A stretch of 64,000 nt of DNA, from NCBI GenBank assembly GCA_902583715.1, contig CACHXC010000005.1:1-64000 (forward strand), in the 5' to 3' direction. Of this stretch, positions 1 to 64,000 are shown one piece after another. The stretch's first letter is position 1. The number at the start of each line of letters is the position of its first letter. Source of the DNA: an uncultured SAR116 cluster alpha proteobacterium (lineage in GTDB: Bacteria > Pseudomonadota > Alphaproteobacteria > Puniceispirillales > Puniceispirillaceae). Under the pieces are notes generated by a model, which was given only the letters and a program-made list of their open reading frames with translations, was not told where the DNA came from and did no database searches. The translations under genes were made by a program, and so were the position numbers.

Positions 1-1290
1 ATCGGCTAGAGTCGATTGGGTAGCGCCCAACAAATCAAAGATTCCAACAATACTCACTAAAGAGGTGTCTTTAAACACACTAATTACCGTATTTACAATG
101 CCGGGCAAAACATGTTTTAGCGCTTGCGGCAAAATCACGAGTCTCATGGATTGCCAATATGTTAAACCCATTGCGTCAGCGGCCTCGTATTGACCCTTGT
201 CAATCGCTTGCAAGCCGCCACGAATTACTTCTGCCATATATGCGGATTGCCAGAGTGTCACCCCTATCAGCGCTCGCAGTAAAGAGTCAAAATTTACGCC
301 CTCCGGCATGAACAGCGGGATCATAACAGATGCCATAAACAATACGGTTATCAGAGGAACACCACGCCAAAACTCGATAAAAATAACAGAAAAACTTCTT
401 GCAATCGGCATCTCAGACCGCCGACCCAATGCCAATAAAATACCCAATGGCAAAGAAGCTACAATTGCGGTGACTGCGACCACCAGAGTAATTAGCAAAC
501 CTCCCCAATCACGCGTATCAATGCTGGTTAAACCTGAATTGAAACCAATAACTACTGAAAATGCCGCAATAAATATTAGAACCCAGCCAGCAATACCTGA
601 AATTGCGGCAAGATCAGCAAAAACTGGAGGAAGCCTGCCCTTGGTGCCAAGACGATTGATCGTTATGAGCAGCAGTCCCAATAAGGTATATAAACCTACA
701 CTAGATTTTGAAAAACCACCTCCGCCACCAGTGAGCATTAAAGTGGCGAACATTGGAAAAAAAACCAGCAGCGCAAAAGCAACTATTTTTCGAAATGGCA
801 ATGGTTCAATTAGGACCCATGCGAGCATCGTTCCCCCGAGGAGGTATGTGAGATTTACCCGCCAAAGCTCGGACTCTGGATACGCGCCGTACATAATAAA
901 TTTTACCTTTGCGGTGATGTAAGGCCAACACGCCCCATGCCAACCGCTCGGCAAGTCACCACCTTGATCAACAGTCCAACATACCTGACGTTTTAACTCG
1001 TCAGGGTCCACCCATACTGCTGAAATTATTGCAAAGTCCAGAAAACCATATATCTGCGATGCGAAAGAGTAAAAAACAAAAACTGTAAAAATGGCAATGA
1101 GAATGGATTTGATACTAGCGCTCAACGAAGAAAAATCAGACATGCTCTGAAAAACATTCTGGTAGAGCCAGCCTTTGAGGCCTACTTCTGAGGGTGGTGC
1201 AGGAAGCAAAGGCGCATTGTTTTTACGAACAAAAGCCTTTACGTTTTTTTTTGGGTTCGATTTTGCGTTTTTCAATTCTGAACTGATCAT
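1..1290 (-). CDS. aapM: Amino-acid ABC transporter permease AapM (3' end cut by window edge)
   Basis: Inner-membrane permease of the general L-amino-acid ABC transporter, pairing with AapQ. The minus frame runs open from an ATG at 1288-1290 to the left edge, about 430 codons. It has a hydrophilic N-terminus, several membrane segments with a periplasmic loop, and a C-terminal HisM-type permease domain with the EAA-like loop (EAADAMGLTYWQSMRLVILPQ) typical of this family. It starts 2 nt after the aapQ stop, so the two are surely cotranscribed. The stop codon and the ATPase gene (aapP) expected next would lie left of the window. Family assignment is from sequence recognition and gene order. Confidence 0.9.
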   Translation of the reverse strand, partial: MISSELKNAKSNPKKNVKAFVRKNNAPLLPAPPSEVGLKGWLYQNVFQSMSDFSSLSASIKSILIAIFTVFVFYSFASQIYGFLDFAIISAVWVDPDELKRQVCWTVDQGGDLPSGWHGACWPYITAKVKFIMYGAYPESELWRVNLTYLLGGTMLAWVLIEPLPFRKIVAFALLVFFPMFATLMLTGGGGGFSKSSVGLYTLLGLLLITINRLGTKGRLPPVFADLAAISGIAGWVLIFIAAFSVVIGFNSGLTSIDTRDWGGLLITLVVAVTAIVASLPLGILLALGRRSEMPIARSFSVIFIEFWRGVPLITVLFMASVMIPLFMPEGVNFDSLLRALIGVTLWQSAYMAEVIRGGLQAIDKGQYEAADAMGLTYWQSMRLVILPQALKHVLPGIVNTVISVFKDTSLVSIVGIFDLLGATQSTLAD

Positions 1291-1292
1291 AA

Positions 1293-2519
1293 TCAACGCT
1301 CTATGAGTTTAACTTTGCTGTTGTACCAGTTCATGAATGCGGCTGTGACGAGAGAAAACGTTAAATAAACCATCATCATCATAAATATCATCTCTATTTC
1401 TTTTCCTACCTGGTTCAATGCCGTTCCCGCAAACACTGATACCAATTCTGGATAGGCGATTGCCACTGCTAACGATGAGTTCTTGGTTATGTTTAGATAT
1501 TGAGATGTCAGAGGAGGAATAATCACCCGCATAGCCTGAGGGATGATTACCAATCGCAGTGTGTAATTTGGACGTATGCCCAACGCATATGACGCCTCTG
1601 TTTGTCCTTTGCTGACCGCGAGTATACCACCACGCACAATTTCAGCAATAAAAGCGGCGGTGTAAAGAGAGAGCGCAAGCCAAACCGCCAACATCTCTGG
1701 AACAATGAGCATTCCCAGGCCAGGTTGATAGCCACGACGCAACATTGAACCCGTTTCCTTAAATTCCGGCAATTCCCAAAACAAGGGACTGCCCAAGGAT
1801 AAGAAAACGAGCCCGGGGATAACCACCATGATGCCTACACCAAGCCAAAAAACTGGCAAAATCTCGCCAGTTTTGTCTTGACGTTTGCCAGCGTAGTGAC
1901 GCACCCCAAAAACAAGGAGAGCGCTCAGCGCAATAGCAATCAGCACAAGATCAAAACCACCTTGGGGTTGAGGCGCCGGCAGGTACAATCCTGTGATATT
2001 TAAACCTGCCACACCCGGTATAATCTCAAATTTTTCCCGTTTTCCAGGCATCGCACGCAAAACCGCAAAATACCAGAAAAACAATTGTAGCAGCAACGGG
2101 ACATTCCGTAGGATTTCGATATAGGTTGTGGCAAAAGACTTGAAAACAATGTTATTGGAAAGTCGCATGATTCCCATCGTAAAACCAATAACAGTTGCTG
2201 CAATAATTCCCAGAATAGCAACCAAAAATGTATTGGCGATGCCTATAAAATAAACTTCCCAATATGTTGATTTACCAACTTCGTAATCAAACAACCAAGT
2301 GCCAAACGTCTGGCTAATTTGAAAACCAGCAGTGGTTTGAAGAAAATTGAAACCGAGTGACTTGCCCTGATTGTCCAAATTAACCAGGGTATTATCTACT
2401 AGCCAATACAACCCCAATGCAACCAACAAAAGCATCATGGCTTGAAGTACAACACCACGAACGTGCTTGTCGTTTATGATTTTTCTCAATGAGAAACTTG
2501 TGTCACTTTTTATTCCCAA
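1293..2519 (-). CDS. aapQ: Amino-acid ABC transporter permease AapQ
   Basis: Inner-membrane permease subunit of the general L-amino-acid transporter. It has an N-terminal membrane segment, a long periplasmic stretch and a C-terminal HisM-type permease domain with the loop EASYALGIRPNYTLRLVIIPQ near residue 320. The open frame extends to a TTG at 2561, but that codon lies inside a terminator hairpin. I therefore prefer an internal TTG at 2517-2519, with GGAAAG 12 nt upstream; a TTG ten codons further in is also possible. It lies between aapJ and aapM in the order J-Q-M. No ATG is available near the start, which is unusual for this family, so the start is uncertain. Confidence 0.9.
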   Translation of the reverse strand: MGIKSDTSFSLRKIINDKHVRGVVLQAMMLLLVALGLYWLVDNTLVNLDNQGKSLGFNFLQTTAGFQISQTFGTWLFDYEVGKSTYWEVYFIGIANTFLVAILGIIAATVIGFTMGIMRLSNNIVFKSFATTYIEILRNVPLLLQLFFWYFAVLRAMPGKREKFEIIPGVAGLNITGLYLPAPQPQGGFDLVLIAIALSALLVFGVRHYAGKRQDKTGEILPVFWLGVGIMVVIPGLVFLSLGSPLFWELPEFKETGSMLRRGYQPGLGMLIVPEMLAVWLALSLYTAAFIAEIVRGGILAVSKGQTEASYALGIRPNYTLRLVIIPQAMRVIIPPLTSQYLNITKNSSLAVAIAYPELVSVFAGTALNQVGKEIEMIFMMMMVYLTFSLVTAAFMNWYNSKVKLIER

Positions 2520-2540
2520 GGTTATACTCAACTTTCCGAT

Positions 2541-2571
2541 AAAAAAGCGCCCAGCGTTCAAAGCTGGGCGC
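2541..2571 (-). terminator. Intercistronic intrinsic terminator between aapJ and aapQ
   Basis: On the minus strand there is a perfect 9-bp stem (GCGCCCAGC / GCTGGGCGC) with a 7-nt loop, followed by six T. It lies 19 nt after the aapJ stop and just before aapQ. Partial termination here would give more binding protein than permease, as is common in ABC operons. Confidence 0.8.
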
Positions 2572-2589
2572 GTTCTAGTTTTGTTTTAC

Positions 2590-3609
2590 TTAGCGAATTG
2601 GTGCAGCATACAAGATGCCACCATTACTCCATAGTGCATTCACACCACGGTCTAATTTCAAAGGTGTGTTAGGACCGACATTGCGTTCATAACTCTCACC
2701 ATAATTCCCGACTGCAGTGATTGCGTTGAGCGCCCAGTCATTCGAAAGGCCAAGCTCCTCACCAAACTTACCCTCACCACCGAGTAAACGTTTGATCGCA
2801 GGGTTTTCTGTTCCCTTTAGACGTGCCTTGGCATTCGCTTGAGTAATACCCATTTCCTCTGCGTTTATTAGAGCATTTAGGGTCCACCGAACGATATTGA
2901 ACCATTGATCGTCGCCTTGACGTACGACCGGCCCAAGAGGCTCTTTTGAGATAATCTCAGGCAACACCACGTGCGCATCTGGATTAGTCAGTTTTCCGCG
3001 TTGTGCGGCGAGACCGGAGCGGTCAGTTGTATACACATCGCAGCGACCTGCGTCGTAAGCAGCAACCACCTCATCAGCTTTTTCAAAAGCTATCAGGTTA
3101 AAGCTCATGTTGTTAGAGCGAAAATAATCTGTAATGTTCAATTCGGTGGTCGTACCGGTGTTGGTGCAAATGTTGGCGCCGTCAAGCTCTGTCGCAGATT
3201 TCACACCTAGCGCAGTTGGGACCATCATACCTTGGCCGTCATAATAATTCACACCGGCAAAATTTAATCCAAGTTGGGTGTCGCGTGTCATAGTCCAGGT
3301 TGTATTTCTCGACAAAATATCAACCTCACCAGAACTTAATGCCGTAAAACGCTGCTTCGCTGACAATGGAGAAAACTTCACTTTGCTGCCATCCCCAAAA
3401 ACAGCTGCTGCAACTGCGCGGCACATTTCAACATCCAGGCCCGTCCAGTTGCCACTGTCATCGGCATTTGAAAACCCTGGCAAACCCTGTGATACTCCAC
3501 ATTGAATAAATCCTTTGGCCTTAACAGCCTCAAGCGTGGTGGCGGCATTCGCGCCGGTGGCGAACATTGCGATCCCTACCGCCGCTGATAAAATCGTTCT
3601 TTTAATCAT
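2590..3609 (-). CDS. aapJ: Amino-acid ABC transporter periplasmic binding protein AapJ
   Basis: Periplasmic substrate-binding protein of the general L-amino-acid transporter, 339 aa. It begins with a signal peptide (MIKRTILSAAVGIAMFATGANA), followed by the SBP family 3 fold with the usual opening TLEAVKAKGFIQCGVSQGLPG and a conserved end with NYGESYERNVG. I chose the ATG at 3609 because GGAGAGG sits 9 nt upstream; the longer frame begins at a TTG that overlaps this ribosome binding site. It is the first gene of the aap operon, downstream of a 16-bp palindrome and upstream of a terminator hairpin. Confidence 0.95.
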   Translation of the reverse strand: MIKRTILSAAVGIAMFATGANAATTLEAVKAKGFIQCGVSQGLPGFSNADDSGNWTGLDVEMCRAVAAAVFGDGSKVKFSPLSAKQRFTALSSGEVDILSRNTTWTMTRDTQLGLNFAGVNYYDGQGMMVPTALGVKSATELDGANICTNTGTTTELNITDYFRSNNMSFNLIAFEKADEVVAAYDAGRCDVYTTDRSGLAAQRGKLTNPDAHVVLPEIISKEPLGPVVRQGDDQWFNIVRWTLNALINAEEMGITQANAKARLKGTENPAIKRLLGGEGKFGEELGLSNDWALNAITAVGNYGESYERNVGPNTPLKLDRGVNALWSNGGILYAAPIR

Positions 3610-3663
3610 GAAACTTTTCCTCTCCAAATTAAGATTTGCATCATGTTATGTGATTCCTGATCA

Positions 3664-3679
3664 TTTACGCAATCGTAAA
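3664..3679. promoter_or_regulatory. Palindrome upstream of aapJ, possible operator
   Basis: A perfect inverted repeat, TTTACG-CAAT-CGTAAA, lies about 55 bp upstream of the aapJ start in an AT-rich leader. Position and symmetry suggest a regulator binding site. No known motif was recognised. Confidence 0.45.
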
Positions 3680-3768
3680 CGGAATGTTTGTTATAAGTAA
3701 ATTTATCTAGTTGTTTTTTATTGTTCTTTTTAAAAGAAAATCTGAGGGTAGCTAGATAAAAAGCATCC

Positions 3769-4689
3769 CTACTTTAGACTGCCTATAAAGTAGGGGTTTG
3801 ACCATGCCATCTTTCCAGCCGCATCGCGCAAAGTGATGCGAAACCAATCCGATCGAAATTCTGATAAATCAAATTTTGCGGCCGTAATATTCTTGCCATA
3901 GCATGCCAACGCTAAATGGCCCTCACCGCTCACGACGATGCTATCGACCGGCGTTGTGTGCACAGCCAAAACTCCACCCTCTATTTGCAAATCGTTAAAA
4001 TCAGCGCCAGTGGAGGCGTAATGATGACCAGCTTTCAACGCCGCGATGAGACCATTTTGTGATAGTTCAGCGGCGGCCACTATCACCCAGCCACCACCCC
4101 AATCTGGTAGTTCAAAATGTGAGTCATCAGTCGCGGTAAAACTTATTTTCTTGCCCTCATTCAGCAAATAATCAGCAATCGTGATGCCGCTACCGCGTGC
4201 CGATGAGAGCACACAAGAATGGTTATATATTTCCACCGCATCAGCCCCCGCCACTTGCATGGCTTCATCAGTTGTCATGGTATACCATTCCGGATGTGCC
4301 AACGATACGTAGGCGCCCGCGGCTTGAGCCCGCGCAATAAGGTCTGGAGCGGTTTCGTTTGCATCTGGGCAGGCAAAATCAAGCGGCAGGCCGTTAGCCA
4401 CAATGTGCCATAAGCTGTCTTGATCATATGTTTTGCCATAGCAATGAAGTTCTGCTGACGGCAGGGTGATAAAGTCCTTTCGATCAAGGGTGCGGCCATC
4501 AAAGACACTTGTTGCGGCAAATTTATCATCGATCCATAAATGGTCCGACAAACAGGTGAAATCATAGCCAAGATCGACATATTTCTGGACTACGTCCTGC
4601 GCCGAAAATACCCCATCGGAGTGGGTCGAATGCCCATGTAGATTACCGCGATAAAGGGAATGACCAAGTCCAAATGGTGGCAGTTTCAT
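3769..4689 (-). CDS. PHP-domain metal-dependent phosphoesterase
   Basis: A 306-aa cytosolic protein of the PHP superfamily. Metal-ligand motifs are visible: HGHSTHSDG at residues 19-27, SDH near residue 48, an AHPEW segment in the middle, and TDDSHFE near residue 190. These are the expected positions for the trinuclear metal site of PHP phosphoesterases. The substrate cannot be read from sequence; family members hydrolyse phosphate esters such as histidinol phosphate or 3',5'-nucleoside bisphosphates. It is encoded upstream of the aap operon on the same strand, separated by about 160 bp that contain the aap promoter, so it is probably a separate unit. GGGAG lies about 12 nt before the ATG. 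Confidence 0.8.
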   Translation of the reverse strand: MKLPPFGLGHSLYRGNLHGHSTHSDGVFSAQDVVQKYVDLGYDFTCLSDHLWIDDKFAATSVFDGRTLDRKDFITLPSAELHCYGKTYDQDSLWHIVANGLPLDFACPDANETAPDLIARAQAAGAYVSLAHPEWYTMTTDEAMQVAGADAVEIYNHSCVLSSARGSGITIADYLLNEGKKISFTATDDSHFELPDWGGGWVIVAAAELSQNGLIAALKAGHHYASTGADFNDLQIEGGVLAVHTTPVDSIVVSGEGHLALACYGKNITAAKFDLSEFRSDWFRITLRDAAGKMAWSNPYFIGSLK

Positions 4690-5053
4690 GGAAAAAACAC
4701 TCCCGGGCCACGCCGCCCCGTAATAAATCTATTTGGATGTTGTTACTGGACTATGGATCGCCCCAACAGGCAAGCAGAAAAATACCATGACACCACCCTC
4801 TTAAAACCAGTTGGCTAATACTATCAACATAATCTCCTTGAGATTGACACCAGTGTCTGGTTCGGGGCAAAGTGCCGCTTGTTATATAAGTTCCATCTAT
4901 AATACCCATTTTAGTGCAATAAAGGTGCATGCCGTCTAGCTTTGCACCCTCTCGAAGTACATGTTTTCCCAGCGTGCGGCAGTGTTAAATCATCTTGTAT
5001 TGGTTAGGTGTCTAGGCTTTGTCAAAGCATCACATTAAAGGTTGGTCATCACT
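4690..5053. other. Divergent intergenic region, no gene seen
   Basis: About 360 bp separates the divergent PHP and EamA genes. No credible coding frame or RNA gene was seen. The only structure noted is an inverted repeat, GGTGCA (4924-4929) and TGCACC (4943-4948), with a 13-nt spacer. It could be an operator or a weak RNA stem. Confidence 0.5.
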
Positions 5054-5983
5054 ATGGTAACGCCGGGCTGGGCTACCTCATATATGAATGGCAAGCCTGG
5101 CCGGTTTGGCACCTTGCTGGCGCTAGTCGGCATCTTGGTATTAACGCCTGATACATTGGTGATCAGGCTGTCTGGGCTTGAGCGCTGGGCCTTGATGGGC
5201 TGGCGTGGGATATTAATGGGTGTGATGTCATTCGCCATTTGGTGGCTTTTATTCACCCACCAACCTTGGCGCGATTTGCGCACCGTCATAACATGGCAAG
5301 GATTGTTTGTGATTGCCACATTCAGCCTGAATTCAGTGACCTTTACTCTTGGCATTGTGGAAACATCTGCCAGCGTGGTGCTGACAGCTGTTGCCACCAT
5401 GCCGGTATTTGCGGCAATTTTATCTGCCTTTTTATTGCAGGAACGACAGGGCTGGCTTGGCTGGGCGACAATTTTCACTGGAATGACTGGAGTTGGCATT
5501 GTGGTGGCTGACGGAAGCAACGCCATTGGTCAGCCGGGCGGGTCAGTCATGCTTGGCGCCCTTTATGGTGTGCTGACGGCAATAGGACTTGCCGTCACTT
5601 TTACTTTTGCTCGCAAATATCCATGGCTGGCGATCTTGCCAGCCGCCGCATTTGGGGCCTTTATCAGCGGCATGATCGGCCTATCACTGGCGGAAAAAGA
5701 CAAAATACTTGTGGCGCCGTTGTGGACAGTATTGACCATGGGTTTGATATTATTGCCAGTATCTTTCACCTGCCTGAATCTCGCTCCGCGCTATACCAGC
5801 GCCGCGGTTGTCAGCTTGGTGATGCTATTAGAAATGGTGGTTGGGCCATTTTGGGTTTGGCTTGGCATTGGCGAGCGCCCCACGGCAACAATGATGGGCG
5901 GCGCCGCTGTGGTATTAGCGGCACTTGGCTTTCACATTATCCGCACACAATGGTATGCCGCCAACCAGACAAACAACGATTAG
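5054..5983 (+). CDS. EamA/DMT-family transporter
   Basis: Inner-membrane protein of the drug/metabolite transporter superfamily with two EamA repeats and about ten membrane segments. The end of repeat 1 has the typical ETSASVVLTAVATMPVFAAI helix, and repeat 2 has APRYTSAAVVSLVMLLEMVVGP. About 309 aa from the ATG at 5054. The open frame reaches a TTG at 5042, and an ATG at 5084 is also possible; AAAGG at 5037-5041 fits the 5054 start. The substrate is unknown; relatives export amino acids or other metabolites. It is transcribed alone, divergent from the PHP gene. Confidence 0.8.
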   Translation: MVTPGWATSYMNGKPGRFGTLLALVGILVLTPDTLVIRLSGLERWALMGWRGILMGVMSFAIWWLLFTHQPWRDLRTVITWQGLFVIATFSLNSVTFTLGIVETSASVVLTAVATMPVFAAILSAFLLQERQGWLGWATIFTGMTGVGIVVADGSNAIGQPGGSVMLGALYGVLTAIGLAVTFTFARKYPWLAILPAAAFGAFISGMIGLSLAEKDKILVAPLWTVLTMGLILLPVSFTCLNLAPRYTSAAVVSLVMLLEMVVGPFWVWLGIGERPTATMMGGAAVVLAALGFHIIRTQWYAANQTNND

Positions 5984-6032
5984 ACATCACCTCCAACAAA
6001 TGGTGACACAATGCATAATCGGTGGCGTTGAC

Positions 6033-6644
6033 CTATGCCGCAGGTGGCAATGTTTCTTTATAACCGGGTACTGCCAACGCGAAATTAGCAAGCCAGTCTT
6101 GCAGATTGGCCGCATGATCCCGCCAATTCAGCTGTTGTCTGAAATCCAGATAGTCAAGAACGCAGGCCAACGCAATTTCACCAGCATCAGGCATGGCCCC
6201 ATTGCGATATTGTGGGGAAGACGCCGCGATGACCTCTAGCCCGCGTTGAATTTTTTCGCACTGGTAGGTCACAACGCTCTCGACATATTTATCCTCAGGC
6301 CGCATACGGCCTTCATAAACAACCAAAATCGCCGCGTCCATGATCCCATCCATCAGCGAGGCGCGGGTTAATGTTTCAAACCGCGCAGCGCCAGCCGCCG
6401 GGATAAGCTTGCCGCCCCCCGCCTTGGCATCAAGATATTCAACAATCACTCGGCTGTCATAAAGAATGGTGCCACCATCCGCAAGCACTGGGATTTTTCC
6501 TAGTGGATTGACCGACCGGATCGGATCGTCAGCATTCATTGTATTGGTCTCGACAAGTTCCAGTTCACCAGCAAACCCCAGAACATGGGCAGCCAGCTTG
6601 ACCTTGCGGACAAAAGGCGATGATTGGCTGTGACAGAGTTTCAT
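6033..6644 (-). CDS. Glutathione S-transferase family protein
   Basis: A 203-aa cytosolic GST. The N-terminal thioredoxin-like domain starts MKLCHSQSSPFVRKVKLAAH and carries the glutathione-binding NPLGKIPVL and DSRVIVEYLD motifs. An all-helical C-terminal domain follows. The ATG at 6644 is chosen because AAGGGA lies 9 nt upstream; the longer open frame has no ribosome binding site. It follows the FAD oxidoreductase on the same strand after about 120 bp and may be the last gene of that group. The substrate is unknown. Confidence 0.88.
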   Translation of the reverse strand: MKLCHSQSSPFVRKVKLAAHVLGFAGELELVETNTMNADDPIRSVNPLGKIPVLADGGTILYDSRVIVEYLDAKAGGGKLIPAAGAARFETLTRASLMDGIMDAAILVVYEGRMRPEDKYVESVVTYQCEKIQRGLEVIAASSPQYRNGAMPDAGEIALACVLDYLDFRQQLNWRDHAANLQDWLANFALAVPGYKETLPPAA

Positions 6645-6763
6645 GTGTGTTTGTCCCTTCAGATAAAATAGCGTTCGAAAAACTAGCATTGCTTGGCGGC
6701 AACCGAAATGTTTTTTGCCGCGCACCCAGCCACTAATTTAGCCAACAACAGTGAATTAATCGC

Positions 6764-7969
6764 TTAAATAATCGCTGTTTCAAGTAGCGGCGTTTGCTTT
6801 AAAATACGATCAAAACCAAAAGCGCTTAAATCCAGTGTCTGATAGGTGCCAGACACAATATGTTCGGCAATGCCGCGGCCCATCGCTGGTGATTGCTGCA
6901 GACCATGTCCAGAAAATCCATTCATAAAATAATAATTTGGCATGTCCGGGTGCGGCCCAATAACCGCATTGGCGTCAAGCACGTTGTAGGCATAATGCCC
7001 GACCCATTCGCGCTCTACTTTGATGGCTTCAAAAGCCGGCACCCGGTGCGCCAAAGCCGGCCATACCTTGTCTTGCCAAATATGCAAATCCATCTCGAAA
7101 TTGTCCGGTGCGACAGCCACATCATGATCTGGCACACAGCCAGCAAGAAAATAGGCACCGTGCCGCAAAAAATGCACACCCGTTGGATCGATTGTCAGAG
7201 GCAGTGACTGCGTCATTGGCGTTTGTGCACTAAACACAAAACTAAACCGCCGCCGCGGCTCCACCGGCAAATCAAAACCGGCCATCGCCGCTACCTCGCT
7301 GGCGCGTGGGCCGGCCGCATTAATCACCACCCCCGGCACCACCTGATCGCCTGATGCCAGATGGACGGCCGTCACCCGGCCCCGCGCATGGTCAAGCGCC
7401 ACCACCTGATCCTGGCGGTATACCACACCCCGTTTACTGGCGGCGCGGCGCCACCAGTCAAATATACCGGCACCATCAAAATAGCCTTCATCACGCCGGT
7501 TATGACTGCCAAGAATGATGTCTTCCAGATTGTAAAAAGGATAGTGGCGAGCGATCTCTTCTGTTGTCATGATTTGCGTGCCGGCACCAAGACTGGCCTG
7601 AAGTTGCTGTTGGCGTTGCAATTGTTTGGCAAAGCCATCGCTTTGTGCCAGATACATATAGCCAAAACTATCAAGGGCAATATCAGGGGCCGCCAGGTCT
7701 TTCATATGATGCTTGAAATTTCGCACCATCTCGACAGCAAATTGCGCAATCTTAATATTCAACGCATTGGCATATTGCTGGCGCACGCAGCTATGGGTAT
7801 GGCTTGTTGAACAAAAGCTATAAGTTAGGTCGCGCTCTATCACCAGAATGCGCCCATCAAATTCTGGATGATGCGACAAGAACCACGCCGCCGACGAACC
7901 CATCATCGCCCCGCCAATGATCACAACATCAAACATGTTAGTCTTGTCTGATAGATGATGCTGCGTCAT
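6764..7969 (-). CDS. FAD-dependent amino-acid oxidoreductase (DAO family)
   Basis: A 401-aa flavoprotein of the glycine/D-amino-acid oxidase (DAO) family. The dinucleotide-binding motif VVIIGGAMMGSSAAW is near residues 14-28. HSCVRQQYANALNIKIAQF follows, a segment reminiscent of FOXRED1 and sarcosine-oxidase relatives, and NGFSGHGLQQSPAMGRGIAE near the C-terminus closes the FAD site. Start is the ATG at 7969; an ATG at 7936 is possible. The longer open frame overlaps the upstream DadA-like gene in another phase and is rejected. It lies 29 nt after the DadA-like gene, so an operon is likely. The substrate is probably an amino acid or N-methylated amine; this is inference. Confidence 0.85.
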   Translation of the reverse strand: MTQHHLSDKTNMFDVVIIGGAMMGSSAAWFLSHHPEFDGRILVIERDLTYSFCSTSHTHSCVRQQYANALNIKIAQFAVEMVRNFKHHMKDLAAPDIALDSFGYMYLAQSDGFAKQLQRQQQLQASLGAGTQIMTTEEIARHYPFYNLEDIILGSHNRRDEGYFDGAGIFDWWRRAASKRGVVYRQDQVVALDHARGRVTAVHLASGDQVVPGVVINAAGPRASEVAAMAGFDLPVEPRRRFSFVFSAQTPMTQSLPLTIDPTGVHFLRHGAYFLAGCVPDHDVAVAPDNFEMDLHIWQDKVWPALAHRVPAFEAIKVEREWVGHYAYNVLDANAVIGPHPDMPNYYFMNGFSGHGLQQSPAMGRGIAEHIVSGTYQTLDLSAFGFDRILKQTPLLETAII

Positions 7970-7998
7970 GCCATTGTCACTTTCTTTAACCGCGACAG

Positions 7999-9246
7999 CT
8001 AGAGGCGAAACCGGGTTGGGCTGAACGCGGCCACGTCCATTGACGGCGGTGTATTGTCGATCAGCGCCGTCAACAGCTGGGCGGATCCCGGTGCCAATGA
8101 CAGCCCCAGATGCTGATGCCCAAAATTGAACCACAACCCATCATGACGCGGTGCAGCACCAATCATCGGCAATGAGTCAATTAATGTGGGACGGCGCCCC
8201 ATCCATGGGGTCTGATCAAGCTGATCTGTCATATCATATGCCTGCCGCGCCATCGCAACAGCCTGAGTAATCTGCTGATAATTTGGTGGGGCATCTCGGT
8301 CGGTGAGCTCTACCCCTGATGTCACCCGCAAGCCCGCCTTCATTGGCGCCATCACAAAACCAGCTTCGATATCATGGATCGCACGGTGCAAAGCCGGCGC
8401 ATATCCTGGCTGAAGATGCATATGGTAACCGCGTTCCCAAGCCATCGGAATGCGATAGTCAAGCCAGCTGGCCATTTCTGCTGACCATGCACCAGCCGAT
8501 AGAACCAGATCATCCGCGGTAAATGTGTTTGCCCCACATTCGACACACCAGCCGGCGTCTTGTTGGCGCAAGCCAGTAACTTTGGTTTGTTCAACAACGC
8601 CGCCAAGACGCTGAAACAGCGCCACATAAGCATCGGTTAAATCAGCCGGGCTTGACACTGCGCATGTGTCATCCATTAACACGGCTTTGCAATAGATCGG
8701 CTTTAGCCCCGGTTCAATTTGCCTGATTTGTTCACGCTCATAGACAGTAAACCGGGCGCCAAAGGATTTAACAATTTCAAGGTCCTTGCTGAATTTAGCA
8801 AATCCAGCTTCGGTTCTAAATAGTTTCAGCCATCCGGTTTGCCGCAATAAATGGTCAACACCAGCCGCCTTAATCAACTCCTTGTGTGCGTCCAGCGATA
8901 GGGTCAAGAGCTGACGCAAGGCAGAGGCAGCATGCAGCACATGCGCTTTGCGGCAGTAGGACAAAAATTTCAAAAACCATGGCAGGCGTTTTAGCACAAA
9001 CCGCCAATTCACGCGTACGCCAAGGGTTCGGTTAAGCAATATTTTTGGCAAGATTTTTACAAGGCCCGGATTATTCATCACCAGAAATGACGCTTCGGCA
9101 AGCATGCCGGCATTACCATAGGATGTCTCACGGCCCGGCTTTTTTGCGTCAATCAACCTGACATGATGGCCAGCACGTTGTAGGGACAAGGCGCTGCAAA
9201 CGCCAACAATGCCCCCACCAACAACAATGATGTCTTTTGCCATCAC
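7999..9246 (-). CDS. D-amino-acid dehydrogenase-like FAD oxidoreductase (DadA family)
   Basis: A 415-aa FAD enzyme of the DadA type, expected to oxidise D-amino acids to 2-oxo acids at the membrane. It has the Rossmann motif IIVVGGGIVGVCSALSLQRAG at the N-terminus, the DadA-typical ETSYGNAGMLAEAS, and the C-terminal WMGRRPTLIDSLPMIGAAP with FGHQHLGLSLAPGSAQLL. AGGAAAGG precedes the ATG. It sits between a polytopic membrane protein gene (33 nt upstream) and a second FAD oxidoreductase gene, suggesting a transport-plus-oxidation operon. The exact substrate is unknown. Confidence 0.88.
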   Translation of the reverse strand: MMAKDIIVVGGGIVGVCSALSLQRAGHHVRLIDAKKPGRETSYGNAGMLAEASFLVMNNPGLVKILPKILLNRTLGVRVNWRFVLKRLPWFLKFLSYCRKAHVLHAASALRQLLTLSLDAHKELIKAAGVDHLLRQTGWLKLFRTEAGFAKFSKDLEIVKSFGARFTVYEREQIRQIEPGLKPIYCKAVLMDDTCAVSSPADLTDAYVALFQRLGGVVEQTKVTGLRQQDAGWCVECGANTFTADDLVLSAGAWSAEMASWLDYRIPMAWERGYHMHLQPGYAPALHRAIHDIEAGFVMAPMKAGLRVTSGVELTDRDAPPNYQQITQAVAMARQAYDMTDQLDQTPWMGRRPTLIDSLPMIGAAPRHDGLWFNFGHQHLGLSLAPGSAQLLTALIDNTPPSMDVAAFSPTRFRL

Positions 9247-9279
9247 CCATCCTTTCCTAGTGGCGCCGTTTACGGCTGG

Positions 9280-10611
9280 CTAAACAAGTAGATTAACCAC
9301 ACTAAGAATTATGCCGCCCACCAGCGCATAAGCAAGTGCTGCCCACAAATTCGGCCCCAACACAAGTTGGCGTGATGGCACCTTGAACAGATTTGCACAA
9401 GTAATCACCGATAGTGACGCCACTGAACTCATTGTGCCAGCGCCCCAGCCAATAAGATGCGCCTGCATCAGCAGGGCGGGATGCGCATCCGCATGGCCGC
9501 CGCTAAAGACCGCTAGCATGGCGGTGCTACTGATCACCGGATGCACCCCCACCACCGATGCCAGCATCATCCCAAGCGGCGTTAGAACAATCGCCACATA
9601 TCCGGGAATAACGCCATCATAAAAACTGGCAATTAGGGCTGAAAAGGCACCAGTGCGGGTGGCAAAATACCCGATCAACATCGCCATGGTGATAATCAAA
9701 ATATCATCTGCAGTGGTAATCATACTGTTTTTGGTTTCGCTCAGAATGGTCGATATGTTGCCTGGATGCCGGAAAAATTGAACCGCAACCAAAAGCGGCA
9801 TCACCACTACAACAGCCGACAGGGCGGTAAAGTCAAAAATTAATGCCGCCGCTAGCACCATCCCCAGAACGATAACCAACCGCATGGTCACCGGCTTCAG
9901 ACAGCCCAACGCGGATGACAGACGGGCAATTGAAAAATCCTTGTTTAAAAGTGGTAACGAAACCAAGGCAAATAGGATGGTTGTGACCGCGCCAATTCCC
10001 AGACCGATCCATGAATTAGCTTTGTCGGTGAAGGTTTGACCAATCGCAAAAGCGACAAAAAATGGTGACCAGGCCGCCGCGGTCACCATGCCACGAAGCG
10101 CCGACTCAGCCGCCAGTCGACGCCGTTCTGCGTTAGCGTCAGGGGGAACCGCCGCAGATAAAATCGCCAATGACCCGGTGTTAATCACACTGCCCAAGAT
10201 ATTCGCCGCAAGGTGAAACCCACTGGCTGACGCCGATGCTGGCAATTGCGCCAATGACTGCTGGGTCCGACGCACTGATGGCATGGTTGATGCGGTCGCC
10301 CGCACCAGCGCCATAGTTGGCAATAACGCAGTGAAAATAAGCACATACCGGCCTGCCGCCCACCATTCGTCAGCCGTTGGCCGGTGATCCAGCAAAAACC
10401 AACCAACCACCACCAACACCAGCAGGATCAAAACCGTGTCGCGGCGCAACCTCGGCAATGTCAAAATCACAAAACCGGCAAACCCAATCACACCAATATC
10501 AACCCATAAGTGTGATGCCGAGCCAAACACAACTTGAATCAGGGTCGCCAGCCACGCGCTGCACAACAATACAAGCCGCGTTGGATTGACCATTGGTCGA
10601 ATTTCAAACAT
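9280..10611 (-). CDS. Polytopic inner-membrane protein, possible ion/organic-anion transporter
   Basis: A 443-aa, very hydrophobic protein with about 11-12 predicted membrane segments. The overall plan recalls the ion-transporter superfamily (a repeat with GSVINTGSLAILSAAVPPDA in the middle and GWGAGTMSSVASLSVITCANLF near the end, each resembling the re-entrant hairpins of that superfamily). I cannot name the family with certainty. Its position 33 nt upstream of a DadA-like dehydrogenase suggests uptake of the substrate of the two FAD enzymes. No clear ribosome binding site was seen, so the start is tentative. Confidence 0.65.
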   Translation of the reverse strand: MFEIRPMVNPTRLVLLCSAWLATLIQVVFGSASHLWVDIGVIGFAGFVILTLPRLRRDTVLILLVLVVVGWFLLDHRPTADEWWAAGRYVLIFTALLPTMALVRATASTMPSVRRTQQSLAQLPASASASGFHLAANILGSVINTGSLAILSAAVPPDANAERRRLAAESALRGMVTAAAWSPFFVAFAIGQTFTDKANSWIGLGIGAVTTILFALVSLPLLNKDFSIARLSSALGCLKPVTMRLVIVLGMVLAAALIFDFTALSAVVVVMPLLVAVQFFRHPGNISTILSETKNSMITTADDILIITMAMLIGYFATRTGAFSALIASFYDGVIPGYVAIVLTPLGMMLASVVGVHPVISSTAMLAVFSGGHADAHPALLMQAHLIGWGAGTMSSVASLSVITCANLFKVPSRQLVLGPNLWAALAYALVGGIILSVVNLLV

Positions 10612-10690
10612 GCACGGGTTACTTCACTTAGACCAGTTTGATAATGTGCGGCATGGATAAAAAAGGTGAACGTCCCTACCGGCAGGTTTA

Positions 10691-12577
10691 TCATGCACCC
10701 AATTGGGTCACTTGCTCAAGCTCTTCTTGATGTAATAGCCACGCCTCTTCAACCGCACTGAGTTGTGCGTCTATGCGGGCAAGTTCGGCACCAAGCGCGG
10801 CAATATTGTGCGCATTGGACGGGTCATAAAACCCGGGTGTGGACATTTTTGTTTCGATGGCTTGTTTTTGCGCACCGAGGGTTTCTAATTCTATTTCACA
10901 GCTTCGTATTTTAGCACGCACCGCGCTGGTATTTTGCCGACGCTGGCGGCCAGTCGATAATTGTTTATCAACTGGCTTTGACGTTGGTTTGTCGGCATTT
11001 AACGTGCCGGCATCGCCCCGTTTTGCCAACAGCCATTTTTTATAATCCGTCATATCACCGTCAAAGGCAGAAACATGACCATGTTCCACTAGCCACAAAC
11101 GGTCGGCAACCATTCCGACCAAATGCGCATCATGACTGACAAGAATGACACAGCCTTCATAGCTATTGAGTGCATGGACCAGCGCTTCGCGGCTTTCAAT
11201 ATCAAGATGGTTTGTAGGCTCATCCAGAATCAAAATATGCGGCGCGTCAATCGCGGCGATAGCCATCAGCAGGCGCGCCTTTTGCCCACCAGAGAGTCGT
11301 TCGACCGGGTTATCAACAATATCAGCACCGATGCCAGCCGCACCAAGACGGGCACGCAATTGGGTTGGCAGTTCTTGAGGCCGTAATCGTTGCATATGTT
11401 GCAACGCAGACTCGCCCGGCATCAACTCATCAAGTTGATGCTGGGCAAAAAAGCCGATACGCAATTTTGCCGCACGCCGCACGGTGCCAGATAATGGCGC
11501 CAATCTGCCGGCTAACAATTTCGATAGGGTCGATTTACCCTCGCCATTTGCGCCAAGCAAGGCAATACGGTCATCGGCGTCGAGGCGCAAATCAAGCTTG
11601 CGTAAAACCGGCGTCCCATTATAGCCGACAGCTACCTGATCCAGAACCAACACCGGCGGTGGCAAGGGTTCGGGTGTTGGAAAATTGAATCCCGCCACAA
11701 TGCGTTCTGATATAGCGGTAATGGGTTGCATTTTTTCAAGCTGTTTGAGACGCGATTGTGCCTGACGTGCTTTCGATGCTTTATATCTGAATCGATCAAC
11801 AAAGGCCTGAATATGCTTGCGTTGGGCGTCTTGCTTTTGCCGCAGGGACTCTTGTTGCTCTAATTTCATACGGCGTTCGGTTTCAAACTGATCATATCGA
11901 CCGGTGTAATAGGTCAAACCACAATCGGTAAGGTGCAAAATGCCGGTGACTGACCGGTTGAGCAAGGTGCGGTCATGCGAGATCACCAGCACCGTATGTT
12001 TATATTTGGCAATGAATGACTCAAGCCAAATCGCGCCTTCCAAATCCAGATAGTTGGTTGGCTCATCAAGGAGCAATAAATCAGGTTGCGCAAACAATAC
12101 AGCCGCTAGCGCCACCCGCATGCGCCAGCCACCAGAAAATTCATCGCATGGCCGTGCCTGTGCCGCCTGATCAAACCCCAATCCCGCCAGAATACTAGCG
12201 GCCCGCGCTTCACCGCTATAGGCATCAATATCTGTCAGCCGTGCATGAATTTGACCTAGACGATCTGCATCCGTCGCGGTATCGGCCTCAGCTAACAGCT
12301 GATGGCGTTCATGGTCAGCGGCCAACACCGTATCCAGCAGGCTGATATCACTGTCTGGTGCCTCTTGGTCAACACCGCCAATACGAAAATCTGCCGGCAC
12401 TTCAATTTGCCCACCATCAACTTCCCACTCTTTTCGGATCAACCGAAATAAGGTGGTTTTTCCAGACCCATTCCGACCAACAATACCCACTTTATGACCG
12501 GTCGGAATCACCGCCGATGCATTGTCAAATAACGGCTTGCAGTCAATGGCAAATGACAAATTGTGAATTTTTAACAT
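10691..12577 (-). CDS. ABC-F family ATPase (Uup/YheS type)
   Basis: A 628-aa soluble protein with two ABC ATPase domains and no membrane segments. Domain 1 has Walker A GRNGSGKTTLF near residue 35, signature FSGGWRMRVALA and Walker B DLLLLDEPTNYLDLE. The linker is charged and helical. Domain 2 has GANGEGKSTLSK, LSGGQKARLLMA and ILILDEPTNHLDIE. A C-terminal coiled-coil-like extension follows (about residues 560-620). ABC-F proteins act on ribosomes, often relieving stalled translation. It is transcribed alone, between the membrane-protein gene and a LysR gene. Confidence 0.93.
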   Translation of the reverse strand: MLKIHNLSFAIDCKPLFDNASAVIPTGHKVGIVGRNGSGKTTLFRLIRKEWEVDGGQIEVPADFRIGGVDQEAPDSDISLLDTVLAADHERHQLLAEADTATDADRLGQIHARLTDIDAYSGEARAASILAGLGFDQAAQARPCDEFSGGWRMRVALAAVLFAQPDLLLLDEPTNYLDLEGAIWLESFIAKYKHTVLVISHDRTLLNRSVTGILHLTDCGLTYYTGRYDQFETERRMKLEQQESLRQKQDAQRKHIQAFVDRFRYKASKARQAQSRLKQLEKMQPITAISERIVAGFNFPTPEPLPPPVLVLDQVAVGYNGTPVLRKLDLRLDADDRIALLGANGEGKSTLSKLLAGRLAPLSGTVRRAAKLRIGFFAQHQLDELMPGESALQHMQRLRPQELPTQLRARLGAAGIGADIVDNPVERLSGGQKARLLMAIAAIDAPHILILDEPTNHLDIESREALVHALNSYEGCVILVSHDAHLVGMVADRLWLVEHGHVSAFDGDMTDYKKWLLAKRGDAGTLNADKPTSKPVDKQLSTGRQRRQNTSAVRAKIRSCEIELETLGAQKQAIETKMSTPGFYDPSNAHNIAALGAELARIDAQLSAVEEAWLLHQEELEQVTQLGA

Positions 12578-12643
12578 GGCGAAATCAGCCTGCCCGTTTG
12601 TGCCTGATTTATTGAGGAGACGTCATGCCGCGCCGCCTGAATG

Positions 12644-13561
12644 CTATTGCGGATTCAATTTGTGCCAATAGGGGTTAGACCCATATAATGACGCCATGAA
12701 ATCAACAAAAGCACGGGTCCGTTTGGGCAGAATTGTGGTTTTTGGATAGACCGCAAAAATATCAAAATTTGTCCATGTGTAATCGGCAAATAATGGCCGT
12801 AACAGACCACGGTTCAGCGCTTCATAATGTAAAAATTGTGGCAAATTAACCATGCCATGTCCGGCGATGGCGAGTTCGCGTAACACATCACCATTATTCG
12901 CCGACATTTTCGGCTTCACTCGTAACACGCCAGTTTTACCGTCTGGATCGGTATAGTGCCAGTCTTGTGGATTCCGGTCATTCGAATAGATTAATGCTGG
13001 CAGATGTTGCAGATCTTCAGGCGATAATAAAGCGGGCAATTGGTCAACCACCAAGGGAGCGGCGGCAGGCAAGAACCGTACATTGGATATTTTGCGGGCG
13101 ATCAGGCTCGAATCTGTCAACGTGCCAATCCGGATGGCCACATCAAACCCTTCGGCAATCAAGTCAACGCGCTTGTCGCTTAGATCCATCTCGATGCGCA
13201 CCTCGGGGTTGGCGTGCATGAACTGGGCAATCGCAGATGACATGTGTGCCAACCCAAATGATAAAGGAGCGCTGACCCGCAAAACCCCGCTTAAAGAGCC
13301 ACCAGCGTTGCTGACTTCCTGTTGCGCGTCCTCAAGATCGCTCAAAATCAGCTTGCACCGCTCAAAAAACACTTGTCCAGTTTCATTGAGATAAAGCCGG
13401 CGTGTAGAACGTTGAATAAGCGCCGTACCGAGGCGTAGTTCAAGATCGCGTAATCGGCGGCTCACCGCTGAAACGGCGATACCTAACCGATCTGCCGCTT
13501 GGGTTAAGCTGCCAGTTTCTACAATAGTAACAAAGGCACGCAATTCTTCAATCTGGCTCAT
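12644..13561 (-). CDS. LysR-family transcriptional regulator
   Basis: About 305 aa. The N-terminal helix-turn-helix begins MSQIEELRAFVTIVETGSLTQAADRLG, followed by the LysR substrate-binding domain with LRVSAPLSFGLAHMSSAIAQF. This subtype (single-residue linker to LRVSAPL) is common among regulators next to quinone or azo reductases. The open frame extends 20 codons upstream to 13621, but neither start has a strong ribosome binding site; the ATG at 13561 matches the usual family N-terminus. It is divergent from the flavodoxin-fold reductase gene, its likely target. Confidence 0.9.
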   Translation of the reverse strand: MSQIEELRAFVTIVETGSLTQAADRLGIAVSAVSRRLRDLELRLGTALIQRSTRRLYLNETGQVFFERCKLILSDLEDAQQEVSNAGGSLSGVLRVSAPLSFGLAHMSSAIAQFMHANPEVRIEMDLSDKRVDLIAEGFDVAIRIGTLTDSSLIARKISNVRFLPAAAPLVVDQLPALLSPEDLQHLPALIYSNDRNPQDWHYTDPDGKTGVLRVKPKMSANNGDVLRELAIAGHGMVNLPQFLHYEALNRGLLRPLFADYTWTNFDIFAVYPKTTILPKRTRAFVDFMASLYGSNPYWHKLNPQ

Positions 13562-13656
13562 CGCTCGATAGACTACGCTATTTTTCTGTAAATTAGAATT
13601 ATATTTTGTATTTTCACCCATTTATTTCTATCCAGGTTAACAATAATGCTTATATT

Positions 13657-13685
13657 GCCATGGGGGTCCTCCCCCCTCCCATGGC
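13657..13685. promoter_or_regulatory. Inverted repeat in the lysR-reductase divergent region
   Basis: GCCATGGG and CCCATGGC form a perfect 8-bp inverted repeat with a 13-nt C-rich spacer. It lies just upstream of the reductase gene in the divergent intergenic region. It may be an operator or a leader hairpin; no U-run follows, so an intrinsic terminator is unlikely. Confidence 0.4.
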
Positions 13686-13697
13686 GTTTCTTATTTA

Positions 13698-14360
13698 ATG
13701 CAACAGATCGGTAGCCAGCTAATGACAGCAATAACACCGAAAATATTGCGTATCGACGGCAGTACCCGGCACAGCGAGTCGGTCAGCCGTGCGTTGGCTG
13801 ATCTTGCCGTTGCAACGTTGCAAGACCAATTTGGTGTGGCGAATGTTACCCAGCGCGATACACGCAGCGGCATTGGCAATATTTCAAGCGCTTGGCGTAA
13901 CGCCAGCTTGAAACCGAATGAGTCAAGATCGCCTGAAGATCGCGCTGTCCTTGCCCAGTCTGAAGCGCTGATGAACGAAGCGGACGCCGCTGATCTGTTG
14001 TTAATCGCCGTGCCCATCTATAATTTCAGCATTCCAGCAGCTTTAAAATCATGGATTGATCTGATTTGCCGTGACAATGTTGATGGTGCGCGCGCCCATG
14101 ATCTGACTGGCCGATCGATAAACAAGCAAGCGCTGATCATTCTGACGTCAAACTACACATTAGCAAATGCGGATGATGACTTCGCCACGCCCTATCTCAA
14201 ATTTATCATGAAATTTATCGGAATAGACTCGGTGACATTCATCGACGCGACCGGCCTTGCGAATGATCAGTCGGGCATCTTAGCCCTCGCCCAAGAGGCG
14301 GTTAAAGCCCATTGCATGGACATTGCCAACACCTGGAACAAGCAAACCGCCGCTGAATGA
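13698..14360 (+). CDS. FMN-dependent NAD(P)H azoreductase/quinone reductase-like protein
   Basis: A 220-aa flavodoxin-fold protein. LRIDGSTRHSESVSRALADL near the N-terminus is the phosphate-binding loop of the AzoR group, and IAVPIYNFSIPAALKSWIDL is the FMN-binding strand and helix typical of FMN-dependent NADH-azoreductases. It should catalyse two-electron reduction of quinones or azo compounds in the cytosol. The ATG at 13698 is used; a second ATG at 13722 also fits. It is divergent from the LysR gene, which is probably its regulator. Confidence 0.85.
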   Translation: MQQIGSQLMTAITPKILRIDGSTRHSESVSRALADLAVATLQDQFGVANVTQRDTRSGIGNISSAWRNASLKPNESRSPEDRAVLAQSEALMNEADAADLLLIAVPIYNFSIPAALKSWIDLICRDNVDGARAHDLTGRSINKQALIILTSNYTLANADDDFATPYLKFIMKFIGIDSVTFIDATGLANDQSGILALAQEAVKAHCMDIANTWNKQTAAE

Positions 14361-14426
14361 GTGCCCCGACGGCTCGGACAGTAGTGTAAAGGCCGCTACG
14401 CTACATCGGGATGTTGGAGCGATGCC

Positions 14427-15113
14427 ATGGCAGAAATAAAAATAGAGCCATGCTGGAAATCCCGTCTTAAGGGAGAATTCGCAGCTGATTATATGCAGAA
14501 TCTTGGTCAATATCTGCGCGCTGAAAAAGCGGCTGGCAAAAAAATTTACCCGCCGGGGAATGAGATTTTTCATGCCTTCGCGCTGACACCGTTTGATCAC
14601 GTGAAAGTGGTGATTTTAGGTCAGGACCCTTACCACGGCGCGGGTCAGGCACATGGCCTCAGCTTTTCAGTGCGCCCGGGCACAGCCAAGCCGCCATCAC
14701 TGCAGAATATTTTTAGAGAATTGCAGTCCGACCTTGGCATTCAGCCACCGCCACATGGCAATCTTGAAAATTGGGCAAAAGCCGGCGTTTTATTGTTAAA
14801 CAGCTGTCTGACTGTCGCTGATGGACAGGCCGCGGCACATGCTGGCAAGGGGTGGGAGACATTTACCGATGCGGTGATTGATCAACTCAATCAAAATAAG
14901 CGCCATCTTGTGTTCATCTTGTGGGGCCGCAAAGCCCAGGAAAAAGGCGCCAAAATTGACCGGGATCGACATCTTGTATTAACTAGCGCGCACCCCTCGC
15001 CACTGGCCGCGCATAATGGATTTTTTGGCAGTGCGCCATTCTCCAAGACCAACACCTATCTATGCCAGCATGGCATTACGCCAATCAATTGGGACGTCAC
15101 CGCCGATCAGTGA
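14427..15113 (+). CDS. ung: Uracil-DNA glycosylase
   Basis: Family 1 uracil-DNA glycosylase, 228 aa, which removes uracil from DNA in base-excision repair. The water-activating motif GQDPYHGAGQAHGLSFSV lies at about residues 65-82, including the catalytic Asp. The DNA-intercalation motif HPSPLAAHNGFFGS is near residue 190. LLNSCLTVADGQAAAH provides the uracil-binding Asn region. GGAG lies 8-9 nt before the ATG. Transcribed alone, 66 nt after the reductase gene. Confidence 0.97.
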   Translation: MAEIKIEPCWKSRLKGEFAADYMQNLGQYLRAEKAAGKKIYPPGNEIFHAFALTPFDHVKVVILGQDPYHGAGQAHGLSFSVRPGTAKPPSLQNIFRELQSDLGIQPPPHGNLENWAKAGVLLLNSCLTVADGQAAAHAGKGWETFTDAVIDQLNQNKRHLVFILWGRKAQEKGAKIDRDRHLVLTSAHPSPLAAHNGFFGSAPFSKTNTYLCQHGITPINWDVTADQ

Positions 15114-15186
15114 CAGAGGCAAAATAATCAAAACCAAATCTAATTTTTATCTGTAAAATGGGAGTCGACCTGCATCTAAATGATGC

Positions 15187-16107
15187 ATGATCAACCGTCC
15201 CTTAGTAAACGAGCCAGCATCAATGCAAGACAATCCGCGACGCGGCATTCTGTTAATGATTGCAACAACCATTATTTTTGCCGCTCAAGATGGCATATCC
15301 CGCTATCTGGCAGGTTCTTATGACATCATTACCATTGTGGCCATTCGCTATTGGTTTTTTGCCTTATTTGTTTGTGCATTCAGCGCCCGCAAGTCAGGCG
15401 GGTTCAAGTGCGCCGCCACCACCAGCCAACCATGGTTGCAGGTTGGCCGGGGTGTTCTTTTGGTCACGCAAATATGTGTGGCCGTTCTTGGCTTTAGCCA
15501 AGTGGGATTGGTACAATTTCATGCTATTTTTGCCAGCTACCCGTTGATGGTGATGGCATTATCAGTGCCGTTTTTGGGCGAAACAGTCGGCTGGCGTCGA
15601 TGGCTGGCGGTTGGCTGTGGATTTGTCGGTGTCTTGATGATTTTGCAACCCGGCTCGGCGGCTTTTGGCAGCAACGCGATTATTCCATTATGCGCCGCGG
15701 TCTTGATGGCAACCTATGGTGTGTTAACCCGCTTTGCCGCGCGGCGCGACAACGCTATGAAAAGTTTCTTTTGGACCGGTGTCGCCGGCGCTATTGCTAT
15801 CACCTGCATTGCGCCGTTTTTCTGGCATCCGCCACAAGGCGCAGATTGGTGGTGGATGGCACTGCTATGCATCACTGGGGCAAGTGGGCATTATTGTCTG
15901 ATCAGCGCGCTTGACACAACACATGTGTCAACCATTCAGCCCTTTGCCTATCTTCAACTGGTATTTGCCTCGGCCATTGGCATTGTCATTTTTAGCGACC
16001 AGTTGGACCGTGCGCTGGTCATTGGCAGTGTGATGATTGTTGGGTCCGGGCTATTCGCGCTGAGTCGCGAGCGCCGCGCCCACTTATCATCACCAGCAAA
16101 TCGCTAA
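15187..16107 (+). CDS. EamA/DMT-family transporter
   Basis: Inner-membrane protein of 306 aa with about ten membrane segments in two EamA repeats. Characteristic pieces include VGLVQFHAIFASYPLMVMAL with FLGETVGWRRWLAVGCGFVG at the end of repeat 1, and DTTHVSTIQPFAYLQLVFA in repeat 2. The ATG at 15187 is used; an ATG at 15223 just before the first membrane helix is equally plausible. The substrate is unknown. Its stop overlaps the stop of the convergent gene by 4 nt. Confidence 0.85.
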   Translation: MINRPLVNEPASMQDNPRRGILLMIATTIIFAAQDGISRYLAGSYDIITIVAIRYWFFALFVCAFSARKSGGFKCAATTSQPWLQVGRGVLLVTQICVAVLGFSQVGLVQFHAIFASYPLMVMALSVPFLGETVGWRRWLAVGCGFVGVLMILQPGSAAFGSNAIIPLCAAVLMATYGVLTRFAARRDNAMKSFFWTGVAGAIAITCIAPFFWHPPQGADWWWMALLCITGASGHYCLISALDTTHVSTIQPFAYLQLVFASAIGIVIFSDQLDRALVIGSVMIVGSGLFALSRERRAHLSSPANR

Positions 16108-16571
16108 CTGCCCTGCCCGGCCAGCCGCGGGGCAGACACCGCCACAGTCATCCAGCAATCCTTGAACCGTCCTTCGGTCACTTTTTCGACAATCCATGCA
16201 AATTGCATCACCTTGCCATTACCAGCTTCCATAAACACATCGAATTGTTGCCATCCATCACCTGAATTTGCCGGCACAATGTGATGCGATGCGTGATTGA
16301 GCATCATGTCATAACCCGGGCCTTTCAGCATGCTGGCAAAGCGCGGCAATGGGCCGGTCATGGCCCGGTTACGTGGATGCGCAAATGCCCATGTTTGGCG
16401 AATACCAGCATCGGTCTTGGGACTGTCATTATATTGCAGGCCGTTCAACTGGATGGCAATGACTTCCGCTGGCGCAATATCTGGATTTGGATAGACGAGT
16501 TCACCTGTACGGGCGGTGGTGCTGAAACATAGCAAACTAATTAAAACGGTGAAAATAGCGCGGTAGAGCAT
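16104..16571 (-). CDS. Exported protein resembling the DUF4864 family
   Basis: A 155-aa protein with a clear signal peptide (MLYRAIFTVLISLLCFSTTA), so probably periplasmic. The remainder contains AEVIAIQLNGLQYNDS, TWAFAHPRNRAMTGPLPRFA and a C-terminal DCWMTVAV. This arrangement resembles DUF4864 proteins, but the match is by eye only. No function is known. It is divergent from the SDR gene and sits at the edge of the photolyase block. Confidence 0.6.
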   Translation of the reverse strand: MLYRAIFTVLISLLCFSTTARTGELVYPNPDIAPAEVIAIQLNGLQYNDSPKTDAGIRQTWAFAHPRNRAMTGPLPRFASMLKGPGYDMMLNHASHHIVPANSGDGWQQFDVFMEAGNGKVMQFAWIVEKVTEGRFKDCWMTVAVSAPRLAGQGS

Positions 16572-16680
16572 AACAAAACCCCTATTTAATTCGCCCCCAA
16601 AAACAACTTATGCCATAATGATGACATGGGGGCTTTCGTGGCATTTTCAATACCAAGATAGCCACAAAAGGGAGACCGAC

Positions 16681-17415
16681 ATGCATATTGTCATTCAAGG
16701 GGCAGGTCGCGGCATTGGCTATGCAATGGCCAAACAGGCAATGGCCGCCGGTGCCACACAGCTGATCCTGACCGCAAGGCATCCAGCCCGCACAGATGGT
16801 TTTCGCAGGTTGCCCCCATCCGACATGGTGCATTGGGTCGAGATGGATTTTCTGGACCCCGCCAGCATCCAAGCGGCGGCGGCCCAAATCATCGACAGAA
16901 TGCCAATCATTGACCGATTGGTGATGGTTGCCGGCGTGTTGCAAGATGACGTAACACAACCTGAAAAAAGGCTGTCTGATCTTGACCCTAACGCCCTGCA
17001 TCACAGCTATCAGGTCAATGCGATTGGCCCCATGTTGCTGGTAAAATCATTATGGCCAGCGCTCCGCCAACCGCATCCTCTGGTGGTTGCCAGCCTATCA
17101 GCACGCGTTGGCTCAATTGCTGATAACCGGCTTGGTGGCTGGTATGGATATCGGGCCAGCAAGGCCGCACTAAACCAGCTGTCGCATACCGCGGCGATTG
17201 AACTGGCACGTTATAACCCAGACAGTTGCATGGTGACGTTGCACCCCGGCACCGTCGACACCGACTTGTCACGGCCATTTCAAAAAATGGCAACAAGCAC
17301 ATCTATATTCACCGCCGATCAGAGTGCCGCACAATTATGGCAGGTCATGGGCCAATTACGCCCGGCGCAATCTGGCGGCTTTTTTGCCTATGATGGCAGT
17401 GCCATTCCGTTTTAG
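16681..17415 (+). CDS. Short-chain dehydrogenase/reductase, C-factor (CsgA)-like
   Basis: A 244-aa SDR. The NAD(P)-binding motif GAGRGIGYA is at residues 7-15. The catalytic Ser is in SLSARVGSIADN, and YGYRASKAALNQL supplies Tyr and Lys. HPGTVDTDLSRPFQ and a short C-terminus match the CsgA/C-factor subgroup that often accompanies photolyase and photo-oxidative stress genes. GGGAG lies about 7 nt upstream of the ATG at 16681; the longer frame from 16618 is rejected. It converges on the yciB-like gene with a 4-nt stop overlap. The substrate is unknown. Confidence 0.88.
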   Translation: MHIVIQGAGRGIGYAMAKQAMAAGATQLILTARHPARTDGFRRLPPSDMVHWVEMDFLDPASIQAAAAQIIDRMPIIDRLVMVAGVLQDDVTQPEKRLSDLDPNALHHSYQVNAIGPMLLVKSLWPALRQPHPLVVASLSARVGSIADNRLGGWYGYRASKAALNQLSHTAAIELARYNPDSCMVTLHPGTVDTDLSRPFQKMATSTSIFTADQSAAQLWQVMGQLRPAQSGGFFAYDGSAIPF

Positions 17416-17981
17416 CTTTGCTGGACATTGTCAGGCTGGATACGCCCACGCAATGTTAAAGGTAATTGTGCCAACATAAATAAAACACTGGCTGGCGCGG
17501 CGATGAAGGTTTTATAGACAACCCAATCTGCGTCACTGGCATGGCGCCACACCAATTCATTCGCAATGGCGAGGCACAAAAAAAACCACCCCCATCGGCG
17601 GCTCAGCCGGTACCATGTGTCATCGGTTAGAAAAAATTGTTTGGCAAAAAACACCTGCATCATGGCGCGTTTCATCAGCAAACCACCAAGCAATACAGCA
17701 GCAAATAAACCATTGAAAATGGTTGGTTGGATCTTGATAAAAATGGCCGCATCGAACAACACGGCCGCCGCAGTGAATCCGGCTGACAGCACCAGCGAGA
17801 ACAGCGGAAACGGGGCAACAAAGCTAGCACGCCACCAAGTCAGCCCCAAAACAATGCCAGCCAGCCCCACCGAGATCACCGCCGCGATAAACAGCCCGTA
17901 ATAATGAAAGCCGACAAAAAAGCCGGCTAATGGCATAATTTCAAAGAAAAACGCACCAAGCCGCATAATCACTCTGCCCAT
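17412..17981 (-). CDS. yciB: YciB/IspZ-like inner-membrane protein
   Basis: A 189-aa integral membrane protein with five or six segments. FFEIMPLAGFFVGFHYYGLF at the start, KIQPTIFNGLFAAVLLGGLL in the middle and LSRRWGWFFLCLAIANELVW are hallmarks of the septation protein A (IspZ/YciB) family, which affects envelope integrity and division. It starts within the end of the chalcone-isomerase-like gene (13-nt overlap); an ATG five codons in would remove the overlap. Last gene of the photolyase-group transcript. Confidence 0.85.
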   Translation of the reverse strand: MGRVIMRLGAFFFEIMPLAGFFVGFHYYGLFIAAVISVGLAGIVLGLTWWRASFVAPFPLFSLVLSAGFTAAAVLFDAAIFIKIQPTIFNGLFAAVLLGGLLMKRAMMQVFFAKQFFLTDDTWYRLSRRWGWFFLCLAIANELVWRHASDADWVVYKTFIAAPASVLFMLAQLPLTLRGRIQPDNVQQS

Positions 17982-18511
17982 ATACCACGAAGCCGGCGGC
18001 TAAGATCAGGTTTCAGCGCATTATCAGACAACCAGATTGCAAAAAAGGCTTTGGTAAATGCTGGGTCATTTGTCTGCCCGCGTTTTATCTGGTTATGATA
18101 GAACGCCATCCCCCCATCTGCCAGCGCGACCATGACCGCCTCGTCACCATTTTGCATATCAGGAAAATTCTGCTCCATCCAGCCAGCCCATTCTGCCAAT
18201 CTGGCCGCGTCATTGACCCCTTGGCGGCGCATCTCATCAAGGCTGGTCTCGATGATTGTCTGGCCGGAAACATCGCGCAAATAAGACAATTTAAGTGCAT
18301 AGGGCGACGTCCCATCATAACGGCCATCCGGGGCAAAAAGCGCGGCATGATAAACATCAAAGAAAAACATGCGAAAACGTACCTCTCCCACAAGATGCGG
18401 CGATGTCTCAACCCACCCCGGCAGTTGGGCATAGGCTTTATGCGAACTGCCAGTCACCATCAGCATCATGCTGATGAAACAACCGCCAACCATCCAAACT
18501 GCGCGGTGCAT
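17969..18511 (-). CDS. Chalcone isomerase-like exported protein
   Basis: A 180-aa protein with an N-terminal signal peptide ending near AYAQ, followed by a domain of the bacterial chalcone-isomerase-like family. Typical pieces are LVGEVRFRMFFFDVYHAALF, ALKLSYLRDVSGQTIIETSL, the NFPDMQNGDEA segment and the C-terminal AFFAIWLSDN. Bacterial members are usually not true chalcone isomerases and may bind fatty acids. GGGAGG lies 3-4 nt before the ATG. It lies between the DUF3833 and yciB-like genes on the same strand, in a group with two photolyases. Confidence 0.82.
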   Translation of the reverse strand: MHRAVWMVGGCFISMMLMVTGSSHKAYAQLPGWVETSPHLVGEVRFRMFFFDVYHAALFAPDGRYDGTSPYALKLSYLRDVSGQTIIETSLDEMRRQGVNDAARLAEWAGWMEQNFPDMQNGDEAVMVALADGGMAFYHNQIKRGQTNDPAFTKAFFAIWLSDNALKPDLSRRLRGIWAE

Positions 18512-18557
18512 GTGCCTCCCTTTTTTTTCAAAAAACTATCCGGGGTGACGAATCCTA

Positions 18558-19202
18558 TCAACTTGGCCATTTGTCCAATGATAACGGCCATAAGCTTGAC
18601 GCTGTTTTGCCGCGAATGAAAACGATTGTCACCGATCCAATTTCAACGCCAAATTTTGTCACAAAAGCGCGGTTAATGGCGATATCTTCGTCCTGTTTAT
18701 AAATCCAGTCATCAAAATGCACATCAAGGCTCATGCCGGACAATTCAAGCGTGATATCATATTGCCAGTTCAACGCATTACCAATTTGCATCCCTTGCGC
18801 GGCGGCATTCGCATCGGCGGCACGCCCAGTATACTTCACCGTGCCACCGCTGACCGACTCCAGCCGGTCAATCTTCCATCTACGGCTGGCACGTTCACCA
18901 TCATCATATAAAAATTCTTCATCAAGCACGAGCCTGTTGCCATCCAACGTGCCTGACAGATTGACCCGAAACTGCCTGCGTAGATTGCCAAAACGATCTT
19001 CAAAAATACCATAAGCAACAGATCGGCCAGCAAAAAATTCTTCCAAAACAAGCCGTGGCTGGTAGCCGGCCAATGTACTGACATCTTTGCGCGCACAAGA
19101 TGCTATGCCAAGTGACAAGGCCACCAGCACAGCGCCTGACACAAGAAAATTGGCCAGCATGCGGCTAAACCAGCTGGATTTTTGTCTGCGTTGTCTTTTC
19201 AT
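18558..19202 (-). CDS. DUF3833 family lipoprotein-like protein
   Basis: A 214-aa protein with an N-terminal membrane segment ending LSLGIASCARKD, which may be a lipobox. The body shows the DUF3833 pattern: LVLEEFFAGRSVAYGIFEDR, LDEEFLYDDGERASRRWKID, GRAADANAAAQGMQIGNALNW and NRAFVTKFGVEIGSVTIVF. The function is unknown. Genes of this family recur beside photolyase, SDR and fatty-acid-modifying genes in light or singlet-oxygen stress loci. A strong ribosome binding site (AAGGAGGAT) precedes the ATG. It follows the FeS photolyase gene by 37 nt. Confidence 0.88.
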   Translation of the reverse strand: MKRQRRQKSSWFSRMLANFLVSGAVLVALSLGIASCARKDVSTLAGYQPRLVLEEFFAGRSVAYGIFEDRFGNLRRQFRVNLSGTLDGNRLVLDEEFLYDDGERASRRWKIDRLESVSGGTVKYTGRAADANAAAQGMQIGNALNWQYDITLELSGMSLDVHFDDWIYKQDEDIAINRAFVTKFGVEIGSVTIVFIRGKTASSLWPLSLDKWPS

Positions 19203-19239
19203 ACCTATCCTCCTTGGCTGAAGCCAGCTTAATCGGTGA

Positions 19240-20769
19240 TCACGCTTCTGGCAGCGCGGCTAAGAACTGGTCTGCGTCATGACGAATGGCAGCAATTTTT
19301 TCCACATCCATCCGGTCAAGACTGCGATACATCATACCAAGCCGCGCATTATCTTGCAGTTTGGGACGGTTACGGATCAAAAAATCCCAATAAAGATAAT
19401 TGAACGGGCAGGCCGCCGCACCGTTTTTCTGACTGACTTTATAGTGACATTCGCGGCAATAATTCGACATCCGATTGATATAAGCCCCCCCCGCCGCATA
19501 GGGTTTGCTGGCCAGATAGCCCCCATCGGCAAACAGCACCATGCCTGATACATTGGGTAGTTCCACCCACTCATAAGCATCGGCATAGACAATCAAAAAC
19601 CACGCATTCACTTGCGATGGCGCGACTCCGGCCAAAAGCGCGAAATTACCAAGCACCATTAGCCGCTGGATATGGTGCGCATAGGCATATTTCCGGGTCG
19701 CATCAACAGCCTGGGCCATACACAGCATCTTGGTGTTACCAGTCCAGAAAAATTCTGGTAAATCGCGCTCCGCCTCAAAGAAATTCAAATCAGCATAGCC
19801 CGGCATTTTCAGCCAATAAATACCCCGTACAAATTCACGCCAGCCTAGAATTTGCCGGATGAACCCCTCGACCGAATTTAGCGGTGCACGTCCGCTGTGA
19901 TAAGCGGTTTCAGCGGCGGCAATCACCTCAGCCGGCAACAACAAACCGGCATTTAGATAAAATCCGATATGGCTGTGATAGAGCCAAGGTTCATCCAACA
20001 GCATGGCATCTTGATATCTGCCAAAATCGGGCAGACGCTGATCAATAAAATGATCAAGAACCGCCAGTGCTTGCTGGCGAGTGACGGCAAAACCAAAATC
20101 ATCAAGATCGCCAAAATGGTCAGCGCATCGAGCCGCCACAAGACCAAGCACATCGCTGGTCATGTCATCTGGCGCAAATTGAAGCGGCGGCGGGATCACC
20201 ATACCTGCTTTTGGTGACTCGCGGTTATCACTATCAAAATTCCATTTGCCACCAATCGGTTCACTGCCATCCATCAGAATATTATAGTCCCGCCGCATGT
20301 CACGGTAGAAGAAATCCATACGCAACTGGCGGCGGCCATCGGCCCATGTGGCGAATTTATCCAAACTGCATAAAAACCGATCATCCTCGCGCAATTCAAC
20401 CACAATACCAAGCGTCGATTGCCAGCTTTTCATAATCTCCATCAGCCGGTATTCCCCCGGCATTGTGACCACTAATTTGGAAATCTGACGCGCGGCAATG
20501 GCCTGCTTTACTTCGCTTTCCAGACTGCCACCATTGTCTGGGTCATCAAGGTGACGATAGATCACCGTTGTGCCAGCTCGGCGCAATTCATCAGCAAAAT
20601 GCCGCATCGCCGCAAATAGAAAGGCAATTTTGCGTTTGTGATGTTTGACATAGGTAACTTCAGCGCCAACCTCGGCCATCAGCACAATATCGGTGTCGAT
20701 ATGAATATCGCGCAAGCTGGCAATCTGATGACTCAGCTGATCGCCAAGAATGAGGCGTAACACTGTCAT
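19240..20769 (-). CDS. FeS-type bacterial cryptochrome/photolyase, PhrB-like
   Basis: A 509-aa protein of the FeS-BCP group, whose studied members repair (6-4) photoproducts with FAD, a lumazine antenna and a [4Fe-4S] cluster. The start TVLRLILGDQLSHQIASL is the family's N-terminal domain. FAD-domain signatures include IRQILGWREFVRGIYWL and NVSGMVLFADGG. Cluster cysteines are visible in NYCRECHYKVSQKNGAAACP, with one more in KMLCMAQAV about 90 residues upstream. It overlaps the upstream CPD photolyase gene by 4 nt (ATGA), so the two are translationally coupled. Confidence 0.93.
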   Translation of the reverse strand: MTVLRLILGDQLSHQIASLRDIHIDTDIVLMAEVGAEVTYVKHHKRKIAFLFAAMRHFADELRRAGTTVIYRHLDDPDNGGSLESEVKQAIAARQISKLVVTMPGEYRLMEIMKSWQSTLGIVVELREDDRFLCSLDKFATWADGRRQLRMDFFYRDMRRDYNILMDGSEPIGGKWNFDSDNRESPKAGMVIPPPLQFAPDDMTSDVLGLVAARCADHFGDLDDFGFAVTRQQALAVLDHFIDQRLPDFGRYQDAMLLDEPWLYHSHIGFYLNAGLLLPAEVIAAAETAYHSGRAPLNSVEGFIRQILGWREFVRGIYWLKMPGYADLNFFEAERDLPEFFWTGNTKMLCMAQAVDATRKYAYAHHIQRLMVLGNFALLAGVAPSQVNAWFLIVYADAYEWVELPNVSGMVLFADGGYLASKPYAAGGAYINRMSNYCRECHYKVSQKNGAAACPFNYLYWDFLIRNRPKLQDNARLGMMYRSLDRMDVEKIAAIRHDADQFLAALPEA

Positions 20770-22202
20770 GCTGTGTCTTTCAACGCGGCAAACGCCGCCA
20801 GCGCGTCAAGTCGTGACGCTTTGACGTCAACAAGTGGGTGCGGGTAAGTCTGTCCCAAAACCACATTGGCGGCATCTAAAACATGGCGTGGGGCTTCCCA
20901 CGGGCTAAACAAATGATCATTGGTCAGACCGGCAAGTTCGGGTACATAATGACGGATAAAATCACCGTTTGGATCAAATTTTGACGCCTGCGTGATCGGG
21001 TTGAAAATACGAAAATAGGGGGCCGCATCAGCGCCGCACCCAGCAATCCACTGCCAGCTGGCACTATTATTGGCAAGATCAGCATCGACCAGACAATCCC
21101 AGAACCATGCCTCGCCATGATGCCAGTGAAGCCGAAGATTTTTCACCAGAAATGAACCGACAATCATCCGAAGACGGTTATGCATATAGCCGGTTTGCCA
21201 GAGCTGACGCATCGCCGCATCAACAATCGGATACCCGGTTTGACCATGTTGCCAGCATCGCAACGCATCGGTGTCATCTTTCCACGCAAATGCGTCAAAT
21301 CGCGGCTGTAAATTTTGCCGCGGCAAATCGGGAAAGTAATATAATAAAGCATGCGAAAATTCGCGCCAGCCGAGCTCTGACAGGAAATGATCGCCATCCT
21401 CATGGTTGACCATACCTGCATCCATTCGGTCTTTTGCCGCATGCCACACTGTGTTCGGTGACACCTCGCCCCAGTGCAAATGCGGGGATAGCCGCGACAC
21501 ATTTGGCCCGGCCGGAAAATTACGCCCGTCTTTATACCCCAGCAAATCCTGATCAATAAAAGCCGCCAGCCGCGCTGTGGCCCCAGCTTCACCGATCTGC
21601 CAATGCGGCGCGAGCATCTCATCCCAGCCGGTATCTGGCAGTAGCCGCAACCCATCAATGCCTGCCGCCTGGTAATCTGTTGCCACCAGCACAAGCGGCG
21701 AAGGCACCGGTATGGGCTGGCGTGGTGGCGGCGCCGACAGACAGCCGCGGCGGAAATAAGGGGTAAACACCCGGTACGGCGTGCCATCGGCTTTGGTCAC
21801 GTCCCATGGCTCCCACAACAAGCTGCCATTATGACTGTCAACAACAAGCCCGCGCGCTGTCAGATCCGCCTTTATTGCAGTGTCACGGGCAATGCGCCAT
21901 GGTTCATAGCAGCGGTTCCAATGCACCGAAGAGGCGCCGCTCGCCACCGCCAATGCGGCAAGATGCGTTGCTGGATCGCCCTGCAGGACAACCAGCTTGC
22001 CATCAAGCGCGTCATTCAAAGCGTGCAAGGCATGATGCAACCACCAGCGGCTGGCCCCGCCCATTCTATGGTCACCTGCGTGGTCATCATCAAGAATATA
22101 GACCGGGATCACTGCGCCATCTCGCGCGGCGGCGGTCAAGGCCGGATTGTCAGCAAGGCGTAAATCCTGCCGAAACCAATAAATTGAAACCGGGCGCGCC
22201 AT
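20766..22202 (-). CDS. phrB: Deoxyribodipyrimidine (CPD) photolyase, class I
   Basis: A 478-aa light-dependent repair enzyme that splits cyclobutane pyrimidine dimers with FADH-. The N-terminal antenna domain begins VSIYWFRQDLRLADNPAL. The FAD domain has LSPHLHWGEVSPNTVW, ELGWREFSHALLYYFPDLP, WQHGQTGYPIVDAAMRQLW and MRLWQTGYMHNRLRM-type sequence, and ends near YFRIFNPITQASKFDPNGDF. The ATG at 22202 has GAGG six nt upstream. It is the first gene of a five-gene minus-strand group with the FeS photolyase, DUF3833, chalcone-isomerase-like and YciB-like genes. Confidence 0.95.
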   Translation of the reverse strand: MARPVSIYWFRQDLRLADNPALTAAARDGAVIPVYILDDDHAGDHRMGGASRWWLHHALHALNDALDGKLVVLQGDPATHLAALAVASGASSVHWNRCYEPWRIARDTAIKADLTARGLVVDSHNGSLLWEPWDVTKADGTPYRVFTPYFRRGCLSAPPPRQPIPVPSPLVLVATDYQAAGIDGLRLLPDTGWDEMLAPHWQIGEAGATARLAAFIDQDLLGYKDGRNFPAGPNVSRLSPHLHWGEVSPNTVWHAAKDRMDAGMVNHEDGDHFLSELGWREFSHALLYYFPDLPRQNLQPRFDAFAWKDDTDALRCWQHGQTGYPIVDAAMRQLWQTGYMHNRLRMIVGSFLVKNLRLHWHHGEAWFWDCLVDADLANNSASWQWIAGCGADAAPYFRIFNPITQASKFDPNGDFIRHYVPELAGLTNDHLFSPWEAPRHVLDAANVVLGQTYPHPLVDVKASRLDALAAFAALKDTA

Positions 22203-22227
22203 CAATTACCTCACGAAACACGATCAT

Positions 22228-22244
22228 ATGCCGCCATGCGGTAT
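22228..22244. promoter_or_regulatory. Imperfect dyad upstream of phrB
   Basis: ATGCCGC and GCGGTAT form a 7-bp inverted repeat with one mismatch around a 3-nt centre, about 25 bp upstream of the photolyase start. It may be an operator for the photolyase operon. The evidence is position and symmetry only. Confidence 0.25.
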
Positions 22245-22331
22245 ATGTATGGCTCCCCACCGAGGCGGACTATAGCTGGATTTGCGGCCAAAGACAAATC
22301 CCAGTGGCCGCTATCAGGCGGCGTTTCAAAA

Positions 22332-23180
22332 TCAGCCTTCGGCCACCACAAGCTGACGCTGACTGCCAAGCCCGGCAATCGTGGTGACAATTTCATCACC
22401 ATCTTGCAGATATACCGGGTCTGGTTTTTGTCCCATACCGACTCCGGCCGGCGTGCCGGTGGCAATGATGTCACCTCGATGCAATGTCATGAGTTCCGAT
22501 AAATGGGCAATTATCTGCCGCACCGAAAAAATCATATCACGGCTGTTACCATTTTGCATAATGGCACCATTTACCGTGACTGACATATCTAGATTTTGCG
22601 GGTCAGATAGCTGATCGCGGGTTAACAGATAAGGGCCAACTGGGCCAAACCCGTCACACGATTTCCCCTTTGTCCATTGACCGGTAAGCTGCATTTGAAA
22701 ATAGCGCTCGGACAGATCATTCACCACACAATAGCCGGCCACATAATCAAGCGCTTCATCCTCGCTGACATATTTTGCAGGCTTGCCAATGACCACACCT
22801 AGTTCAACTTCCCAATCGATCTGTGTAGCGTTGCGGGGCCGGACAATATCATCATGGGAACCGCTGATGGATGATGTGGCTTTCATGAACAAGATGGGAT
22901 GCGCCGGGATCGGCAAACCGGTTTCTTCGGCGTGATCGTGAAAATTCAGCCCGATACATAAAAATTTACCAACATGCGCAACACAAGGCCCGAGCCGCGT
23001 TTGCGGGTCTATTTCTGGCAATGTTGTCGGGTCCAAATTGCGCAATCTCGCAAGGCTGGCATCATCTAGAATACGGCCGTCAATATCATCAACATGGCTC
23101 GATAAGTCACGTATTATGCCATTCGCATCAATCAACCCCGGCACTTCCTGACCCGGCTGTCCACAACGTACTAAGCGCAT
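22332..23180 (-). CDS. Fumarylacetoacetate hydrolase (FAH) family protein
   Basis: A 282-aa cytosolic enzyme of the FAH/2-oxo-hepta-3-ene-dioate hydratase group. KFLCIGLNFHDHAEETG opens the catalytic domain. The metal ligands are recognisable in DWEVELGVVIGKPA (Glu) and CVVNDLSERYFQ (Asp), and IIATGTPAGVGMGQKPD is the conserved C-terminal loop. Members hydrolyse or decarboxylate oxo-acids from aromatic or sugar degradation; the substrate here is unknown. GGGAG precedes the ATG. The remnant of a CmcJ-type dioxygenase gene lies 20 nt upstream in the same orientation. Confidence 0.88.
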   Translation of the reverse strand: MRLVRCGQPGQEVPGLIDANGIIRDLSSHVDDIDGRILDDASLARLRNLDPTTLPEIDPQTRLGPCVAHVGKFLCIGLNFHDHAEETGLPIPAHPILFMKATSSISGSHDDIVRPRNATQIDWEVELGVVIGKPAKYVSEDEALDYVAGYCVVNDLSERYFQMQLTGQWTKGKSCDGFGPVGPYLLTRDQLSDPQNLDMSVTVNGAIMQNGNSRDMIFSVRQIIAHLSELMTLHRGDIIATGTPAGVGMGQKPDPVYLQDGDEIVTTIAGLGSQRQLVVAEG

Positions 23181-23200
23181 TTTATACTCCCTGCAGGTGG

Positions 23201-23890
23201 CTAAATAATGGGCCGATACAGTTGAACTATCTGGCTATAATAAATCACAAAACAGTGGGTCTCAAGACTTTGGCGCGGCGCCGCATCCACTGCTGAATTG
23301 GGATCTGCAAATGCGGTGTGGATGGTAAATCGGTTGCGGCCATCTCGGGCTTAATCATAGGTCTTAATCAAAACCGCTTCGTCACTTCGCATGCCAGGGA
23401 AATAATACCATTGATACGCCTAATTGAACCGGGCCATCTGCAACACGCCCACCCGGTCTTTCGCCACGCGTTTGACCTAGACCAGGTCGTCTGCCCTCAC
23501 CATTATCGAGTCACAGAATGCCAGCGCGTGGTTTCAACCGCGCCAGGGATTAACCGCCATAAATTAATTATAGCAAAGCGGCCAGCTAACAAACGGTTAG
23601 CTTCATCAGGCAAAAATGTGCGCAGTCTCTGCTCGGCTGACCATTCAGTGTAGTCATTCTGGATCAGCAAAGGTGGTTCACGCGATTTCACTGTACGCCG
23701 TAACTAATCGGTCGTCGCTTGTCTTATATTGTCGAACACATCGACCTGCCGCACCCCAGTGATTTGTTTGATCAGCGCTGTTACCTCGGCGTCATAAATG
23801 GATGCCAGCTGTTCATCATCGTAAAAATCAGTAACCGCAGAGCGTTGCACCGCCTGATGGCTATAGCAGTCTCGCCTATTGTCAAATCAT
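23201..23890 (-). pseudogene. Degenerate CmcJ/NvfI-type oxygenase gene
   Basis: Reading the minus strand in pieces recovers a whole gene of the CmcJ/NvfI (2-oxoglutarate/Fe oxygenase-like) family. The pieces are VTDFYDDEQLASIYDAEV near 23830, VDVFDNIRQA, then a TAG; IQNDYTEWSAEQRLRTFLPD and RFAIINLWRLIPGAVE around 23680-23530; a frameshift into LAFCDSIMVRADDLV; and a TAG. AYQWYYFPGMRSDEAVLIK, a TAA, then RFTIHTAFADPNSAVDAAPR follow, down to a stop at 23201. At least four in-frame stops and one frameshift make it clearly non-functional. Family identity is from memory of its conserved HtDYT and WYYFP motifs. Confidence 0.75.
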
Positions 23891-24405
23891 TACCGCCGGC
23901 ACAATACCGGCAATTGATGACGATGGGTTTAAATTATTTGATTCAGAAGCCATTGCAAAATATGTCAACGAGATCGCGCCAACACCGGCCATGCTACCCG
24001 TTGGCGCTAAAGACCGTTCCACAGCCAGGTCATTATCACGGTTTCACGAGAGCCGGATCGAGCCTGTGTTGCGCGTGTATTGCGGTCAGGTGGTACCCGC
24101 CAACCGTGATGCAGGGTTCATTCAAGACAATGCCAATTTGTTTCAAACCCGATGTGACCAACTGGCCAAAATGGTCACTCCGGCGCCGTTTTTATGTGGC
24201 AATACTTTGGTCTTGCCGATTGCGGCTTTGTGTCAAGCTTCGCCATCTTGAACAGGCTACACCCCCTTAAGGGTTTTCTATCCAGCTGGCTCAAACCCTG
24301 CGCGAGTGTGAAACCGCACTGGCAAACCATCCATCGGTAAAGGACGAGCTTGCCGATTATTATGACGCTTTTGACAGCTAGGTCGCGGCGAAATTAGCCG
24401 CCTGA
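23877..24405 (+). pseudogene. Truncated and frameshifted glutathione S-transferase gene
   Basis: The plus frame from 23877 reads as a GST from about residue 45 onward: AGTIPAIDDDGFKLFDSEAI, then AKYVNEIAPTPAMLP and LSRFHESRIEPVLRVY, ending PAPFLCGNTLVL near 24212. There a one-base shift is needed to continue as DCGFVSSFAILNRLHP. A second shift near 24290 gives LAQTLRECETALANHPSV, and the frame ends YYDAFDS-stop-VAAKLAA-stop. The N-terminal thioredoxin half is missing because the sequence abuts the oppositely oriented CmcJ remnant. Nothing else recognisable lies between 24406 and 24530. Confidence 0.75.
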
Positions 24406-24530
24406 CACAGCGGCGCAATAGATAGTTGCGACGCATAACATCTGATTGACCAAGATGAACCGATGGTGCCTAATGGTATCATTACCAGTCATGGTGACAC
24501 TGATGTGTCACAGTTTGGTCGCTGACTCAG

Positions 24531-25445
24531 ATGATATCAATTTTCAATAATTTACCAGCACAAACCCGCGCGACGTGTTTGATGATCGTAGCATTGTTTA
24601 TGTTTACCGTGATGGGCATTTGCATTCGTCTATCGGCGGCGCATTTACCGGTTATAGAAGTGGTGTTTTTCCGCAATTTTCTGGCGGTGCTTATTTTACT
24701 GCCGCTTTTAGCACGCGCTGGTTTTGGCACGCTTCGCATGTATCGGCCAAAATTGTTTTTCTTGCGCGCGGCGATCAATGCGGTTGGCATGTTTTGCGGC
24801 TTTACCGCTCTAACACTGATTCCGCTGGCGCAGATGACCGCACTCAGCTTTACCACCCCATTATTTGTCACAATCGGTGCCGTGCTATTTCTTGGCGAGG
24901 TCATCCGGGCGCGCCGGATCGCCGCCATCTGTGTTGGGTTTTTAGGCACGTTGATCATCCTGCAACCCGGCGTTGTTGATGTGACATTTGGCGCGCTTCT
25001 GGCTCTGATTAGTGCCCTGACCATTGCCATGGCATCGCTGATTGTGAAAGTGCTGACCCGCAGTGAAAGCCAGCATGCTATTGTGACATGGATGGTGGTG
25101 ATGCAGGCACCCTTGGCATTGATCCCGTCGCTAAGGATTTGGCAATGGCCAGATCTTCTGACCTGGGGGTTTTTGTGGGGCATGGCGTTATCCGGCACAA
25201 TTGCCCATCTCTGTTTCACCCGCGCCTTTAGCCTTGTTGACATCACCGCATTGCAACCACTGGAATTTATCAAACTGCCATTTGCCGTGATCTTAGCATG
25301 GATTATTTTTGCCGAATGGCCCGGCTTATGGACGTTTGTGGGTGGGGCGGTGATTTTTGCATCGACCGTTTATATTACCCGCCGCGAAGCGGCCGCGCGG
25401 CAATCGCTTCGGCCAACTGCCGGCCCGCGTGAGCCACGGTTGTAA
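24531..25445 (+). CDS. EamA/DMT-family transporter
   Basis: A 304-aa inner-membrane protein with about ten membrane segments in two EamA repeats. Repeat 1 contains EVVFFRNFLAVLILLPLLAR and MTALSFTTPLFVTIGAVLFL with GEVIRARRIAAICVGFLGTL; repeat 2 contains DITALQPLEFIKLPFAVILA. This is the subgroup often annotated as S-adenosylmethionine or riboflavin-type exporters, but the substrate here is unknown. Start is the ATG at 24531. It stands between the pseudogene region and the convergent pyrC gene. Confidence 0.87.
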   Translation: MISIFNNLPAQTRATCLMIVALFMFTVMGICIRLSAAHLPVIEVVFFRNFLAVLILLPLLARAGFGTLRMYRPKLFFLRAAINAVGMFCGFTALTLIPLAQMTALSFTTPLFVTIGAVLFLGEVIRARRIAAICVGFLGTLIILQPGVVDVTFGALLALISALTIAMASLIVKVLTRSESQHAIVTWMVVMQAPLALIPSLRIWQWPDLLTWGFLWGMALSGTIAHLCFTRAFSLVDITALQPLEFIKLPFAVILAWIIFAEWPGLWTFVGGAVIFASTVYITRREAAARQSLRPTAGPREPRL

Positions 25446-25461
25446 GAAATGACCAAGCTCC

Positions 25462-26526
25462 CTATGGGCGGGGCTCAACCTCCCAATATAACGGCACGCC
25501 ACAATCAAAAATTGTGACCTCGCCATTGGCTGTCGCTCGGCTGACAGGAAAGACCAAAGCCTCGTCACGTTTTACCAGGGTAATGGTGTCATCTGCCGGT
25601 GGCAGGCCATAAAACGCGGCCCCATGAAGCGAGGTAAATGCCTCTAGCTGATGAAGTGCTGACTCGGCTTCAAACACATGGGCCAGACATGACAATGTAT
25701 TTGGCGCTGTGTAAATGCCGGCACACCCACATGCTGATTGCTTGTCGGTATCAAGATGCGGCGCGCTATCGGTGCCGAGAAAAAATTGTCGCGCACCAGA
25801 TGTGGCGGCGGCTACAAGTGCCAGACGATGACGTTCACGTTTGGCAACCGGCAAGCAATAATAATGCGGCTGGATCCCTCCGGCCAGAATATGATTGCGG
25901 TTGATAAACAGATGGTGCGTGGTGATGGTAGCCGCCATATTACTGCCGGCATCACGTACAAAATCAACACCGTCAGCTGTTGTGACATGCTCTAGAATCA
26001 CTTTTAAGTCGGGCACTGCGGCGCGCAACGGCGTTAACACCCGGTCAATAAATACCGCTTCACGGTCAAAAATATCAACCGACGGGTCGGTCACCTCACC
26101 ATGCACGCAAAGGGGCAGGCCAATTTCTGCCATAGCGTCCAGAACCGGGCGCACCTTGTCAAAATCACGAACCCCCGATGCTGAATTGGTTGTTGCCCCC
26201 GCCGGGTAGAGTTTGACTGCGTGAATAATGCCCGCCTGAGCCGCCGCCACAACATCACTGGCATCGGTGGTTTCGGTCAGATACAGCGTCATCAGCGGTT
26301 GAAATTTGGGGTAGCCAATACAATGTGCCAAAATCCGTTCCCGGTAGGCGCTGGCATCAGCCCTCGTCACCACTGGCGGCACCAGATTGGGCATCACAAT
26401 CGCCCGGCCAAAATGCTGGGCGGTATCCGCCACAACCGCCGCCAGCATCGCCCCGTCACGCAGGTGAAGATGCCAGTCATCTGGCCGGCGCAAGGTCAAA
26501 GATGTGATCGGTTCAGCCGCGGCCAT
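25462..26526 (-). CDS. pyrC: Dihydroorotase
   Basis: A 354-aa zinc enzyme of pyrimidine biosynthesis, E. coli PyrC type, which cyclises carbamoyl aspartate to dihydroorotate. [10 protein letters not shown] provides the two metal His ligands, [11 protein letters not shown] the carboxylated Lys, and [12 protein letters not shown] and LEHVTTADG further ligands. [20 protein letters not shown] holds the catalytic Asp. The ATG at 26526 has GGAG six nt upstream and gives the usual length; the open frame to 26610 adds 28 unusual residues and is rejected. Confidence 0.94.
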
Positions 26527-26701
26527 ATTATGCTCCATAAATTCGATCTCGTCAGGATCAGCGGCCCCGCCCAGCATTATGTCATACGTTCTATGCGGCA
26601 CGGCGGTCACTTCAGACTACCATGACGCGATCTGAATTGACCAGTCAGATCATCCGCGTATACGTTAAAATGGCCATCTTGTGCGCGTCATGCCGCGACA
26701 G

Positions 26702-28042
26702 CTAGACGTTCAGCAACAGATATTCCCGCTCCCACGGGCTGATCACTTCTAAAAAGGCTTCAGCTTCAGCCCGTTTGACCTCAACAAATAATTTGACAAA
26801 ATCCTCACCAAGCACCGGGTGCAGGGCCTTAGCCCGTTCCAGAGCATCAAGCGCCACATCCAGATTTCGCGGCAAGGTTTCTAAATCTTCACCACTCACC
26901 TTGCGTGGCCGCGTCGGGCGCCGCTTTTCCTGTAATCCTATCCAGACAGCCGCCAGCGTAGCGGCGATAGCCAAATAAGGGTTGGCATCCGCCCCGGGGA
27001 TGCGGTTTTCTATACGGCGGCTGTCTGCCGCGCCAATCGGCACGCGCAAACCAACTGTGCGATTATCCATGCCCCACGCCAAATTGGCCGGTGAATCTTC
27101 CGTGCCAGTGCGGCGGCGGTAGCTATTCACATAAGGTGCCATTAACGCCATTGCACCACTTAAATACCGTTGCATGCCAGCAAGCGAATGATAGAAATCA
27201 TCGCTTTCTGTACCATCTGTATTGGCAAAGATATTTTTTCCGGTCTTTTTTGACCTGACAGATATGTGAATATGCATGGCACTACCAGGCTGTTCCTGCA
27301 TTGGCTTTGCCATGAACGTGGCGTGCAACCCATGGTTGATGGCGGTTTGCCGCACGGTGCGTTTAAACAAAAATGCCTGATCAGCCAATTCCAGCGCACT
27401 ACCATGATTAAAATTAATTTCCATTTGCGCGGCACCAGCCTCATGGCTGAGCGTGTCGATATCAAGCCCCTGAACATCACAATGGTCATAGATTTCTTCA
27501 AATAGCGGATCAAATTCATTCACCGCGTCAATGCCATAGGCCTGTTTGGCTTTTTCGGCCCGGCCTGACCGACCGGTTGGGGTGATCAGCGGGCTGTTCG
27601 CGTCATTGCTTTGCTTCACCAAAAAGAATTCCAACTCTGGCGCAATCACTGGTTCTAAACCTGCATCTTCAAACAGCGCCAGAACATGTTTTAAAACAGC
27701 GCGCGCCGTAAATGGCACCAAACGCCCATCCTGACTAACAGCATCATGAATAATTTGTGCAGTTGGCTCATCATACCATGGCACCAGCCGGCAGGTGTTC
27801 GGATCAGGGATCAATACAACATCACTGCCGATTTCATTCAAGACATCGCTATCGTAATATTCACCGGTCACCGCCTGACCAAACACATATTCCGGAAGCC
27901 GCAGGCCGCCCGTATCCTGTGCCGATACAAATTTTTTCAGCGGCAGAATTTTGCCGCGCGGTATACCCGAAATATCACTCACCAAACATTCGACTTCGGT
28001 GATGGCCTGATCAGTCAGCCATTTTTGCATATCGAAAGCCAT
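26702..28042 (-). CDS. puuA: Glutamine synthetase family protein, gamma-glutamylpolyamine synthetase-like (first paralogue)
   Basis: A 446-aa ATP-dependent ligase of the GS fold. VSDISGIPRGKILP marks the N-terminal domain. The catalytic domain has APELEFFLV, EAGAAQMEINFNHG, KPMQEQPGSAMHIHISV and RRIENRIPGADANPYLAIAA. Sequence and neighbours fit PuuA, which joins glutamate to putrescine, rather than ammonia-assimilating GlnA. AGGGAAAA lies close to the ATG. It follows the class III aminotransferase by 49 nt on the same strand, with a palindrome in between. A second paralogue lies at 36.2-37.6 kb. Confidence 0.88.
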   Translation of the reverse strand: MAFDMQKWLTDQAITEVECLVSDISGIPRGKILPLKKFVSAQDTGGLRLPEYVFGQAVTGEYYDSDVLNEIGSDVVLIPDPNTCRLVPWYDEPTAQIIHDAVSQDGRLVPFTARAVLKHVLALFEDAGLEPVIAPELEFFLVKQSNDANSPLITPTGRSGRAEKAKQAYGIDAVNEFDPLFEEIYDHCDVQGLDIDTLSHEAGAAQMEINFNHGSALELADQAFLFKRTVRQTAINHGLHATFMAKPMQEQPGSAMHIHISVRSKKTGKNIFANTDGTESDDFYHSLAGMQRYLSGAMALMAPYVNSYRRRTGTEDSPANLAWGMDNRTVGLRVPIGAADSRRIENRIPGADANPYLAIAATLAAVWIGLQEKRRPTRPRKVSGEDLETLPRNLDVALDALERAKALHPVLGEDFVKLFVEVKRAEAEAFLEVISPWEREYLLLNV

Positions 28043-28053
28043 AATTTTCCCTA

Positions 28054-28075
28054 TTTTCGGAGGCGCCCCCGAAAA
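28054..28075. repeat. 22-bp near-perfect palindrome between aminotransferase and puuA-like genes
   Basis: TTTTCGGAGGCGCC followed by CCCGAAAA is symmetric about GGCGCC with a single mismatched pair. It fills the short gap between the two genes. It may act as a weak RNA stem tuning downstream expression; no U-run follows it on the minus strand. Confidence 0.45.
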
Positions 28076-28091
28076 ACCCCCTTAATGGTTC

Positions 28092-29468
28092 TTAAATACG
28101 AAGATCTGCGGCGGTCTTATCAATTGCCATAGTGGCAATGCGCACAGCTTCATCAATATCCGCACGGCCAAATGTCAGCGGCGGTGACATAATCATGCCG
28201 TCACGGACAGCCCGCATCATCATCCCGCCGGCGATGGCATGATCGCGGCATATCACCCCAACGTCACCAACCGGATCAAACAAAACGGGCCCAGCCTTGT
28301 CCTTGACAAGCTCAATAGCTGCCAGCATGCCAAAGCTACGCACCTCACCAACAAGTGGGTGATCCACCAGCGGCGCTAGCGCCGTGGCTAGATAAGGGCC
28401 AGTATCATCGCGCACTCTCTCGATCAGTTTTTCATCTTCAATGATCTGCAAATTCGCCAGCGCGACAGCCGCCGCTACCGGATGACCCGAATAGGTAAAG
28501 CCGTGATAAAATTCACCGCCATCGGCAATCAGCTTGTCAGCGACACGGTCGCCCACCATCACCGCTGACATCGGCACATAGCCAGACGTCAAGCCTTTAG
28601 CAAGCGTCATCATATCTGGATTCAGGCCATAATAATCACTGGCAAACCAATGCCCCGTCCGGCCAAATCCGGTGATCACCTCGTCAACAATAAACAAAAT
28701 ATCATGTGCGCGGCAGATGGCTTCCACCTTGGTTAAATAGCCTGCTGGCGGAATGATCACGCCGCCTGCCCCTTGAATTGGTTCAGCCACAAACGCCGCC
28801 ACGTTATCGGCACCGATTTCCGTAATTTTGTCTTCAAGCCAGCTTGCTGCAGTTGTTGCAAAATCAGCTTCGGACAAATTGCCTTGATATAAAAATCCAT
28901 AAGGCGGCCTTACATGAGCAAACCCGGGCACATCGGCGGCCTGCTGGTGCATGCCCACCATCCCACCCATACTTGCTGATAAAATGGTGCTGCCATGATA
29001 GCCATATTCACGCCCAATAATGACACGTTTTTCCGGCTGGCCCTGTAACGTCCAAAAATGCCGGACCATTCGAATGATCGTGTCATTCGCCTCGGAACCA
29101 GAATTTGCGTAGAATACATTATTTAACCCTTCTGGGGTGAGGGCGGCTAAACGCTCCGACAAAACGGCAATCGGCTGGTTTGTGGTTTTAAAGAAATTGT
29201 TATAATAGGGCAAAACAGCCATTTGCTGGCTGGCAGCATCAACAAGCTGTTGTCGCCCATATCCGACATTGACACACCACAAGCCAGCCATCGCATCCAG
29301 AATCCGGTGACCATCACTATCGGTGATATAATGACCATCAGCCTGCGTGATGACCCGTGCGCCGTTTTTGCGCAGGGCGGCATAATCGGTAAATGGTGCC
29401 AGATGATGACGGGCATCTATCTGTTGCCAATCTCGGGTATGCGTAATTGCTGTCATTTTGTTGTCCAT
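28092..29468 (-). CDS. Class III aminotransferase, putrescine/omega-amine:pyruvate type
   Basis: A 458-aa PLP enzyme. Typical pieces are GHRILDAMAGLWCVNVGYGR near residue 55, NVFYANSGSEANDTIIRMVR, WLEDKITEIGADNVAAFVAE, and ILFIVDEVITGFGRTGHWFA. The catalytic Lys is in MMTLAKGLTSGYVPMSAVMV, and GGEFYHGFTYSGHPVAAAVA follows. This pattern fits putrescine- or beta-alanine:pyruvate transaminases such as SpuC. In this locus it likely acts on putrescine. It is transcribed ahead of the puuA-like gene and divergently from the PuuB-like oxidase. Confidence 0.9.
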   Translation of the reverse strand: MDNKMTAITHTRDWQQIDARHHLAPFTDYAALRKNGARVITQADGHYITDSDGHRILDAMAGLWCVNVGYGRQQLVDAASQQMAVLPYYNNFFKTTNQPIAVLSERLAALTPEGLNNVFYANSGSEANDTIIRMVRHFWTLQGQPEKRVIIGREYGYHGSTILSASMGGMVGMHQQAADVPGFAHVRPPYGFLYQGNLSEADFATTAASWLEDKITEIGADNVAAFVAEPIQGAGGVIIPPAGYLTKVEAICRAHDILFIVDEVITGFGRTGHWFASDYYGLNPDMMTLAKGLTSGYVPMSAVMVGDRVADKLIADGGEFYHGFTYSGHPVAAAVALANLQIIEDEKLIERVRDDTGPYLATALAPLVDHPLVGEVRSFGMLAAIELVKDKAGPVLFDPVGDVGVICRDHAIAGGMMMRAVRDGMIMSPPLTFGRADIDEAVRIATMAIDKTAADLRI

Positions 29469-29677
29469 AATTTTGCCGACGCAAATCGCCTCAACATGAC
29501 ATGAGCGTGCACCAGTAAATCATCACTAATTGATTTCGATTTTATTATACCATAGACAAAGAGGACTAGCTTATAAAATTTTGTGTACCAGCGCGTTGAC
29601 AGACCCCGAGATAATGACCCTGATACCACCGCAGTGACGACCTGTCGAATATGTGAAAAAACAGCCATACAGGACCC

Positions 29678-30949
29678 ATGCTTACCTCAATCTACGCCGA
29701 TCACATTGATGCGCTGCCGCCGCCACAAAAAGACCGGCCGCACACGTGCGATGTTGCCATCATCGGGGGCGGTCTGACCGGGGTAACCGCAGCCCTGCAT
29801 TTGGCAGAACATGGGTATGATGTTGTTCTGCTTGAGGCTGAAACCATTGGCAATGGCGGGTCAGGGCGCAATGGCGGTCATTTATGCCAAGGCTGGCCAA
29901 ATGATTTTCATCATATCAGCCATCAATTAAGCGCACATGACGCCGACCTTGCATGGGCCGCGGGGATGGCCGCTGTTGATATGGTGGCATCACGTGTGCG
30001 CAAACATAACATTGCCTGTGATTTGCAATTTGGCTATCTCCACGCCGCATTGCATCACCGTCACGTGAACGAATTGTTGGCTATGCAGCATGAATGGTCA
30101 CGCCGCGGCTATGCCTTTCTAACCGCGCTGACTGACCGCACCGCGCTTGCCCCGCATATCAACAGCCAGTCTTATTGTGGTGGCCTCTATGACGAGAGAT
30201 CCGGGCAAATACAGCCGCTTAAATATCTGATGGGATTGGCGTTGGCCGCCGGTGCAGCTGGTGCACATATTTTGGAACATAGCCGGGTGATAAAAATAGA
30301 CCGCGGCGTCAATAAAACGCTTCACATAGAACACGCCCCACAGCTGACCGCTAGTCGCGTACTCTTGTGCGGCAATGCCTATCTGACCGATATTGGCCTG
30401 CCGGACATGTCCCGCCGGCTGGCACAGGTCACCTCATCAGTTCTGGCCACCACGCCACTATCCGATAATATGATTCAGCATATATTGCCAAGCCGCGCCA
30501 CCGTGGCGGATTGCAACACAGCGCTGAATTATTTTCGCATAGATGCAGATAACCGGATGATTTTTGGTGGCCGTGCTAGCTATACCAATGTCAATCTTGG
30601 CAACGTTGAAGCCGATTTGCGTCGCCGTATGTGCACTGTATTTCCAGTGTTAGCCAATGCCGAAACCGATCGTGTCTGGTCCGGTCGTATTGGCATTACC
30701 GTCAACCGGATCCCACATTTTGGGCGCACTGATGATGACATCTATTTTGTTCAGGGCTTTTCCGGTCACGGGGTCGCTCTGACCGGGCTGGCAGGCACGA
30801 TTTTGGCAGACGCCATCATGGGTGACGCTGAACAATTTGAAGTGATGCAATCATTGCGGCATATGCCATTTCCCGGCGGCATCTTGCGCACGCCCGCGTT
30901 AGCACTTGGCATGGCTTGGTATAAATTGCGTGACAGATTGAAATTGTAA
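29678..30949 (+). CDS. puuB: FAD-dependent oxidase, gamma-glutamylputrescine oxidase-like
   Basis: A 423-aa flavoprotein of the DAO family. VAIIGGGLTGVTAALHLAEHG is the FAD-binding motif near residue 27. ETIGNGGSGRNGGHLCQGWP is characteristic of PuuB/OrdL proteins, and FVQGFSGHGVALTGLAG lies near the end. PuuB oxidises gamma-glutamylputrescine to the aldehyde. AGGA sits just upstream of the ATG. It is divergent from the aminotransferase gene and converges on the agmatinase gene with 6 nt between stops, embedding it in the polyamine locus. Confidence 0.85.
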   Translation: MLTSIYADHIDALPPPQKDRPHTCDVAIIGGGLTGVTAALHLAEHGYDVVLLEAETIGNGGSGRNGGHLCQGWPNDFHHISHQLSAHDADLAWAAGMAAVDMVASRVRKHNIACDLQFGYLHAALHHRHVNELLAMQHEWSRRGYAFLTALTDRTALAPHINSQSYCGGLYDERSGQIQPLKYLMGLALAAGAAGAHILEHSRVIKIDRGVNKTLHIEHAPQLTASRVLLCGNAYLTDIGLPDMSRRLAQVTSSVLATTPLSDNMIQHILPSRATVADCNTALNYFRIDADNRMIFGGRASYTNVNLGNVEADLRRRMCTVFPVLANAETDRVWSGRIGITVNRIPHFGRTDDDIYFVQGFSGHGVALTGLAGTILADAIMGDAEQFEVMQSLRHMPFPGGILRTPALALGMAWYKLRDRLKL

Positions 30950-30955
30950 ATTCAG

Positions 30956-31930
30956 CTAAATGCGGCCAACCGGTTTGGATGGCGCGCCATTTTGTTTCGC
31001 CAGCACAGCCAGCCAGTCATAGGCAACAGATGCCGCGGCAATCGCAGTGATTTCAGCATGGTCATAAGCTGGCGCCACTTCGACAACATCCATTCCAATC
31101 AGTTGCAAGGGTTCAAGACCACGGACAAATTCAAGCCCTTGCCAGCTGGCCAAACCACCGGCAACCGGCGTACCCGTACCGGGGGCAAAGGCTGGGTCCA
31201 AACCATCAATATCAAATGACAGATAAACCGGCTTGCCCACCGCCCGCTGGCAAACAACATCAATAGCCGCATCAATACCATGGCGGTGAACCCATGGGCT
31301 GGTCAAAATTTCAAATCCGTGGTCACTGTCATTATAGGTGCGTAGCCCGATTTGCGTTGACGCCGCAACATCAATGATACCCTCGGCTGCGGCCCGGGCA
31401 AACATGGTGCCATGGTCAAGTCGGGTGCCATCATCCGGCCATGTATCGCAATGCGCATCAAACTGAACCAGCACCACCGGCCCATATTTTTTTGCATGTG
31501 CCTTTAACAATGGATAGCTGACAGAATGATCCCCGCCAAAGCTGAGCATTTTTGCGCCCGACCCCACAATCAGGTCGGCATGCTGCTCGATAGCGGTGAA
31601 CACGCTTTGCGGGTGATGCGGGTCAATATAGCAATCCCCATAATCAATAACTGTCAAATGATCGAACGGATTAAACCCAAAAGGAAAATGTTTAAGCTCC
31701 GCAAGTTGTGTTGACCCAGCACGGATGGCCCGCGGCCCCAAACGACAGCCTGATCTGTAGGTGACAGCACAATCATAGGGAATGCCGCTGACCACAACAT
31801 CTACATCTTCCAGCCGGCGGCTATAGCGGCGACGTGCAAAGCTGAGCGCACCGCCATAGGTCATTTCATGCCATGTTTGCTGATTATCACGTGCCAGAAA
31901 TGCCTGATCACCTGAAGCCGGATCGGTCAT
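30956..31930 (-). CDS. speB: Agmatinase (ureohydrolase family)
   Basis: A 324-aa Mn-dependent ureohydrolase that converts agmatine to putrescine and urea. Metal-binding motifs are intact: SFGGDHSVSYPLL, QFDAHCDTW and SFDIDGLDPAFAPGTGTPVA. The N-terminal VVSGIPYDCAVTYRSGCRLG is agmatinase-like. The ATG at 31930 has AAGGGGG at good spacing; the ATG two codons upstream lies too close to it. It is the last gene of the GS-potF-A-B-C transcript. The true substrate could be a related guanidino compound. Confidence 0.88.
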   Translation of the reverse strand: MTDPASGDQAFLARDNQQTWHEMTYGGALSFARRRYSRRLEDVDVVVSGIPYDCAVTYRSGCRLGPRAIRAGSTQLAELKHFPFGFNPFDHLTVIDYGDCYIDPHHPQSVFTAIEQHADLIVGSGAKMLSFGGDHSVSYPLLKAHAKKYGPVVLVQFDAHCDTWPDDGTRLDHGTMFARAAAEGIIDVAASTQIGLRTYNDSDHGFEILTSPWVHRHGIDAAIDVVCQRAVGKPVYLSFDIDGLDPAFAPGTGTPVAGGLASWQGLEFVRGLEPLQLIGMDVVEVAPAYDHAEITAIAAASVAYDWLAVLAKQNGAPSKPVGRI

Positions 31931-31965
31931 ATCCATCCCCCTTGTTTTTCATATCTTGCCGGCGA

Positions 31966-32775
31966 TCAACCAGTTTTACCAAGCCGACGCCGCATAACAT
32001 AGGCCGCCATGATCACACTCACCGTCACAATGCTAATCATCACGCTGGCTAGGGCGTTAATCTCTGGCGTCACGCCAAGACGCACTTTTGAAAACACTAA
32101 AATAGGTAAGGTCGAACTGCCTGGACCGCTGACGAAACTGGCAATCACAAGATCGTCAAAGCTAAGGGTAAAGGCGAGCAACCACGCCGCGATCACCGCC
32201 GGCAGAATAACCGGCAGGGTCACCGAGAAAAACACAAATGGCTGACGTGCGCCAAGGTCATAAGCCGCTTCTTCAATCGCCTGGTCAAAATCGCGCAAGC
32301 GCGCCTGAATCACAACCGCGGCGAAACACATACCAAATGTTGCATGCGCAATAATAATAGTATCCACACCGCGCCCGGCCGGCCATCCCAACACCGACTC
32401 CATGCCAATGAACAATAATAAAAGCGACAAGCCAGTAACGACTTCGGGCATCACCAGCGGCGCACTGGACAGGCCGCTTAACGCCAAACGGCCCCGAAAA
32501 TCACCAAACCTGACAAAAGCAATGGCAATCAACATGCCAAAAAAAGTGGCGATCGTTGCCGCCCAAAAAGCAATAAACAAGGACAGTCCAAAGGCGTTCA
32601 GCAATTGTTCATTGGTGAGCAGGCTGGCATACCATTTTGCCGAAAAGCCTGACCATACGGATACCAGCTTGCCAGCGTTAAAGCTGAACACAATCATCAC
32701 CGCCATCGGCACATATAAAATGCCAAATCCCAAAATGCCAAGGCACATTACCGGCAAGCTAATCCGCCCAGTCAT
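31966..32775 (-). CDS. potC: Polyamine ABC transporter permease (PotC/PotI type)
   Basis: A 269-aa inner-membrane permease with about six membrane segments. FGMLIAIAFVRFGDFRGRLA and the EAA loop EEAAYDLGARQPFVFFSVTL with LPVILPAVIAAWLLAFTLSF place it in the PotC/YdcV group. It overlaps potB by 4 nt (ATGA). It ends about 35 nt before the agmatinase gene on the same strand, which links uptake to agmatine or putrescine use. Confidence 0.92.
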   Translation of the reverse strand: MTGRISLPVMCLGILGFGILYVPMAVMIVFSFNAGKLVSVWSGFSAKWYASLLTNEQLLNAFGLSLFIAFWAATIATFFGMLIAIAFVRFGDFRGRLALSGLSSAPLVMPEVVTGLSLLLLFIGMESVLGWPAGRGVDTIIIAHATFGMCFAAVVIQARLRDFDQAIEEAAYDLGARQPFVFFSVTLPVILPAVIAAWLLAFTLSFDDLVIASFVSGPGSSTLPILVFSKVRLGVTPEINALASVMISIVTVSVIMAAYVMRRRLGKTG

Positions 32776-33734
32776 GGTGTACCTGCCTGCGGATCGCTCG
32801 CATGATCTTCACGTCCATCCTGATACCGCGCATAAATAATCGGCACGGTCAGTATGGCCAGCAACAGCATTGCAATGGCCGCCGCCACCGGCCAGTCGCG
32901 GTTGCGGAAAAATTCCGTCCACAACACCTTGCCCATCATTAATTGATCCGGCCCGCCGAGCAATGCCGGAATGACAAATTCCCCGACCGCTGGAATAAAC
33001 ACCAACAGGCTACCGGCAATCACCCCGGGCAAGGTGAGCGGCAAAATAACCGTCCACCAGACAGCAACAGATGAGGCACCCAAATCAGTGGCGACTTCAA
33101 TCACATCATCATCAAGCCGCACCATCACCGCATAAAGCGGTAGAATCATCAGCGGCAGATAAGTCAGCACCATCCCCATATAGATCGAAAAATCAGTTTG
33201 CATCATCCGCAACGGGGCATCAATAAGCCCCAGCCATATCAGCAGGCTGTTAATAAAGCCGTTTGGATTGAGCAACCCAATCAACGCATATATCCGCAAC
33301 AAGCTAGACGTCCAAAACGGCAACATCACCATCACCAGCAAGACCACCCGCCATTTGGCAGTAGAACGGGCAATCCACCACGCCATTGGATAAGCAAACA
33401 GCAAACATACAAGGGTAGAAAAAAAGGCCAGCTTTATGCTGTTGCCAGCCGGGCCGATATAATCCTGCCAATAGGCCGCAAGAAGAGCATAATTATCCAG
33501 CGTAAAATTGGTAAAAAATCCAGTTTCGTCAAATCCCCACAAAGGCGCATAAGGCGGGACGGAGCGTTGCGCCGTGGTAAAAGATACCTGCAAGGTTTCA
33601 AGCAAGGGCAACAGGAAAAACACCAACAGCCAAACAAGCGGCACCGCCGCCACCAGACGGCGCCCAGTGGCGCCAGTCAATCTATACAGCACTGAACCAC
33701 CCTGCTGCATGCACTTATACCCCATCATCGTCAT
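32772..33734 (-). CDS. potB: Polyamine ABC transporter permease (PotB/PotH type)
   Basis: A 320-aa permease with about six membrane segments: a first helix VPLVWLLVFFLLPLLETLQV, a periplasmic loop, and the EAA loop EVATDLGASSVAVWWTVILP with LTLPGVIAGSLLVFIPAVGE. It forms the membrane channel with the PotC-like subunit. Its ATG overlaps the potA stop (ATGA), indicating coupling. An internal ATG eight residues in is possible. Confidence 0.92.
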   Translation of the reverse strand: MTMMGYKCMQQGGSVLYRLTGATGRRLVAAVPLVWLLVFFLLPLLETLQVSFTTAQRSVPPYAPLWGFDETGFFTNFTLDNYALLAAYWQDYIGPAGNSIKLAFFSTLVCLLFAYPMAWWIARSTAKWRVVLLVMVMLPFWTSSLLRIYALIGLLNPNGFINSLLIWLGLIDAPLRMMQTDFSIYMGMVLTYLPLMILPLYAVMVRLDDDVIEVATDLGASSVAVWWTVILPLTLPGVIAGSLLVFIPAVGEFVIPALLGGPDQLMMGKVLWTEFFRNRDWPVAAAIAMLLLAILTVPIIYARYQDGREDHASDPQAGTP

Positions 33735-34819
33735 GACAAAACAATAACGTCCGCCGGGTCAAACTGGATAAACCCGGCATCACCCCATTCCGGCGGCTTG
33801 TCAGCACGCCGGTTTTGCTGCTGTTGCAGTTTAAACATTTGCCCTTGTGCGGTTTTGACCCGGTAATTTGAGGCAACGCCCAAATAGGCAAGATCCTCAA
33901 CAACAATTGGTATTTCATTGACAGCGCCCTTAGCGGTAGCTGACAAGTTGATTTTTTCGGGGCGGATAGCCAATGTGATCTTGTCACCTGCCTGCAACTG
34001 ACTGGCAAGGCCGCGCTGTTGATCAAGCGCCGCTGTGATCGGCGGCTGGCTGTCGATCACCAGCCCGGTTTTGGTGCATTTGGTGACGCGGCCTTCAACA
34101 AAGCTGATCATCCCCAAAAAATCTGCGACAAAGACATTTTTTGGAGATTCATAAAGGGTGCGCGGGGTATCAACCTGCACCAATTGCCCCTGATCCATAA
34201 TACCAATCCGGCCAGCGAGGGTCATCGCTTCTTCCTGATCATGCGTCACCACCATAAATGTGGTGTCCAGCTTTTCCTGAATATCGACCAGTTCAAATTG
34301 CGTATCTTCACGCAGTTTTTTATCCAGCGCCGCCAAGGGCTCATCCAACAGTAACAATTTTGGCTGGCGCGCCAAGGCACGTGCCAGCGCCACACGCTGG
34401 CGTTGCCCACCTGAAAGTTGATGCGGTTTTCGGCCACCATAGCCAGACAAACGCACCAGCTTGAGCAAGGCGTCAATGCGTTCGCCAAGCGCCGCCCCCC
34501 GCATGCCAGCACGCCGCAACCCATAGCCAATATTGCCAGCGACACTCATATGCGGAAACAACGCATAATTTTGGAACATGATATTTACTGGGCGGTCTGC
34601 TGGTGCCACACCAGCCATATTCTGGCCATCAATTTCAATCCGGCCAGCGCTTGGCTGTTCAAACCCAGCCAGCATGCGGAGCAAGGTGCTTTTGCCGCAC
34701 CCAGACGCCCCTAAAAGACAAAATAATTCGCCCTTTTCAATATCCAAAGACAGGTTATCGACGGCAACAACCTCGTCAAATCTCTTGGTCAGCGCGGTTA
34801 ATCGGATAAACGGGGCCAT
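33731..34819 (-). CDS. potA: Polyamine ABC transporter ATPase (PotA/PotG type)
   Basis: A 362-aa ATPase. Walker A GASGCGKSTLLRM, signature LSGGQRQRVALARAL, Walker B LLLLDEPLAALDKKLRE and the switch His in FMVVTHDQEEAM are all intact. A C-terminal TOBE-type regulatory domain holds AIRPEKINLS. The ATG at 34819 is chosen. The open frame reaches a GTG at 34885, but that codon lies within a hairpin between potF and potA, so it is unlikely to be used. Confidence 0.94.
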   Translation of the reverse strand: MAPFIRLTALTKRFDEVVAVDNLSLDIEKGELFCLLGASGCGKSTLLRMLAGFEQPSAGRIEIDGQNMAGVAPADRPVNIMFQNYALFPHMSVAGNIGYGLRRAGMRGAALGERIDALLKLVRLSGYGGRKPHQLSGGQRQRVALARALARQPKLLLLDEPLAALDKKLREDTQFELVDIQEKLDTTFMVVTHDQEEAMTLAGRIGIMDQGQLVQVDTPRTLYESPKNVFVADFLGMISFVEGRVTKCTKTGLVIDSQPPITAALDQQRGLASQLQAGDKITLAIRPEKINLSATAKGAVNEIPIVVEDLAYLGVASNYRVKTAQGQMFKLQQQQNRRADKPPEWGDAGFIQFDPADVIVLS

Positions 34820-34874
34820 CAGCTTATTTGTTACCCTTTTTAGAGGTCGGGGGCGATACGGCACCAGTGATATG

Positions 34875-34918
34875 AAAAGAGCCACTGTCTTACCATTACA
34901 TAAAACAGAGGCTCTTTA
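34875..34918 (-). terminator. Intercistronic hairpin/terminator between potF and potA
   Basis: On the minus strand AAAGAGCC and GGCTCTTT form an outer stem, continued inward by CTGTTTTA and TAAGACAG (one G-U pair), giving about 16 bp around an 8-nt loop. TTTTC follows. It lies 31 nt after the potF stop, in the 129-nt gap before potA, and probably gives partial termination after the binding-protein gene. Confidence 0.7.
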
Positions 34919-34948
34919 TATTATGGTGTTACAGCATCGCCGATTGGT

Positions 34949-36034
34949 CTAGCTACCAGATGAGAAACGCGACCATACACGGTTAACAGCCCGGTCAAGC
35001 TTGGCGTCATAGACCGGCACAACAAACAGCTTTTTCTGGCCTTCAGCTGTAGGATAGATGCCCGGGTGTTCCAGAATTTCTGGGTCAATCGATGCCTTTG
35101 CTGCTTCATTACCGCTGGCGTACCACACATAATTCACATTATTTGCGGCAACATCAGCACGCATCATATAGTCGATAAATTTATACGCGTTATCGACATT
35201 TTTTGCGTCAGTTGGAATCGCCATCAAGTCAAACCATAAATTTGTGCCTTCCTTTGGAATGTAATAATCAATCACATGCCCGTTATTGGCTTCTTCAGCG
35301 CGGTAAGCGGCTTGGAATGCATCGCCTGACCACATGATCGCGGCGCACAAATCACCATTTGCAATGTCATTTATGGATTGGCTGGAATGGATGTAACGCA
35401 AATGCGGACGCACCGCATTCAACACCTCACCCGCTTTTTCAAACAGCTTCGCGTCAGTGGTGTCGCCGGCACCGCTCTGATAAGCGATGACATTTGGCAA
35501 CACATCTGTCGGCGCATCAAGAATAGCGATGCCGCAATCAGCCAATTTTGCCGCATTTTCTGGGTCAAGAATCAGGCTCCAACTATCGGTTGGGGCGTCA
35601 TCTCCCAAACGCTCTTTGATCATCTCGACATTATAGGCAACGCCGGTTGTGCCCCACATATAAACAATGCCGGCTTTGGTGTCGGCCATTTGGCTATCTG
35701 CTAGCCCCTGGACTTGTTTGTCTTGGTTGCCAATATTTGAAAGGCGTGTCATGTCGACATCCGCATAAACGCCAGCTTCCCGGCCGCGTGCCAAAAAATC
35801 ACCTGTTGGCACAACAAGATCATAGCCAGACGACCCAGCCATCATTTTGGCTTCCAGCACTTCGTTCGAATCATACATATCATAGGTTACCGAAATGCCT
35901 GTTTCTGCCTCAAAATTGGCAATGGTGTCTTCGGCGATATAGTCCGACCAGTTATAGATATTTAATTGACCGTCTGCATGGGCAATGGTGCTTGCCAGAA
36001 CAGCCACCGCTGCCACTTTCATAATATGTTTCAT
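34949..36034 (-). CDS. potF: Polyamine ABC transporter periplasmic binding protein (PotD/PotF type)
   Basis: A 361-aa exported protein. A signal peptide ends near ASTIAHADG. The mature start LNIYNWSDYIAEDTIANFEA is typical of PotD/PotF. SSGYDLVVPTGDFLARG and GIVYMWGTTGVAYNVEMI are conserved, and Trp/Asp/Glu residues of the polyamine pocket are likely. GGGAGAG precedes the ATG. It begins the transporter genes about 160 bp after the second GS-like gene. Ligand choice between putrescine and spermidine cannot be settled by eye. Confidence 0.93.
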   Translation of the reverse strand: MKHIMKVAAVAVLASTIAHADGQLNIYNWSDYIAEDTIANFEAETGISVTYDMYDSNEVLEAKMMAGSSGYDLVVPTGDFLARGREAGVYADVDMTRLSNIGNQDKQVQGLADSQMADTKAGIVYMWGTTGVAYNVEMIKERLGDDAPTDSWSLILDPENAAKLADCGIAILDAPTDVLPNVIAYQSGAGDTTDAKLFEKAGEVLNAVRPHLRYIHSSQSINDIANGDLCAAIMWSGDAFQAAYRAEEANNGHVIDYYIPKEGTNLWFDLMAIPTDAKNVDNAYKFIDYMMRADVAANNVNYVWYASGNEAAKASIDPEILEHPGIYPTAEGQKKLFVVPVYDAKLDRAVNRVWSRFSSGS

Positions 36035-36164
36035 GCTACTCTCCCACTTTTTAAGGTTGGCTGCGTGATGCGCTTGGCTTTGTGGTGCACAATGCTACTG
36101 GCCGCATGCGGCGAATCTCTGTCTATCATACGCGCCTGCGGAGAAATAGAAAAGCCAAATTAAA

Positions 36165-36190
36165 CGCGGTCACTGGCCGCAGTGACTGGC
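36165..36190 (-). terminator. Hairpin downstream of the second GS-like gene, possible terminator
   Basis: GTCACTG (36169-36175) and CAGTGAC (36180-36186) form a perfect 7-bp stem with a 4-nt loop, about 10 bp past the stop of the GS-like gene. On the minus strand it is followed by GCGTTTAATTT, a weak T-rich tail. It may terminate that gene and separate it from potF. Confidence 0.5.
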
Positions 36191-36198
36191 CCGATTGT

Positions 36199-37557
36199 TC
36201 AGGCTTGATCCAGATAAGATTGATATTCAAAGGCAGATATGTCAGCCGCAAACCGCCGCATTTCCTGTGCCTTGCAATCAAGTAGCATATGCCGGAACAC
36301 ATCGGGCAGCAAATCGCCTAGCACGGAACCTGTGGCAAAGGCGTCATGCGCGGTTTGCCAGGTCACTGGTAGGGACGGCAGTTCGGCATCATAGGCGCTA
36401 CCCTCGATTGGTGGCGGTGGGGGCTTGGCCCGGTCCAAGCCAGCAAGCACCCCAGCCAGAATGGTGGCAAGCACCAAATATGGGTTGGTATCAGCCCCGG
36501 CTACGCGGTGTTCAATACGCCGCTGTTGAGGCGGCCCCAACGGTATACGCAACGCTGCGGTCCGGTTTTCATAACCCCAACAGGCCGCCAATGGCGCATG
36601 TGACTCAATAGCAAAGCGCCGATAAGAATTATGATGCGGGGCAAATATCAGCATTGACTCCGGCATCGCCGCCAGCAATCCAGCCACCGCATGTTGCATG
36701 AGTTGGCTTCCGGCTTCACTACCATCATCAAAGATATTGTGTCCCTGCTGATCAATCATACTTAGATGCACATGCATGCCATTGCCCGGCCGGTCAGCAT
36801 AGGGCTTTGCCATAAAACTGGCGGCCAGCCCATGTTTGCGGGCGACACCTTTGGCAATTTGCTTGAAAAGAACGGCGTCATCAGCGACCTTCAAACAATC
36901 TGGCCCATGCAACAAATTGATTTCAAATTGGCCTGACCCGGCTTCGCTAATCGCGGCATCGGCGTCAACATCTTGCATGCCACAACAGTCATAAATATCA
37001 TTCAGCAAGGCGTCATGATCGTTTAAATCATCTACCGACAGTACACCCTCGCGAATATTTACCGCACCAGTTAAAGGCGACGCCGCGGTTTCTGGTGCTG
37101 GCCCGTCATGCCAGGTAGGATCAGCCAAATAAAATTCCATCTCAAACGCCGCCACTGGATGCAACCCAAGGGCCGTAAATTTATCAAGCACTGCCGCCAG
37201 CACATTACGCGGGTCACCATCAAAAAGACGACCATCATTATACGTGAGGCATAAAGGCACCATCGCCGCATCACGGTCCGTCCACGTCATTGGCAAAGGG
37301 CCGCGTCCGGTCCAACGACTGCCGCCGTCAGCATCACCACTTTCAAATACCCATTTGCTGTTGGCAATATCGCGGCCCCAAATATCGAGATTGGCCGAAG
37401 ATAACGGCATGCGTATCCCACCATTTACGGCTTTTTTTAATTGTCCAATCGGCAAGCGTTTGCCGCGCATCACACCATTAATGTCAAACGTAACAGCCCG
37501 TACATTATAAATGTCGGGATGGTCTGCAAGCCATTTGGCACTATCAAATTTTTGCAT
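36199..37557 (-). CDS. Glutamine synthetase family protein, gamma-glutamylpolyamine synthetase-like (second paralogue)
   Basis: A 452-aa GS-fold ligase, clearly diverged from the paralogue at 26.7-28.0 kb. VTFDINGVMRGKRLP, AFEMEFYLADP, EAGSGQFEINLLHG, KPYADRPGNGMHVHLSM and RRIEHRVAGADTNPYLVLAT mark the active-site regions. The ATG at 37557 with AGGATC upstream is preferred; the 40-residue upstream extension is rejected. Its position at the head of the pot-agmatinase group suggests glutamylation of a polyamine or related amine. Confidence 0.87.
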   Translation of the reverse strand: MQKFDSAKWLADHPDIYNVRAVTFDINGVMRGKRLPIGQLKKAVNGGIRMPLSSANLDIWGRDIANSKWVFESGDADGGSRWTGRGPLPMTWTDRDAAMVPLCLTYNDGRLFDGDPRNVLAAVLDKFTALGLHPVAAFEMEFYLADPTWHDGPAPETAASPLTGAVNIREGVLSVDDLNDHDALLNDIYDCCGMQDVDADAAISEAGSGQFEINLLHGPDCLKVADDAVLFKQIAKGVARKHGLAASFMAKPYADRPGNGMHVHLSMIDQQGHNIFDDGSEAGSQLMQHAVAGLLAAMPESMLIFAPHHNSYRRFAIESHAPLAACWGYENRTAALRIPLGPPQQRRIEHRVAGADTNPYLVLATILAGVLAGLDRAKPPPPPIEGSAYDAELPSLPVTWQTAHDAFATGSVLGDLLPDVFRHMLLDCKAQEMRRFAADISAFEYQSYLDQA

Positions 37558-37829
37558 AAATGATCCTGTGACTAGACGTGCCGGCATTCTGCCGCAAATC
37601 GGCTGTGATAGACAAGCAAATTTACCAGTTTGGCTGCGGCCTAGCAGCGGCCGTCCAGCGCCAGCGCGCAAGCACAAGACGAAACACTGTCAACCTGCCT
37701 GAATAGCTATAGCTAGCCCGGCCAATGATGGCTTTACACTGTGTTGCCTAGCCGTTATAACGTCGCCCGACGGGCTCTTGTGATGAGTATTCCGTACCTT
37801 GATTCAACGTTGAGCAAGAGGATCTTTTC

Positions 37830-39839
37830 ATGCTTACAAATGCACTTTTACCGATCGCATTCGGCGCGGTGGGTATGGTATCTGCTTTCTTGATTTATGC
37901 CAATATTCTCAAAACACCGTCCGGTGAGGGCAGAGTAAAAGAAATTGCAGATGAAATTCATCTTGGCGCCATGGTCTTTATGGCAAGTGAGTACAAGCGC
38001 CTGGGAATCTTTTGCTTAATGTGTATAGCCGCGCTCTATGCAAGCCTCGGCATCGACACAGCCATCGCCTTTACACTCGGCGCTATCTGTTCTGGAACGG
38101 CTGGCTATATCGGAATGTACTCAGCGACTAAAGCCAACGTCAGAACAGCTGTGGCTGCGAACACGAAAGGTGCAGCAGCGGCACTTAATGTCGCTTTTTT
38201 TGGTGGATCTATTATGGGTCTCACAGTCGCCTCTATGGGTCTCATTGGCATTGGTGTCCTCTATCATTTCATGGGCGGCACAGTGCATGGTGTTGAGTCT
38301 ATCGAGGGCTTTGCAATGGGTGGCTCGTCAGTTGCGCTGTTTAGCCGTGTTGGCGGCGGAATATTTACCAAAAGTGCTGACGTGGGGGCGGACCTTGTTG
38401 GCAAGGTAGAGGCTGGAATTCCGGAGGATGATCCGCGCAATCCAGCGGTCATTGCTGACAATGTTGGTGATAACGTTGGTGATGTCGCGGGTATGGGGTC
38501 AGATATTTTCGAGTCCTACTGTGGTGCGATGATTGCGTCAATTGCCCTCGCAGCCTCGATGTCGATAGAGAACATTGCGAGGCTGGGTGGTGATCAAGCT
38601 GTGCTCCAGTTCATGCCGTTGGCGCTTGCTTCACTGGGGTTGGTTTGTTCACTTGTTGGTATATTTGCAGTGAATATGTTCTCAAGCAAGACTGCCGATG
38701 TCGCTTTGCGATTTGGAACGATTGGTTCAGCCGCAATCTTCATTGCTGCAGCCTACTTTCTGGTTGTAACGATGGGAGGTGCTATTGGTATCTGGATTGC
38801 GGTTTTGGTTGGTGCGATAGGCGGCATCATCGTCGGTCTTGTCACCGAATATTACACGGGCGGCGCTCCTGTTCGCAAAATCGCTAAAGACGGCGAAACT
38901 GGTCCTGCAACAGTGATGATTTCTGGCCTCGCAACTGGGATGCAATCGGTAGCGGTTCCTGTATTGACTATAGCCGCAATTATTTTCTGTGCGAATGAGG
39001 CAGCGGGACTTTACGGCGTTGGTTTGGCAGCTGTTGGAATGTTATCGACTGTCGGCATCACCATGGCAATTGACGCCTACGGGCCTGTTGCAGATAACGC
39101 AGGCGGCATCGCTGAAATGGCAAATATGGGCAAAGAAACCCGCGAGATCACGGACTCACTAGACGAGGTTGGAAACTCAACAGCGGCAATAGGTAAAGGG
39201 TTTGCGATTAGCGCGGCAGCTTTAGCGGCTCTTGCTTTGATCAGCGCATACATCTCTAAGGTGAGCAAAGGTGACCCAGATTTTGTCCTCGCAATCAACG
39301 ACCCAATGGTTCTTTGCGGCATGTTCATCGGGGGCATTTTTCCTTTTCTCGTTAGCGCGATGACGATGACTGCAGTTGGTGACGCAGCGTTTGACATGAT
39401 CGTTGAAGTTCGTCGACAATTCAAAGAAATCCCCGGTCTACTAGAAGGAAAAGCTAAACCCGACACAGCCCGCTGTGTCGATATAGCTACTCGTGCTGCG
39501 CTCCGCAAAATGACTATGCCGGGGTCGATGGCGGTGCTGGCACCTGTGATAATCGGTTTTGGCCTTGGTCCAAAGGCGCTTGGAGGAATGCTTGCGGGTG
39601 CGTTAGTTTGCTGCGTGATGATGGCGCTAATGATGGCAAATGCCGGCGGTGCTTGGGATAACGCGAAGAAATTTGTCGAAAAGGGCAACCTCGGTGGCAA
39701 AGGTTCCGACGTTCACAAAGCTGCGGTTGTTGGCGATACTGTCGGCGACCCGTTGAAAGACACCTCAGGTCCGGCAATGAACATCCTGATCAACGTCATG
39801 GCTATTGTTAGTCTAGTCATCTCACCATTACTCGTGTGA
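37830..39839 (+). CDS. hppA: Membrane-bound ion-pumping pyrophosphatase
   Basis: A 669-aa protein with about 15-16 membrane segments that couples pyrophosphate hydrolysis to ion pumping. The catalytic motif [11 protein letters not shown], then [12 protein letters not shown] with [12 protein letters not shown], and a C-terminal [15 protein letters not shown] are present. Sequence [13 protein letters not shown] has Ala where K+-independent enzymes have Lys, pointing to the K+-dependent type. A Glu in FESY occurs in Na+-pumping and some K+-dependent H+-pumping enzymes, so the ion cannot be fixed. AGAGGATC precedes the ATG. A strong terminator follows. Confidence 0.95.
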
Positions 39840-39860
39840 TCTGAACTTAACTCAATCACA

Positions 39861-39891
39861 AACCGGCTCTGTTGCCAGAGCCGGTTTTTTT
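39861..39891 (+). terminator. Intrinsic terminator after hppA
   Basis: AACCGGCTCT and AGAGCCGGTT form a perfect 10-bp stem with a 6-nt loop, followed by a run of T, 22 nt past the hppA stop. The A-rich flank on the left could also support termination from the opposite strand. The remaining 240 bp up to soeC show no gene. Confidence 0.93.
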
Positions 39892-40130
39892 ATTGCGTAA
39901 GTTCATAACCGTTAACATTTTAATCCTGGGAACAATGCGCACTACATTCTCTAATTTCGAGCGAAAAAAAACACCGTCCAAGGACTATTCTTTCTACGTG
40001 GATCCACAGATCATCCGGTAAGTCAAAGGAGTCACCGACGCAAAGTCTGAGCCACATGACGATTACGCAGTTTGTCAGTCAGTTTATCGACAAAAATGCT
40101 GACTTTTAAGAAGCAAATTTTGACCCAACA

Positions 40131-41045
40131 TTAATGCGCGTCACCATAGTAGATCGTTACGCTATGCTTGGCCTCGGCAAAAAACAGCCAGCGTTCTATA
40201 AAAATACCGGCCATATGTGCTGCCAAAGCCATGGTGAGCACTAACGGCGCAGCCGCCAACAGGAACAGTGCTGCCATTGGCAAAACACCACCGACCAGTA
40301 AGGCAATTGCCCTTAATTGGGCTGCATGCTTTCGTGCCACAACAAACCCCATCTCATGCTGTAGATAGTTTTCTGATGTATGCGGTGGCATGATACTGCG
40401 CACCGGGCCAAGGTCGCCAAGACCCGTTGCGGTTGCCAAACTGCTACCCGAACCGACTGCTCCGGCAAGTTGCCACCAGATGATTTTGACTCCCCAAGCT
40501 GATGCGACCATCAATATCGTAGCGAGCAACAAAGGCGCACCAATCTTCTGTCCCAAGACCGCTAATACCGAAAGCACCGCCATCAAGCCGCTTGATGCGG
40601 CAAACATCAGGTAACAAACCGGCGTGAGTGGGTGATGCCACCGCGCTACTGTGTGCAATGACGCGTAGATCATTGAGGTGGCATAGACCGTGAGCGCTAA
40701 CAACACTGCAATCAAACCACTAGCCCAAAATGGGGGCGTGCCATGCCGAATATAATACAGCCCCCACACGGCCATTGCGATCAGCGCCAATACTGCCAGC
40801 ACCCCCTCACGTGATAACCAGCTTGAACGCCATTGTGTTAAGGCCCGCCATGCTCGTTCTGGATGACCAAGATGAAATGTTGAACTAAGCAAGCCAGCTA
40901 TAATCAAGGCCATTGTGGCGACTCCGACAACAAGCAAATGTTCTGGATTGGTCAAATCAACAAAACCCAGAACGAGCCAAGCCGCCAGACCAAACCCTAA
41001 TCCAGAAATTGATGTAAAAAATATAATTGACCAGGCAGGACGCAT
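40131..41045 (-). CDS. soeC: Sulfite dehydrogenase membrane anchor SoeC (DmsC family)
   Basis: A 304-aa membrane protein of the DmsC/NrfD-like anchor family with about eight segments, starting MRPAWSIIFFTSISGLGFGL. The loop STFHLGHPERAWRALTQWRS is typical of DmsC/SoeC, as is SWLSREGVL. It should pass electrons from SoeAB to quinone. It is the third gene of the soeABC group, 6 nt after soeB. By eye it is GC-richer than soeA. Confidence 0.88.
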   Translation of the reverse strand: MRPAWSIIFFTSISGLGFGLAAWLVLGFVDLTNPEHLLVVGVATMALIIAGLLSSTFHLGHPERAWRALTQWRSSWLSREGVLAVLALIAMAVWGLYYIRHGTPPFWASGLIAVLLALTVYATSMIYASLHTVARWHHPLTPVCYLMFAASSGLMAVLSVLAVLGQKIGAPLLLATILMVASAWGVKIIWWQLAGAVGSGSSLATATGLGDLGPVRSIMPPHTSENYLQHEMGFVVARKHAAQLRAIALLVGGVLPMAALFLLAAAPLVLTMALAAHMAGIFIERWLFFAEAKHSVTIYYGDAH

Positions 41046-41051
41046 AGTGAA

Positions 41052-41795
41052 TCACCCCAGCCTTTCCAAAGTTGAGTCGACCCACTTCCAAAACCCAGAT
41101 GGAGTTGCATCTTCGGCCATCGCCAGCAACGAGACAGGCGTATCATCAGCCACTCGCCGCGGCCGAGGTGGCAAATATTTATTCACCGGCTTGGTGTTTT
41201 GCTCTGGCATCAGATCAAATCCACCACGTGCCGCTACTAACCGGCTAACATCCGACCCAGGATCGCCAAGATCACCAAAATGCCGGGCATTTGTTGGACA
41301 TGTACGCACACAGGCAGGCACCTGATCTTCAGCTGGTAAATTTGCGTTATAAATACGGTCAACACACAAAGTGCATTTCTTCATCACGCCTTCGGAAGGA
41401 TCCATCTCGCGGGCGCCATACGGGCAGGACCACGCACACAAACCACAGCCAATGCACCACTCTTCATTGACCAGAACAATGCCATCTTCTGCCCGCTTAA
41501 ACGATGCCCCCGTCGGGCAAACTTTTACACAAGGTGCGTCTTCGCAATGCAAACAAGATTTTGGAAAATGTACAGTGCGGGCGTCGGCCCCAGTGCCCGC
41601 CTCATAGGCATGCACCCGGTTCAACCACGCCCCACTGGGGTTTTCGCCATAAGCATTTTCATCGCTTAAAGGCGCCCCATAGCCCGAAGTATTCCACTCT
41701 TTGCAGTTAACTACACAAGCCTGACAACCGACACAAATATCGAGGTCAATGACAAGCCCAAGTTTAATAGCCGACGGTTCTGGTAAACTTGTCAT
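41052..41795 (-). CDS. soeB: Sulfite dehydrogenase iron-sulfur subunit SoeB
   Basis: A 247-aa electron-transfer subunit with four ferredoxin-type cysteine groups: CVGCQACVVNC, CLHCEDAPCVKVCP, CIGCGLCAWSCP, and CTLCVDRI followed by CVRTCP. This is the layout of the DmsB/NrfC/SoeB family, carrying four [4Fe-4S] clusters. No Tat signal is present, consistent with a cytoplasmic location. Its ATG overlaps the soeA stop by 4 nt. Confidence 0.92.
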   Translation of the reverse strand: MTSLPEPSAIKLGLVIDLDICVGCQACVVNCKEWNTSGYGAPLSDENAYGENPSGAWLNRVHAYEAGTGADARTVHFPKSCLHCEDAPCVKVCPTGASFKRAEDGIVLVNEEWCIGCGLCAWSCPYGAREMDPSEGVMKKCTLCVDRIYNANLPAEDQVPACVRTCPTNARHFGDLGDPGSDVSRLVAARGGFDLMPEQNTKPVNKYLPPRPRRVADDTPVSLLAMAEDATPSGFWKWVDSTLERLG

Positions 41796-44713
41796 TTGTT
41801 GGCCTTGCTAATCTTCTTGAATTGTTTAGTCCACTCAATGCCATACCGAAGTGTTTTTTGGGGTTTTGGATTAACCCCATTCGATCGTGACAAAGCTGGG
41901 AACTGCGGATAAGAAACCTTTGGTTCGTGAGGTTCAGCTTTTGTGATCTGCACCTTCAAATCAAACCAAGCAGCTTGGCCGGTTACTGGATCAGAATTCA
42001 ACCATCTTTGCCCGTCACCTTTAGGAGGCAGCAATTCTTTGATTAGATGATTTAAAAGGAACCCTTTTTTAACCTCCGGAGCGTCATCTTCAAGTTGCCA
42101 TGCGCCCTTCCGTTTGCCGATTGCATTCCATGTCCAGATCGTTTTTTCGTTTAACCCTTCCATTATTGCAACTGGTACCCTTATACGGCCGTGATGGGAA
42201 GTAACCCATATCCAATCACCCTCAACTATTTTATGTTTTTTTGCTAATGAAGGGGCTATAAACATAGGATTGTGGCCATGAATTTGGCGAAGCCATGGGT
42301 TTTGTGAGCCCCAAGAGTGGTACATTGCCATCGGGCGTTGAGTTAACGCATAAAGGGGGAATTTGTCTTCACAAACGGCTACCTCCTCAAACGGTGCGTA
42401 CCATGTTGGCAGTGGTGTAAAACACTTCTTTATTTGCTCTCGCAAATGCTTCGGCGGTTGAACATCGCCGTATCCGCGTGCGGCAAGTTGAAATTTTTGC
42501 AAAACCTCGCTGTAGATTTGGAAAGTATATGGCTGTGGGGTATCGCAAATCCCAATTTCAACGGCAAAATTCTGATACGCCATGTTGGCCATTTTGTAAA
42601 AACGACCTTCCTCGGGTATGTCTTTATGCCAAAAGGCCCCGTTATCTATATACTGGTCAATTTGCCCTGGGTTTGGCTTGCCCCTTCCGGATCTATCTCC
42701 ATTTCCACGAAAACCAGCAAGTGGCCCAATACCAGGTTTCCGTTCATGATTAACGATGTAATCAGCATAATCTTTGTATTTGGGGGTACCATCATCGTTG
42801 ACCATACCAGGCAGCTTCAACCTAGCGCCTAGATCTAATAACACCGACTGAAAACCTCGAACATCACGATCTGGCTCAAAAACTGGCCAACGAATAGCGT
42901 CCGCAACTGCGTCGGCTTCACAAATCGGCCGATCAAGCATTGAAATCGCGTCATGACGCTCAAGGTAGGTGGTGTCCGGGAAAATCAAATCTGCGTATGC
43001 CACCATCTCCGATGAGTAAGCGTCAGAATAAATTATTTTGGGTATTTTATACTCGCCCGTGGACGCATCTTTTTCGGTCAACATCTCCATCACGCCACGT
43101 GTATTCATAGAGGAATTCCACGCCATGTTTGCCATGTACATGAACATGACATCTATATGATATGGATCACCCGCTACCGCGTTGGAAATGACCATGTGCA
43201 TCAAACCATGAGCAGCCATGGGAGCGTCCCAGCTGTAAGCCTTGTCTATTCTCTGCGGATTACCGGCTGGATCGAGCAACAAATCATCAGGTCCTAAAAC
43301 ATATCCCAAAGGAGACCCTGCAAGCGGCCTGCCTGCCTGTATTTGGTTTGGTTTACCTGCGGGCTTCGGATGTGCTTCAGGTGGCTTGGGGTAGGGTGGT
43401 TTAAATCGCCAACCGCCAGGAACTTCAACCGATCCCAGCATAAGTTGCAGCAGATGCAGAGCGCGGCAGGTTTGAAACCCATTGGAATGAGCTGAGATAC
43501 CCCGCATGGCGTGCATCGCCACAGGACGCCCAATCATTTTTTCGTGCTTTTCACCTTTCCAGTCTGTCCAAGGTTGATCGATGACAATTTCTCTCGAAAA
43601 GGCAGCCTCAGCCAGATCCGCAGCAAATTGCCGTATCCTTGCGGCCGAGATACCAACCTTGGGCGAGACGGCCTCGGGTGAGAGGGCCTCTTGCATATAG
43701 GTTTCGCTGATAAGCATGAACGCTGGTACAGCTACGCCGCCATTAACAAGCGAAATCTCCCCGTGCATTGCCGCGCTAATGTTCCTTGTTTGATGAGGAA
43801 CTGCTGAACCAGTTTTTTGATCTAGAACTTGGGGATTGCCATCAGCATCTCGGTAAAACAATCCGTCGTCATCCGCGCCCGGATTGCGGATGACTAGCCA
43901 TGGCGCGTTTGTGTATCTGCGTAGGTAATCGATGTCAATGTTACCCGAGAACATAAGTTCACGGATCAAAGACATGATCAATAATCCGTCAGTACCAGGT
44001 GTTACACCATACCAATCATCTGAAATTGCAGCATATCCAGTTTGAACAGGATTGACTGAAACTACTCGTTTTCCTCTTCCCTTGACCTTACCAAGGCCCA
44101 TCTTTATCGGGTTGGAGTCATGGTCCTCAGCCACGCCAAACAGTACAAACATTTCTGTACGGTCCCAATCCGGTGCACCAAACTCCCAGAATGCACCGCC
44201 AACTGTGTAGATCCCACCGGCAGCCATGTTGACCGAACAAAAACCACCATGCGCCGCAAAATTTGGAGTGCCGAATTGCTGAGCCCACCAACTTGTAAGA
44301 GCTTGTGATTGATCACGTCCTGTGAAAAAAGCCAGTTTTTTTGGGTCGGTTTGGCGAACAGGCTCAAGCCAGTCAGTTGCAGTTTGGAGCGCTTCTTCCC
44401 ACGTGATTGCTTTGAATTCGCCCGAACCCCGTGGACCAACCCGTCTCATGGGTTGTTTGAGCCGAGCGGGTGAATAATGCTGCATAATACCCGCAGACCC
44501 TTTCGCACACAAAACTCCTTTATTGATTGGGTGGTCTTTATTTCCCTCAATATATCGAATTTTGTTGTCGCGAATATGAACATTTATGCCACAACGACAT
44601 GCACACATGTAGCAAGTGGTTTTCCTAATTTCATCCGATACCTCCGGAGAAACATCAACCACTGGTTCACTGGAATTTACACTTTTTTTCAATGCGTTGT
44701 TAAGAGGCACCAT
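41792..44713 (-). CDS. soeA: Sulfite dehydrogenase molybdopterin subunit SoeA
   Basis: A 973-aa molybdopterin oxidoreductase, expected to oxidise sulfite to sulfate in the cytoplasm with SoeBC. The N-terminal cluster motif TTCYMCACRCGINVHIRD with a later GVLCAKGSAG binds a [4Fe-4S] cluster. Molybdopterin-domain pieces include FFTGRDQSQALTSWWAQQFG and, at the C-terminus, GDWIWVTSHHGRIRVPVAI. There is no Tat signal peptide, unlike periplasmic DMSO reductases, which supports the SoeA call. The open frame reaches a TTG at 44758; the ATG at 44713 has AGGAG close upstream. It is divergent from a LysR gene. Confidence 0.88.
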   Translation of the reverse strand: MVPLNNALKKSVNSSEPVVDVSPEVSDEIRKTTCYMCACRCGINVHIRDNKIRYIEGNKDHPINKGVLCAKGSAGIMQHYSPARLKQPMRRVGPRGSGEFKAITWEEALQTATDWLEPVRQTDPKKLAFFTGRDQSQALTSWWAQQFGTPNFAAHGGFCSVNMAAGGIYTVGGAFWEFGAPDWDRTEMFVLFGVAEDHDSNPIKMGLGKVKGRGKRVVSVNPVQTGYAAISDDWYGVTPGTDGLLIMSLIRELMFSGNIDIDYLRRYTNAPWLVIRNPGADDDGLFYRDADGNPQVLDQKTGSAVPHQTRNISAAMHGEISLVNGGVAVPAFMLISETYMQEALSPEAVSPKVGISAARIRQFAADLAEAAFSREIVIDQPWTDWKGEKHEKMIGRPVAMHAMRGISAHSNGFQTCRALHLLQLMLGSVEVPGGWRFKPPYPKPPEAHPKPAGKPNQIQAGRPLAGSPLGYVLGPDDLLLDPAGNPQRIDKAYSWDAPMAAHGLMHMVISNAVAGDPYHIDVMFMYMANMAWNSSMNTRGVMEMLTEKDASTGEYKIPKIIYSDAYSSEMVAYADLIFPDTTYLERHDAISMLDRPICEADAVADAIRWPVFEPDRDVRGFQSVLLDLGARLKLPGMVNDDGTPKYKDYADYIVNHERKPGIGPLAGFRGNGDRSGRGKPNPGQIDQYIDNGAFWHKDIPEEGRFYKMANMAYQNFAVEIGICDTPQPYTFQIYSEVLQKFQLAARGYGDVQPPKHLREQIKKCFTPLPTWYAPFEEVAVCEDKFPLYALTQRPMAMYHSWGSQNPWLRQIHGHNPMFIAPSLAKKHKIVEGDWIWVTSHHGRIRVPVAIMEGLNEKTIWTWNAIGKRKGAWQLEDDAPEVKKGFLLNHLIKELLPPKGDGQRWLNSDPVTGQAAWFDLKVQITKAEPHEPKVSYPQFPALSRSNGVNPKPQKTLRYGIEWTKQFKKISKANK

Positions 44714-44774
44714 AAGCTCCTGTGCAGCAATTTCTTCGTGCTCTAAAATGGATTTCAACGCTTATATTTCACAA

Positions 44775-44801
44775 ATAATGATTGGTCCAATGACTTATTA
44801 T
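44775..44801. promoter_or_regulatory. Nested dyad in the soeA-lysR divergent promoter
   Basis: A perfect ATTGG-T-CCAAT palindrome (44781-44791) lies inside an outer ATAAT/ATTAT pair (44775-44779 and 44797-44801). It sits between the divergent soeA and lysR starts, as expected for a LysR operator. No binding data can be inferred beyond this. Confidence 0.5.
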
Positions 44802-44835
44802 TGTTTAATCAATCAATTTTATTTATAGTTTTTGA

Positions 44836-45660
44836 ATGACACTTACACAGCTTAAAATTTTTATCATGGTTGCAGAGTTGGGGAATGTGACCAAAGCAGC
44901 TGAGCGGCTGGGCCTCACCCAATCCGCGGCATCAGCTGCTATTGCGTCAATTGAAAACAATTATCAAGTGAAGCTTTTCGAGCGTGTTGGCCGTTCTGTT
45001 GAATTATCAGAGACAGGGAAAAGATTTCTCCCAGAAGCGCAAAACACAATACGAAGCGCTCGAGCAACAGTTCGAAATTTGCGTTCGTTGAGTGGTAAAA
45101 CATACGGCAACCTGCATATTTCGGCCAGCCAAACAATTGCCAATTATTGGCTGCCACAGCGTCTAGCAACATTTCATTCGAGAAACCCAGAAGTAATGTT
45201 GAATGTGACAATGTCGAATACCCGGGACGTTGAGCAGGCAGTTCTGAAAGGCAATGCTAATATTGGGTTTGTTGAGGGTGAAATCACCTCTGATAAATTA
45301 GAACTAATAACAGTTGACCAGGATCAACCGTTGATTGTTGCGTCTGCCAAACGTTGGTCAAGCTTCGGGATGTCAACCAACAACATTAACCCCAAAACTG
45401 TACCATGGGTTGTAAGAGAGAGGGGTTCAGGCACTCGTAAAATCCTCGAGGACTTTATCAATCAGAGCAATTTAGATTGGGATAGTTTGGACATTATTTT
45501 GGAGTTACCAAGCAATGAGTCCGTCCGAGAGGCAGTTATTGCGGGTGTTGGCGCGACATTGATTTCAAAACACGTGGTAAATTTATCTCTGCAATCCGGC
45601 CTTCTGAAGTCTGCAACCTTAAACTTCCCCCCCCCGCAATTATCATATGATTGTTCATAA
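44836..45660 (+). CDS. LysR-family regulator, C-terminus altered by a C-run frameshift
   Basis: The frame encodes 274 aa: helix-turn-helix LTQLKIFIMVAELGNVTKAA and a LysR effector domain of the CysB/CbbR-like group (GNLHISASQTIANYWLPQRL). It ends abnormally after a run of nine C (45627-45635) as PPPQLSYDCS. With eight C the frame would continue as RNYHMIVHKERPPNNVETAL to a stop at 45719-45721, giving a normal 294-aa LysR protein. Either the assembly has one C too many, or the gene is disrupted or phase-variable. Position between divergent soeABC and the sat-apr genes makes it the likely sulfur-oxidation regulator. Confidence 0.85.
   Translation: MTLTQLKIFIMVAELGNVTKAAERLGLTQSAASAAIASIENNYQVKLFERVGRSVELSETGKRFLPEAQNTIRSARATVRNLRSLSGKTYGNLHISASQTIANYWLPQRLATFHSRNPEVMLNVTMSNTRDVEQAVLKGNANIGFVEGEITSDKLELITVDQDQPLIVASAKRWSSFGMSTNNINPKTVPWVVRERGSGTRKILEDFINQSNLDWDSLDIILELPSNESVREAVIAGVGATLISKHVVNLSLQSGLLKSATLNFPPPQLSYDCS
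45627..45635. repeat. Nine-base C homopolymer within the LysR gene
   Basis: Nine consecutive C near the 3' end of the LysR gene. One base fewer restores a full-length LysR C-terminus. Such runs are prone both to slippage in the cell and to sequencing error. Confidence 0.9.
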
Positions 45661-45955
45661 AGAGCGGCCTCCCAACAACGTAGAAACCGCCCTTATCCAA
45701 CTCATGAAAGAGAACATCTAGAGCCCGTATTGTGCGAATCATTGAGTTCAATTTTCAGAACAAGTTCAAAAATAAATACGCCTCCATTCGAGAGAACCAG
45801 TTGCTTTCAACTTATAAAAATGGGGGCAATGACCCGATAGTTATTCGCTATTGTGTTTTTGCTTGAGAACCGAAACGATCAGTGATCCGATGTCTTATGC
45901 ACGCACGTGTTGATGGTGGCCATTGTCAACGGTTAACTGAGGGGAAAAATCGCGG

Positions 45956-47113
45956 ATGTTAGTAAAACCACACGGACGTGCTGACTTGAACCCTCTGCTG
46001 GTAGAAGAGGCTCAGCGATCTGATCAACTCGCTAAAGCAAAAACTTTGAGACCGGTCACAATGACTTCCCGCGAGTTGTCGGATCTGCTCATGTTTGGTA
46101 TGGGTGCTTACAGTCCATTGGAGGGCTTCATGAACGAGGAGTCCTGGCGGAAATGCTGCACTGATTACAAAACGGACCAAGGACTATTTTGGCCCATACC
46201 CATCACGGTTTCGGTGTCAGAGGATACTGCCTCTAGCATCTCCATCGGCGAGACGGTAGCGCTGACAGACGAAGACTCTAACATCTATGGTACGTTAAAG
46301 GTAGAGGAAAAGTACACGATAGACAAAGATCTAGAGTGCCGGGAGGTATACAGAACCCTTGACCCCAAGCACCCAGGTGTAGAAAAAGTGATGGCACAGG
46401 AGCCAGTGAACCTCGCTGGCTCAGTCACTGTTCTAAATGAAGGGATCTATCCATCAACATACAAGGGTTTGTATTTGAAACCTGAAGAAACTCGGGCAAT
46501 TTTTGAAAAAAATAATTGGTCAACGGTCGCTGCGTTTCAAACTCGAAACCCTATGCATCGTAGTCACGAACACCTCGCAAAAATCGCCATCGAAATTTGT
46601 GATGGGTTGCTTATCCACCAAGTCTTAGGAGCTCTAAAACCCGGTGATATTCCCGCTGAAATCAGGGTTGCTGCGATTGACGCACTAGTTGAGAATTATT
46701 TCGTGCCAGGCACAGCAATACAGGCCGGCTATCCAATTGAAATGCGGTACGCCGGACCACGCGAAGCACTGTTGCACGCCCTTTTCAGACAAAACTTTGG
46801 CTGCTCACATCTTGTTGTAGGCCGTGATCACGCTGGCGTTGGTGACTACTATGGACCTTTTGATGCACACCATATTTTCGATGAAATTCCCAAAGGCAGT
46901 CTCGAAACTCAGCCGTTGAAAATAGACATAGCGTTTTACAGCTACAAGTGCGGAGGAATGGCGACAGGCAGAACCTGCCCCTCCGATGAGAGCCAACGGC
47001 TAAACATATCAGGCACACGTTTAAGAGAAATGTTGGGAAATGGCGAGCCAGTTCCTGAAGAATTCAGCAGGCCCGAGGTTATAGAGGTGTTACGGAGACA
47101 TTATGACGCGTAG
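45956..47113 (+). CDS. sat: ATP sulfurylase, dissimilatory/archaeal type
   Basis: A 385-aa single-chain sulfate adenylyltransferase. In sulfur oxidisers it runs in reverse: APS plus pyrophosphate gives ATP plus sulfate. The active-site motif [13 protein letters not shown] lies near residue 197 and [20 protein letters not shown] near residue 285. [17 protein letters not shown] is the conserved N-terminal region. GAGGGG precedes the ATG. It is the first gene of sat-aprM-aprB-aprA. It is distinct from the CysDN type used for assimilation. Confidence 0.95.
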
Positions 47114-47198
47114 TCACTACAATTGAATTGAGATAAGGTAGTCAGAAGTACCGCTCGGTTATAGCTTACAGGGCGTAAGTTTTTAGGGGAGACAAAAG

Positions 47199-47984
47199 AT
47201 GATTGAAATAAATCCATTTGCTGAACTGTCACGCACAGTATCTGTGGAGGTTATGCAGGGTTTTGTGACATTAATGATCGCCTTAGTTGCAGGAGGAACA
47301 CTGTTTGACATCATCCACAAAGGCAGTGCTAAATACTTCTTTCAACGTTGGTCCCGAGAAAAAGGTGCTAAGCAAAGAGACCCTGACTTGGGTGAGACTG
47401 TTACAACAATAGCGAAGACGACTGTCCACGACGTGCTAACACAAGGTGAATTTTGTAGTTTCAAACGACGGCTTGCTCACCTTTTGTCGATGTGGGGTTT
47501 CGTAGCGTACGCTACAGCTACTTCAGTGATGGTTTACTCATACCCAACCGACGCAATTTCCACGCCGGCCTATTGGCCGCAACTTTGGTGGGTTGGTGCC
47601 GCGATGGTCTCCGCAGGCGGCTACTGGTTCTGGTTCTTTATCCGGGTCGACGTTGCAGCAGAGGGCAATTCACCATTCAGATTTGTTAGAGCGGATCTTT
47701 TTGTTGTCTCGCTAGTTTTGAGCACAACCTTCGCGCTGATTTGGGCTTATTGTCAGGCTACAGACTCGTCAATGACGTTAGTGGCGCTTGCACTATATTT
47801 GATTTCAACAACTGTTCTGTTTGGTTCTGTGCCTTGGTCAAAATTTTCGCACATGTTTTTCAAGCCAGCAGCAGCTTATCAGAAAAATCTTGCTCACTTG
47901 AATGGTGGCAGAAATCATTTGCCCGCTCCAGCTGATAAACCAGCGATTTTGGGTAAGCCAAAAAAACATAGTCACAATTATTAG
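47199..47984 (+). CDS. aprM: AprM membrane protein, proposed anchor of APS reductase
   Basis: A 261-aa membrane protein with five or six segments. DIIHKGSAKYFFQRWSREKG near residue 40 and KRRLAHLLSMWGFVAYATAT fit the AprM family, which replaces QmoABC in some sulfur oxidisers as electron link between AprBA and quinone. The C-terminus is hydrophilic. It follows sat by 85 nt and precedes aprB by 25 nt. Family role is from literature on AprM; sequence recognition here is good. Confidence 0.9.
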   Translation: MIEINPFAELSRTVSVEVMQGFVTLMIALVAGGTLFDIIHKGSAKYFFQRWSREKGAKQRDPDLGETVTTIAKTTVHDVLTQGEFCSFKRRLAHLLSMWGFVAYATATSVMVYSYPTDAISTPAYWPQLWWVGAAMVSAGGYWFWFFIRVDVAAEGNSPFRFVRADLFVVSLVLSTTFALIWAYCQATDSSMTLVALALYLISTTVLFGSVPWSKFSHMFFKPAAAYQKNLAHLNGGRNHLPAPADKPAILGKPKKHSHNY

Positions 47985-48009
47985 GATAGAGAAATTATAG
48001 GAGAGAGAA

Positions 48010-48510
48010 ATGCCAACATTTGTATATATGACAGCGTGCGATGGTTGTGGACATTGTGTAGACATTTGCCCATCTGACATTATGCACATTGACCCTACAA
48101 CACGGCGCGCAGTTAACATTGAACCAAATTTTTGCTGGGAATGTTACTCATGTGTAAAAGCTTGTCCACAGAACGCCATTGATGACCGTGGATACTCAGA
48201 TTTTGCGCCAATGGGGCACAAAGTGAGGGTATTGAGAGAACCCGAAAAAGGTACTATATCTTGGCGCTTAAAATTCCGTGATGGTAGAGAAAAGAATTTT
48301 GTCTCTCCAATTCGAACCACAGAGTGGGGTTCAATCAAATGCGCCTCTGAGTACGAACAGCCATCAACCGCTAGTTTTGATAGCGCAGAGCTTGCTCATG
48401 AGCCTGATTATTTGAAAGCCGATGGTGGATTGCGCACAATTTCGAAGCAGCAATTCAAAAAACATCCAATTGCAAAAGAAAAAACAAGCAACTTAAAAGC
48501 TGCTGAATAA
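48010..48510 (+). CDS. aprB: Adenylylsulfate reductase beta subunit
   Basis: A 166-aa iron-sulfur subunit. Two [4Fe-4S] motifs, CDGCGHCVDICP at residues 10-21 and CWECYSCVKACP at 42-53, are followed by the characteristic C-terminal tail that wraps AprA (TTEWGSIKCASEYEQP). In reverse APS reductase it passes electrons from AprA to the membrane. GGAGAGAG lies just before the ATG. aprA follows after 30 nt. Confidence 0.96.
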   Translation: MPTFVYMTACDGCGHCVDICPSDIMHIDPTTRRAVNIEPNFCWECYSCVKACPQNAIDDRGYSDFAPMGHKVRVLREPEKGTISWRLKFRDGREKNFVSPIRTTEWGSIKCASEYEQPSTASFDSAELAHEPDYLKADGGLRTISKQQFKKHPIAKEKTSNLKAAE

Positions 48511-48540
48511 CCAGGCTTTAAAAATTTAGGGAGAAAGCTC

Positions 48541-50394
48541 ATGGCCGGTAAGAAAACTCATTTTGTGGACTCTGATATACTCGTCATTGGTGGCGGATTC
48601 GGTGGCTGCGGCGCAGCTTATGAGTCCCGCTACTGGGGCAGAGATAAAAAGATTGTCGTGGTCGAAAAAGCTAATATCGAGAGAAGCGGCGCAGTCGCGC
48701 AGGGGCTTTATGCCATCAATTGCTACATGGGAATGCGCTGGGGACAAAACGAACCTGAAGACTATGTTCGCTATCAAAGAAACGATTTGATGGGATTAGT
48801 CCGCGAGGATTTGGGCTATGATATCGGCCGCCACGTTGACTCAACCGTCCATAAATTCGAGGAATGGGGTCTCCCCATAATGACCGATGAAAATGGTCAA
48901 TATCAGCGCGAAGGCAAATGGCAAATCATGATTCATGGTGAAAGCTATAAGCCGATAGTAGCTGAAGCTGCCCGTAAAGCTGCAACCGAAGTTTACAACC
49001 GAATTATGGTAACACACCTCCTCAAAGACAAAAAACAGCCGAACAGAGTTGCTGGAGCAGTTGGATTCAATGTTCGAACTGGAGATTTTTACGTTTTTCA
49101 ATCAAAAGCTGTGATTGTTGGTGCAGGGGGCGCATCGCACATATTTAAGCCGCATTCCGCAGGGGAAGGCATGGGACGTACTTGGTATGCTCCATGGAGT
49201 AGTGGATCTGCTTACGCGCTTCCAATTCGAATTGGCGCAAAAATGACGCAGATGGAAAATCGTATCGTTTTGACAAGATTCAAAGACGGGTATGGGCCTG
49301 TTGGCGCGTATTTTCTTCATTTGAAAACATACACTCAAAATGGATTTGGTGAGGCATATGAGCCAAAGTGGCGGGACTCTATCGAAAAAATGGTCGGCGA
49401 CTACGTTAATCACGAGCCAGTTCCGACATGTTTGCGCAACCACGCCTTCTTGAAAGAAGTTGAAGCTGGTGGTGGGCCAATAAGAATGGTCACAAAAGAA
49501 GCGTTTAAAGACCCCCACAAGGAAATTGTGGGCTGGGAAAACTTTCTTGGAATGACAATTGGTCAAGCTGTGGTCTGGGCCGCAAACAATATCGACCCGA
49601 AAGAAATCAATCCAGAACTTGTGATGTCAGAACCTTACGTCATGGGATCACATGCTACGTGCTCCGGTGCTTGGGCAAGCGGGCCCGAAGACTACGCCCC
49701 AGATGAGTATCAGTGGGGCTATAATCGTATGATGACGGTCGATGGACTTTTTGGAGCGGGTGATACTTTAGGTGGAACGCCTCACAAGTTTTCATCGGGC
49801 TCTTTCACAGAAGGTAGATTAGCAGGCAAAGCGGCAGTGAAGTATGTTGATGACCTAAAGGGCAACACGCCTGAGGTCGACGAGTCAGAGTACATGGAGC
49901 TGAAACAGGAAATTTACCAACCGCTCGAAAACTACAGAGTTGGGCGTAATGAAATTACAGCTGGCACAGTCTCTCCTAGCTACATGCTCCCTCTTGCAGG
50001 ACTGCAACGATTAGAGAAGATTATGGACGAGTACTGTGGCGGATGTGGCCAACGTTACATGGTAAACACTCCACTAATGGAGCGTGGTATTGAACTCCTG
50101 AAGATGCTAAGAGAAGATCTCGCAAACCTTGGCGCCGACGGACTGCATCAATTACTGCGCGCCTGGGAGTTACACCACCGCGTGTTAGCATCTGAGTGTG
50201 TAATGGCGCACACAATGTATCGTGAAGAGACACGTTGGCCAGGTTACTACTACCGTGGAGATTTCCCGAAACTCGATGACAAAAAGTGGCATTGTTTCAC
50301 TTTGTCTCAATATGATGAAGAGACCGGTGAATTTCACATGGAAAAGGCTCCAGTGTATCACATAGTGGACGAGCACAAAAAAGCAGCTGAATAA
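48541..50394 (+). CDS. aprA: Adenylylsulfate reductase alpha subunit
   Basis: A 617-aa flavoprotein that in the oxidative direction joins sulfite and AMP to form APS. The FAD motif DILVIGGGFGGCGAAYESRY is at residues 11-30, followed by RSGAVAQGLYAINCYMGMRW, a hallmark of AprA. FKPHSAGEGMGRTWYAPWSS and GSHATCSGAWASGPEDYAP contribute to the substrate site. GAGAAAG precedes the ATG. Last of the sat-aprMBA genes proper; a phosphoesterase gene follows after 13 nt. Confidence 0.97.
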   Translation: MAGKKTHFVDSDILVIGGGFGGCGAAYESRYWGRDKKIVVVEKANIERSGAVAQGLYAINCYMGMRWGQNEPEDYVRYQRNDLMGLVREDLGYDIGRHVDSTVHKFEEWGLPIMTDENGQYQREGKWQIMIHGESYKPIVAEAARKAATEVYNRIMVTHLLKDKKQPNRVAGAVGFNVRTGDFYVFQSKAVIVGAGGASHIFKPHSAGEGMGRTWYAPWSSGSAYALPIRIGAKMTQMENRIVLTRFKDGYGPVGAYFLHLKTYTQNGFGEAYEPKWRDSIEKMVGDYVNHEPVPTCLRNHAFLKEVEAGGGPIRMVTKEAFKDPHKEIVGWENFLGMTIGQAVVWAANNIDPKEINPELVMSEPYVMGSHATCSGAWASGPEDYAPDEYQWGYNRMMTVDGLFGAGDTLGGTPHKFSSGSFTEGRLAGKAAVKYVDDLKGNTPEVDESEYMELKQEIYQPLENYRVGRNEITAGTVSPSYMLPLAGLQRLEKIMDEYCGGCGQRYMVNTPLMERGIELLKMLREDLANLGADGLHQLLRAWELHHRVLASECVMAHTMYREETRWPGYYYRGDFPKLDDKKWHCFTLSQYDEETGEFHMEKAPVYHIVDEHKKAAE

Positions 50395-50407
50395 TCAGTC
50401 CACAGTT

Positions 50408-51175
50408 ATGCTAATCGCGCAACTCACTGACACCCACATAACAGTTCCTCAAAACAAAAGTGAGGACTGTTATGTGAAGCTGGAGGCCTTAAAAAAATGT
50501 GTTCTTCAGATAAATGAACTGGATCCCTTGCCAGACGTAGTTATACACACCGGCGACCTTGCCCATAACGGACGCATTGACGAATATAAACTCACAAAAT
50601 CAATAATGGATCAGCTAAAGATTCCCTATTTGATTACAGCTGGAAATCGGGACTCAACTAAAAATTTGGTCAATGCTTTCGACCTCAGTTCCATTGATTA
50701 CCACGAACAACAGCTTCTTCAGTATGGTTCTGATATTGCAGGCTATCGACTGGTATCGGTTGATACCTCGTCAAAAAATAGCAACCTCGGTTTACTCAAC
50801 TTTTCAAAGCTGGCACATCTTGACGGTCTATTACGTCAGAAACAAAGCTGTCCTACGATTATTTTTATGCATCACCCACCAATTAGTTTATCAAACTCTG
50901 AACCACCAGAGCACGAGTATGAAAACTTCAGGATGATTAAAAATTTTGCAGAGATAGTTGACCGACACCCTCAAATTATCGCTTTTTTGTGTGGTCATAT
51001 TCACCGCGCATTTTCAAGTCACATAAACACCTCTCCTGTTATGGTCACACCCCCTCTTGCTAAGAGGCTCTACAGAGGAGCGATTGATCACTCTAAAATG
51101 CCCGAAATCACTTTTCGCTTGCATTCCTTCAAAGAAAACGCTTTTAAAGATACAACAGTCGTGGCTGTTAATTAA
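50408..51175 (+). CDS. Metallophosphoesterase, cyclic-nucleotide phosphodiesterase-like
   Basis: A 255-aa calcineurin-like phosphoesterase resembling CpdA-type enzymes. Metal ligands are visible in QLTDTHI (Asp, His), IHTGDLAHNGRIDEY, the HHPP motif near residue 160 and CGHIHRAF near residue 197. The usual GNHD is GNRD at about residue 80, replacing the His that normally assists catalysis. It starts 13 nt after aprA without a strong ribosome binding site, so it is probably translated from the apr mRNA. Possible roles include second-messenger turnover or hydrolysis of a nucleotide such as APS; both are inference. Confidence 0.82.
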   Translation: MLIAQLTDTHITVPQNKSEDCYVKLEALKKCVLQINELDPLPDVVIHTGDLAHNGRIDEYKLTKSIMDQLKIPYLITAGNRDSTKNLVNAFDLSSIDYHEQQLLQYGSDIAGYRLVSVDTSSKNSNLGLLNFSKLAHLDGLLRQKQSCPTIIFMHHPPISLSNSEPPEHEYENFRMIKNFAEIVDRHPQIIAFLCGHIHRAFSSHINTSPVMVTPPLAKRLYRGAIDHSKMPEITFRLHSFKENAFKDTTVVAVN

Positions 51176-51212
51176 CGCCGACAAATATCATCCAACTTTA
51201 TGAGAACTTGAA

Positions 51213-51578
51213 ATGACCACAGCTGATCAGTTCATTTTTGATTCTTTCAGTAATGAAAAAAAATTGATTATCACTCAATGTTCACTCAGTGAAGAGCCAG
51301 AGGTTGTGGTCGCAATTATGGGCGAAGATATTCCTGATGACTTTGAGGAACCCCTCTACTTAGGCAACAAATATGTCGTTGTTTTACCGCAAATAATTGC
51401 TGGGTATGCGAAAGAAATTACTATCTGGTTTTCAAAAGATGTTAACCCAGACACTATGTCAAATTTAATTCAAGCTTATTTCAGCAAAAAGTTTCCTAAC
51501 CTAGAAATAAATGAGTCAACATCAATGGGCGTCTCCGAAGCTGGGAAAATCGTAATTGTTAACAACCCTTCAGAATAG
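51213..51578 (+). CDS. Small protein of unknown function downstream of apr genes
   Basis: A 121-aa acidic, soluble protein with no signal peptide, membrane segment or recognised motif. The order is an N-terminal DQFIFDSFSNEKKLII, a central hydrophobic strand NKYVVVLPQIIAGYA, then a helix MSNLIQAYFSKKFPNLEI. It reads as a compact alpha/beta fold. It follows the phosphoesterase by 37 nt on the same strand, so it is likely the last gene of the sat-apr transcript. I do not recognise its family. Confidence 0.65.
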   Translation: MTTADQFIFDSFSNEKKLIITQCSLSEEPEVVVAIMGEDIPDDFEEPLYLGNKYVVVLPQIIAGYAKEITIWFSKDVNPDTMSNLIQAYFSKKFPNLEINESTSMGVSEAGKIVIVNNPSE

Positions 51579-51668
51579 CTTCGGTAGAGTTACACTAATT
51601 GACTGGGACGCGGTTTGTTGATTAGTCCTGCTCTCTAACAGAGTTGCTCGGCCAAAAACATTCCTGCA

Positions 51669-52094
51669 TTAAGGTGAAAACCATCCAGTTGGTGCCAGTA
51701 AAGTTAGAAAACCAGAGACTAACGCAACAATCGCAAAGATGTGATTGTTTGACCGCCAGAGATATACTGACGAGAAGAAGATAGCAGGAATTACGCTCAA
51801 TACACCGGCAGCAATTCCGATGACTGTGAGGCTCTCACCATTAGTCCAAGTAGAAATATAAAATGATATATTCGGTACTTGCTGAATGTTAGATGAAGCC
51901 CAAATTGTTTCCACGTTTTTACCTGCTAACGCAGCATCAAGTAGATAACTCACCGACACTGAGGAGCCTGTCTCAAGAAAACTAAGTATTGTCCCAACAA
52001 GAACCAGCAATGCAGAAATGCAGGTTCCCCAGTAAATTATCTCACCATATACCACACCTGAGACTGGTATCGGTGGTTTTCTTTTAGTTGGCAT
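51669..52094 (-). CDS. Small membrane protein paired with a TauE/SafE exporter
   Basis: A 141-aa protein with three membrane segments: a first helix YWGTCISALLVLVGTILSFL, a soluble loop of about 40 residues, and two close C-terminal helices ending LLAPTGWFSP. This plan recalls DUF1634 proteins, which often accompany TauE/SafE transporters, but the match is weak. It lies 11 nt after the TauE/SafE gene, so it is likely an accessory subunit. Confidence 0.65.
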   Translation of the reverse strand: MPTKRKPPIPVSGVVYGEIIYWGTCISALLVLVGTILSFLETGSSVSVSYLLDAALAGKNVETIWASSNIQQVPNISFYISTWTNGESLTVIGIAAGVLSVIPAIFFSSVYLWRSNNHIFAIVALVSGFLTLLAPTGWFSP

Positions 52095-52105
52095 AGCCTA
52101 TCTTC

Positions 52106-53146
52106 CTAAATCAGAGGCACTGAAATACCAAAAAGGCCCTCAATGCCTCGAGCAGTTAACTTAGCACTTGTGGCAAAGAGCATCACAATCAACACCTTTC
52201 TCACAAATGCGGCTTTGATTGAGGCAAGGATATGAGCTCCCATTATACCACCGATGATTTGACCCAGCATCCAAGGAGCTGCAATCACCCCGATCAAAGC
52301 TCCCACATTTATATATGGCCATATTGCGGCAGAGTTACCCATTGCCAACAAAACCCCGCTAGTCGCAGCTGACACTTTTAAGGGTACGCTCATGACTAAA
52401 TTCAGCACTGGAACAACAGCCCATCCACCGCCCAAGCCAAAAAAACCTCCTGTAAACCCAACAACAAAAAGTAATCCAATAGCGGTCTTGATATTATGCG
52501 CTTTATATTTAACGGGCTTCTGAAGCGAGTCTTCCCAATACATGTGGCGTAGCTTGAGGACTCTCCCTAGTTTGCTTGGATCATTGTGCTCAGGATACTC
52601 AGTTGACGCACCTCCCAGAACAAAAACAGTTGCAATAGCCATCAATAACAAGCCTAGCAAAAGTCGTACCAGTGAGTCGCCAGTATCCCCCATCGACTGG
52701 GCCATATAAATAGCTCCAACCGAACCTGCAAACCCACCTGTCAGAATTGGTAACGAGCCGAGAAAAACAAGTTTTATGTCTGCTAGCCCTTTTCTCATAA
52801 ATGGACCAGTCGCAACCAGTCCGCTAAACATCGCCACCACTAAACCTGTTGAACGAATGATTAGGGTATCAATTGACGTGAATGCCAACATCAAGGGCGT
52901 AAATATAACCCCACCTCCAACCCCCGCGATAACAGAAATAATCGCAACCAGCACACTTAAGAGAAACGAGAGTAATATAAGATCCACACCGGACAGTCCC
53001 GAGAAGCCACTTAACTGGCTTGGTGTAATAAACAGCTCCAGAAAAGCGTAGCAACACACGGTGCACAGTATCAGAAACTGGAGTTCCGGCAGTCTTTTAG
53101 TCCAAGTCATTTTCGTCACAACATTGTTCTTTTTGGCTTTAACCAT
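52106..53146 (-). CDS. TauE/SafE (TSUP) family membrane transporter, large form
   Basis: A 346-aa membrane protein with two TSUP repeats and about nine segments. ISVIAGVGGGVIFTPLMLAF and FTGGFFGLGGGWAVVPVLNL are the paired signature motifs of the family. An insert of about 40 hydrophilic residues separates the halves. TSUP members move sulfite, sulfoacetate or other organosulfur anions; placement next to the apr genes suggests a sulfur oxyanion. It is convergent with the apr transcript and followed by a small membrane protein gene. Confidence 0.88.
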   Translation of the reverse strand: MVKAKKNNVVTKMTWTKRLPELQFLILCTVCCYAFLELFITPSQLSGFSGLSGVDLILLSFLLSVLVAIISVIAGVGGGVIFTPLMLAFTSIDTLIIRSTGLVVAMFSGLVATGPFMRKGLADIKLVFLGSLPILTGGFAGSVGAIYMAQSMGDTGDSLVRLLLGLLLMAIATVFVLGGASTEYPEHNDPSKLGRVLKLRHMYWEDSLQKPVKYKAHNIKTAIGLLFVVGFTGGFFGLGGGWAVVPVLNLVMSVPLKVSAATSGVLLAMGNSAAIWPYINVGALIGVIAAPWMLGQIIGGIMGAHILASIKAAFVRKVLIVMLFATSAKLTARGIEGLFGISVPLI

Positions 53147-53199
53147 TTCTACCGAAACAGCATCTACTTTAGAAAATAGTTAGTCGAGCAAGCTCTCAC

Positions 53200-54096
53200 T
53201 CAAAACGATAATTCATCAAACTCTGCTATATTGTTAATACGACAACACGCAGTCAGCGTATTAGCCAGTAGACAGGCGATCGTCATAGGCCCAACGCCAC
53301 CCGGCACCGGAGTGATAGCCCCAGCAACAGCCGCACAGCTCTCATAGTCCACATCTCCAACCAGTTTTGTTTTGCCATCTGCCGTGTCAATGCGATTGAT
53401 GCCAACATCAATAACCGTCGCCCCCGGCTTTATCCAATCACCCAGAACCATCTCCGGTCGCCCAACAGCTGCAACAACAATGTCAGCGCGGCGAACAACA
53501 TCTGGTAAATCAACGGTACGTGAGTGTGCGATTGTCACAGTACAGCTATCATTCAAAAGTAACTGTGCCATCGGCTTGCCAACAATATTTGATCGGCCAA
53601 TTACAACTGCGTTTTTGCCTGACAATGACTCATGATGATCACGCAGCATCAATAAGCAACCTAACGGTGTGCAGGGCACCATTGATTTTTGACCAGTACC
53701 CAAAAGCCCTACATTTGCAATATGAAAGCCGTCAACATCCTTTTCTGGGGCAATACGGTTAATTACCAATGACTCGTCAAGATGGCTCGGCAGTGGCAAT
53801 TGCACCAGAATGCCATGAACCGTTGGGTCGGCATTTAAACTGTCAATCAAGTCCAACAAAACATCCTCAGACGTTTCAGCATCGAGTTTGTGTTCAAAAG
53901 AATTCATCCCAGCCTCTACGGTCTGTTTGCCTTTTGATCGCACATAGACCTGTGATGCTGGATCAGAGCCAACCAGCACAACCGCAAGGCCTGGGGTGAT
54001 GCCGTGTGCACCCTTCAGGTTGTTGACTTTTTCAGCAACCTTTTGCCTAACAACGGCAGCGAAGGCTTTTCCATCGATAATTTGTGCTGACGTCAT
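53200..54096 (-). CDS. folD: Methylenetetrahydrofolate dehydrogenase/cyclohydrolase
   Basis: A 298-aa bifunctional enzyme interconverting methylene-, methenyl- and formyl-THF. [20 protein letters not shown] holds the catalytic Lys region, [13 protein letters not shown] and PEKDVDGFH are family signatures, and [18 protein letters not shown] binds [19 protein letters not shown] closes the protein. It lies 85 nt after fhs on the same strand, a common pairing for C1 oxidation to formate or its assimilation. Confidence 0.97.
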
Positions 54097-54181
54097 GTTA
54101 ATTCACTCTATCGCTTTTACAGTATTGAAATCCGGCGTCTGTCGCAGAACAATCTGGAGCACACACGCCTAGATGCAGGCA

Positions 54182-55867
54182 TTAAAACAGGCCTTCGATT
54201 TCGCCATTTTTATTGACACAGATGGTCTCTGCCGCTGGTGCTCTTGGGAGGCCGGGCATAGTCATTATTTCGCCACACACCACCACGATAAAGCCAGCCC
54301 CGGCACTTATTCGTACCTCACGCACCGGAATTACATGGCCAGTTGGTGCGCCACGCTGATTGGGATCAGTCGAGAAGCTATATTGGGTTTTTGCCATACA
54401 GACAGGCAAATGCCCATAGCCCTGCTCCTCCCAGTCTTTCAGCTGGTCCAGGATTTTCTTATCCATCACCGCTTCATCCGCCCGGTAAATCCGTTTGCAA
54501 ATGGTTTGCACCTTGTCAGCCAATGGCATGTCATCTGGATAGATTGTTGAAAAATCAGCCATATCCGAATCCGCAACCTCAGCCACCCGCTTAGCCAGAT
54601 TTTCTGATCCAGCAGACCCATCCGCCCAATGTTTTGATACAATGGCTTCAGTTCCCATTTCCGCACAATAATCCTGAACAGCCTTTACCTCGGCATCGGT
54701 GTCTTTGACAAAATGGTTGATTGCAACCACCACCGGCACCCCAAAGGATTTCAGATTTTCAATGTGACGGCCAAGGTTTGGACACCCAGCCTTCACCGCC
54801 GCCACATTTTCTTCATTCAGATCATTTTTCGCCACGCCACCATTCATCTTCATTGCCCGCACTGTGGCCACAAGCACCACCACCGATGGTGCCAGACCAG
54901 CTTTGCGACATTTTATATTTAAGAATTTCTCAGCGCCAAGATCAGCCCCAAACCCAGCTTCAGTTACAACATAATCAGCCAGCTTTAATGCTGTAGTCGT
55001 AGCAATCACCGAATTACACCCATGCGCAATATTGGCAAATGGGCCACCATGCACAAAGGCTGGGTTATTTTCTAAAGTTTGCAGAAGATTAGGTTGTATT
55101 GCATCTTTCAACAATACCGTCATCGCCCCATCAGCTTTGATGTCACGGCAAAATACCGGCGAGCGATCACGCCGATAAGCCACAATCATATCGCCAAGAC
55201 GCTTCTGCAGATCAGCCAAATCTTTGGCTAAGCACAAAATCGCCATCACTTCAGACGCTACTGTGATGTCAAACCCAGCTTCGCGCGGAAAGCCGTTAGC
55301 CACCCCACCAAGCGAGGCAGTGATCTGGCGCAACGCCCGGTCATTCATATCAACAACCCGCCGCCAAACAACTCGGCGAGTATCAATTTCCAACTCATTG
55401 CCCCAGTAAATGTGATTATCAATCATCGCCGATAGCAACGAATGCGCCGATGTGATGGCATGAAAATCACCAGTAAAGTGCAAATTCATATCTTCCATCG
55501 GCACAATCTGCGCATAACCACCACCAGCAGCGCCGCCCTTCATACCGAAGTTTGGCCCTAATGATGCCTCGCGGATGCAAATCATCGCTTTCTTACCAAT
55601 CCGGTTCAAACCATCACCAAGACCAACCGTTGTCGTGGTCTTGCCCTCGCCAGCCGGCGTTGGGTTGATCGCTGTCACCAAAATCAATTTGCCATTCGGC
55701 CGGCCCTGTACCGAATTAATAAAGTTCTGACTAATCTTCGCCTTGTCATGCCCAAATGGCACCAAATCCGCCGCCGGTATGTTCAATGACTCACCAATCT
55801 CAAAAATCGGCTTCTTCTGCGCCGAACGTGCAATTTCTATGTCACTCACAGTAATGCTCCCCAACAT
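54182..55867 (-). CDS. fhs: Formate-tetrahydrofolate ligase
   Basis: A 561-aa ATP-dependent enzyme joining formate to THF, or running in reverse to release formate and make [23 protein letters not shown] is the nucleotide-binding loop near residue 65. [20 protein letters not shown] and the C-terminal [17 protein letters not shown] are conserved. The ATG at 55867 gives the usual length; the TTG at 55894 is an alternative. It precedes folD and follows a panB-like gene after a strong hairpin. Confidence 0.97.
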
Positions 55868-55985
55868 TTTCTGAGATTTTGCCAAATCAGCCAAATCATA
55901 TAGCGCCTAATCACCAAAATTCACCTGAGTGTTGAAACTGTTGCGAGCAACTATCTTGGTATGCTTAGAACAATGCAGGCTTAAC

Positions 55986-56019
55986 CCCATCAACACACTT
56001 ATGTTCGAGTGTTGATGGG
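55986..56019. repeat. Perfect 11-bp hairpin between panB-like and fhs genes
   Basis: CCCATCAACAC and GTGTTGATGGG are exact inverted copies with a 12-nt loop, 26 bp downstream of the panB-like stop and about 120 bp upstream of fhs. No U-run follows on the minus strand, so it is either a weak terminator or a leader element for fhs. Confidence 0.7.
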
Positions 56020-56044
56020 TACAATGGACTTGAGTTTCAGACGA

Positions 56045-56932
56045 CTAACCAAGCTCGTCTAATTTTCTTTCCCACTTCATATCTGTGGCAAACTTGCGGA
56101 GTTCATCCTCAGGCATGTTGATGGTTTCCGCAGGCCCAGGGTAACTTCTGGTCTTTACGTCATCCATATATCGAGTGATCACATCTTCCATGATTGGGAT
56201 TAGATCAGTGTATATTCTTGAGTGCTTTGGCACATGCTCTTCCCAGAGATGGAAAAGATCAGAAGAAATAATGTGGACACCGTCTGCGCAGTTTCCAGCA
56301 CCAAGGCTGATGACAGGAACTGGAAGAATTTCAGCAAGATACTCAGCAACTTCAGAGGTGGTCACTTCGCACAATATTGAAAAACAACCGGCATCATACA
56401 TTGCTTTCGCATCATCGATTAACTCTTTAGCACGATCAGCAGTTTTTCCCTGAGCAACAAATCCACCCAGTTGAGGCATACGCATTGGCGTTATGCCAAT
56501 GTGGCCTTGAACAGGAATACCAGCACTGACAATAGCTTCGATTGCCGGCACATGATGACGGTTACCTTCACACTTCATTACCTCAGCGTTAGCTTCATGC
56601 ACAAATCGCCCAGCATTTTCAACAGCTTGCTCTTTTGAAACATGGAAACTCCAATATGGCATATCAACCATTCTTAGCCCATATTGTGAGCCACGGTCGA
56701 TAGCCTTAGACATCATCATGACTTCATCAAAACTGACACTTGTCGTGCTTTGATGTCCAAAAAGAATCATCCCACCAGTATCTGATACGCACAAAATATC
56801 CATGCCAAGCCGATCAGCGACAACTGCTGTGCGGTAATCATAAGCTGCTAACTGCGTAATTGGCTCTCCAGCTTCCATTTTCTTCTGAAGAGTTTTAAAT
56901 GTGACTTTGCGTCTTGGTTTAGTATCACTCAT
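56045..56932 (-). CDS. Ketopantoate hydroxymethyltransferase (PanB)-like protein
   Basis: A 295-aa TIM-barrel protein homologous to PanB, which transfers a hydroxymethyl group from methylene-THF to 2-oxoisovalerate. Likely metal and catalytic residues are kept: Asp in CVSDTGGM and VDMPYW, Lys and Glu in VMKCEGN, His in QGHIGITPM, and Glu in ILCEVTTSE. GGGGGAGGG lies about 5 nt before the ATG at 56932. No panC or panD is nearby. Its position before fhs-folD suggests a C1-transfer role, perhaps on another oxo-acid, rather than, or besides, pantothenate synthesis. Confidence 0.85.
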   Translation of the reverse strand: MSDTKPRRKVTFKTLQKKMEAGEPITQLAAYDYRTAVVADRLGMDILCVSDTGGMILFGHQSTTSVSFDEVMMMSKAIDRGSQYGLRMVDMPYWSFHVSKEQAVENAGRFVHEANAEVMKCEGNRHHVPAIEAIVSAGIPVQGHIGITPMRMPQLGGFVAQGKTADRAKELIDDAKAMYDAGCFSILCEVTTSEVAEYLAEILPVPVISLGAGNCADGVHIISSDLFHLWEEHVPKHSRIYTDLIPIMEDVITRYMDDVKTRSYPGPAETINMPEDELRKFATDMKWERKLDELG

Positions 56933-57102
56933 ACCGACCCTCCCCCGTTCATTTGTAATAATCACTCAGCCAAGACGACGTTCACCCTTCGAATTGGATA
57001 AGTTATTGTTTAGATTAGGATCAAATTCTCGCTTAAATAAAATGCTTAATTACTATTAGCTTTATCATCAAAGCTATTATCAAAGATACAAACAGCCCAA
57101 AC

Positions 57103-57852
57103 TTAGCCTAATAGAAGAAGAAGAACCATATAAACTCCTGATGCAAATAGTAAAAACGCGACCAGTGTTTTGATATAGTCTATTGGCAGCAGCTCCGATC
57201 CTTTGGCACCGAACAATGAACCAAACGCTACCCCAAAACCCAAAACCAGAACGAGTTCCCAATCGATAAGAGAATTGAGCGCATTGCCAATTGTGGCAAA
57301 CGTAGAGATTGGCAACTGAATGACTTGTGAGAGACCGATAGCTGTTATCAAAGGCATTGATAACCAAGTCAATAACGGCAGTAAAACCAGTGGCCCCCCA
57401 GTTCCACTCAGAACAGATAAGAATCCAGTCACCAACCCAACAAATGCCAACTGATATTTTGGCCTATTGCGCGTTGGATTAACCGGGTTGCTGCTATCAC
57501 TACGTATAAATTGCCTAACTGCCGATAATATGAGAACTAGCGCGATAAAAAGTGTAAGGAAATAGGACTCTATTTTTGGTAAAACATAAGCACCTAATAG
57601 AGCACCCGGTATCGCACCAACGCACACCGATACAAAATCTGGCCATTGAATGATACCCCGTTGAGAATACACAACCGTGCCAACCAAACCTGAAACGAAA
57701 AAAGCGGCCACAGAAGCGGCTATGCTCGTGTGAATATCAATTCCAGAAACATACACTAATAATGGAACCAGAATCACACCACCAATGCCAGCGGCACCAA
57801 TCAACAAGCCAGCAATCAGGCCAAACAGGAAACAGATGGAGAGAAGCGTCAT
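57103..57852 (-). CDS. TauE/SafE (TSUP) family membrane transporter, small form
   Basis: A 249-aa membrane protein with about eight segments and the family's two repeats: GLLIGAAGIGGVILVPLLVY and VTGFLSVLSGTGGPLVLLPL. It is shorter than the TSUP gene at 52.1 kb and is not a close copy. The substrate is probably a sulfur oxyanion or organic acid; this is inference. It is divergent from a LysR gene. Confidence 0.9.
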   Translation of the reverse strand: MTLLSICFLFGLIAGLLIGAAGIGGVILVPLLVYVSGIDIHTSIAASVAAFFVSGLVGTVVYSQRGIIQWPDFVSVCVGAIPGALLGAYVLPKIESYFLTLFIALVLILSAVRQFIRSDSSNPVNPTRNRPKYQLAFVGLVTGFLSVLSGTGGPLVLLPLLTWLSMPLITAIGLSQVIQLPISTFATIGNALNSLIDWELVLVLGFGVAFGSLFGAKGSELLPIDYIKTLVAFLLFASGVYMVLLLLLG

Positions 57853-57937
57853 CGAAACATCAAATAAACGGTGTTAGGTATTTTTTTTGCAATATGCTAG
57901 CTTAGCAATCCTAGAGCTTTGACTATGGTCGAAACTG

Positions 57938-57959
57938 ACAAAGTGTGCAAACACCTTGT
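57938..57959. promoter_or_regulatory. Inverted repeat between TSUP and LysR genes
   Basis: ACAAAGTG and CACCTTGT form an 8-bp inverted repeat with one mismatch and a 6-nt spacer. It is located about 40 bp upstream of lysR in the divergent region. It is a candidate LysR operator. Confidence 0.4.
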
Positions 57960-58000
57960 GATATAACGACTGTCTGCCAGTTGCCCAAAGGTATGAAATT

Positions 58001-58951
58001 ATGTTTCTTAAGCAACTTGAATATTTGATTGCTGTAATCGAAGAGGATCACTTCGGAAGGGCAGCTTCTCGCTGCAATGTTAAACAACCCAGCCTCTCAA
58101 ACGGCATTAAACAACTTGAGTTAGAACTTGGCGTAACACTATTTAAACGAGGCCGCGGTCAGCGTTTGTATGGGGTCACAGAAGAGGGAAAACGGGTTGC
58201 AGAGTGGTCTCGCATTATTCTTGCCAATTGCACTTCTATGCGAGACACAATTTCAGAAATGCAGAACAACCTAAGTGGCACTATCCGGCTTGGCGCAATA
58301 ACTTCGATGTCACCAGTTTTGCCGATCATCCTACAACGAATCCGAAAAGCTTACCCTTTAGTTTCAGTTGATGTTCGTTTCGTAGGAAACGAGGAATTGC
58401 AGACTGGTTTGGATAATTTCTCGATTGACTGCGGAATAACATACATGGATCAGGCAACTGAAATGCCATGGTGTGATGTGGTGCCAATTTTTGAAGAGAC
58501 ATGGAGCTTGCTCGTCCCAGACTCGTTTGAGTTTGAAGAAATGGATGAGATTAGCTGGGAACAAGCAGGTGACTTGCCACTAGCTTTACTTCGGCCATCA
58601 ATGTATGAGCGCGCCATCGCAGAGGAAACATTTACTAGAGCAGGAAAGAAAGTCACACCCAAGATCGAGTCTGAGTCGATACTGCACCTAATGTTTCAAA
58701 CACAATTTACGGAGCTTTGCACTATCATACCTTCCCATTACACACGAATGCCAGGACTTCATTCTGGAACAAAAGCTTTACTGCTGAAGGACCCAGTTAT
58801 TAGAAAAGGGATCGGCTTATTTTGGTTAAAAACTGAAACAGAAATCCCAATAACAAAAATCACTGAGGAGGTTGGTCGGTCTTTAGCAGAGAATGGCGAA
58901 CTACAAAAATTCCTCTATCGGGACAATCTTTACGATTCAATGGACAACTAA
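58001..58951 (+). CDS. LysR-family transcriptional regulator
   Basis: A 316-aa regulator. The helix-turn-helix starts MFLKQLEYLIAVIEEDHFGR and the effector domain begins SGTIRLGAITSMSPVLPIIL. AAAGG lies about 10 nt before the ATG. It is divergent from the small TSUP gene and convergent with the Rieske-like gene, separated by a bidirectional terminator. It probably controls the TSUP gene and possibly the nearby C1 genes. Confidence 0.93.
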   Translation: MFLKQLEYLIAVIEEDHFGRAASRCNVKQPSLSNGIKQLELELGVTLFKRGRGQRLYGVTEEGKRVAEWSRIILANCTSMRDTISEMQNNLSGTIRLGAITSMSPVLPIILQRIRKAYPLVSVDVRFVGNEELQTGLDNFSIDCGITYMDQATEMPWCDVVPIFEETWSLLVPDSFEFEEMDEISWEQAGDLPLALLRPSMYERAIAEETFTRAGKKVTPKIESESILHLMFQTQFTELCTIIPSHYTRMPGLHSGTKALLLKDPVIRKGIGLFWLKTETEIPITKITEEVGRSLAENGELQKFLYRDNLYDSMDN

Positions 58952-58968
58952 TTTTTTATTATGAAAAC

Positions 58969-58998
58969 AAAAAAGGGGCACCTAAACGCCCCTTTTTT
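58969..58998. terminator. Bidirectional terminator between LysR and Rieske-like genes
   Basis: AAAAAAGGGGC, an 8-nt loop and GCCCCTTTTTT form a symmetric hairpin with A and T runs on both sides. It lies between the convergent stops at 58951 and 59016 and can terminate transcription from either direction. Confidence 0.93.
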
Positions 58999-59015
58999 AA
59001 AATCTAAAGTTATTT

Positions 59016-60104
59016 TTACTCAGCGGCCATCACATTGTCACCGCCCAAGCCAAGAGGATTGGCCGGAGAAACTCCCAGGAAATTACCCCATGCTTCGTAG
59101 TAATGTCGCATGCCAACTTCATCATGAATTGTCGAATTCTCGTGGCGACCATGTAAAATGTTACGAGTTTCGGTGCCCTCTCTCATGGTGGTGCCCTGAC
59201 CGGCAACACCAATCAAATCTTCATGTAGGTTACGACCAAATGGCCCCCAAATCGAATTGTGATGCTTAATCCTGGTCGCGCGGTCTTCTTTGGAGTCGCT
59301 TTTCAAACCATAGCCTCTAAATTCAATCATGACCTTGTTTGGGCCAAGAGGTGTTACAGAGTCACTTCTGTAAGCACTACCACGGAGGTTAAAATTAAAC
59401 CCAGGAAACAAATCAACCATGTACCACTGGTTCGGTGGCAGATTAGGGAAAGATAGCTCCCCTCTATCGTCAAACCCGTCATACTCTTCGTAATTTACCG
59501 TGAAACTGCTTACGTTAACATGACCGTTATCAAATGGGATGTTTTTCCGCGCGAAATATTCGTCGTTAAAACCAGACACACGGTTAAAATAATGCATGAA
59601 ATCATGGTAGAATTCACTGTTAGTGTCATGCCAAAGCTTGTAGTTAGTATCAATGACAGCTTTGTGGTAATGGAAAACATCTAACTCTTCTTCGTCAATC
59701 GCATCGGCGATACAGTCAAATGCGCCGCAAGTCCACTCTTCCACACTTTGTGAAGGGTTAGGATCGAGAGTTATCCAAACCATGCCACCATGTTTGACTT
59801 CACTGTGCAGCTTTTTCAGACCATCGGTGTCAATACCGTTTCCTGCAGGCCGGTCGCTTGATGGGCACAAAAACGCTTCAACAGTGTCACCACGGTTAAC
59901 AGCAACAACATTTTGATGGGCTATTTGGGAAGATCTGAAATCGCCTTTGTTCGACATTTCGCTTGTATGACAAACAGGAACCCATACTTTTGAAAAGATT
60001 TGCTCAATCTCTTGCTGATAAATGCTATGGTTGTTGTAGCATTCGCTAGATATGAATTCCACCTTGGGCTTCTTCAACCAATTTTTGTGATTTCTAGGCG
60101 CCAT
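59016..60104 (-). CDS. Rieske-oxygenase alpha-subunit-like protein lacking the Rieske cluster motif
   Basis: A 362-aa protein with the architecture of ring-hydroxylating oxygenase alpha subunits. The N-terminus (IFSKVWVPVCHTSEM, then DFRSSQIAHQNVVAVNRGD) leads normally to the Rieske domain. Where CxH and CxxH ligands should occur there is only VEAFLCPSSDRPAGNGIDTD, and no CxH or CxxH exists anywhere in the protein. The catalytic domain keeps HDTNSEFYHDFMHYFNR with candidate iron ligands H167 and H171, and a C-terminal WGPFGRNLHEDLIG. GGGAG precedes the ATG. Enzymatic activity without a [2Fe-2S] cluster is questionable, so it may be a redirected enzyme or a binding protein. Confidence 0.75.
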   Translation of the reverse strand: MAPRNHKNWLKKPKVEFISSECYNNHSIYQQEIEQIFSKVWVPVCHTSEMSNKGDFRSSQIAHQNVVAVNRGDTVEAFLCPSSDRPAGNGIDTDGLKKLHSEVKHGGMVWITLDPNPSQSVEEWTCGAFDCIADAIDEEELDVFHYHKAVIDTNYKLWHDTNSEFYHDFMHYFNRVSGFNDEYFARKNIPFDNGHVNVSSFTVNYEEYDGFDDRGELSFPNLPPNQWYMVDLFPGFNFNLRGSAYRSDSVTPLGPNKVMIEFRGYGLKSDSKEDRATRIKHHNSIWGPFGRNLHEDLIGVAGQGTTMREGTETRNILHGRHENSTIHDEVGMRHYYEAWGNFLGVSPANPLGLGGDNVMAAE

Positions 60105-60389
60105 TTTCTACTCCCGAACATAAACAGTGCGCGACAGATCTCGCAATATACATACCAAATATCGGCGATCTTGGCTTTCATGTCAATCTACGCGTTAAGG
60201 ATTTGCTAAAATCGGCTAATAGTCTGAACCAATAAAGAGATAACTCTCACTCATCATTTTCTTGCAGTTGGTTCCCATCAGTACTTCATGTAGGATGACA
60301 GACACGTGTCAAAAGACAAAACGTTAAGTGACAAAACTTGCCGCATTGTCCAATAGCGGTAAAAATCCCAAGCGACGTGGAATTTTCTT

Positions 60390-61331
60390 ATGGTACGAAA
60401 CGGAATGAATGATCCAAACAACGGCTTTTTATATAGTGGACATGCCAGCGATCAGGAGGCCCTGATCAAAAAAGCGTCGAAAGACAATCCAAAAGAATTT
60501 ATTTTCGTCCGCGCAACCAGTTCAACGGTTCTAGAGACCGCCCGAAAAGCCCATAAGTTAAAGCTCGTCAAACCAATTTTAGTTGGCGAACGGAAAGCAA
60601 TTGAAAAAGCATCAAATTCAATTGGTTGGTCCCTCAAAAATATCGACGTTGTCGCTACAAATGATGAAGAAGATGCCATCTCCTCTTCTGTAAATCTCTT
60701 TAAATCTGGTAATATTTCGGGTTTCGTAAAGGGTAACCTACACACAGATACATTCATGGGCGGCCTTGTCAAAAGAGAGGCTGGAGTTCGGGCTGGCCGA
60801 CGACTTGTTCATGTCTTTGTCATGCTGCCTCCTAACGGGGGCGAGCCACTTTTAATAAGTGACGCTGCGATAAATATAAGACCCGACATTAACACCCGCG
60901 TTGAGGCAGCACTCTTAATGGCTGAAATGTCACGAAAACTGGGTTGCACACGACCAAAAGTAGCGGTTCTATCAGCTACTGAGAGCATTCTGCCTGCTAT
61001 GCCGTCAAGCGTCGAAGCAGTTGAAATTGCCAGATTGGCTCGAGAGAAAGATCCTGATGCAGATTTTTTTGGGCCCCTTTCTTTTGATCTTGCAATTTCA
61101 CCTAGAGCCACTGCCGAAAAGGGTATAACTAACCAAGTAGCTGGCAGGGCCAACGCACTTGTTGTACCCGACATTGTATCAGGTAATATTCTGTTCAAGT
61201 CTCTTGTTTGGTGTGCAGGCGGATTGGCAGCTGGTTTGGTTTTAGGTGGCGCCGTGCCAATAGTATTGACCAGTCGCTCTGATCCACCAGAAGCAAGACT
61301 TGCAGCTATAGCACTCGCATCTCTAGCGTGA
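60390..61331 (+). CDS. Phosphate acetyl/butyryltransferase-like protein
   Basis: A 313-aa protein of the Pta/Ptb family, which exchanges CoA for phosphate on acyl groups. KPILVGERKAIEKASNSIGW near residue 60, SGFVKGNLHTDTFMGGLVKR, KVAVLSATESILPAMPSSVE and the C-terminal NILFKSLVWCAGGLAAGLVL are family features. The ATG at 60390 is used; an ATG five codons in is possible. No ack or buk kinase is adjacent. It is divergent from the Rieske-like gene, which could supply the acyl compound, but this is inference. Confidence 0.88.
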   Translation: MVRNGMNDPNNGFLYSGHASDQEALIKKASKDNPKEFIFVRATSSTVLETARKAHKLKLVKPILVGERKAIEKASNSIGWSLKNIDVVATNDEEDAISSSVNLFKSGNISGFVKGNLHTDTFMGGLVKREAGVRAGRRLVHVFVMLPPNGGEPLLISDAAINIRPDINTRVEAALLMAEMSRKLGCTRPKVAVLSATESILPAMPSSVEAVEIARLAREKDPDADFFGPLSFDLAISPRATAEKGITNQVAGRANALVVPDIVSGNILFKSLVWCAGGLAAGLVLGGAVPIVLTSRSDPPEARLAAIALASLA

Positions 61332-61371
61332 AATTTTAGTATCAAGTGCAATAAATATGTTTAGCAAAATA

Positions 61372-62508
61372 TTAAATCGCAGTAATTTTTTGGAAATTAC
61401 TGTAGAAACGGCGTGAACAAACAATAGCTTTCCGGCTTTTGACTGAATAACAGCTGTCCCCAAAAACGCAAATTTGGTTACCATTGACGGCTAACTCAGG
61501 TTTGATCTGAGCAATTGCGATCGTTTTACCGAGCCATGCACTTACTGCGTGGCTAGTTATTTTACCAACAGTCTGCCCGTTCGCATACAAGAAGCTGTGT
61601 TCGTACAACGGGCTAAGCCCATCAATGGTCAAGCCAACAATCTTGTGCCTTGGCATTCGGGATTTTTTCTCCCACGCAGTTTTTCCACGAAAATGTTTTT
61701 TCGAACCATCAATTATAAAGTCGAGCCCAAGTTCAGTTGGAGTCTCAGAGCCTGTCATATCACGTCCAAAAAATAACAAGCCTGCCTCAATCCGGGCGAT
61801 ATCGATTGCATCGAATCCAACAGGCACGGCTCCATTCGAAACCAGATAGTTCCATACATGGATTGCGTGCTGAGATTTTACGAAAATTTCAAAACCATCC
61901 TCACCTGAATAACTGGTACGCGCAATCATTACATCTGAGTCTGAAATGGAAAACAGCCCATGTTCGAAACGTCCAAGATTTACAGGCAGTGGCCCCCTAA
62001 CGATCCTTTTAATCACAGTCGCCGCATGTGGCCCTTGCAACATCAGGCATACTGTATCATCGTCAGCCCGCGCAATAACTTCGGTACCCTCCAGTGACTT
62101 CGAGAGGTAGTCCACACCAAAGCCAGCACCAAAACAAATCAACCAAGACGCATCAAATTTTTCAGACTCTAGCGATGACAGACGAAAGACTATTGCATCG
62201 TCAATCACGTATCCGTTCTCATTCAGCAAAGCTGCATAAGTGGCCACACCTGGTTTGATCTTATTGCAATCGCGTGTAATCAAAAAATCTATAACTTCAG
62301 AAGCACCTGAACCCTTGAGCCATATCTTTTTTATACCCGACATATCTGTGAGGCCAGCAGCCTTGCGGATCGCTTTGTGCTCAGACTCAACTCCCTTGCT
62401 ATAACTTTTTGAGACTGGCATCTGGTTCCAGACGAAAAAGTCAGCGCCAAGAGCCTCATGAACTGAAACTATCGGGCTGGATCTGGAATTTGCAAAGCTT
62501 ACCCGCAT
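61372..62508 (-). CDS. GcvT/DmdA-family aminomethyltransferase-like protein
   Basis: A 378-aa protein of the T-protein fold used by GcvT, DmdA and other THF-dependent demethylases. DMSGIKKIWLKGSGASEVID opens the folate-binding domain. LLNENGYVIDDAIVFRL carries the Asp that is catalytic in GcvT. SYSGEDGFEIFVKSQHAIHV and DIARIEAGLLFFGRDMTGSE are typical later elements. The ATG at 62508 shares one base with the TGA of the upstream GldG-like gene. It would pass a methyl or methylene group to THF. The substrate is unknown; DMSP is possible but the N-terminus is not DmdA-like. Confidence 0.83.
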   Translation of the reverse strand: MRVSFANSRSSPIVSVHEALGADFFVWNQMPVSKSYSKGVESEHKAIRKAAGLTDMSGIKKIWLKGSGASEVIDFLITRDCNKIKPGVATYAALLNENGYVIDDAIVFRLSSLESEKFDASWLICFGAGFGVDYLSKSLEGTEVIARADDDTVCLMLQGPHAATVIKRIVRGPLPVNLGRFEHGLFSISDSDVMIARTSYSGEDGFEIFVKSQHAIHVWNYLVSNGAVPVGFDAIDIARIEAGLLFFGRDMTGSETPTELGLDFIIDGSKKHFRGKTAWEKKSRMPRHKIVGLTIDGLSPLYEHSFLYANGQTVGKITSHAVSAWLGKTIAIAQIKPELAVNGNQICVFGDSCYSVKSRKAIVCSRRFYSNFQKITAI

Positions 62509-64000
62509 CAAAATTTTCTGATCCTTTGAGATCTCCGTCTAAAATCTCGCAGTATCAATAAAATAACAGCAGAAAAAATTGGACCACAAATAAGGTTTAG
62601 CAATATTGTTACTTGGAACAGCTCATTGACATCCTGCCTAATTTGAAGCCGAATTTTCCGAAGCTCTTCTTTCAGCGGATATATCATCTCTCGAATTTTA
62701 AGAACTTCCAGTTTGAGAGACTCCGGTAAATCGTTTTCAGTCTTCGCATTTGCTAGTTTTAGAAACTGCCTGATATTTTCCTCAGCCGCGTTTATGCTTG
62801 AGGCAAACTCAACCTCTTTCGAGTGATATTTTTCTCGGCTAGCAACTAACATTTCTTCAACTTTTGAAAAAACTCTGACCGGGCTTTTTCTAGACCTAAT
62901 CTCCAATAAGTCTTCCGAGCCAGCTGAGAGCTCCACCAAGTTCAAAAACAAATTGTGATTATCGTTAATAGGTCTGGACAGAGCTGCAGCCGTGGATCCA
63001 ACACCCGCTCTGCTGAAACCATCATAAAGCCAATCAGTATCTCCAACCAACACCAAAGATGCTGACGTTTTTAGATCGTTTGCATTGTTGCGCAGGAATG
63101 GGGATGACAATTTTTCGTTGACCCGACCGACAATAATTTTTGGAGCCTGCACATCGCTTTCAAAGGCCAATGAGAGTTCTCCCGTGCTCTTCTCATTAAA
63201 CGAGGCGCGCGTTTCTATGGAAATTTGTTCACTGGTGACAACAATTGGCTTTAAAAAATTAGACCCTTCCTCTGAGGTAAAGCCTCCTGCCTCTGCAAAC
63301 AATAACTCATTAAGATTGGCAACAACTGGCTCATCTTTTGTCATGTTTTTTTCGCGCAGTCTTAGCCAATATGGATACGCGAAATTTTTGCCGTTTCCTG
63401 TCTCCACATTTGCGGCATTTTCAAAATCACCAACAACACCATCACGAGAAAATTCTATTCCATAAAATTGTATCAGATCCGCAATTGTGTTGATTTTCCC
63501 TATCCCCGATAGCCCCAATTCCAATTTAGCGTTGGCTTCGTTCATACGCTGAAAAGGATCGAGCATTATTATTGCACTTCTACCCTCTTGAATGTGTTGA
63601 TCGATTGCCTTGACCATCGCCTGCCGGATGATTGGCGCATCAAAAATTATCAGGACATCATATTGTTCATCTAAACTCTCAGCAAAATATGGAAGGACAG
63701 ACACGTCGTATTGACGTTTTAGGTCCTCTATTACGGATAAACCAGGGTGTGTCGTGTGTGCATTAGAGGGCTTAAGCACTGAGGACAACAGAGCTATCCT
63801 TGGTGGCTGTGCGCGTTGTAAATTGCTCAGCTGGAGTGCGAGGTCATATTCCAGCGAGGCTGCCCGATTCACATCTATGTAACCAGTTGTTAAAGAGCGA
63901 TCCTCTTTACTGATAACCATACCAAAGTAGAATTCGTCACCTGAAGACATCGGTATACGAGCGATGCCAGCACTTTCCGCCTCATCAGCTTCGCGACTAT
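62508..64000 (-). CDS. GldG-like ABC transporter accessory protein (5' end cut by window edge)
   Basis: The minus frame is open from the right edge to a stop at 62508, about 497 codons in the window. It includes EFYFGMVISKEDRSLTTGYI and RAASLEYDLALQLSNLQRAQ, typical of the GldG/ABC_transp_aux family that works with ABC-2 exporters. A long helical stretch (about residues 360-450) precedes a single C-terminal membrane segment, ILLNLICGPIFSAVILLILR. The ATG at 63950 is internal because the frame continues to the edge with homologous sequence. The ATPase and permease genes presumably lie to the right. Confidence 0.85.
   Translation of the reverse strand, partial: SREADEAESAGIARIPMSSGDEFYFGMVISKEDRSLTTGYIDVNRAASLEYDLALQLSNLQRAQPPRIALLSSVLKPSNAHTTHPGLSVIEDLKRQYDVSVLPYFAESLDEQYDVLIIFDAPIIRQAMVKAIDQHIQEGRSAIIMLDPFQRMNEANAKLELGLSGIGKINTIADLIQFYGIEFSRDGVVGDFENAANVETGNGKNFAYPYWLRLREKNMTKDEPVVANLNELLFAEAGGFTSEEGSNFLKPIVVTSEQISIETRASFNEKSTGELSLAFESDVQAPKIIVGRVNEKLSSPFLRNNANDLKTSASLVLVGDTDWLYDGFSRAGVGSTAAALSRPINDNHNLFLNLVELSAGSEDLLEIRSRKSPVRVFSKVEEMLVASREKYHSKEVEFASSINAAEENIRQFLKLANAKTENDLPESLKLEVLKIREMIYPLKEELRKIRLQIRQDVNELFQVTILLNLICGPIFSAVILLILRDFRRRSQRIRKF

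Follow-up and report, generated by a model that had tools for sequence, protein, structure and literature searches.

In Rieske oxygenases, the iron of each subunit receives its electrons from the Rieske cluster of a neighbouring subunit; for NdmA/NdmB, the two sites lie 44.7 Å apart within a chain and 12.1 Å apart between chains (PMC10380055). A conserved carboxylate bridges the Rieske and iron sites and has been described as essential for electron transfer (PMC5033481). Among the methanesulfonate monooxygenases MsmABCD, known from a Methylobacterium nodulans plasmid and from Methylosulfonomonas and Filomicrobium (PMC4433239), the alpha subunit MsmA is recognised by a Rieske motif with a 26-residue spacer, CxH-X26-CxxH. 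MsmA sequences without a Rieske motif were noted in SAR116, in ocean metagenomes (GOS) and in phage HMO-2011 in 2015 and left unexplained (PMC4433239). The HMO-2011 “MsmA” also appears in PMC4928673, and the role of phage “MsmA” as an auxiliary metabolic gene is taken up there and in PMC10134843; neither PMC4433239 nor PMC4928673 ties the Rieske-less MsmA to a partner without an iron site. An external Rieske arrangement is known from the 7-methylxanthine demethylase NdmC/NdmD/NdmE, in which a Rieske-less oxygenase subunit works with a Rieske-bearing reductase (PMC10380055).

The 64,000-nucleotide stretch of SAR116 DNA analysed here (the window) encodes an MsmA homologue whose pseudo-Rieske domain lacks the cluster motif. 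We refer to this Rieske-less, MsmA-type oxygenase alpha subunit as alpha-prime. Its features are the following:

59016 to 60104, minus strand: alpha-prime coding sequence, 362 amino acids, ATG start; pseudo-Rieske domain at about residues 20–110, then an intact catalytic domain
60110 to 60115, minus strand: Shine-Dalgarno sequence GGGAGT, 5 nt ahead of the ATG (by sequence)
59817 to 59867, minus strand: linker, residues 80–96, beginning CPSSDRPAGNGIDTDGL, where canonical MsmA has its Rieske CxH-X26-CxxH loops (from the ligand table and from alignment to canonical MsmA and to the partner F described below)
59592 to 59615, minus strand: motif EFYHDFMH with E164 (bridging carboxylate) and H167 and H171 (iron ligands), predicted from the alignment
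59217 to 59219, minus strand: D296, predicted third iron ligand, in the motif NLHEDLIG (alignment)
58968 to 58999, minus strand: intrinsic terminator downstream of the alpha-prime stop (by sequence)

A preliminary description of the window had reported an alpha-subunit layout with a His-x3-His segment in the iron region, a Cys-poor linker where CxH...CxxH should stand, no such motif elsewhere in the protein, and an intact frame with a good ribosome binding site and terminator. Every one of these observations withstood closer analysis. In the alignment with MsmA the Rieske segment is collapsed to a linker of fewer than 20 residues with a single orphan cysteine, C80. The H-x3-H has the usual spacing of the MsmA family, E164 sits three residues ahead of H167, and the D296 carboxylate is also in place. 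Alpha-prime is thereby predicted to have the 2-His-1-carboxylate iron site and bridging carboxylate of a Rieske oxygenase alpha subunit, while the N-terminal CxH...CxxH of such subunits is lacking in alpha-prime and in all orthologues examined; neither CxH nor CxxH occurs in alpha-prime or in 10 cellular orthologues. In a Pfam scan the catalytic domain PF00848 was the sole match (28.5 bits against a cut-off of 24.9) and the Rieske domain PF00355 was not detected, whereas the same scan of canonical MsmA returned both.

The rest of the Rieske barrel is still recognisable in the sequence and in an AlphaFold2 model of alpha-prime (pTM 0.86), which shows the Rieske oxygenase fold across both domains, Rieske barrel and helix-grip catalytic domain, and matches NagG and NDO with a Z of about 32 over about 316 residues. 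Carnitine monooxygenase CntA (by sequence) and salicylate 5-hydroxylase NagG (by fold, Z about 32) are among the best PDB matches; both carry the Rieske and iron sites within one chain. Sequence kinship and gene context place alpha-prime with MsmA: its catalytic domain is about 70% (68–71%) identical to that of the plasmid-borne MsmA of M. nodulans, and beta, ferredoxin and sulfonate transporter genes belong to the same locus. The hallmark CxH-X26-CxxH (PMC4433239) is missing from alpha-prime and present in F and in the canonical copies.

In the family of the host genome (61 genomes searched) we found 13 alpha-prime copies in 12 genomes, 81–93% identical and with the identical deletion. A wider contig scan yielded 80 loci, comprising 17 Rieske-less copies, 15 of which belong with SAR116, and 63 canonical MsmA, of which 62 have a readable 26-residue spacer and one has an X at a ligand. 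Orthologues with the deletion were thus found in SAR116 genomes as well as in 160 of 160 viral loci. An assembly or annotation artefact that conceals the Rieske motif has a negligible probability: no point in its support was found, and it is refuted by sequences of several kinds that all carry the deletion, namely SAGs, MAGs, IMG/VR contigs, the single-contig genome G020 and the isolate phage HMO-2011. The preliminary description had named an assembly error and a deletion in this copy alone as the cases that would overturn its reading; both are excluded because the same deletion is found in many independent assemblies and in all orthologues found, and its view of the gene as maintained rather than decayed is borne out.

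Alpha-prime has an MsmA-like, Rieske-bearing partner, which we call F. The F gene is located on the same contig about 11 kb away (71188–73574) and escaped the preliminary description because it lies beyond the end of the window. In most relatives F is one protein of about 800 amino acids, consisting of an MsmA-like N-terminal part followed by a BphA4/HcaD-type FAD reductase. Its Rieske motif CxH-X26-CxxH is intact and its iron site is gone; accordingly, Pfam finds PF00355, Pyr_redox_2 and Reductase_C, with no PF00848 above threshold. The AlphaFold2 model of F is poor (pTM 0.41). Genes for an MsmB-like beta subunit and an MsmC-like ferredoxin come after F, and a sulfonate ABC transporter of the SsuA/TauA type is oriented divergently to F.

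The fusion in F is not universal. In the window's genome F is split into two ORFs, 71188–72180 and 72177–73574, that overlap by ATGA (L021:14189–16575), while relatives have a single ORF; the split reflects either gene fission or a frameshift. One canonical MsmA locus (L183:6871–8187) encodes its BphA4-type reductase as a protein of its own, with 57% identity to the reductase part of F; this layout is a possible source arrangement of the fusion. The canonical MsmA closest to F by Rieske domain, with both sites, is on a SAR116 MED-G04 MAG contig (L162). Several SAR116 clusters also contain, close to the ferredoxin or alpha-prime gene, a gene for a protein of about 280 amino acids without a Pfam match (L021:17611–18486 and equivalents); diverged homologues of this protein lie near 13 canonical msm loci.

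The losses in the two proteins are reciprocal. In a ligand table, E/H/H/D is present in 26 of 26 cellular alpha-prime rows and the Rieske ligand set in none of them (0/26); the four Rieske ligands are present in 15 of 15 F and the iron triad in none (0/15); canonical MsmA has all Rieske and iron-site residues in 65 of 65 rows, with one H reading X. The bridging carboxylate aligns in every alpha-prime and is absent from every F. Most F are deleted for the ligand-bearing segments themselves, LWHDTNSEFYHD and NLHEDLIG..., the NLHEDLIG-type segment (D296 region) being deleted in all F. In the F of G020 the first segment is still there with its ligands substituted (KFHQDFMK), a form that would fit an earlier stage of decay, as expected. 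All 15 F have an unchanged 26-residue Rieske spacer, and F retains the entire alpha-subunit frame.

Sequence constraint follows the same division. F copies average 83% identity to one another over the Rieske half and 49% over the dead half, compared with 92% for the catalytic half of alpha-prime and 80/82% for MsmA. For the G013/G014 pair, the only one with measurable dS throughout (dN/dS is saturated in most pairs), dN/dS is 0.009 for the alpha-prime catalytic domain, 0.009 for the F Rieske domain and 0.19 for the dead domain of F. By these sequence comparisons the surviving sites are under strong constraint and the dead catalytic domain of F under far less, and what constraint remains on the latter is consistent with a structural role.

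These patterns bear on two alternatives. Alpha-prime might be reduced directly by the small MsmC-like Rieske ferredoxin or by other host reductants, with F acting mainly as reductase and scaffold. An intact gene for this ferredoxin follows the beta gene in those alpha-prime loci that are long enough to show it, and the ferredoxin has the same kind of Rieske cluster, but no part of the alpha-like half of F is more constrained than its Rieske domain (dN/dS 0.009), its 26-residue spacer is unchanged in 15/15 F, and a mere reductase would not need the whole alpha-subunit frame; we regard this route as unlikely. Alternatively, alpha-prime could be a non-catalytic or regulatory pseudo-subunit, some other enzyme oxidising methanesulfonate, as the lack of a cluster normally essential to the enzyme might suggest. 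This is highly improbable given that the iron triad and bridging Glu are invariant in 26 cellular rows and 160 viral loci, that purifying selection is strongest on the catalytic half of alpha-prime, and that the locus encodes just one further MsmA-like protein, F, whose iron site is gone.

The two genes also occur together. F is found in 12 of the 12 family genomes with alpha-prime, counting for G006 an F at a contig end (the C-terminus only, plus a fragment on another contig), and neither gene is found in any of the other 49 (0/49), which have only unfused reductase homologues. In G010, G011, G013 and G014 alpha-prime directly follows the F operon. G002 carries the whole split-oxygenase cluster twice (G002:C45 and G002:C16; L025, L026), with two alpha-prime and two F. 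In unconstrained trees F clusters with the canonical MsmA of SAR116 MED-G04 and of Filomicrobium-like bacteria, and alpha-prime forms its own clade; a single clade of alpha-prime and F is not rejected (AU p 0.089), and the F branch is very long.

Taken together, we consider it likely, with a probability of roughly 80%, that the two proteins form a split methanesulfonate monooxygenase, with alpha-prime as the oxygen-activating half and F as the source of the Rieske cluster and reductase. The substrate pocket and the mononuclear non-heme iron would reside in alpha-prime, which has lost its own [2Fe-2S] Rieske cluster. Electrons would run from NAD(P)H through the FAD of F and the MsmC-like Rieske ferredoxin to the Rieske cluster of F, and from there across the subunit interface, via the bridging Glu164, to the iron of alpha-prime, which would activate O2 and convert methanesulfonate to formaldehyde and sulfite. 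A mixed oligomer alone would suffice to place the two sites in different subunits, because ordinary Rieske oxygenases already pass the electron to the iron of the neighbouring subunit. We infer the physical complex of alpha-prime and F, its stoichiometry and the order of electron transfer from sequence; the oligomer would have to differ from a plain alpha3beta3, since a trimer ring cannot perfectly alternate two subunit types.

The genes around alpha-prime bear on the substrate:

58001 to 58951, plus strand: LysR-family regulator, convergent with alpha-prime and kept beside it in relatives whose loci extend that far
57103 to 57852, minus strand: TauE/SafE (sulfite exporter family) permease, conserved in the locus
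56045 to 56965, minus strand: PanB-family hydroxymethyltransferase, C1-related, conserved in the locus
54182 to 55894, minus strand: formate-tetrahydrofolate ligase (Pfam, FTHFS), folate C1 handling beside the locus
53200 to 54096, minus strand: FolD-like protein (by sequence inspection), folate C1 handling
45956 to 50394, plus strand: sat, membrane anchor, aprB and aprA, candidates for sulfite oxidation to sulfate
40131 to 44758, minus strand: DMSO-reductase-family molybdoenzyme, Fe-S subunit and membrane anchor, dmsABC- or soeABC-like, candidates for sulfite oxidation

A trio homologous to the last entry lies inside the msm-like cluster of G020, and a published SAR116 study placed msmA near a dmsABC cluster (PMC8547437). 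Methanesulfonate is the probable substrate by homology and gene context, namely the catalytic-domain identity to MsmA, the Rieske signature of F, the sulfonate transporter, TauE, sat/apr, the dmsABC/soeABC-like trio and the C1-folate genes. Between alpha-prime and the transporter/F part of the locus, the window holds phosphotransacetylase-like, GcvT/DmdA-like and ABC-export genes (60390–63950).

Outside cellular genomes, alpha-prime is annotated in phage HMO-2011 (ADW08429.1), which was isolated on SAR116, and at least 594 IMG/VR stretches carry it. The iron motifs are present in 160 of 160 viral loci and the Rieske motif in none (0/160); these loci are two overlapping sets of 80, so that distinct contigs are slightly fewer. 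Viral copies have a median dN/dS of about 0.10 (285 pairs). On 163 viral or phage-like loci alpha-prime was the only msm gene found, and the F query returned only two distant reductase matches among viral sequences. If the split reading is true, phages with alpha-prime encode only the oxygen-activating half, functional only in hosts with a Rieske donor.

The solitary phage copies could be taken to mean that alpha-prime works independently of F by non-Rieske chemistry, with peroxide, another small reductant or a different substrate. The host of the phage can provide F, however, the two proteins co-occur in 12/12 cellular genomes, and both the bridging Glu and about 70% catalytic-domain identity to MsmA are retained, which makes F-independent chemistry very unlikely. 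The preliminary description had offered an external electron route and a non-Rieske use of the fold; the former is the best supported, and the latter was judged unlikely in view of the invariant bridging carboxylate and of a Rieske-bearing partner in every family genome with alpha-prime.

The same description had considered such an arrangement new, which holds in part. External Rieske supply and Rieske-less MsmA were already known from NdmC/NdmD (PMC10380055) and from the 2015 report (PMC4433239), and the HMO-2011 and ocean-metagenome sequences belong to the same family and have the same deletion as alpha-prime. In the largely non-subscription literature searched, there was no mention of the reciprocal loss, of the strict co-occurrence or of what they imply for the phage gene, and to that extent these are new. 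In contrast to MsmABCD, the alpha-subunit sites are on two proteins in SAR116, and the FNR-type MsmD has its counterpart in a BphA4/HcaD-type FAD reductase, mostly fused to the Rieske-bearing subunit. With the Ndm system, compared by description, SAR116 shares a Rieske domain on the partner reductase (PF00355 with Pyr_redox_2/Reductase_C in F, on two ORFs in the window's genome). NdmD, however, carries it on an FMN/plant-ferredoxin reductase, whereas the donor F is a degenerate full-length alpha subunit that has kept its dead catalytic domain; the SAR116-type iron half is also widespread in phages, and reciprocal decay of two alpha homologues is not described for the Ndm system in the review PMC10380055.

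The split gives a testable account of the MsmA anomaly noted since 2015. If true, it means that a Rieske oxygenase can distribute its two redox sites over a pair of homologues that have decayed reciprocally, and it offers a natural setting in which inter-subunit electron transfer could be measured with the two sites on separate genes. For surveys of msmA, requiring the 26-residue spacer counts F and misses alpha-prime, and searching by catalytic domain does the reverse.

In trees rooted on canonical MsmA, a distant outgroup, the SAR116 copies form one clade (support 98–100) within viral diversity. Viral monophyly is rejected for the full protein (AU p 0.011) and not rejected for the catalytic domain alone (p 0.079). 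On these trees it is plausible that the cellular alpha-prime descends from a phage gene; the same topology could also result from several separate transfers into phages from hosts outside the sample. Tentatively, and at less than even odds, a Rieske-less iron subunit may have become established in marine phages that used the Rieske donor of their host, a SAR116 ancestor may have captured the phage gene, and its own MsmA may then have lost the active site and become the Rieske-plus-reductase donor. Were phage capture true, an abundant ocean bacterium would rely for one of its catabolic enzymes on a phage-derived subunit.

Finally, one contig binned as a “Rickettsiales” MAG (L155, PALK01000009.1) carries alpha-prime amid phage-type genes, by eye both ribonucleotide reductase subunits and heme-oxygenase-like, Hsp20-like and tail-fibre-like genes, and is likely a misbinned phage contig; L156 groups with it in the tree.
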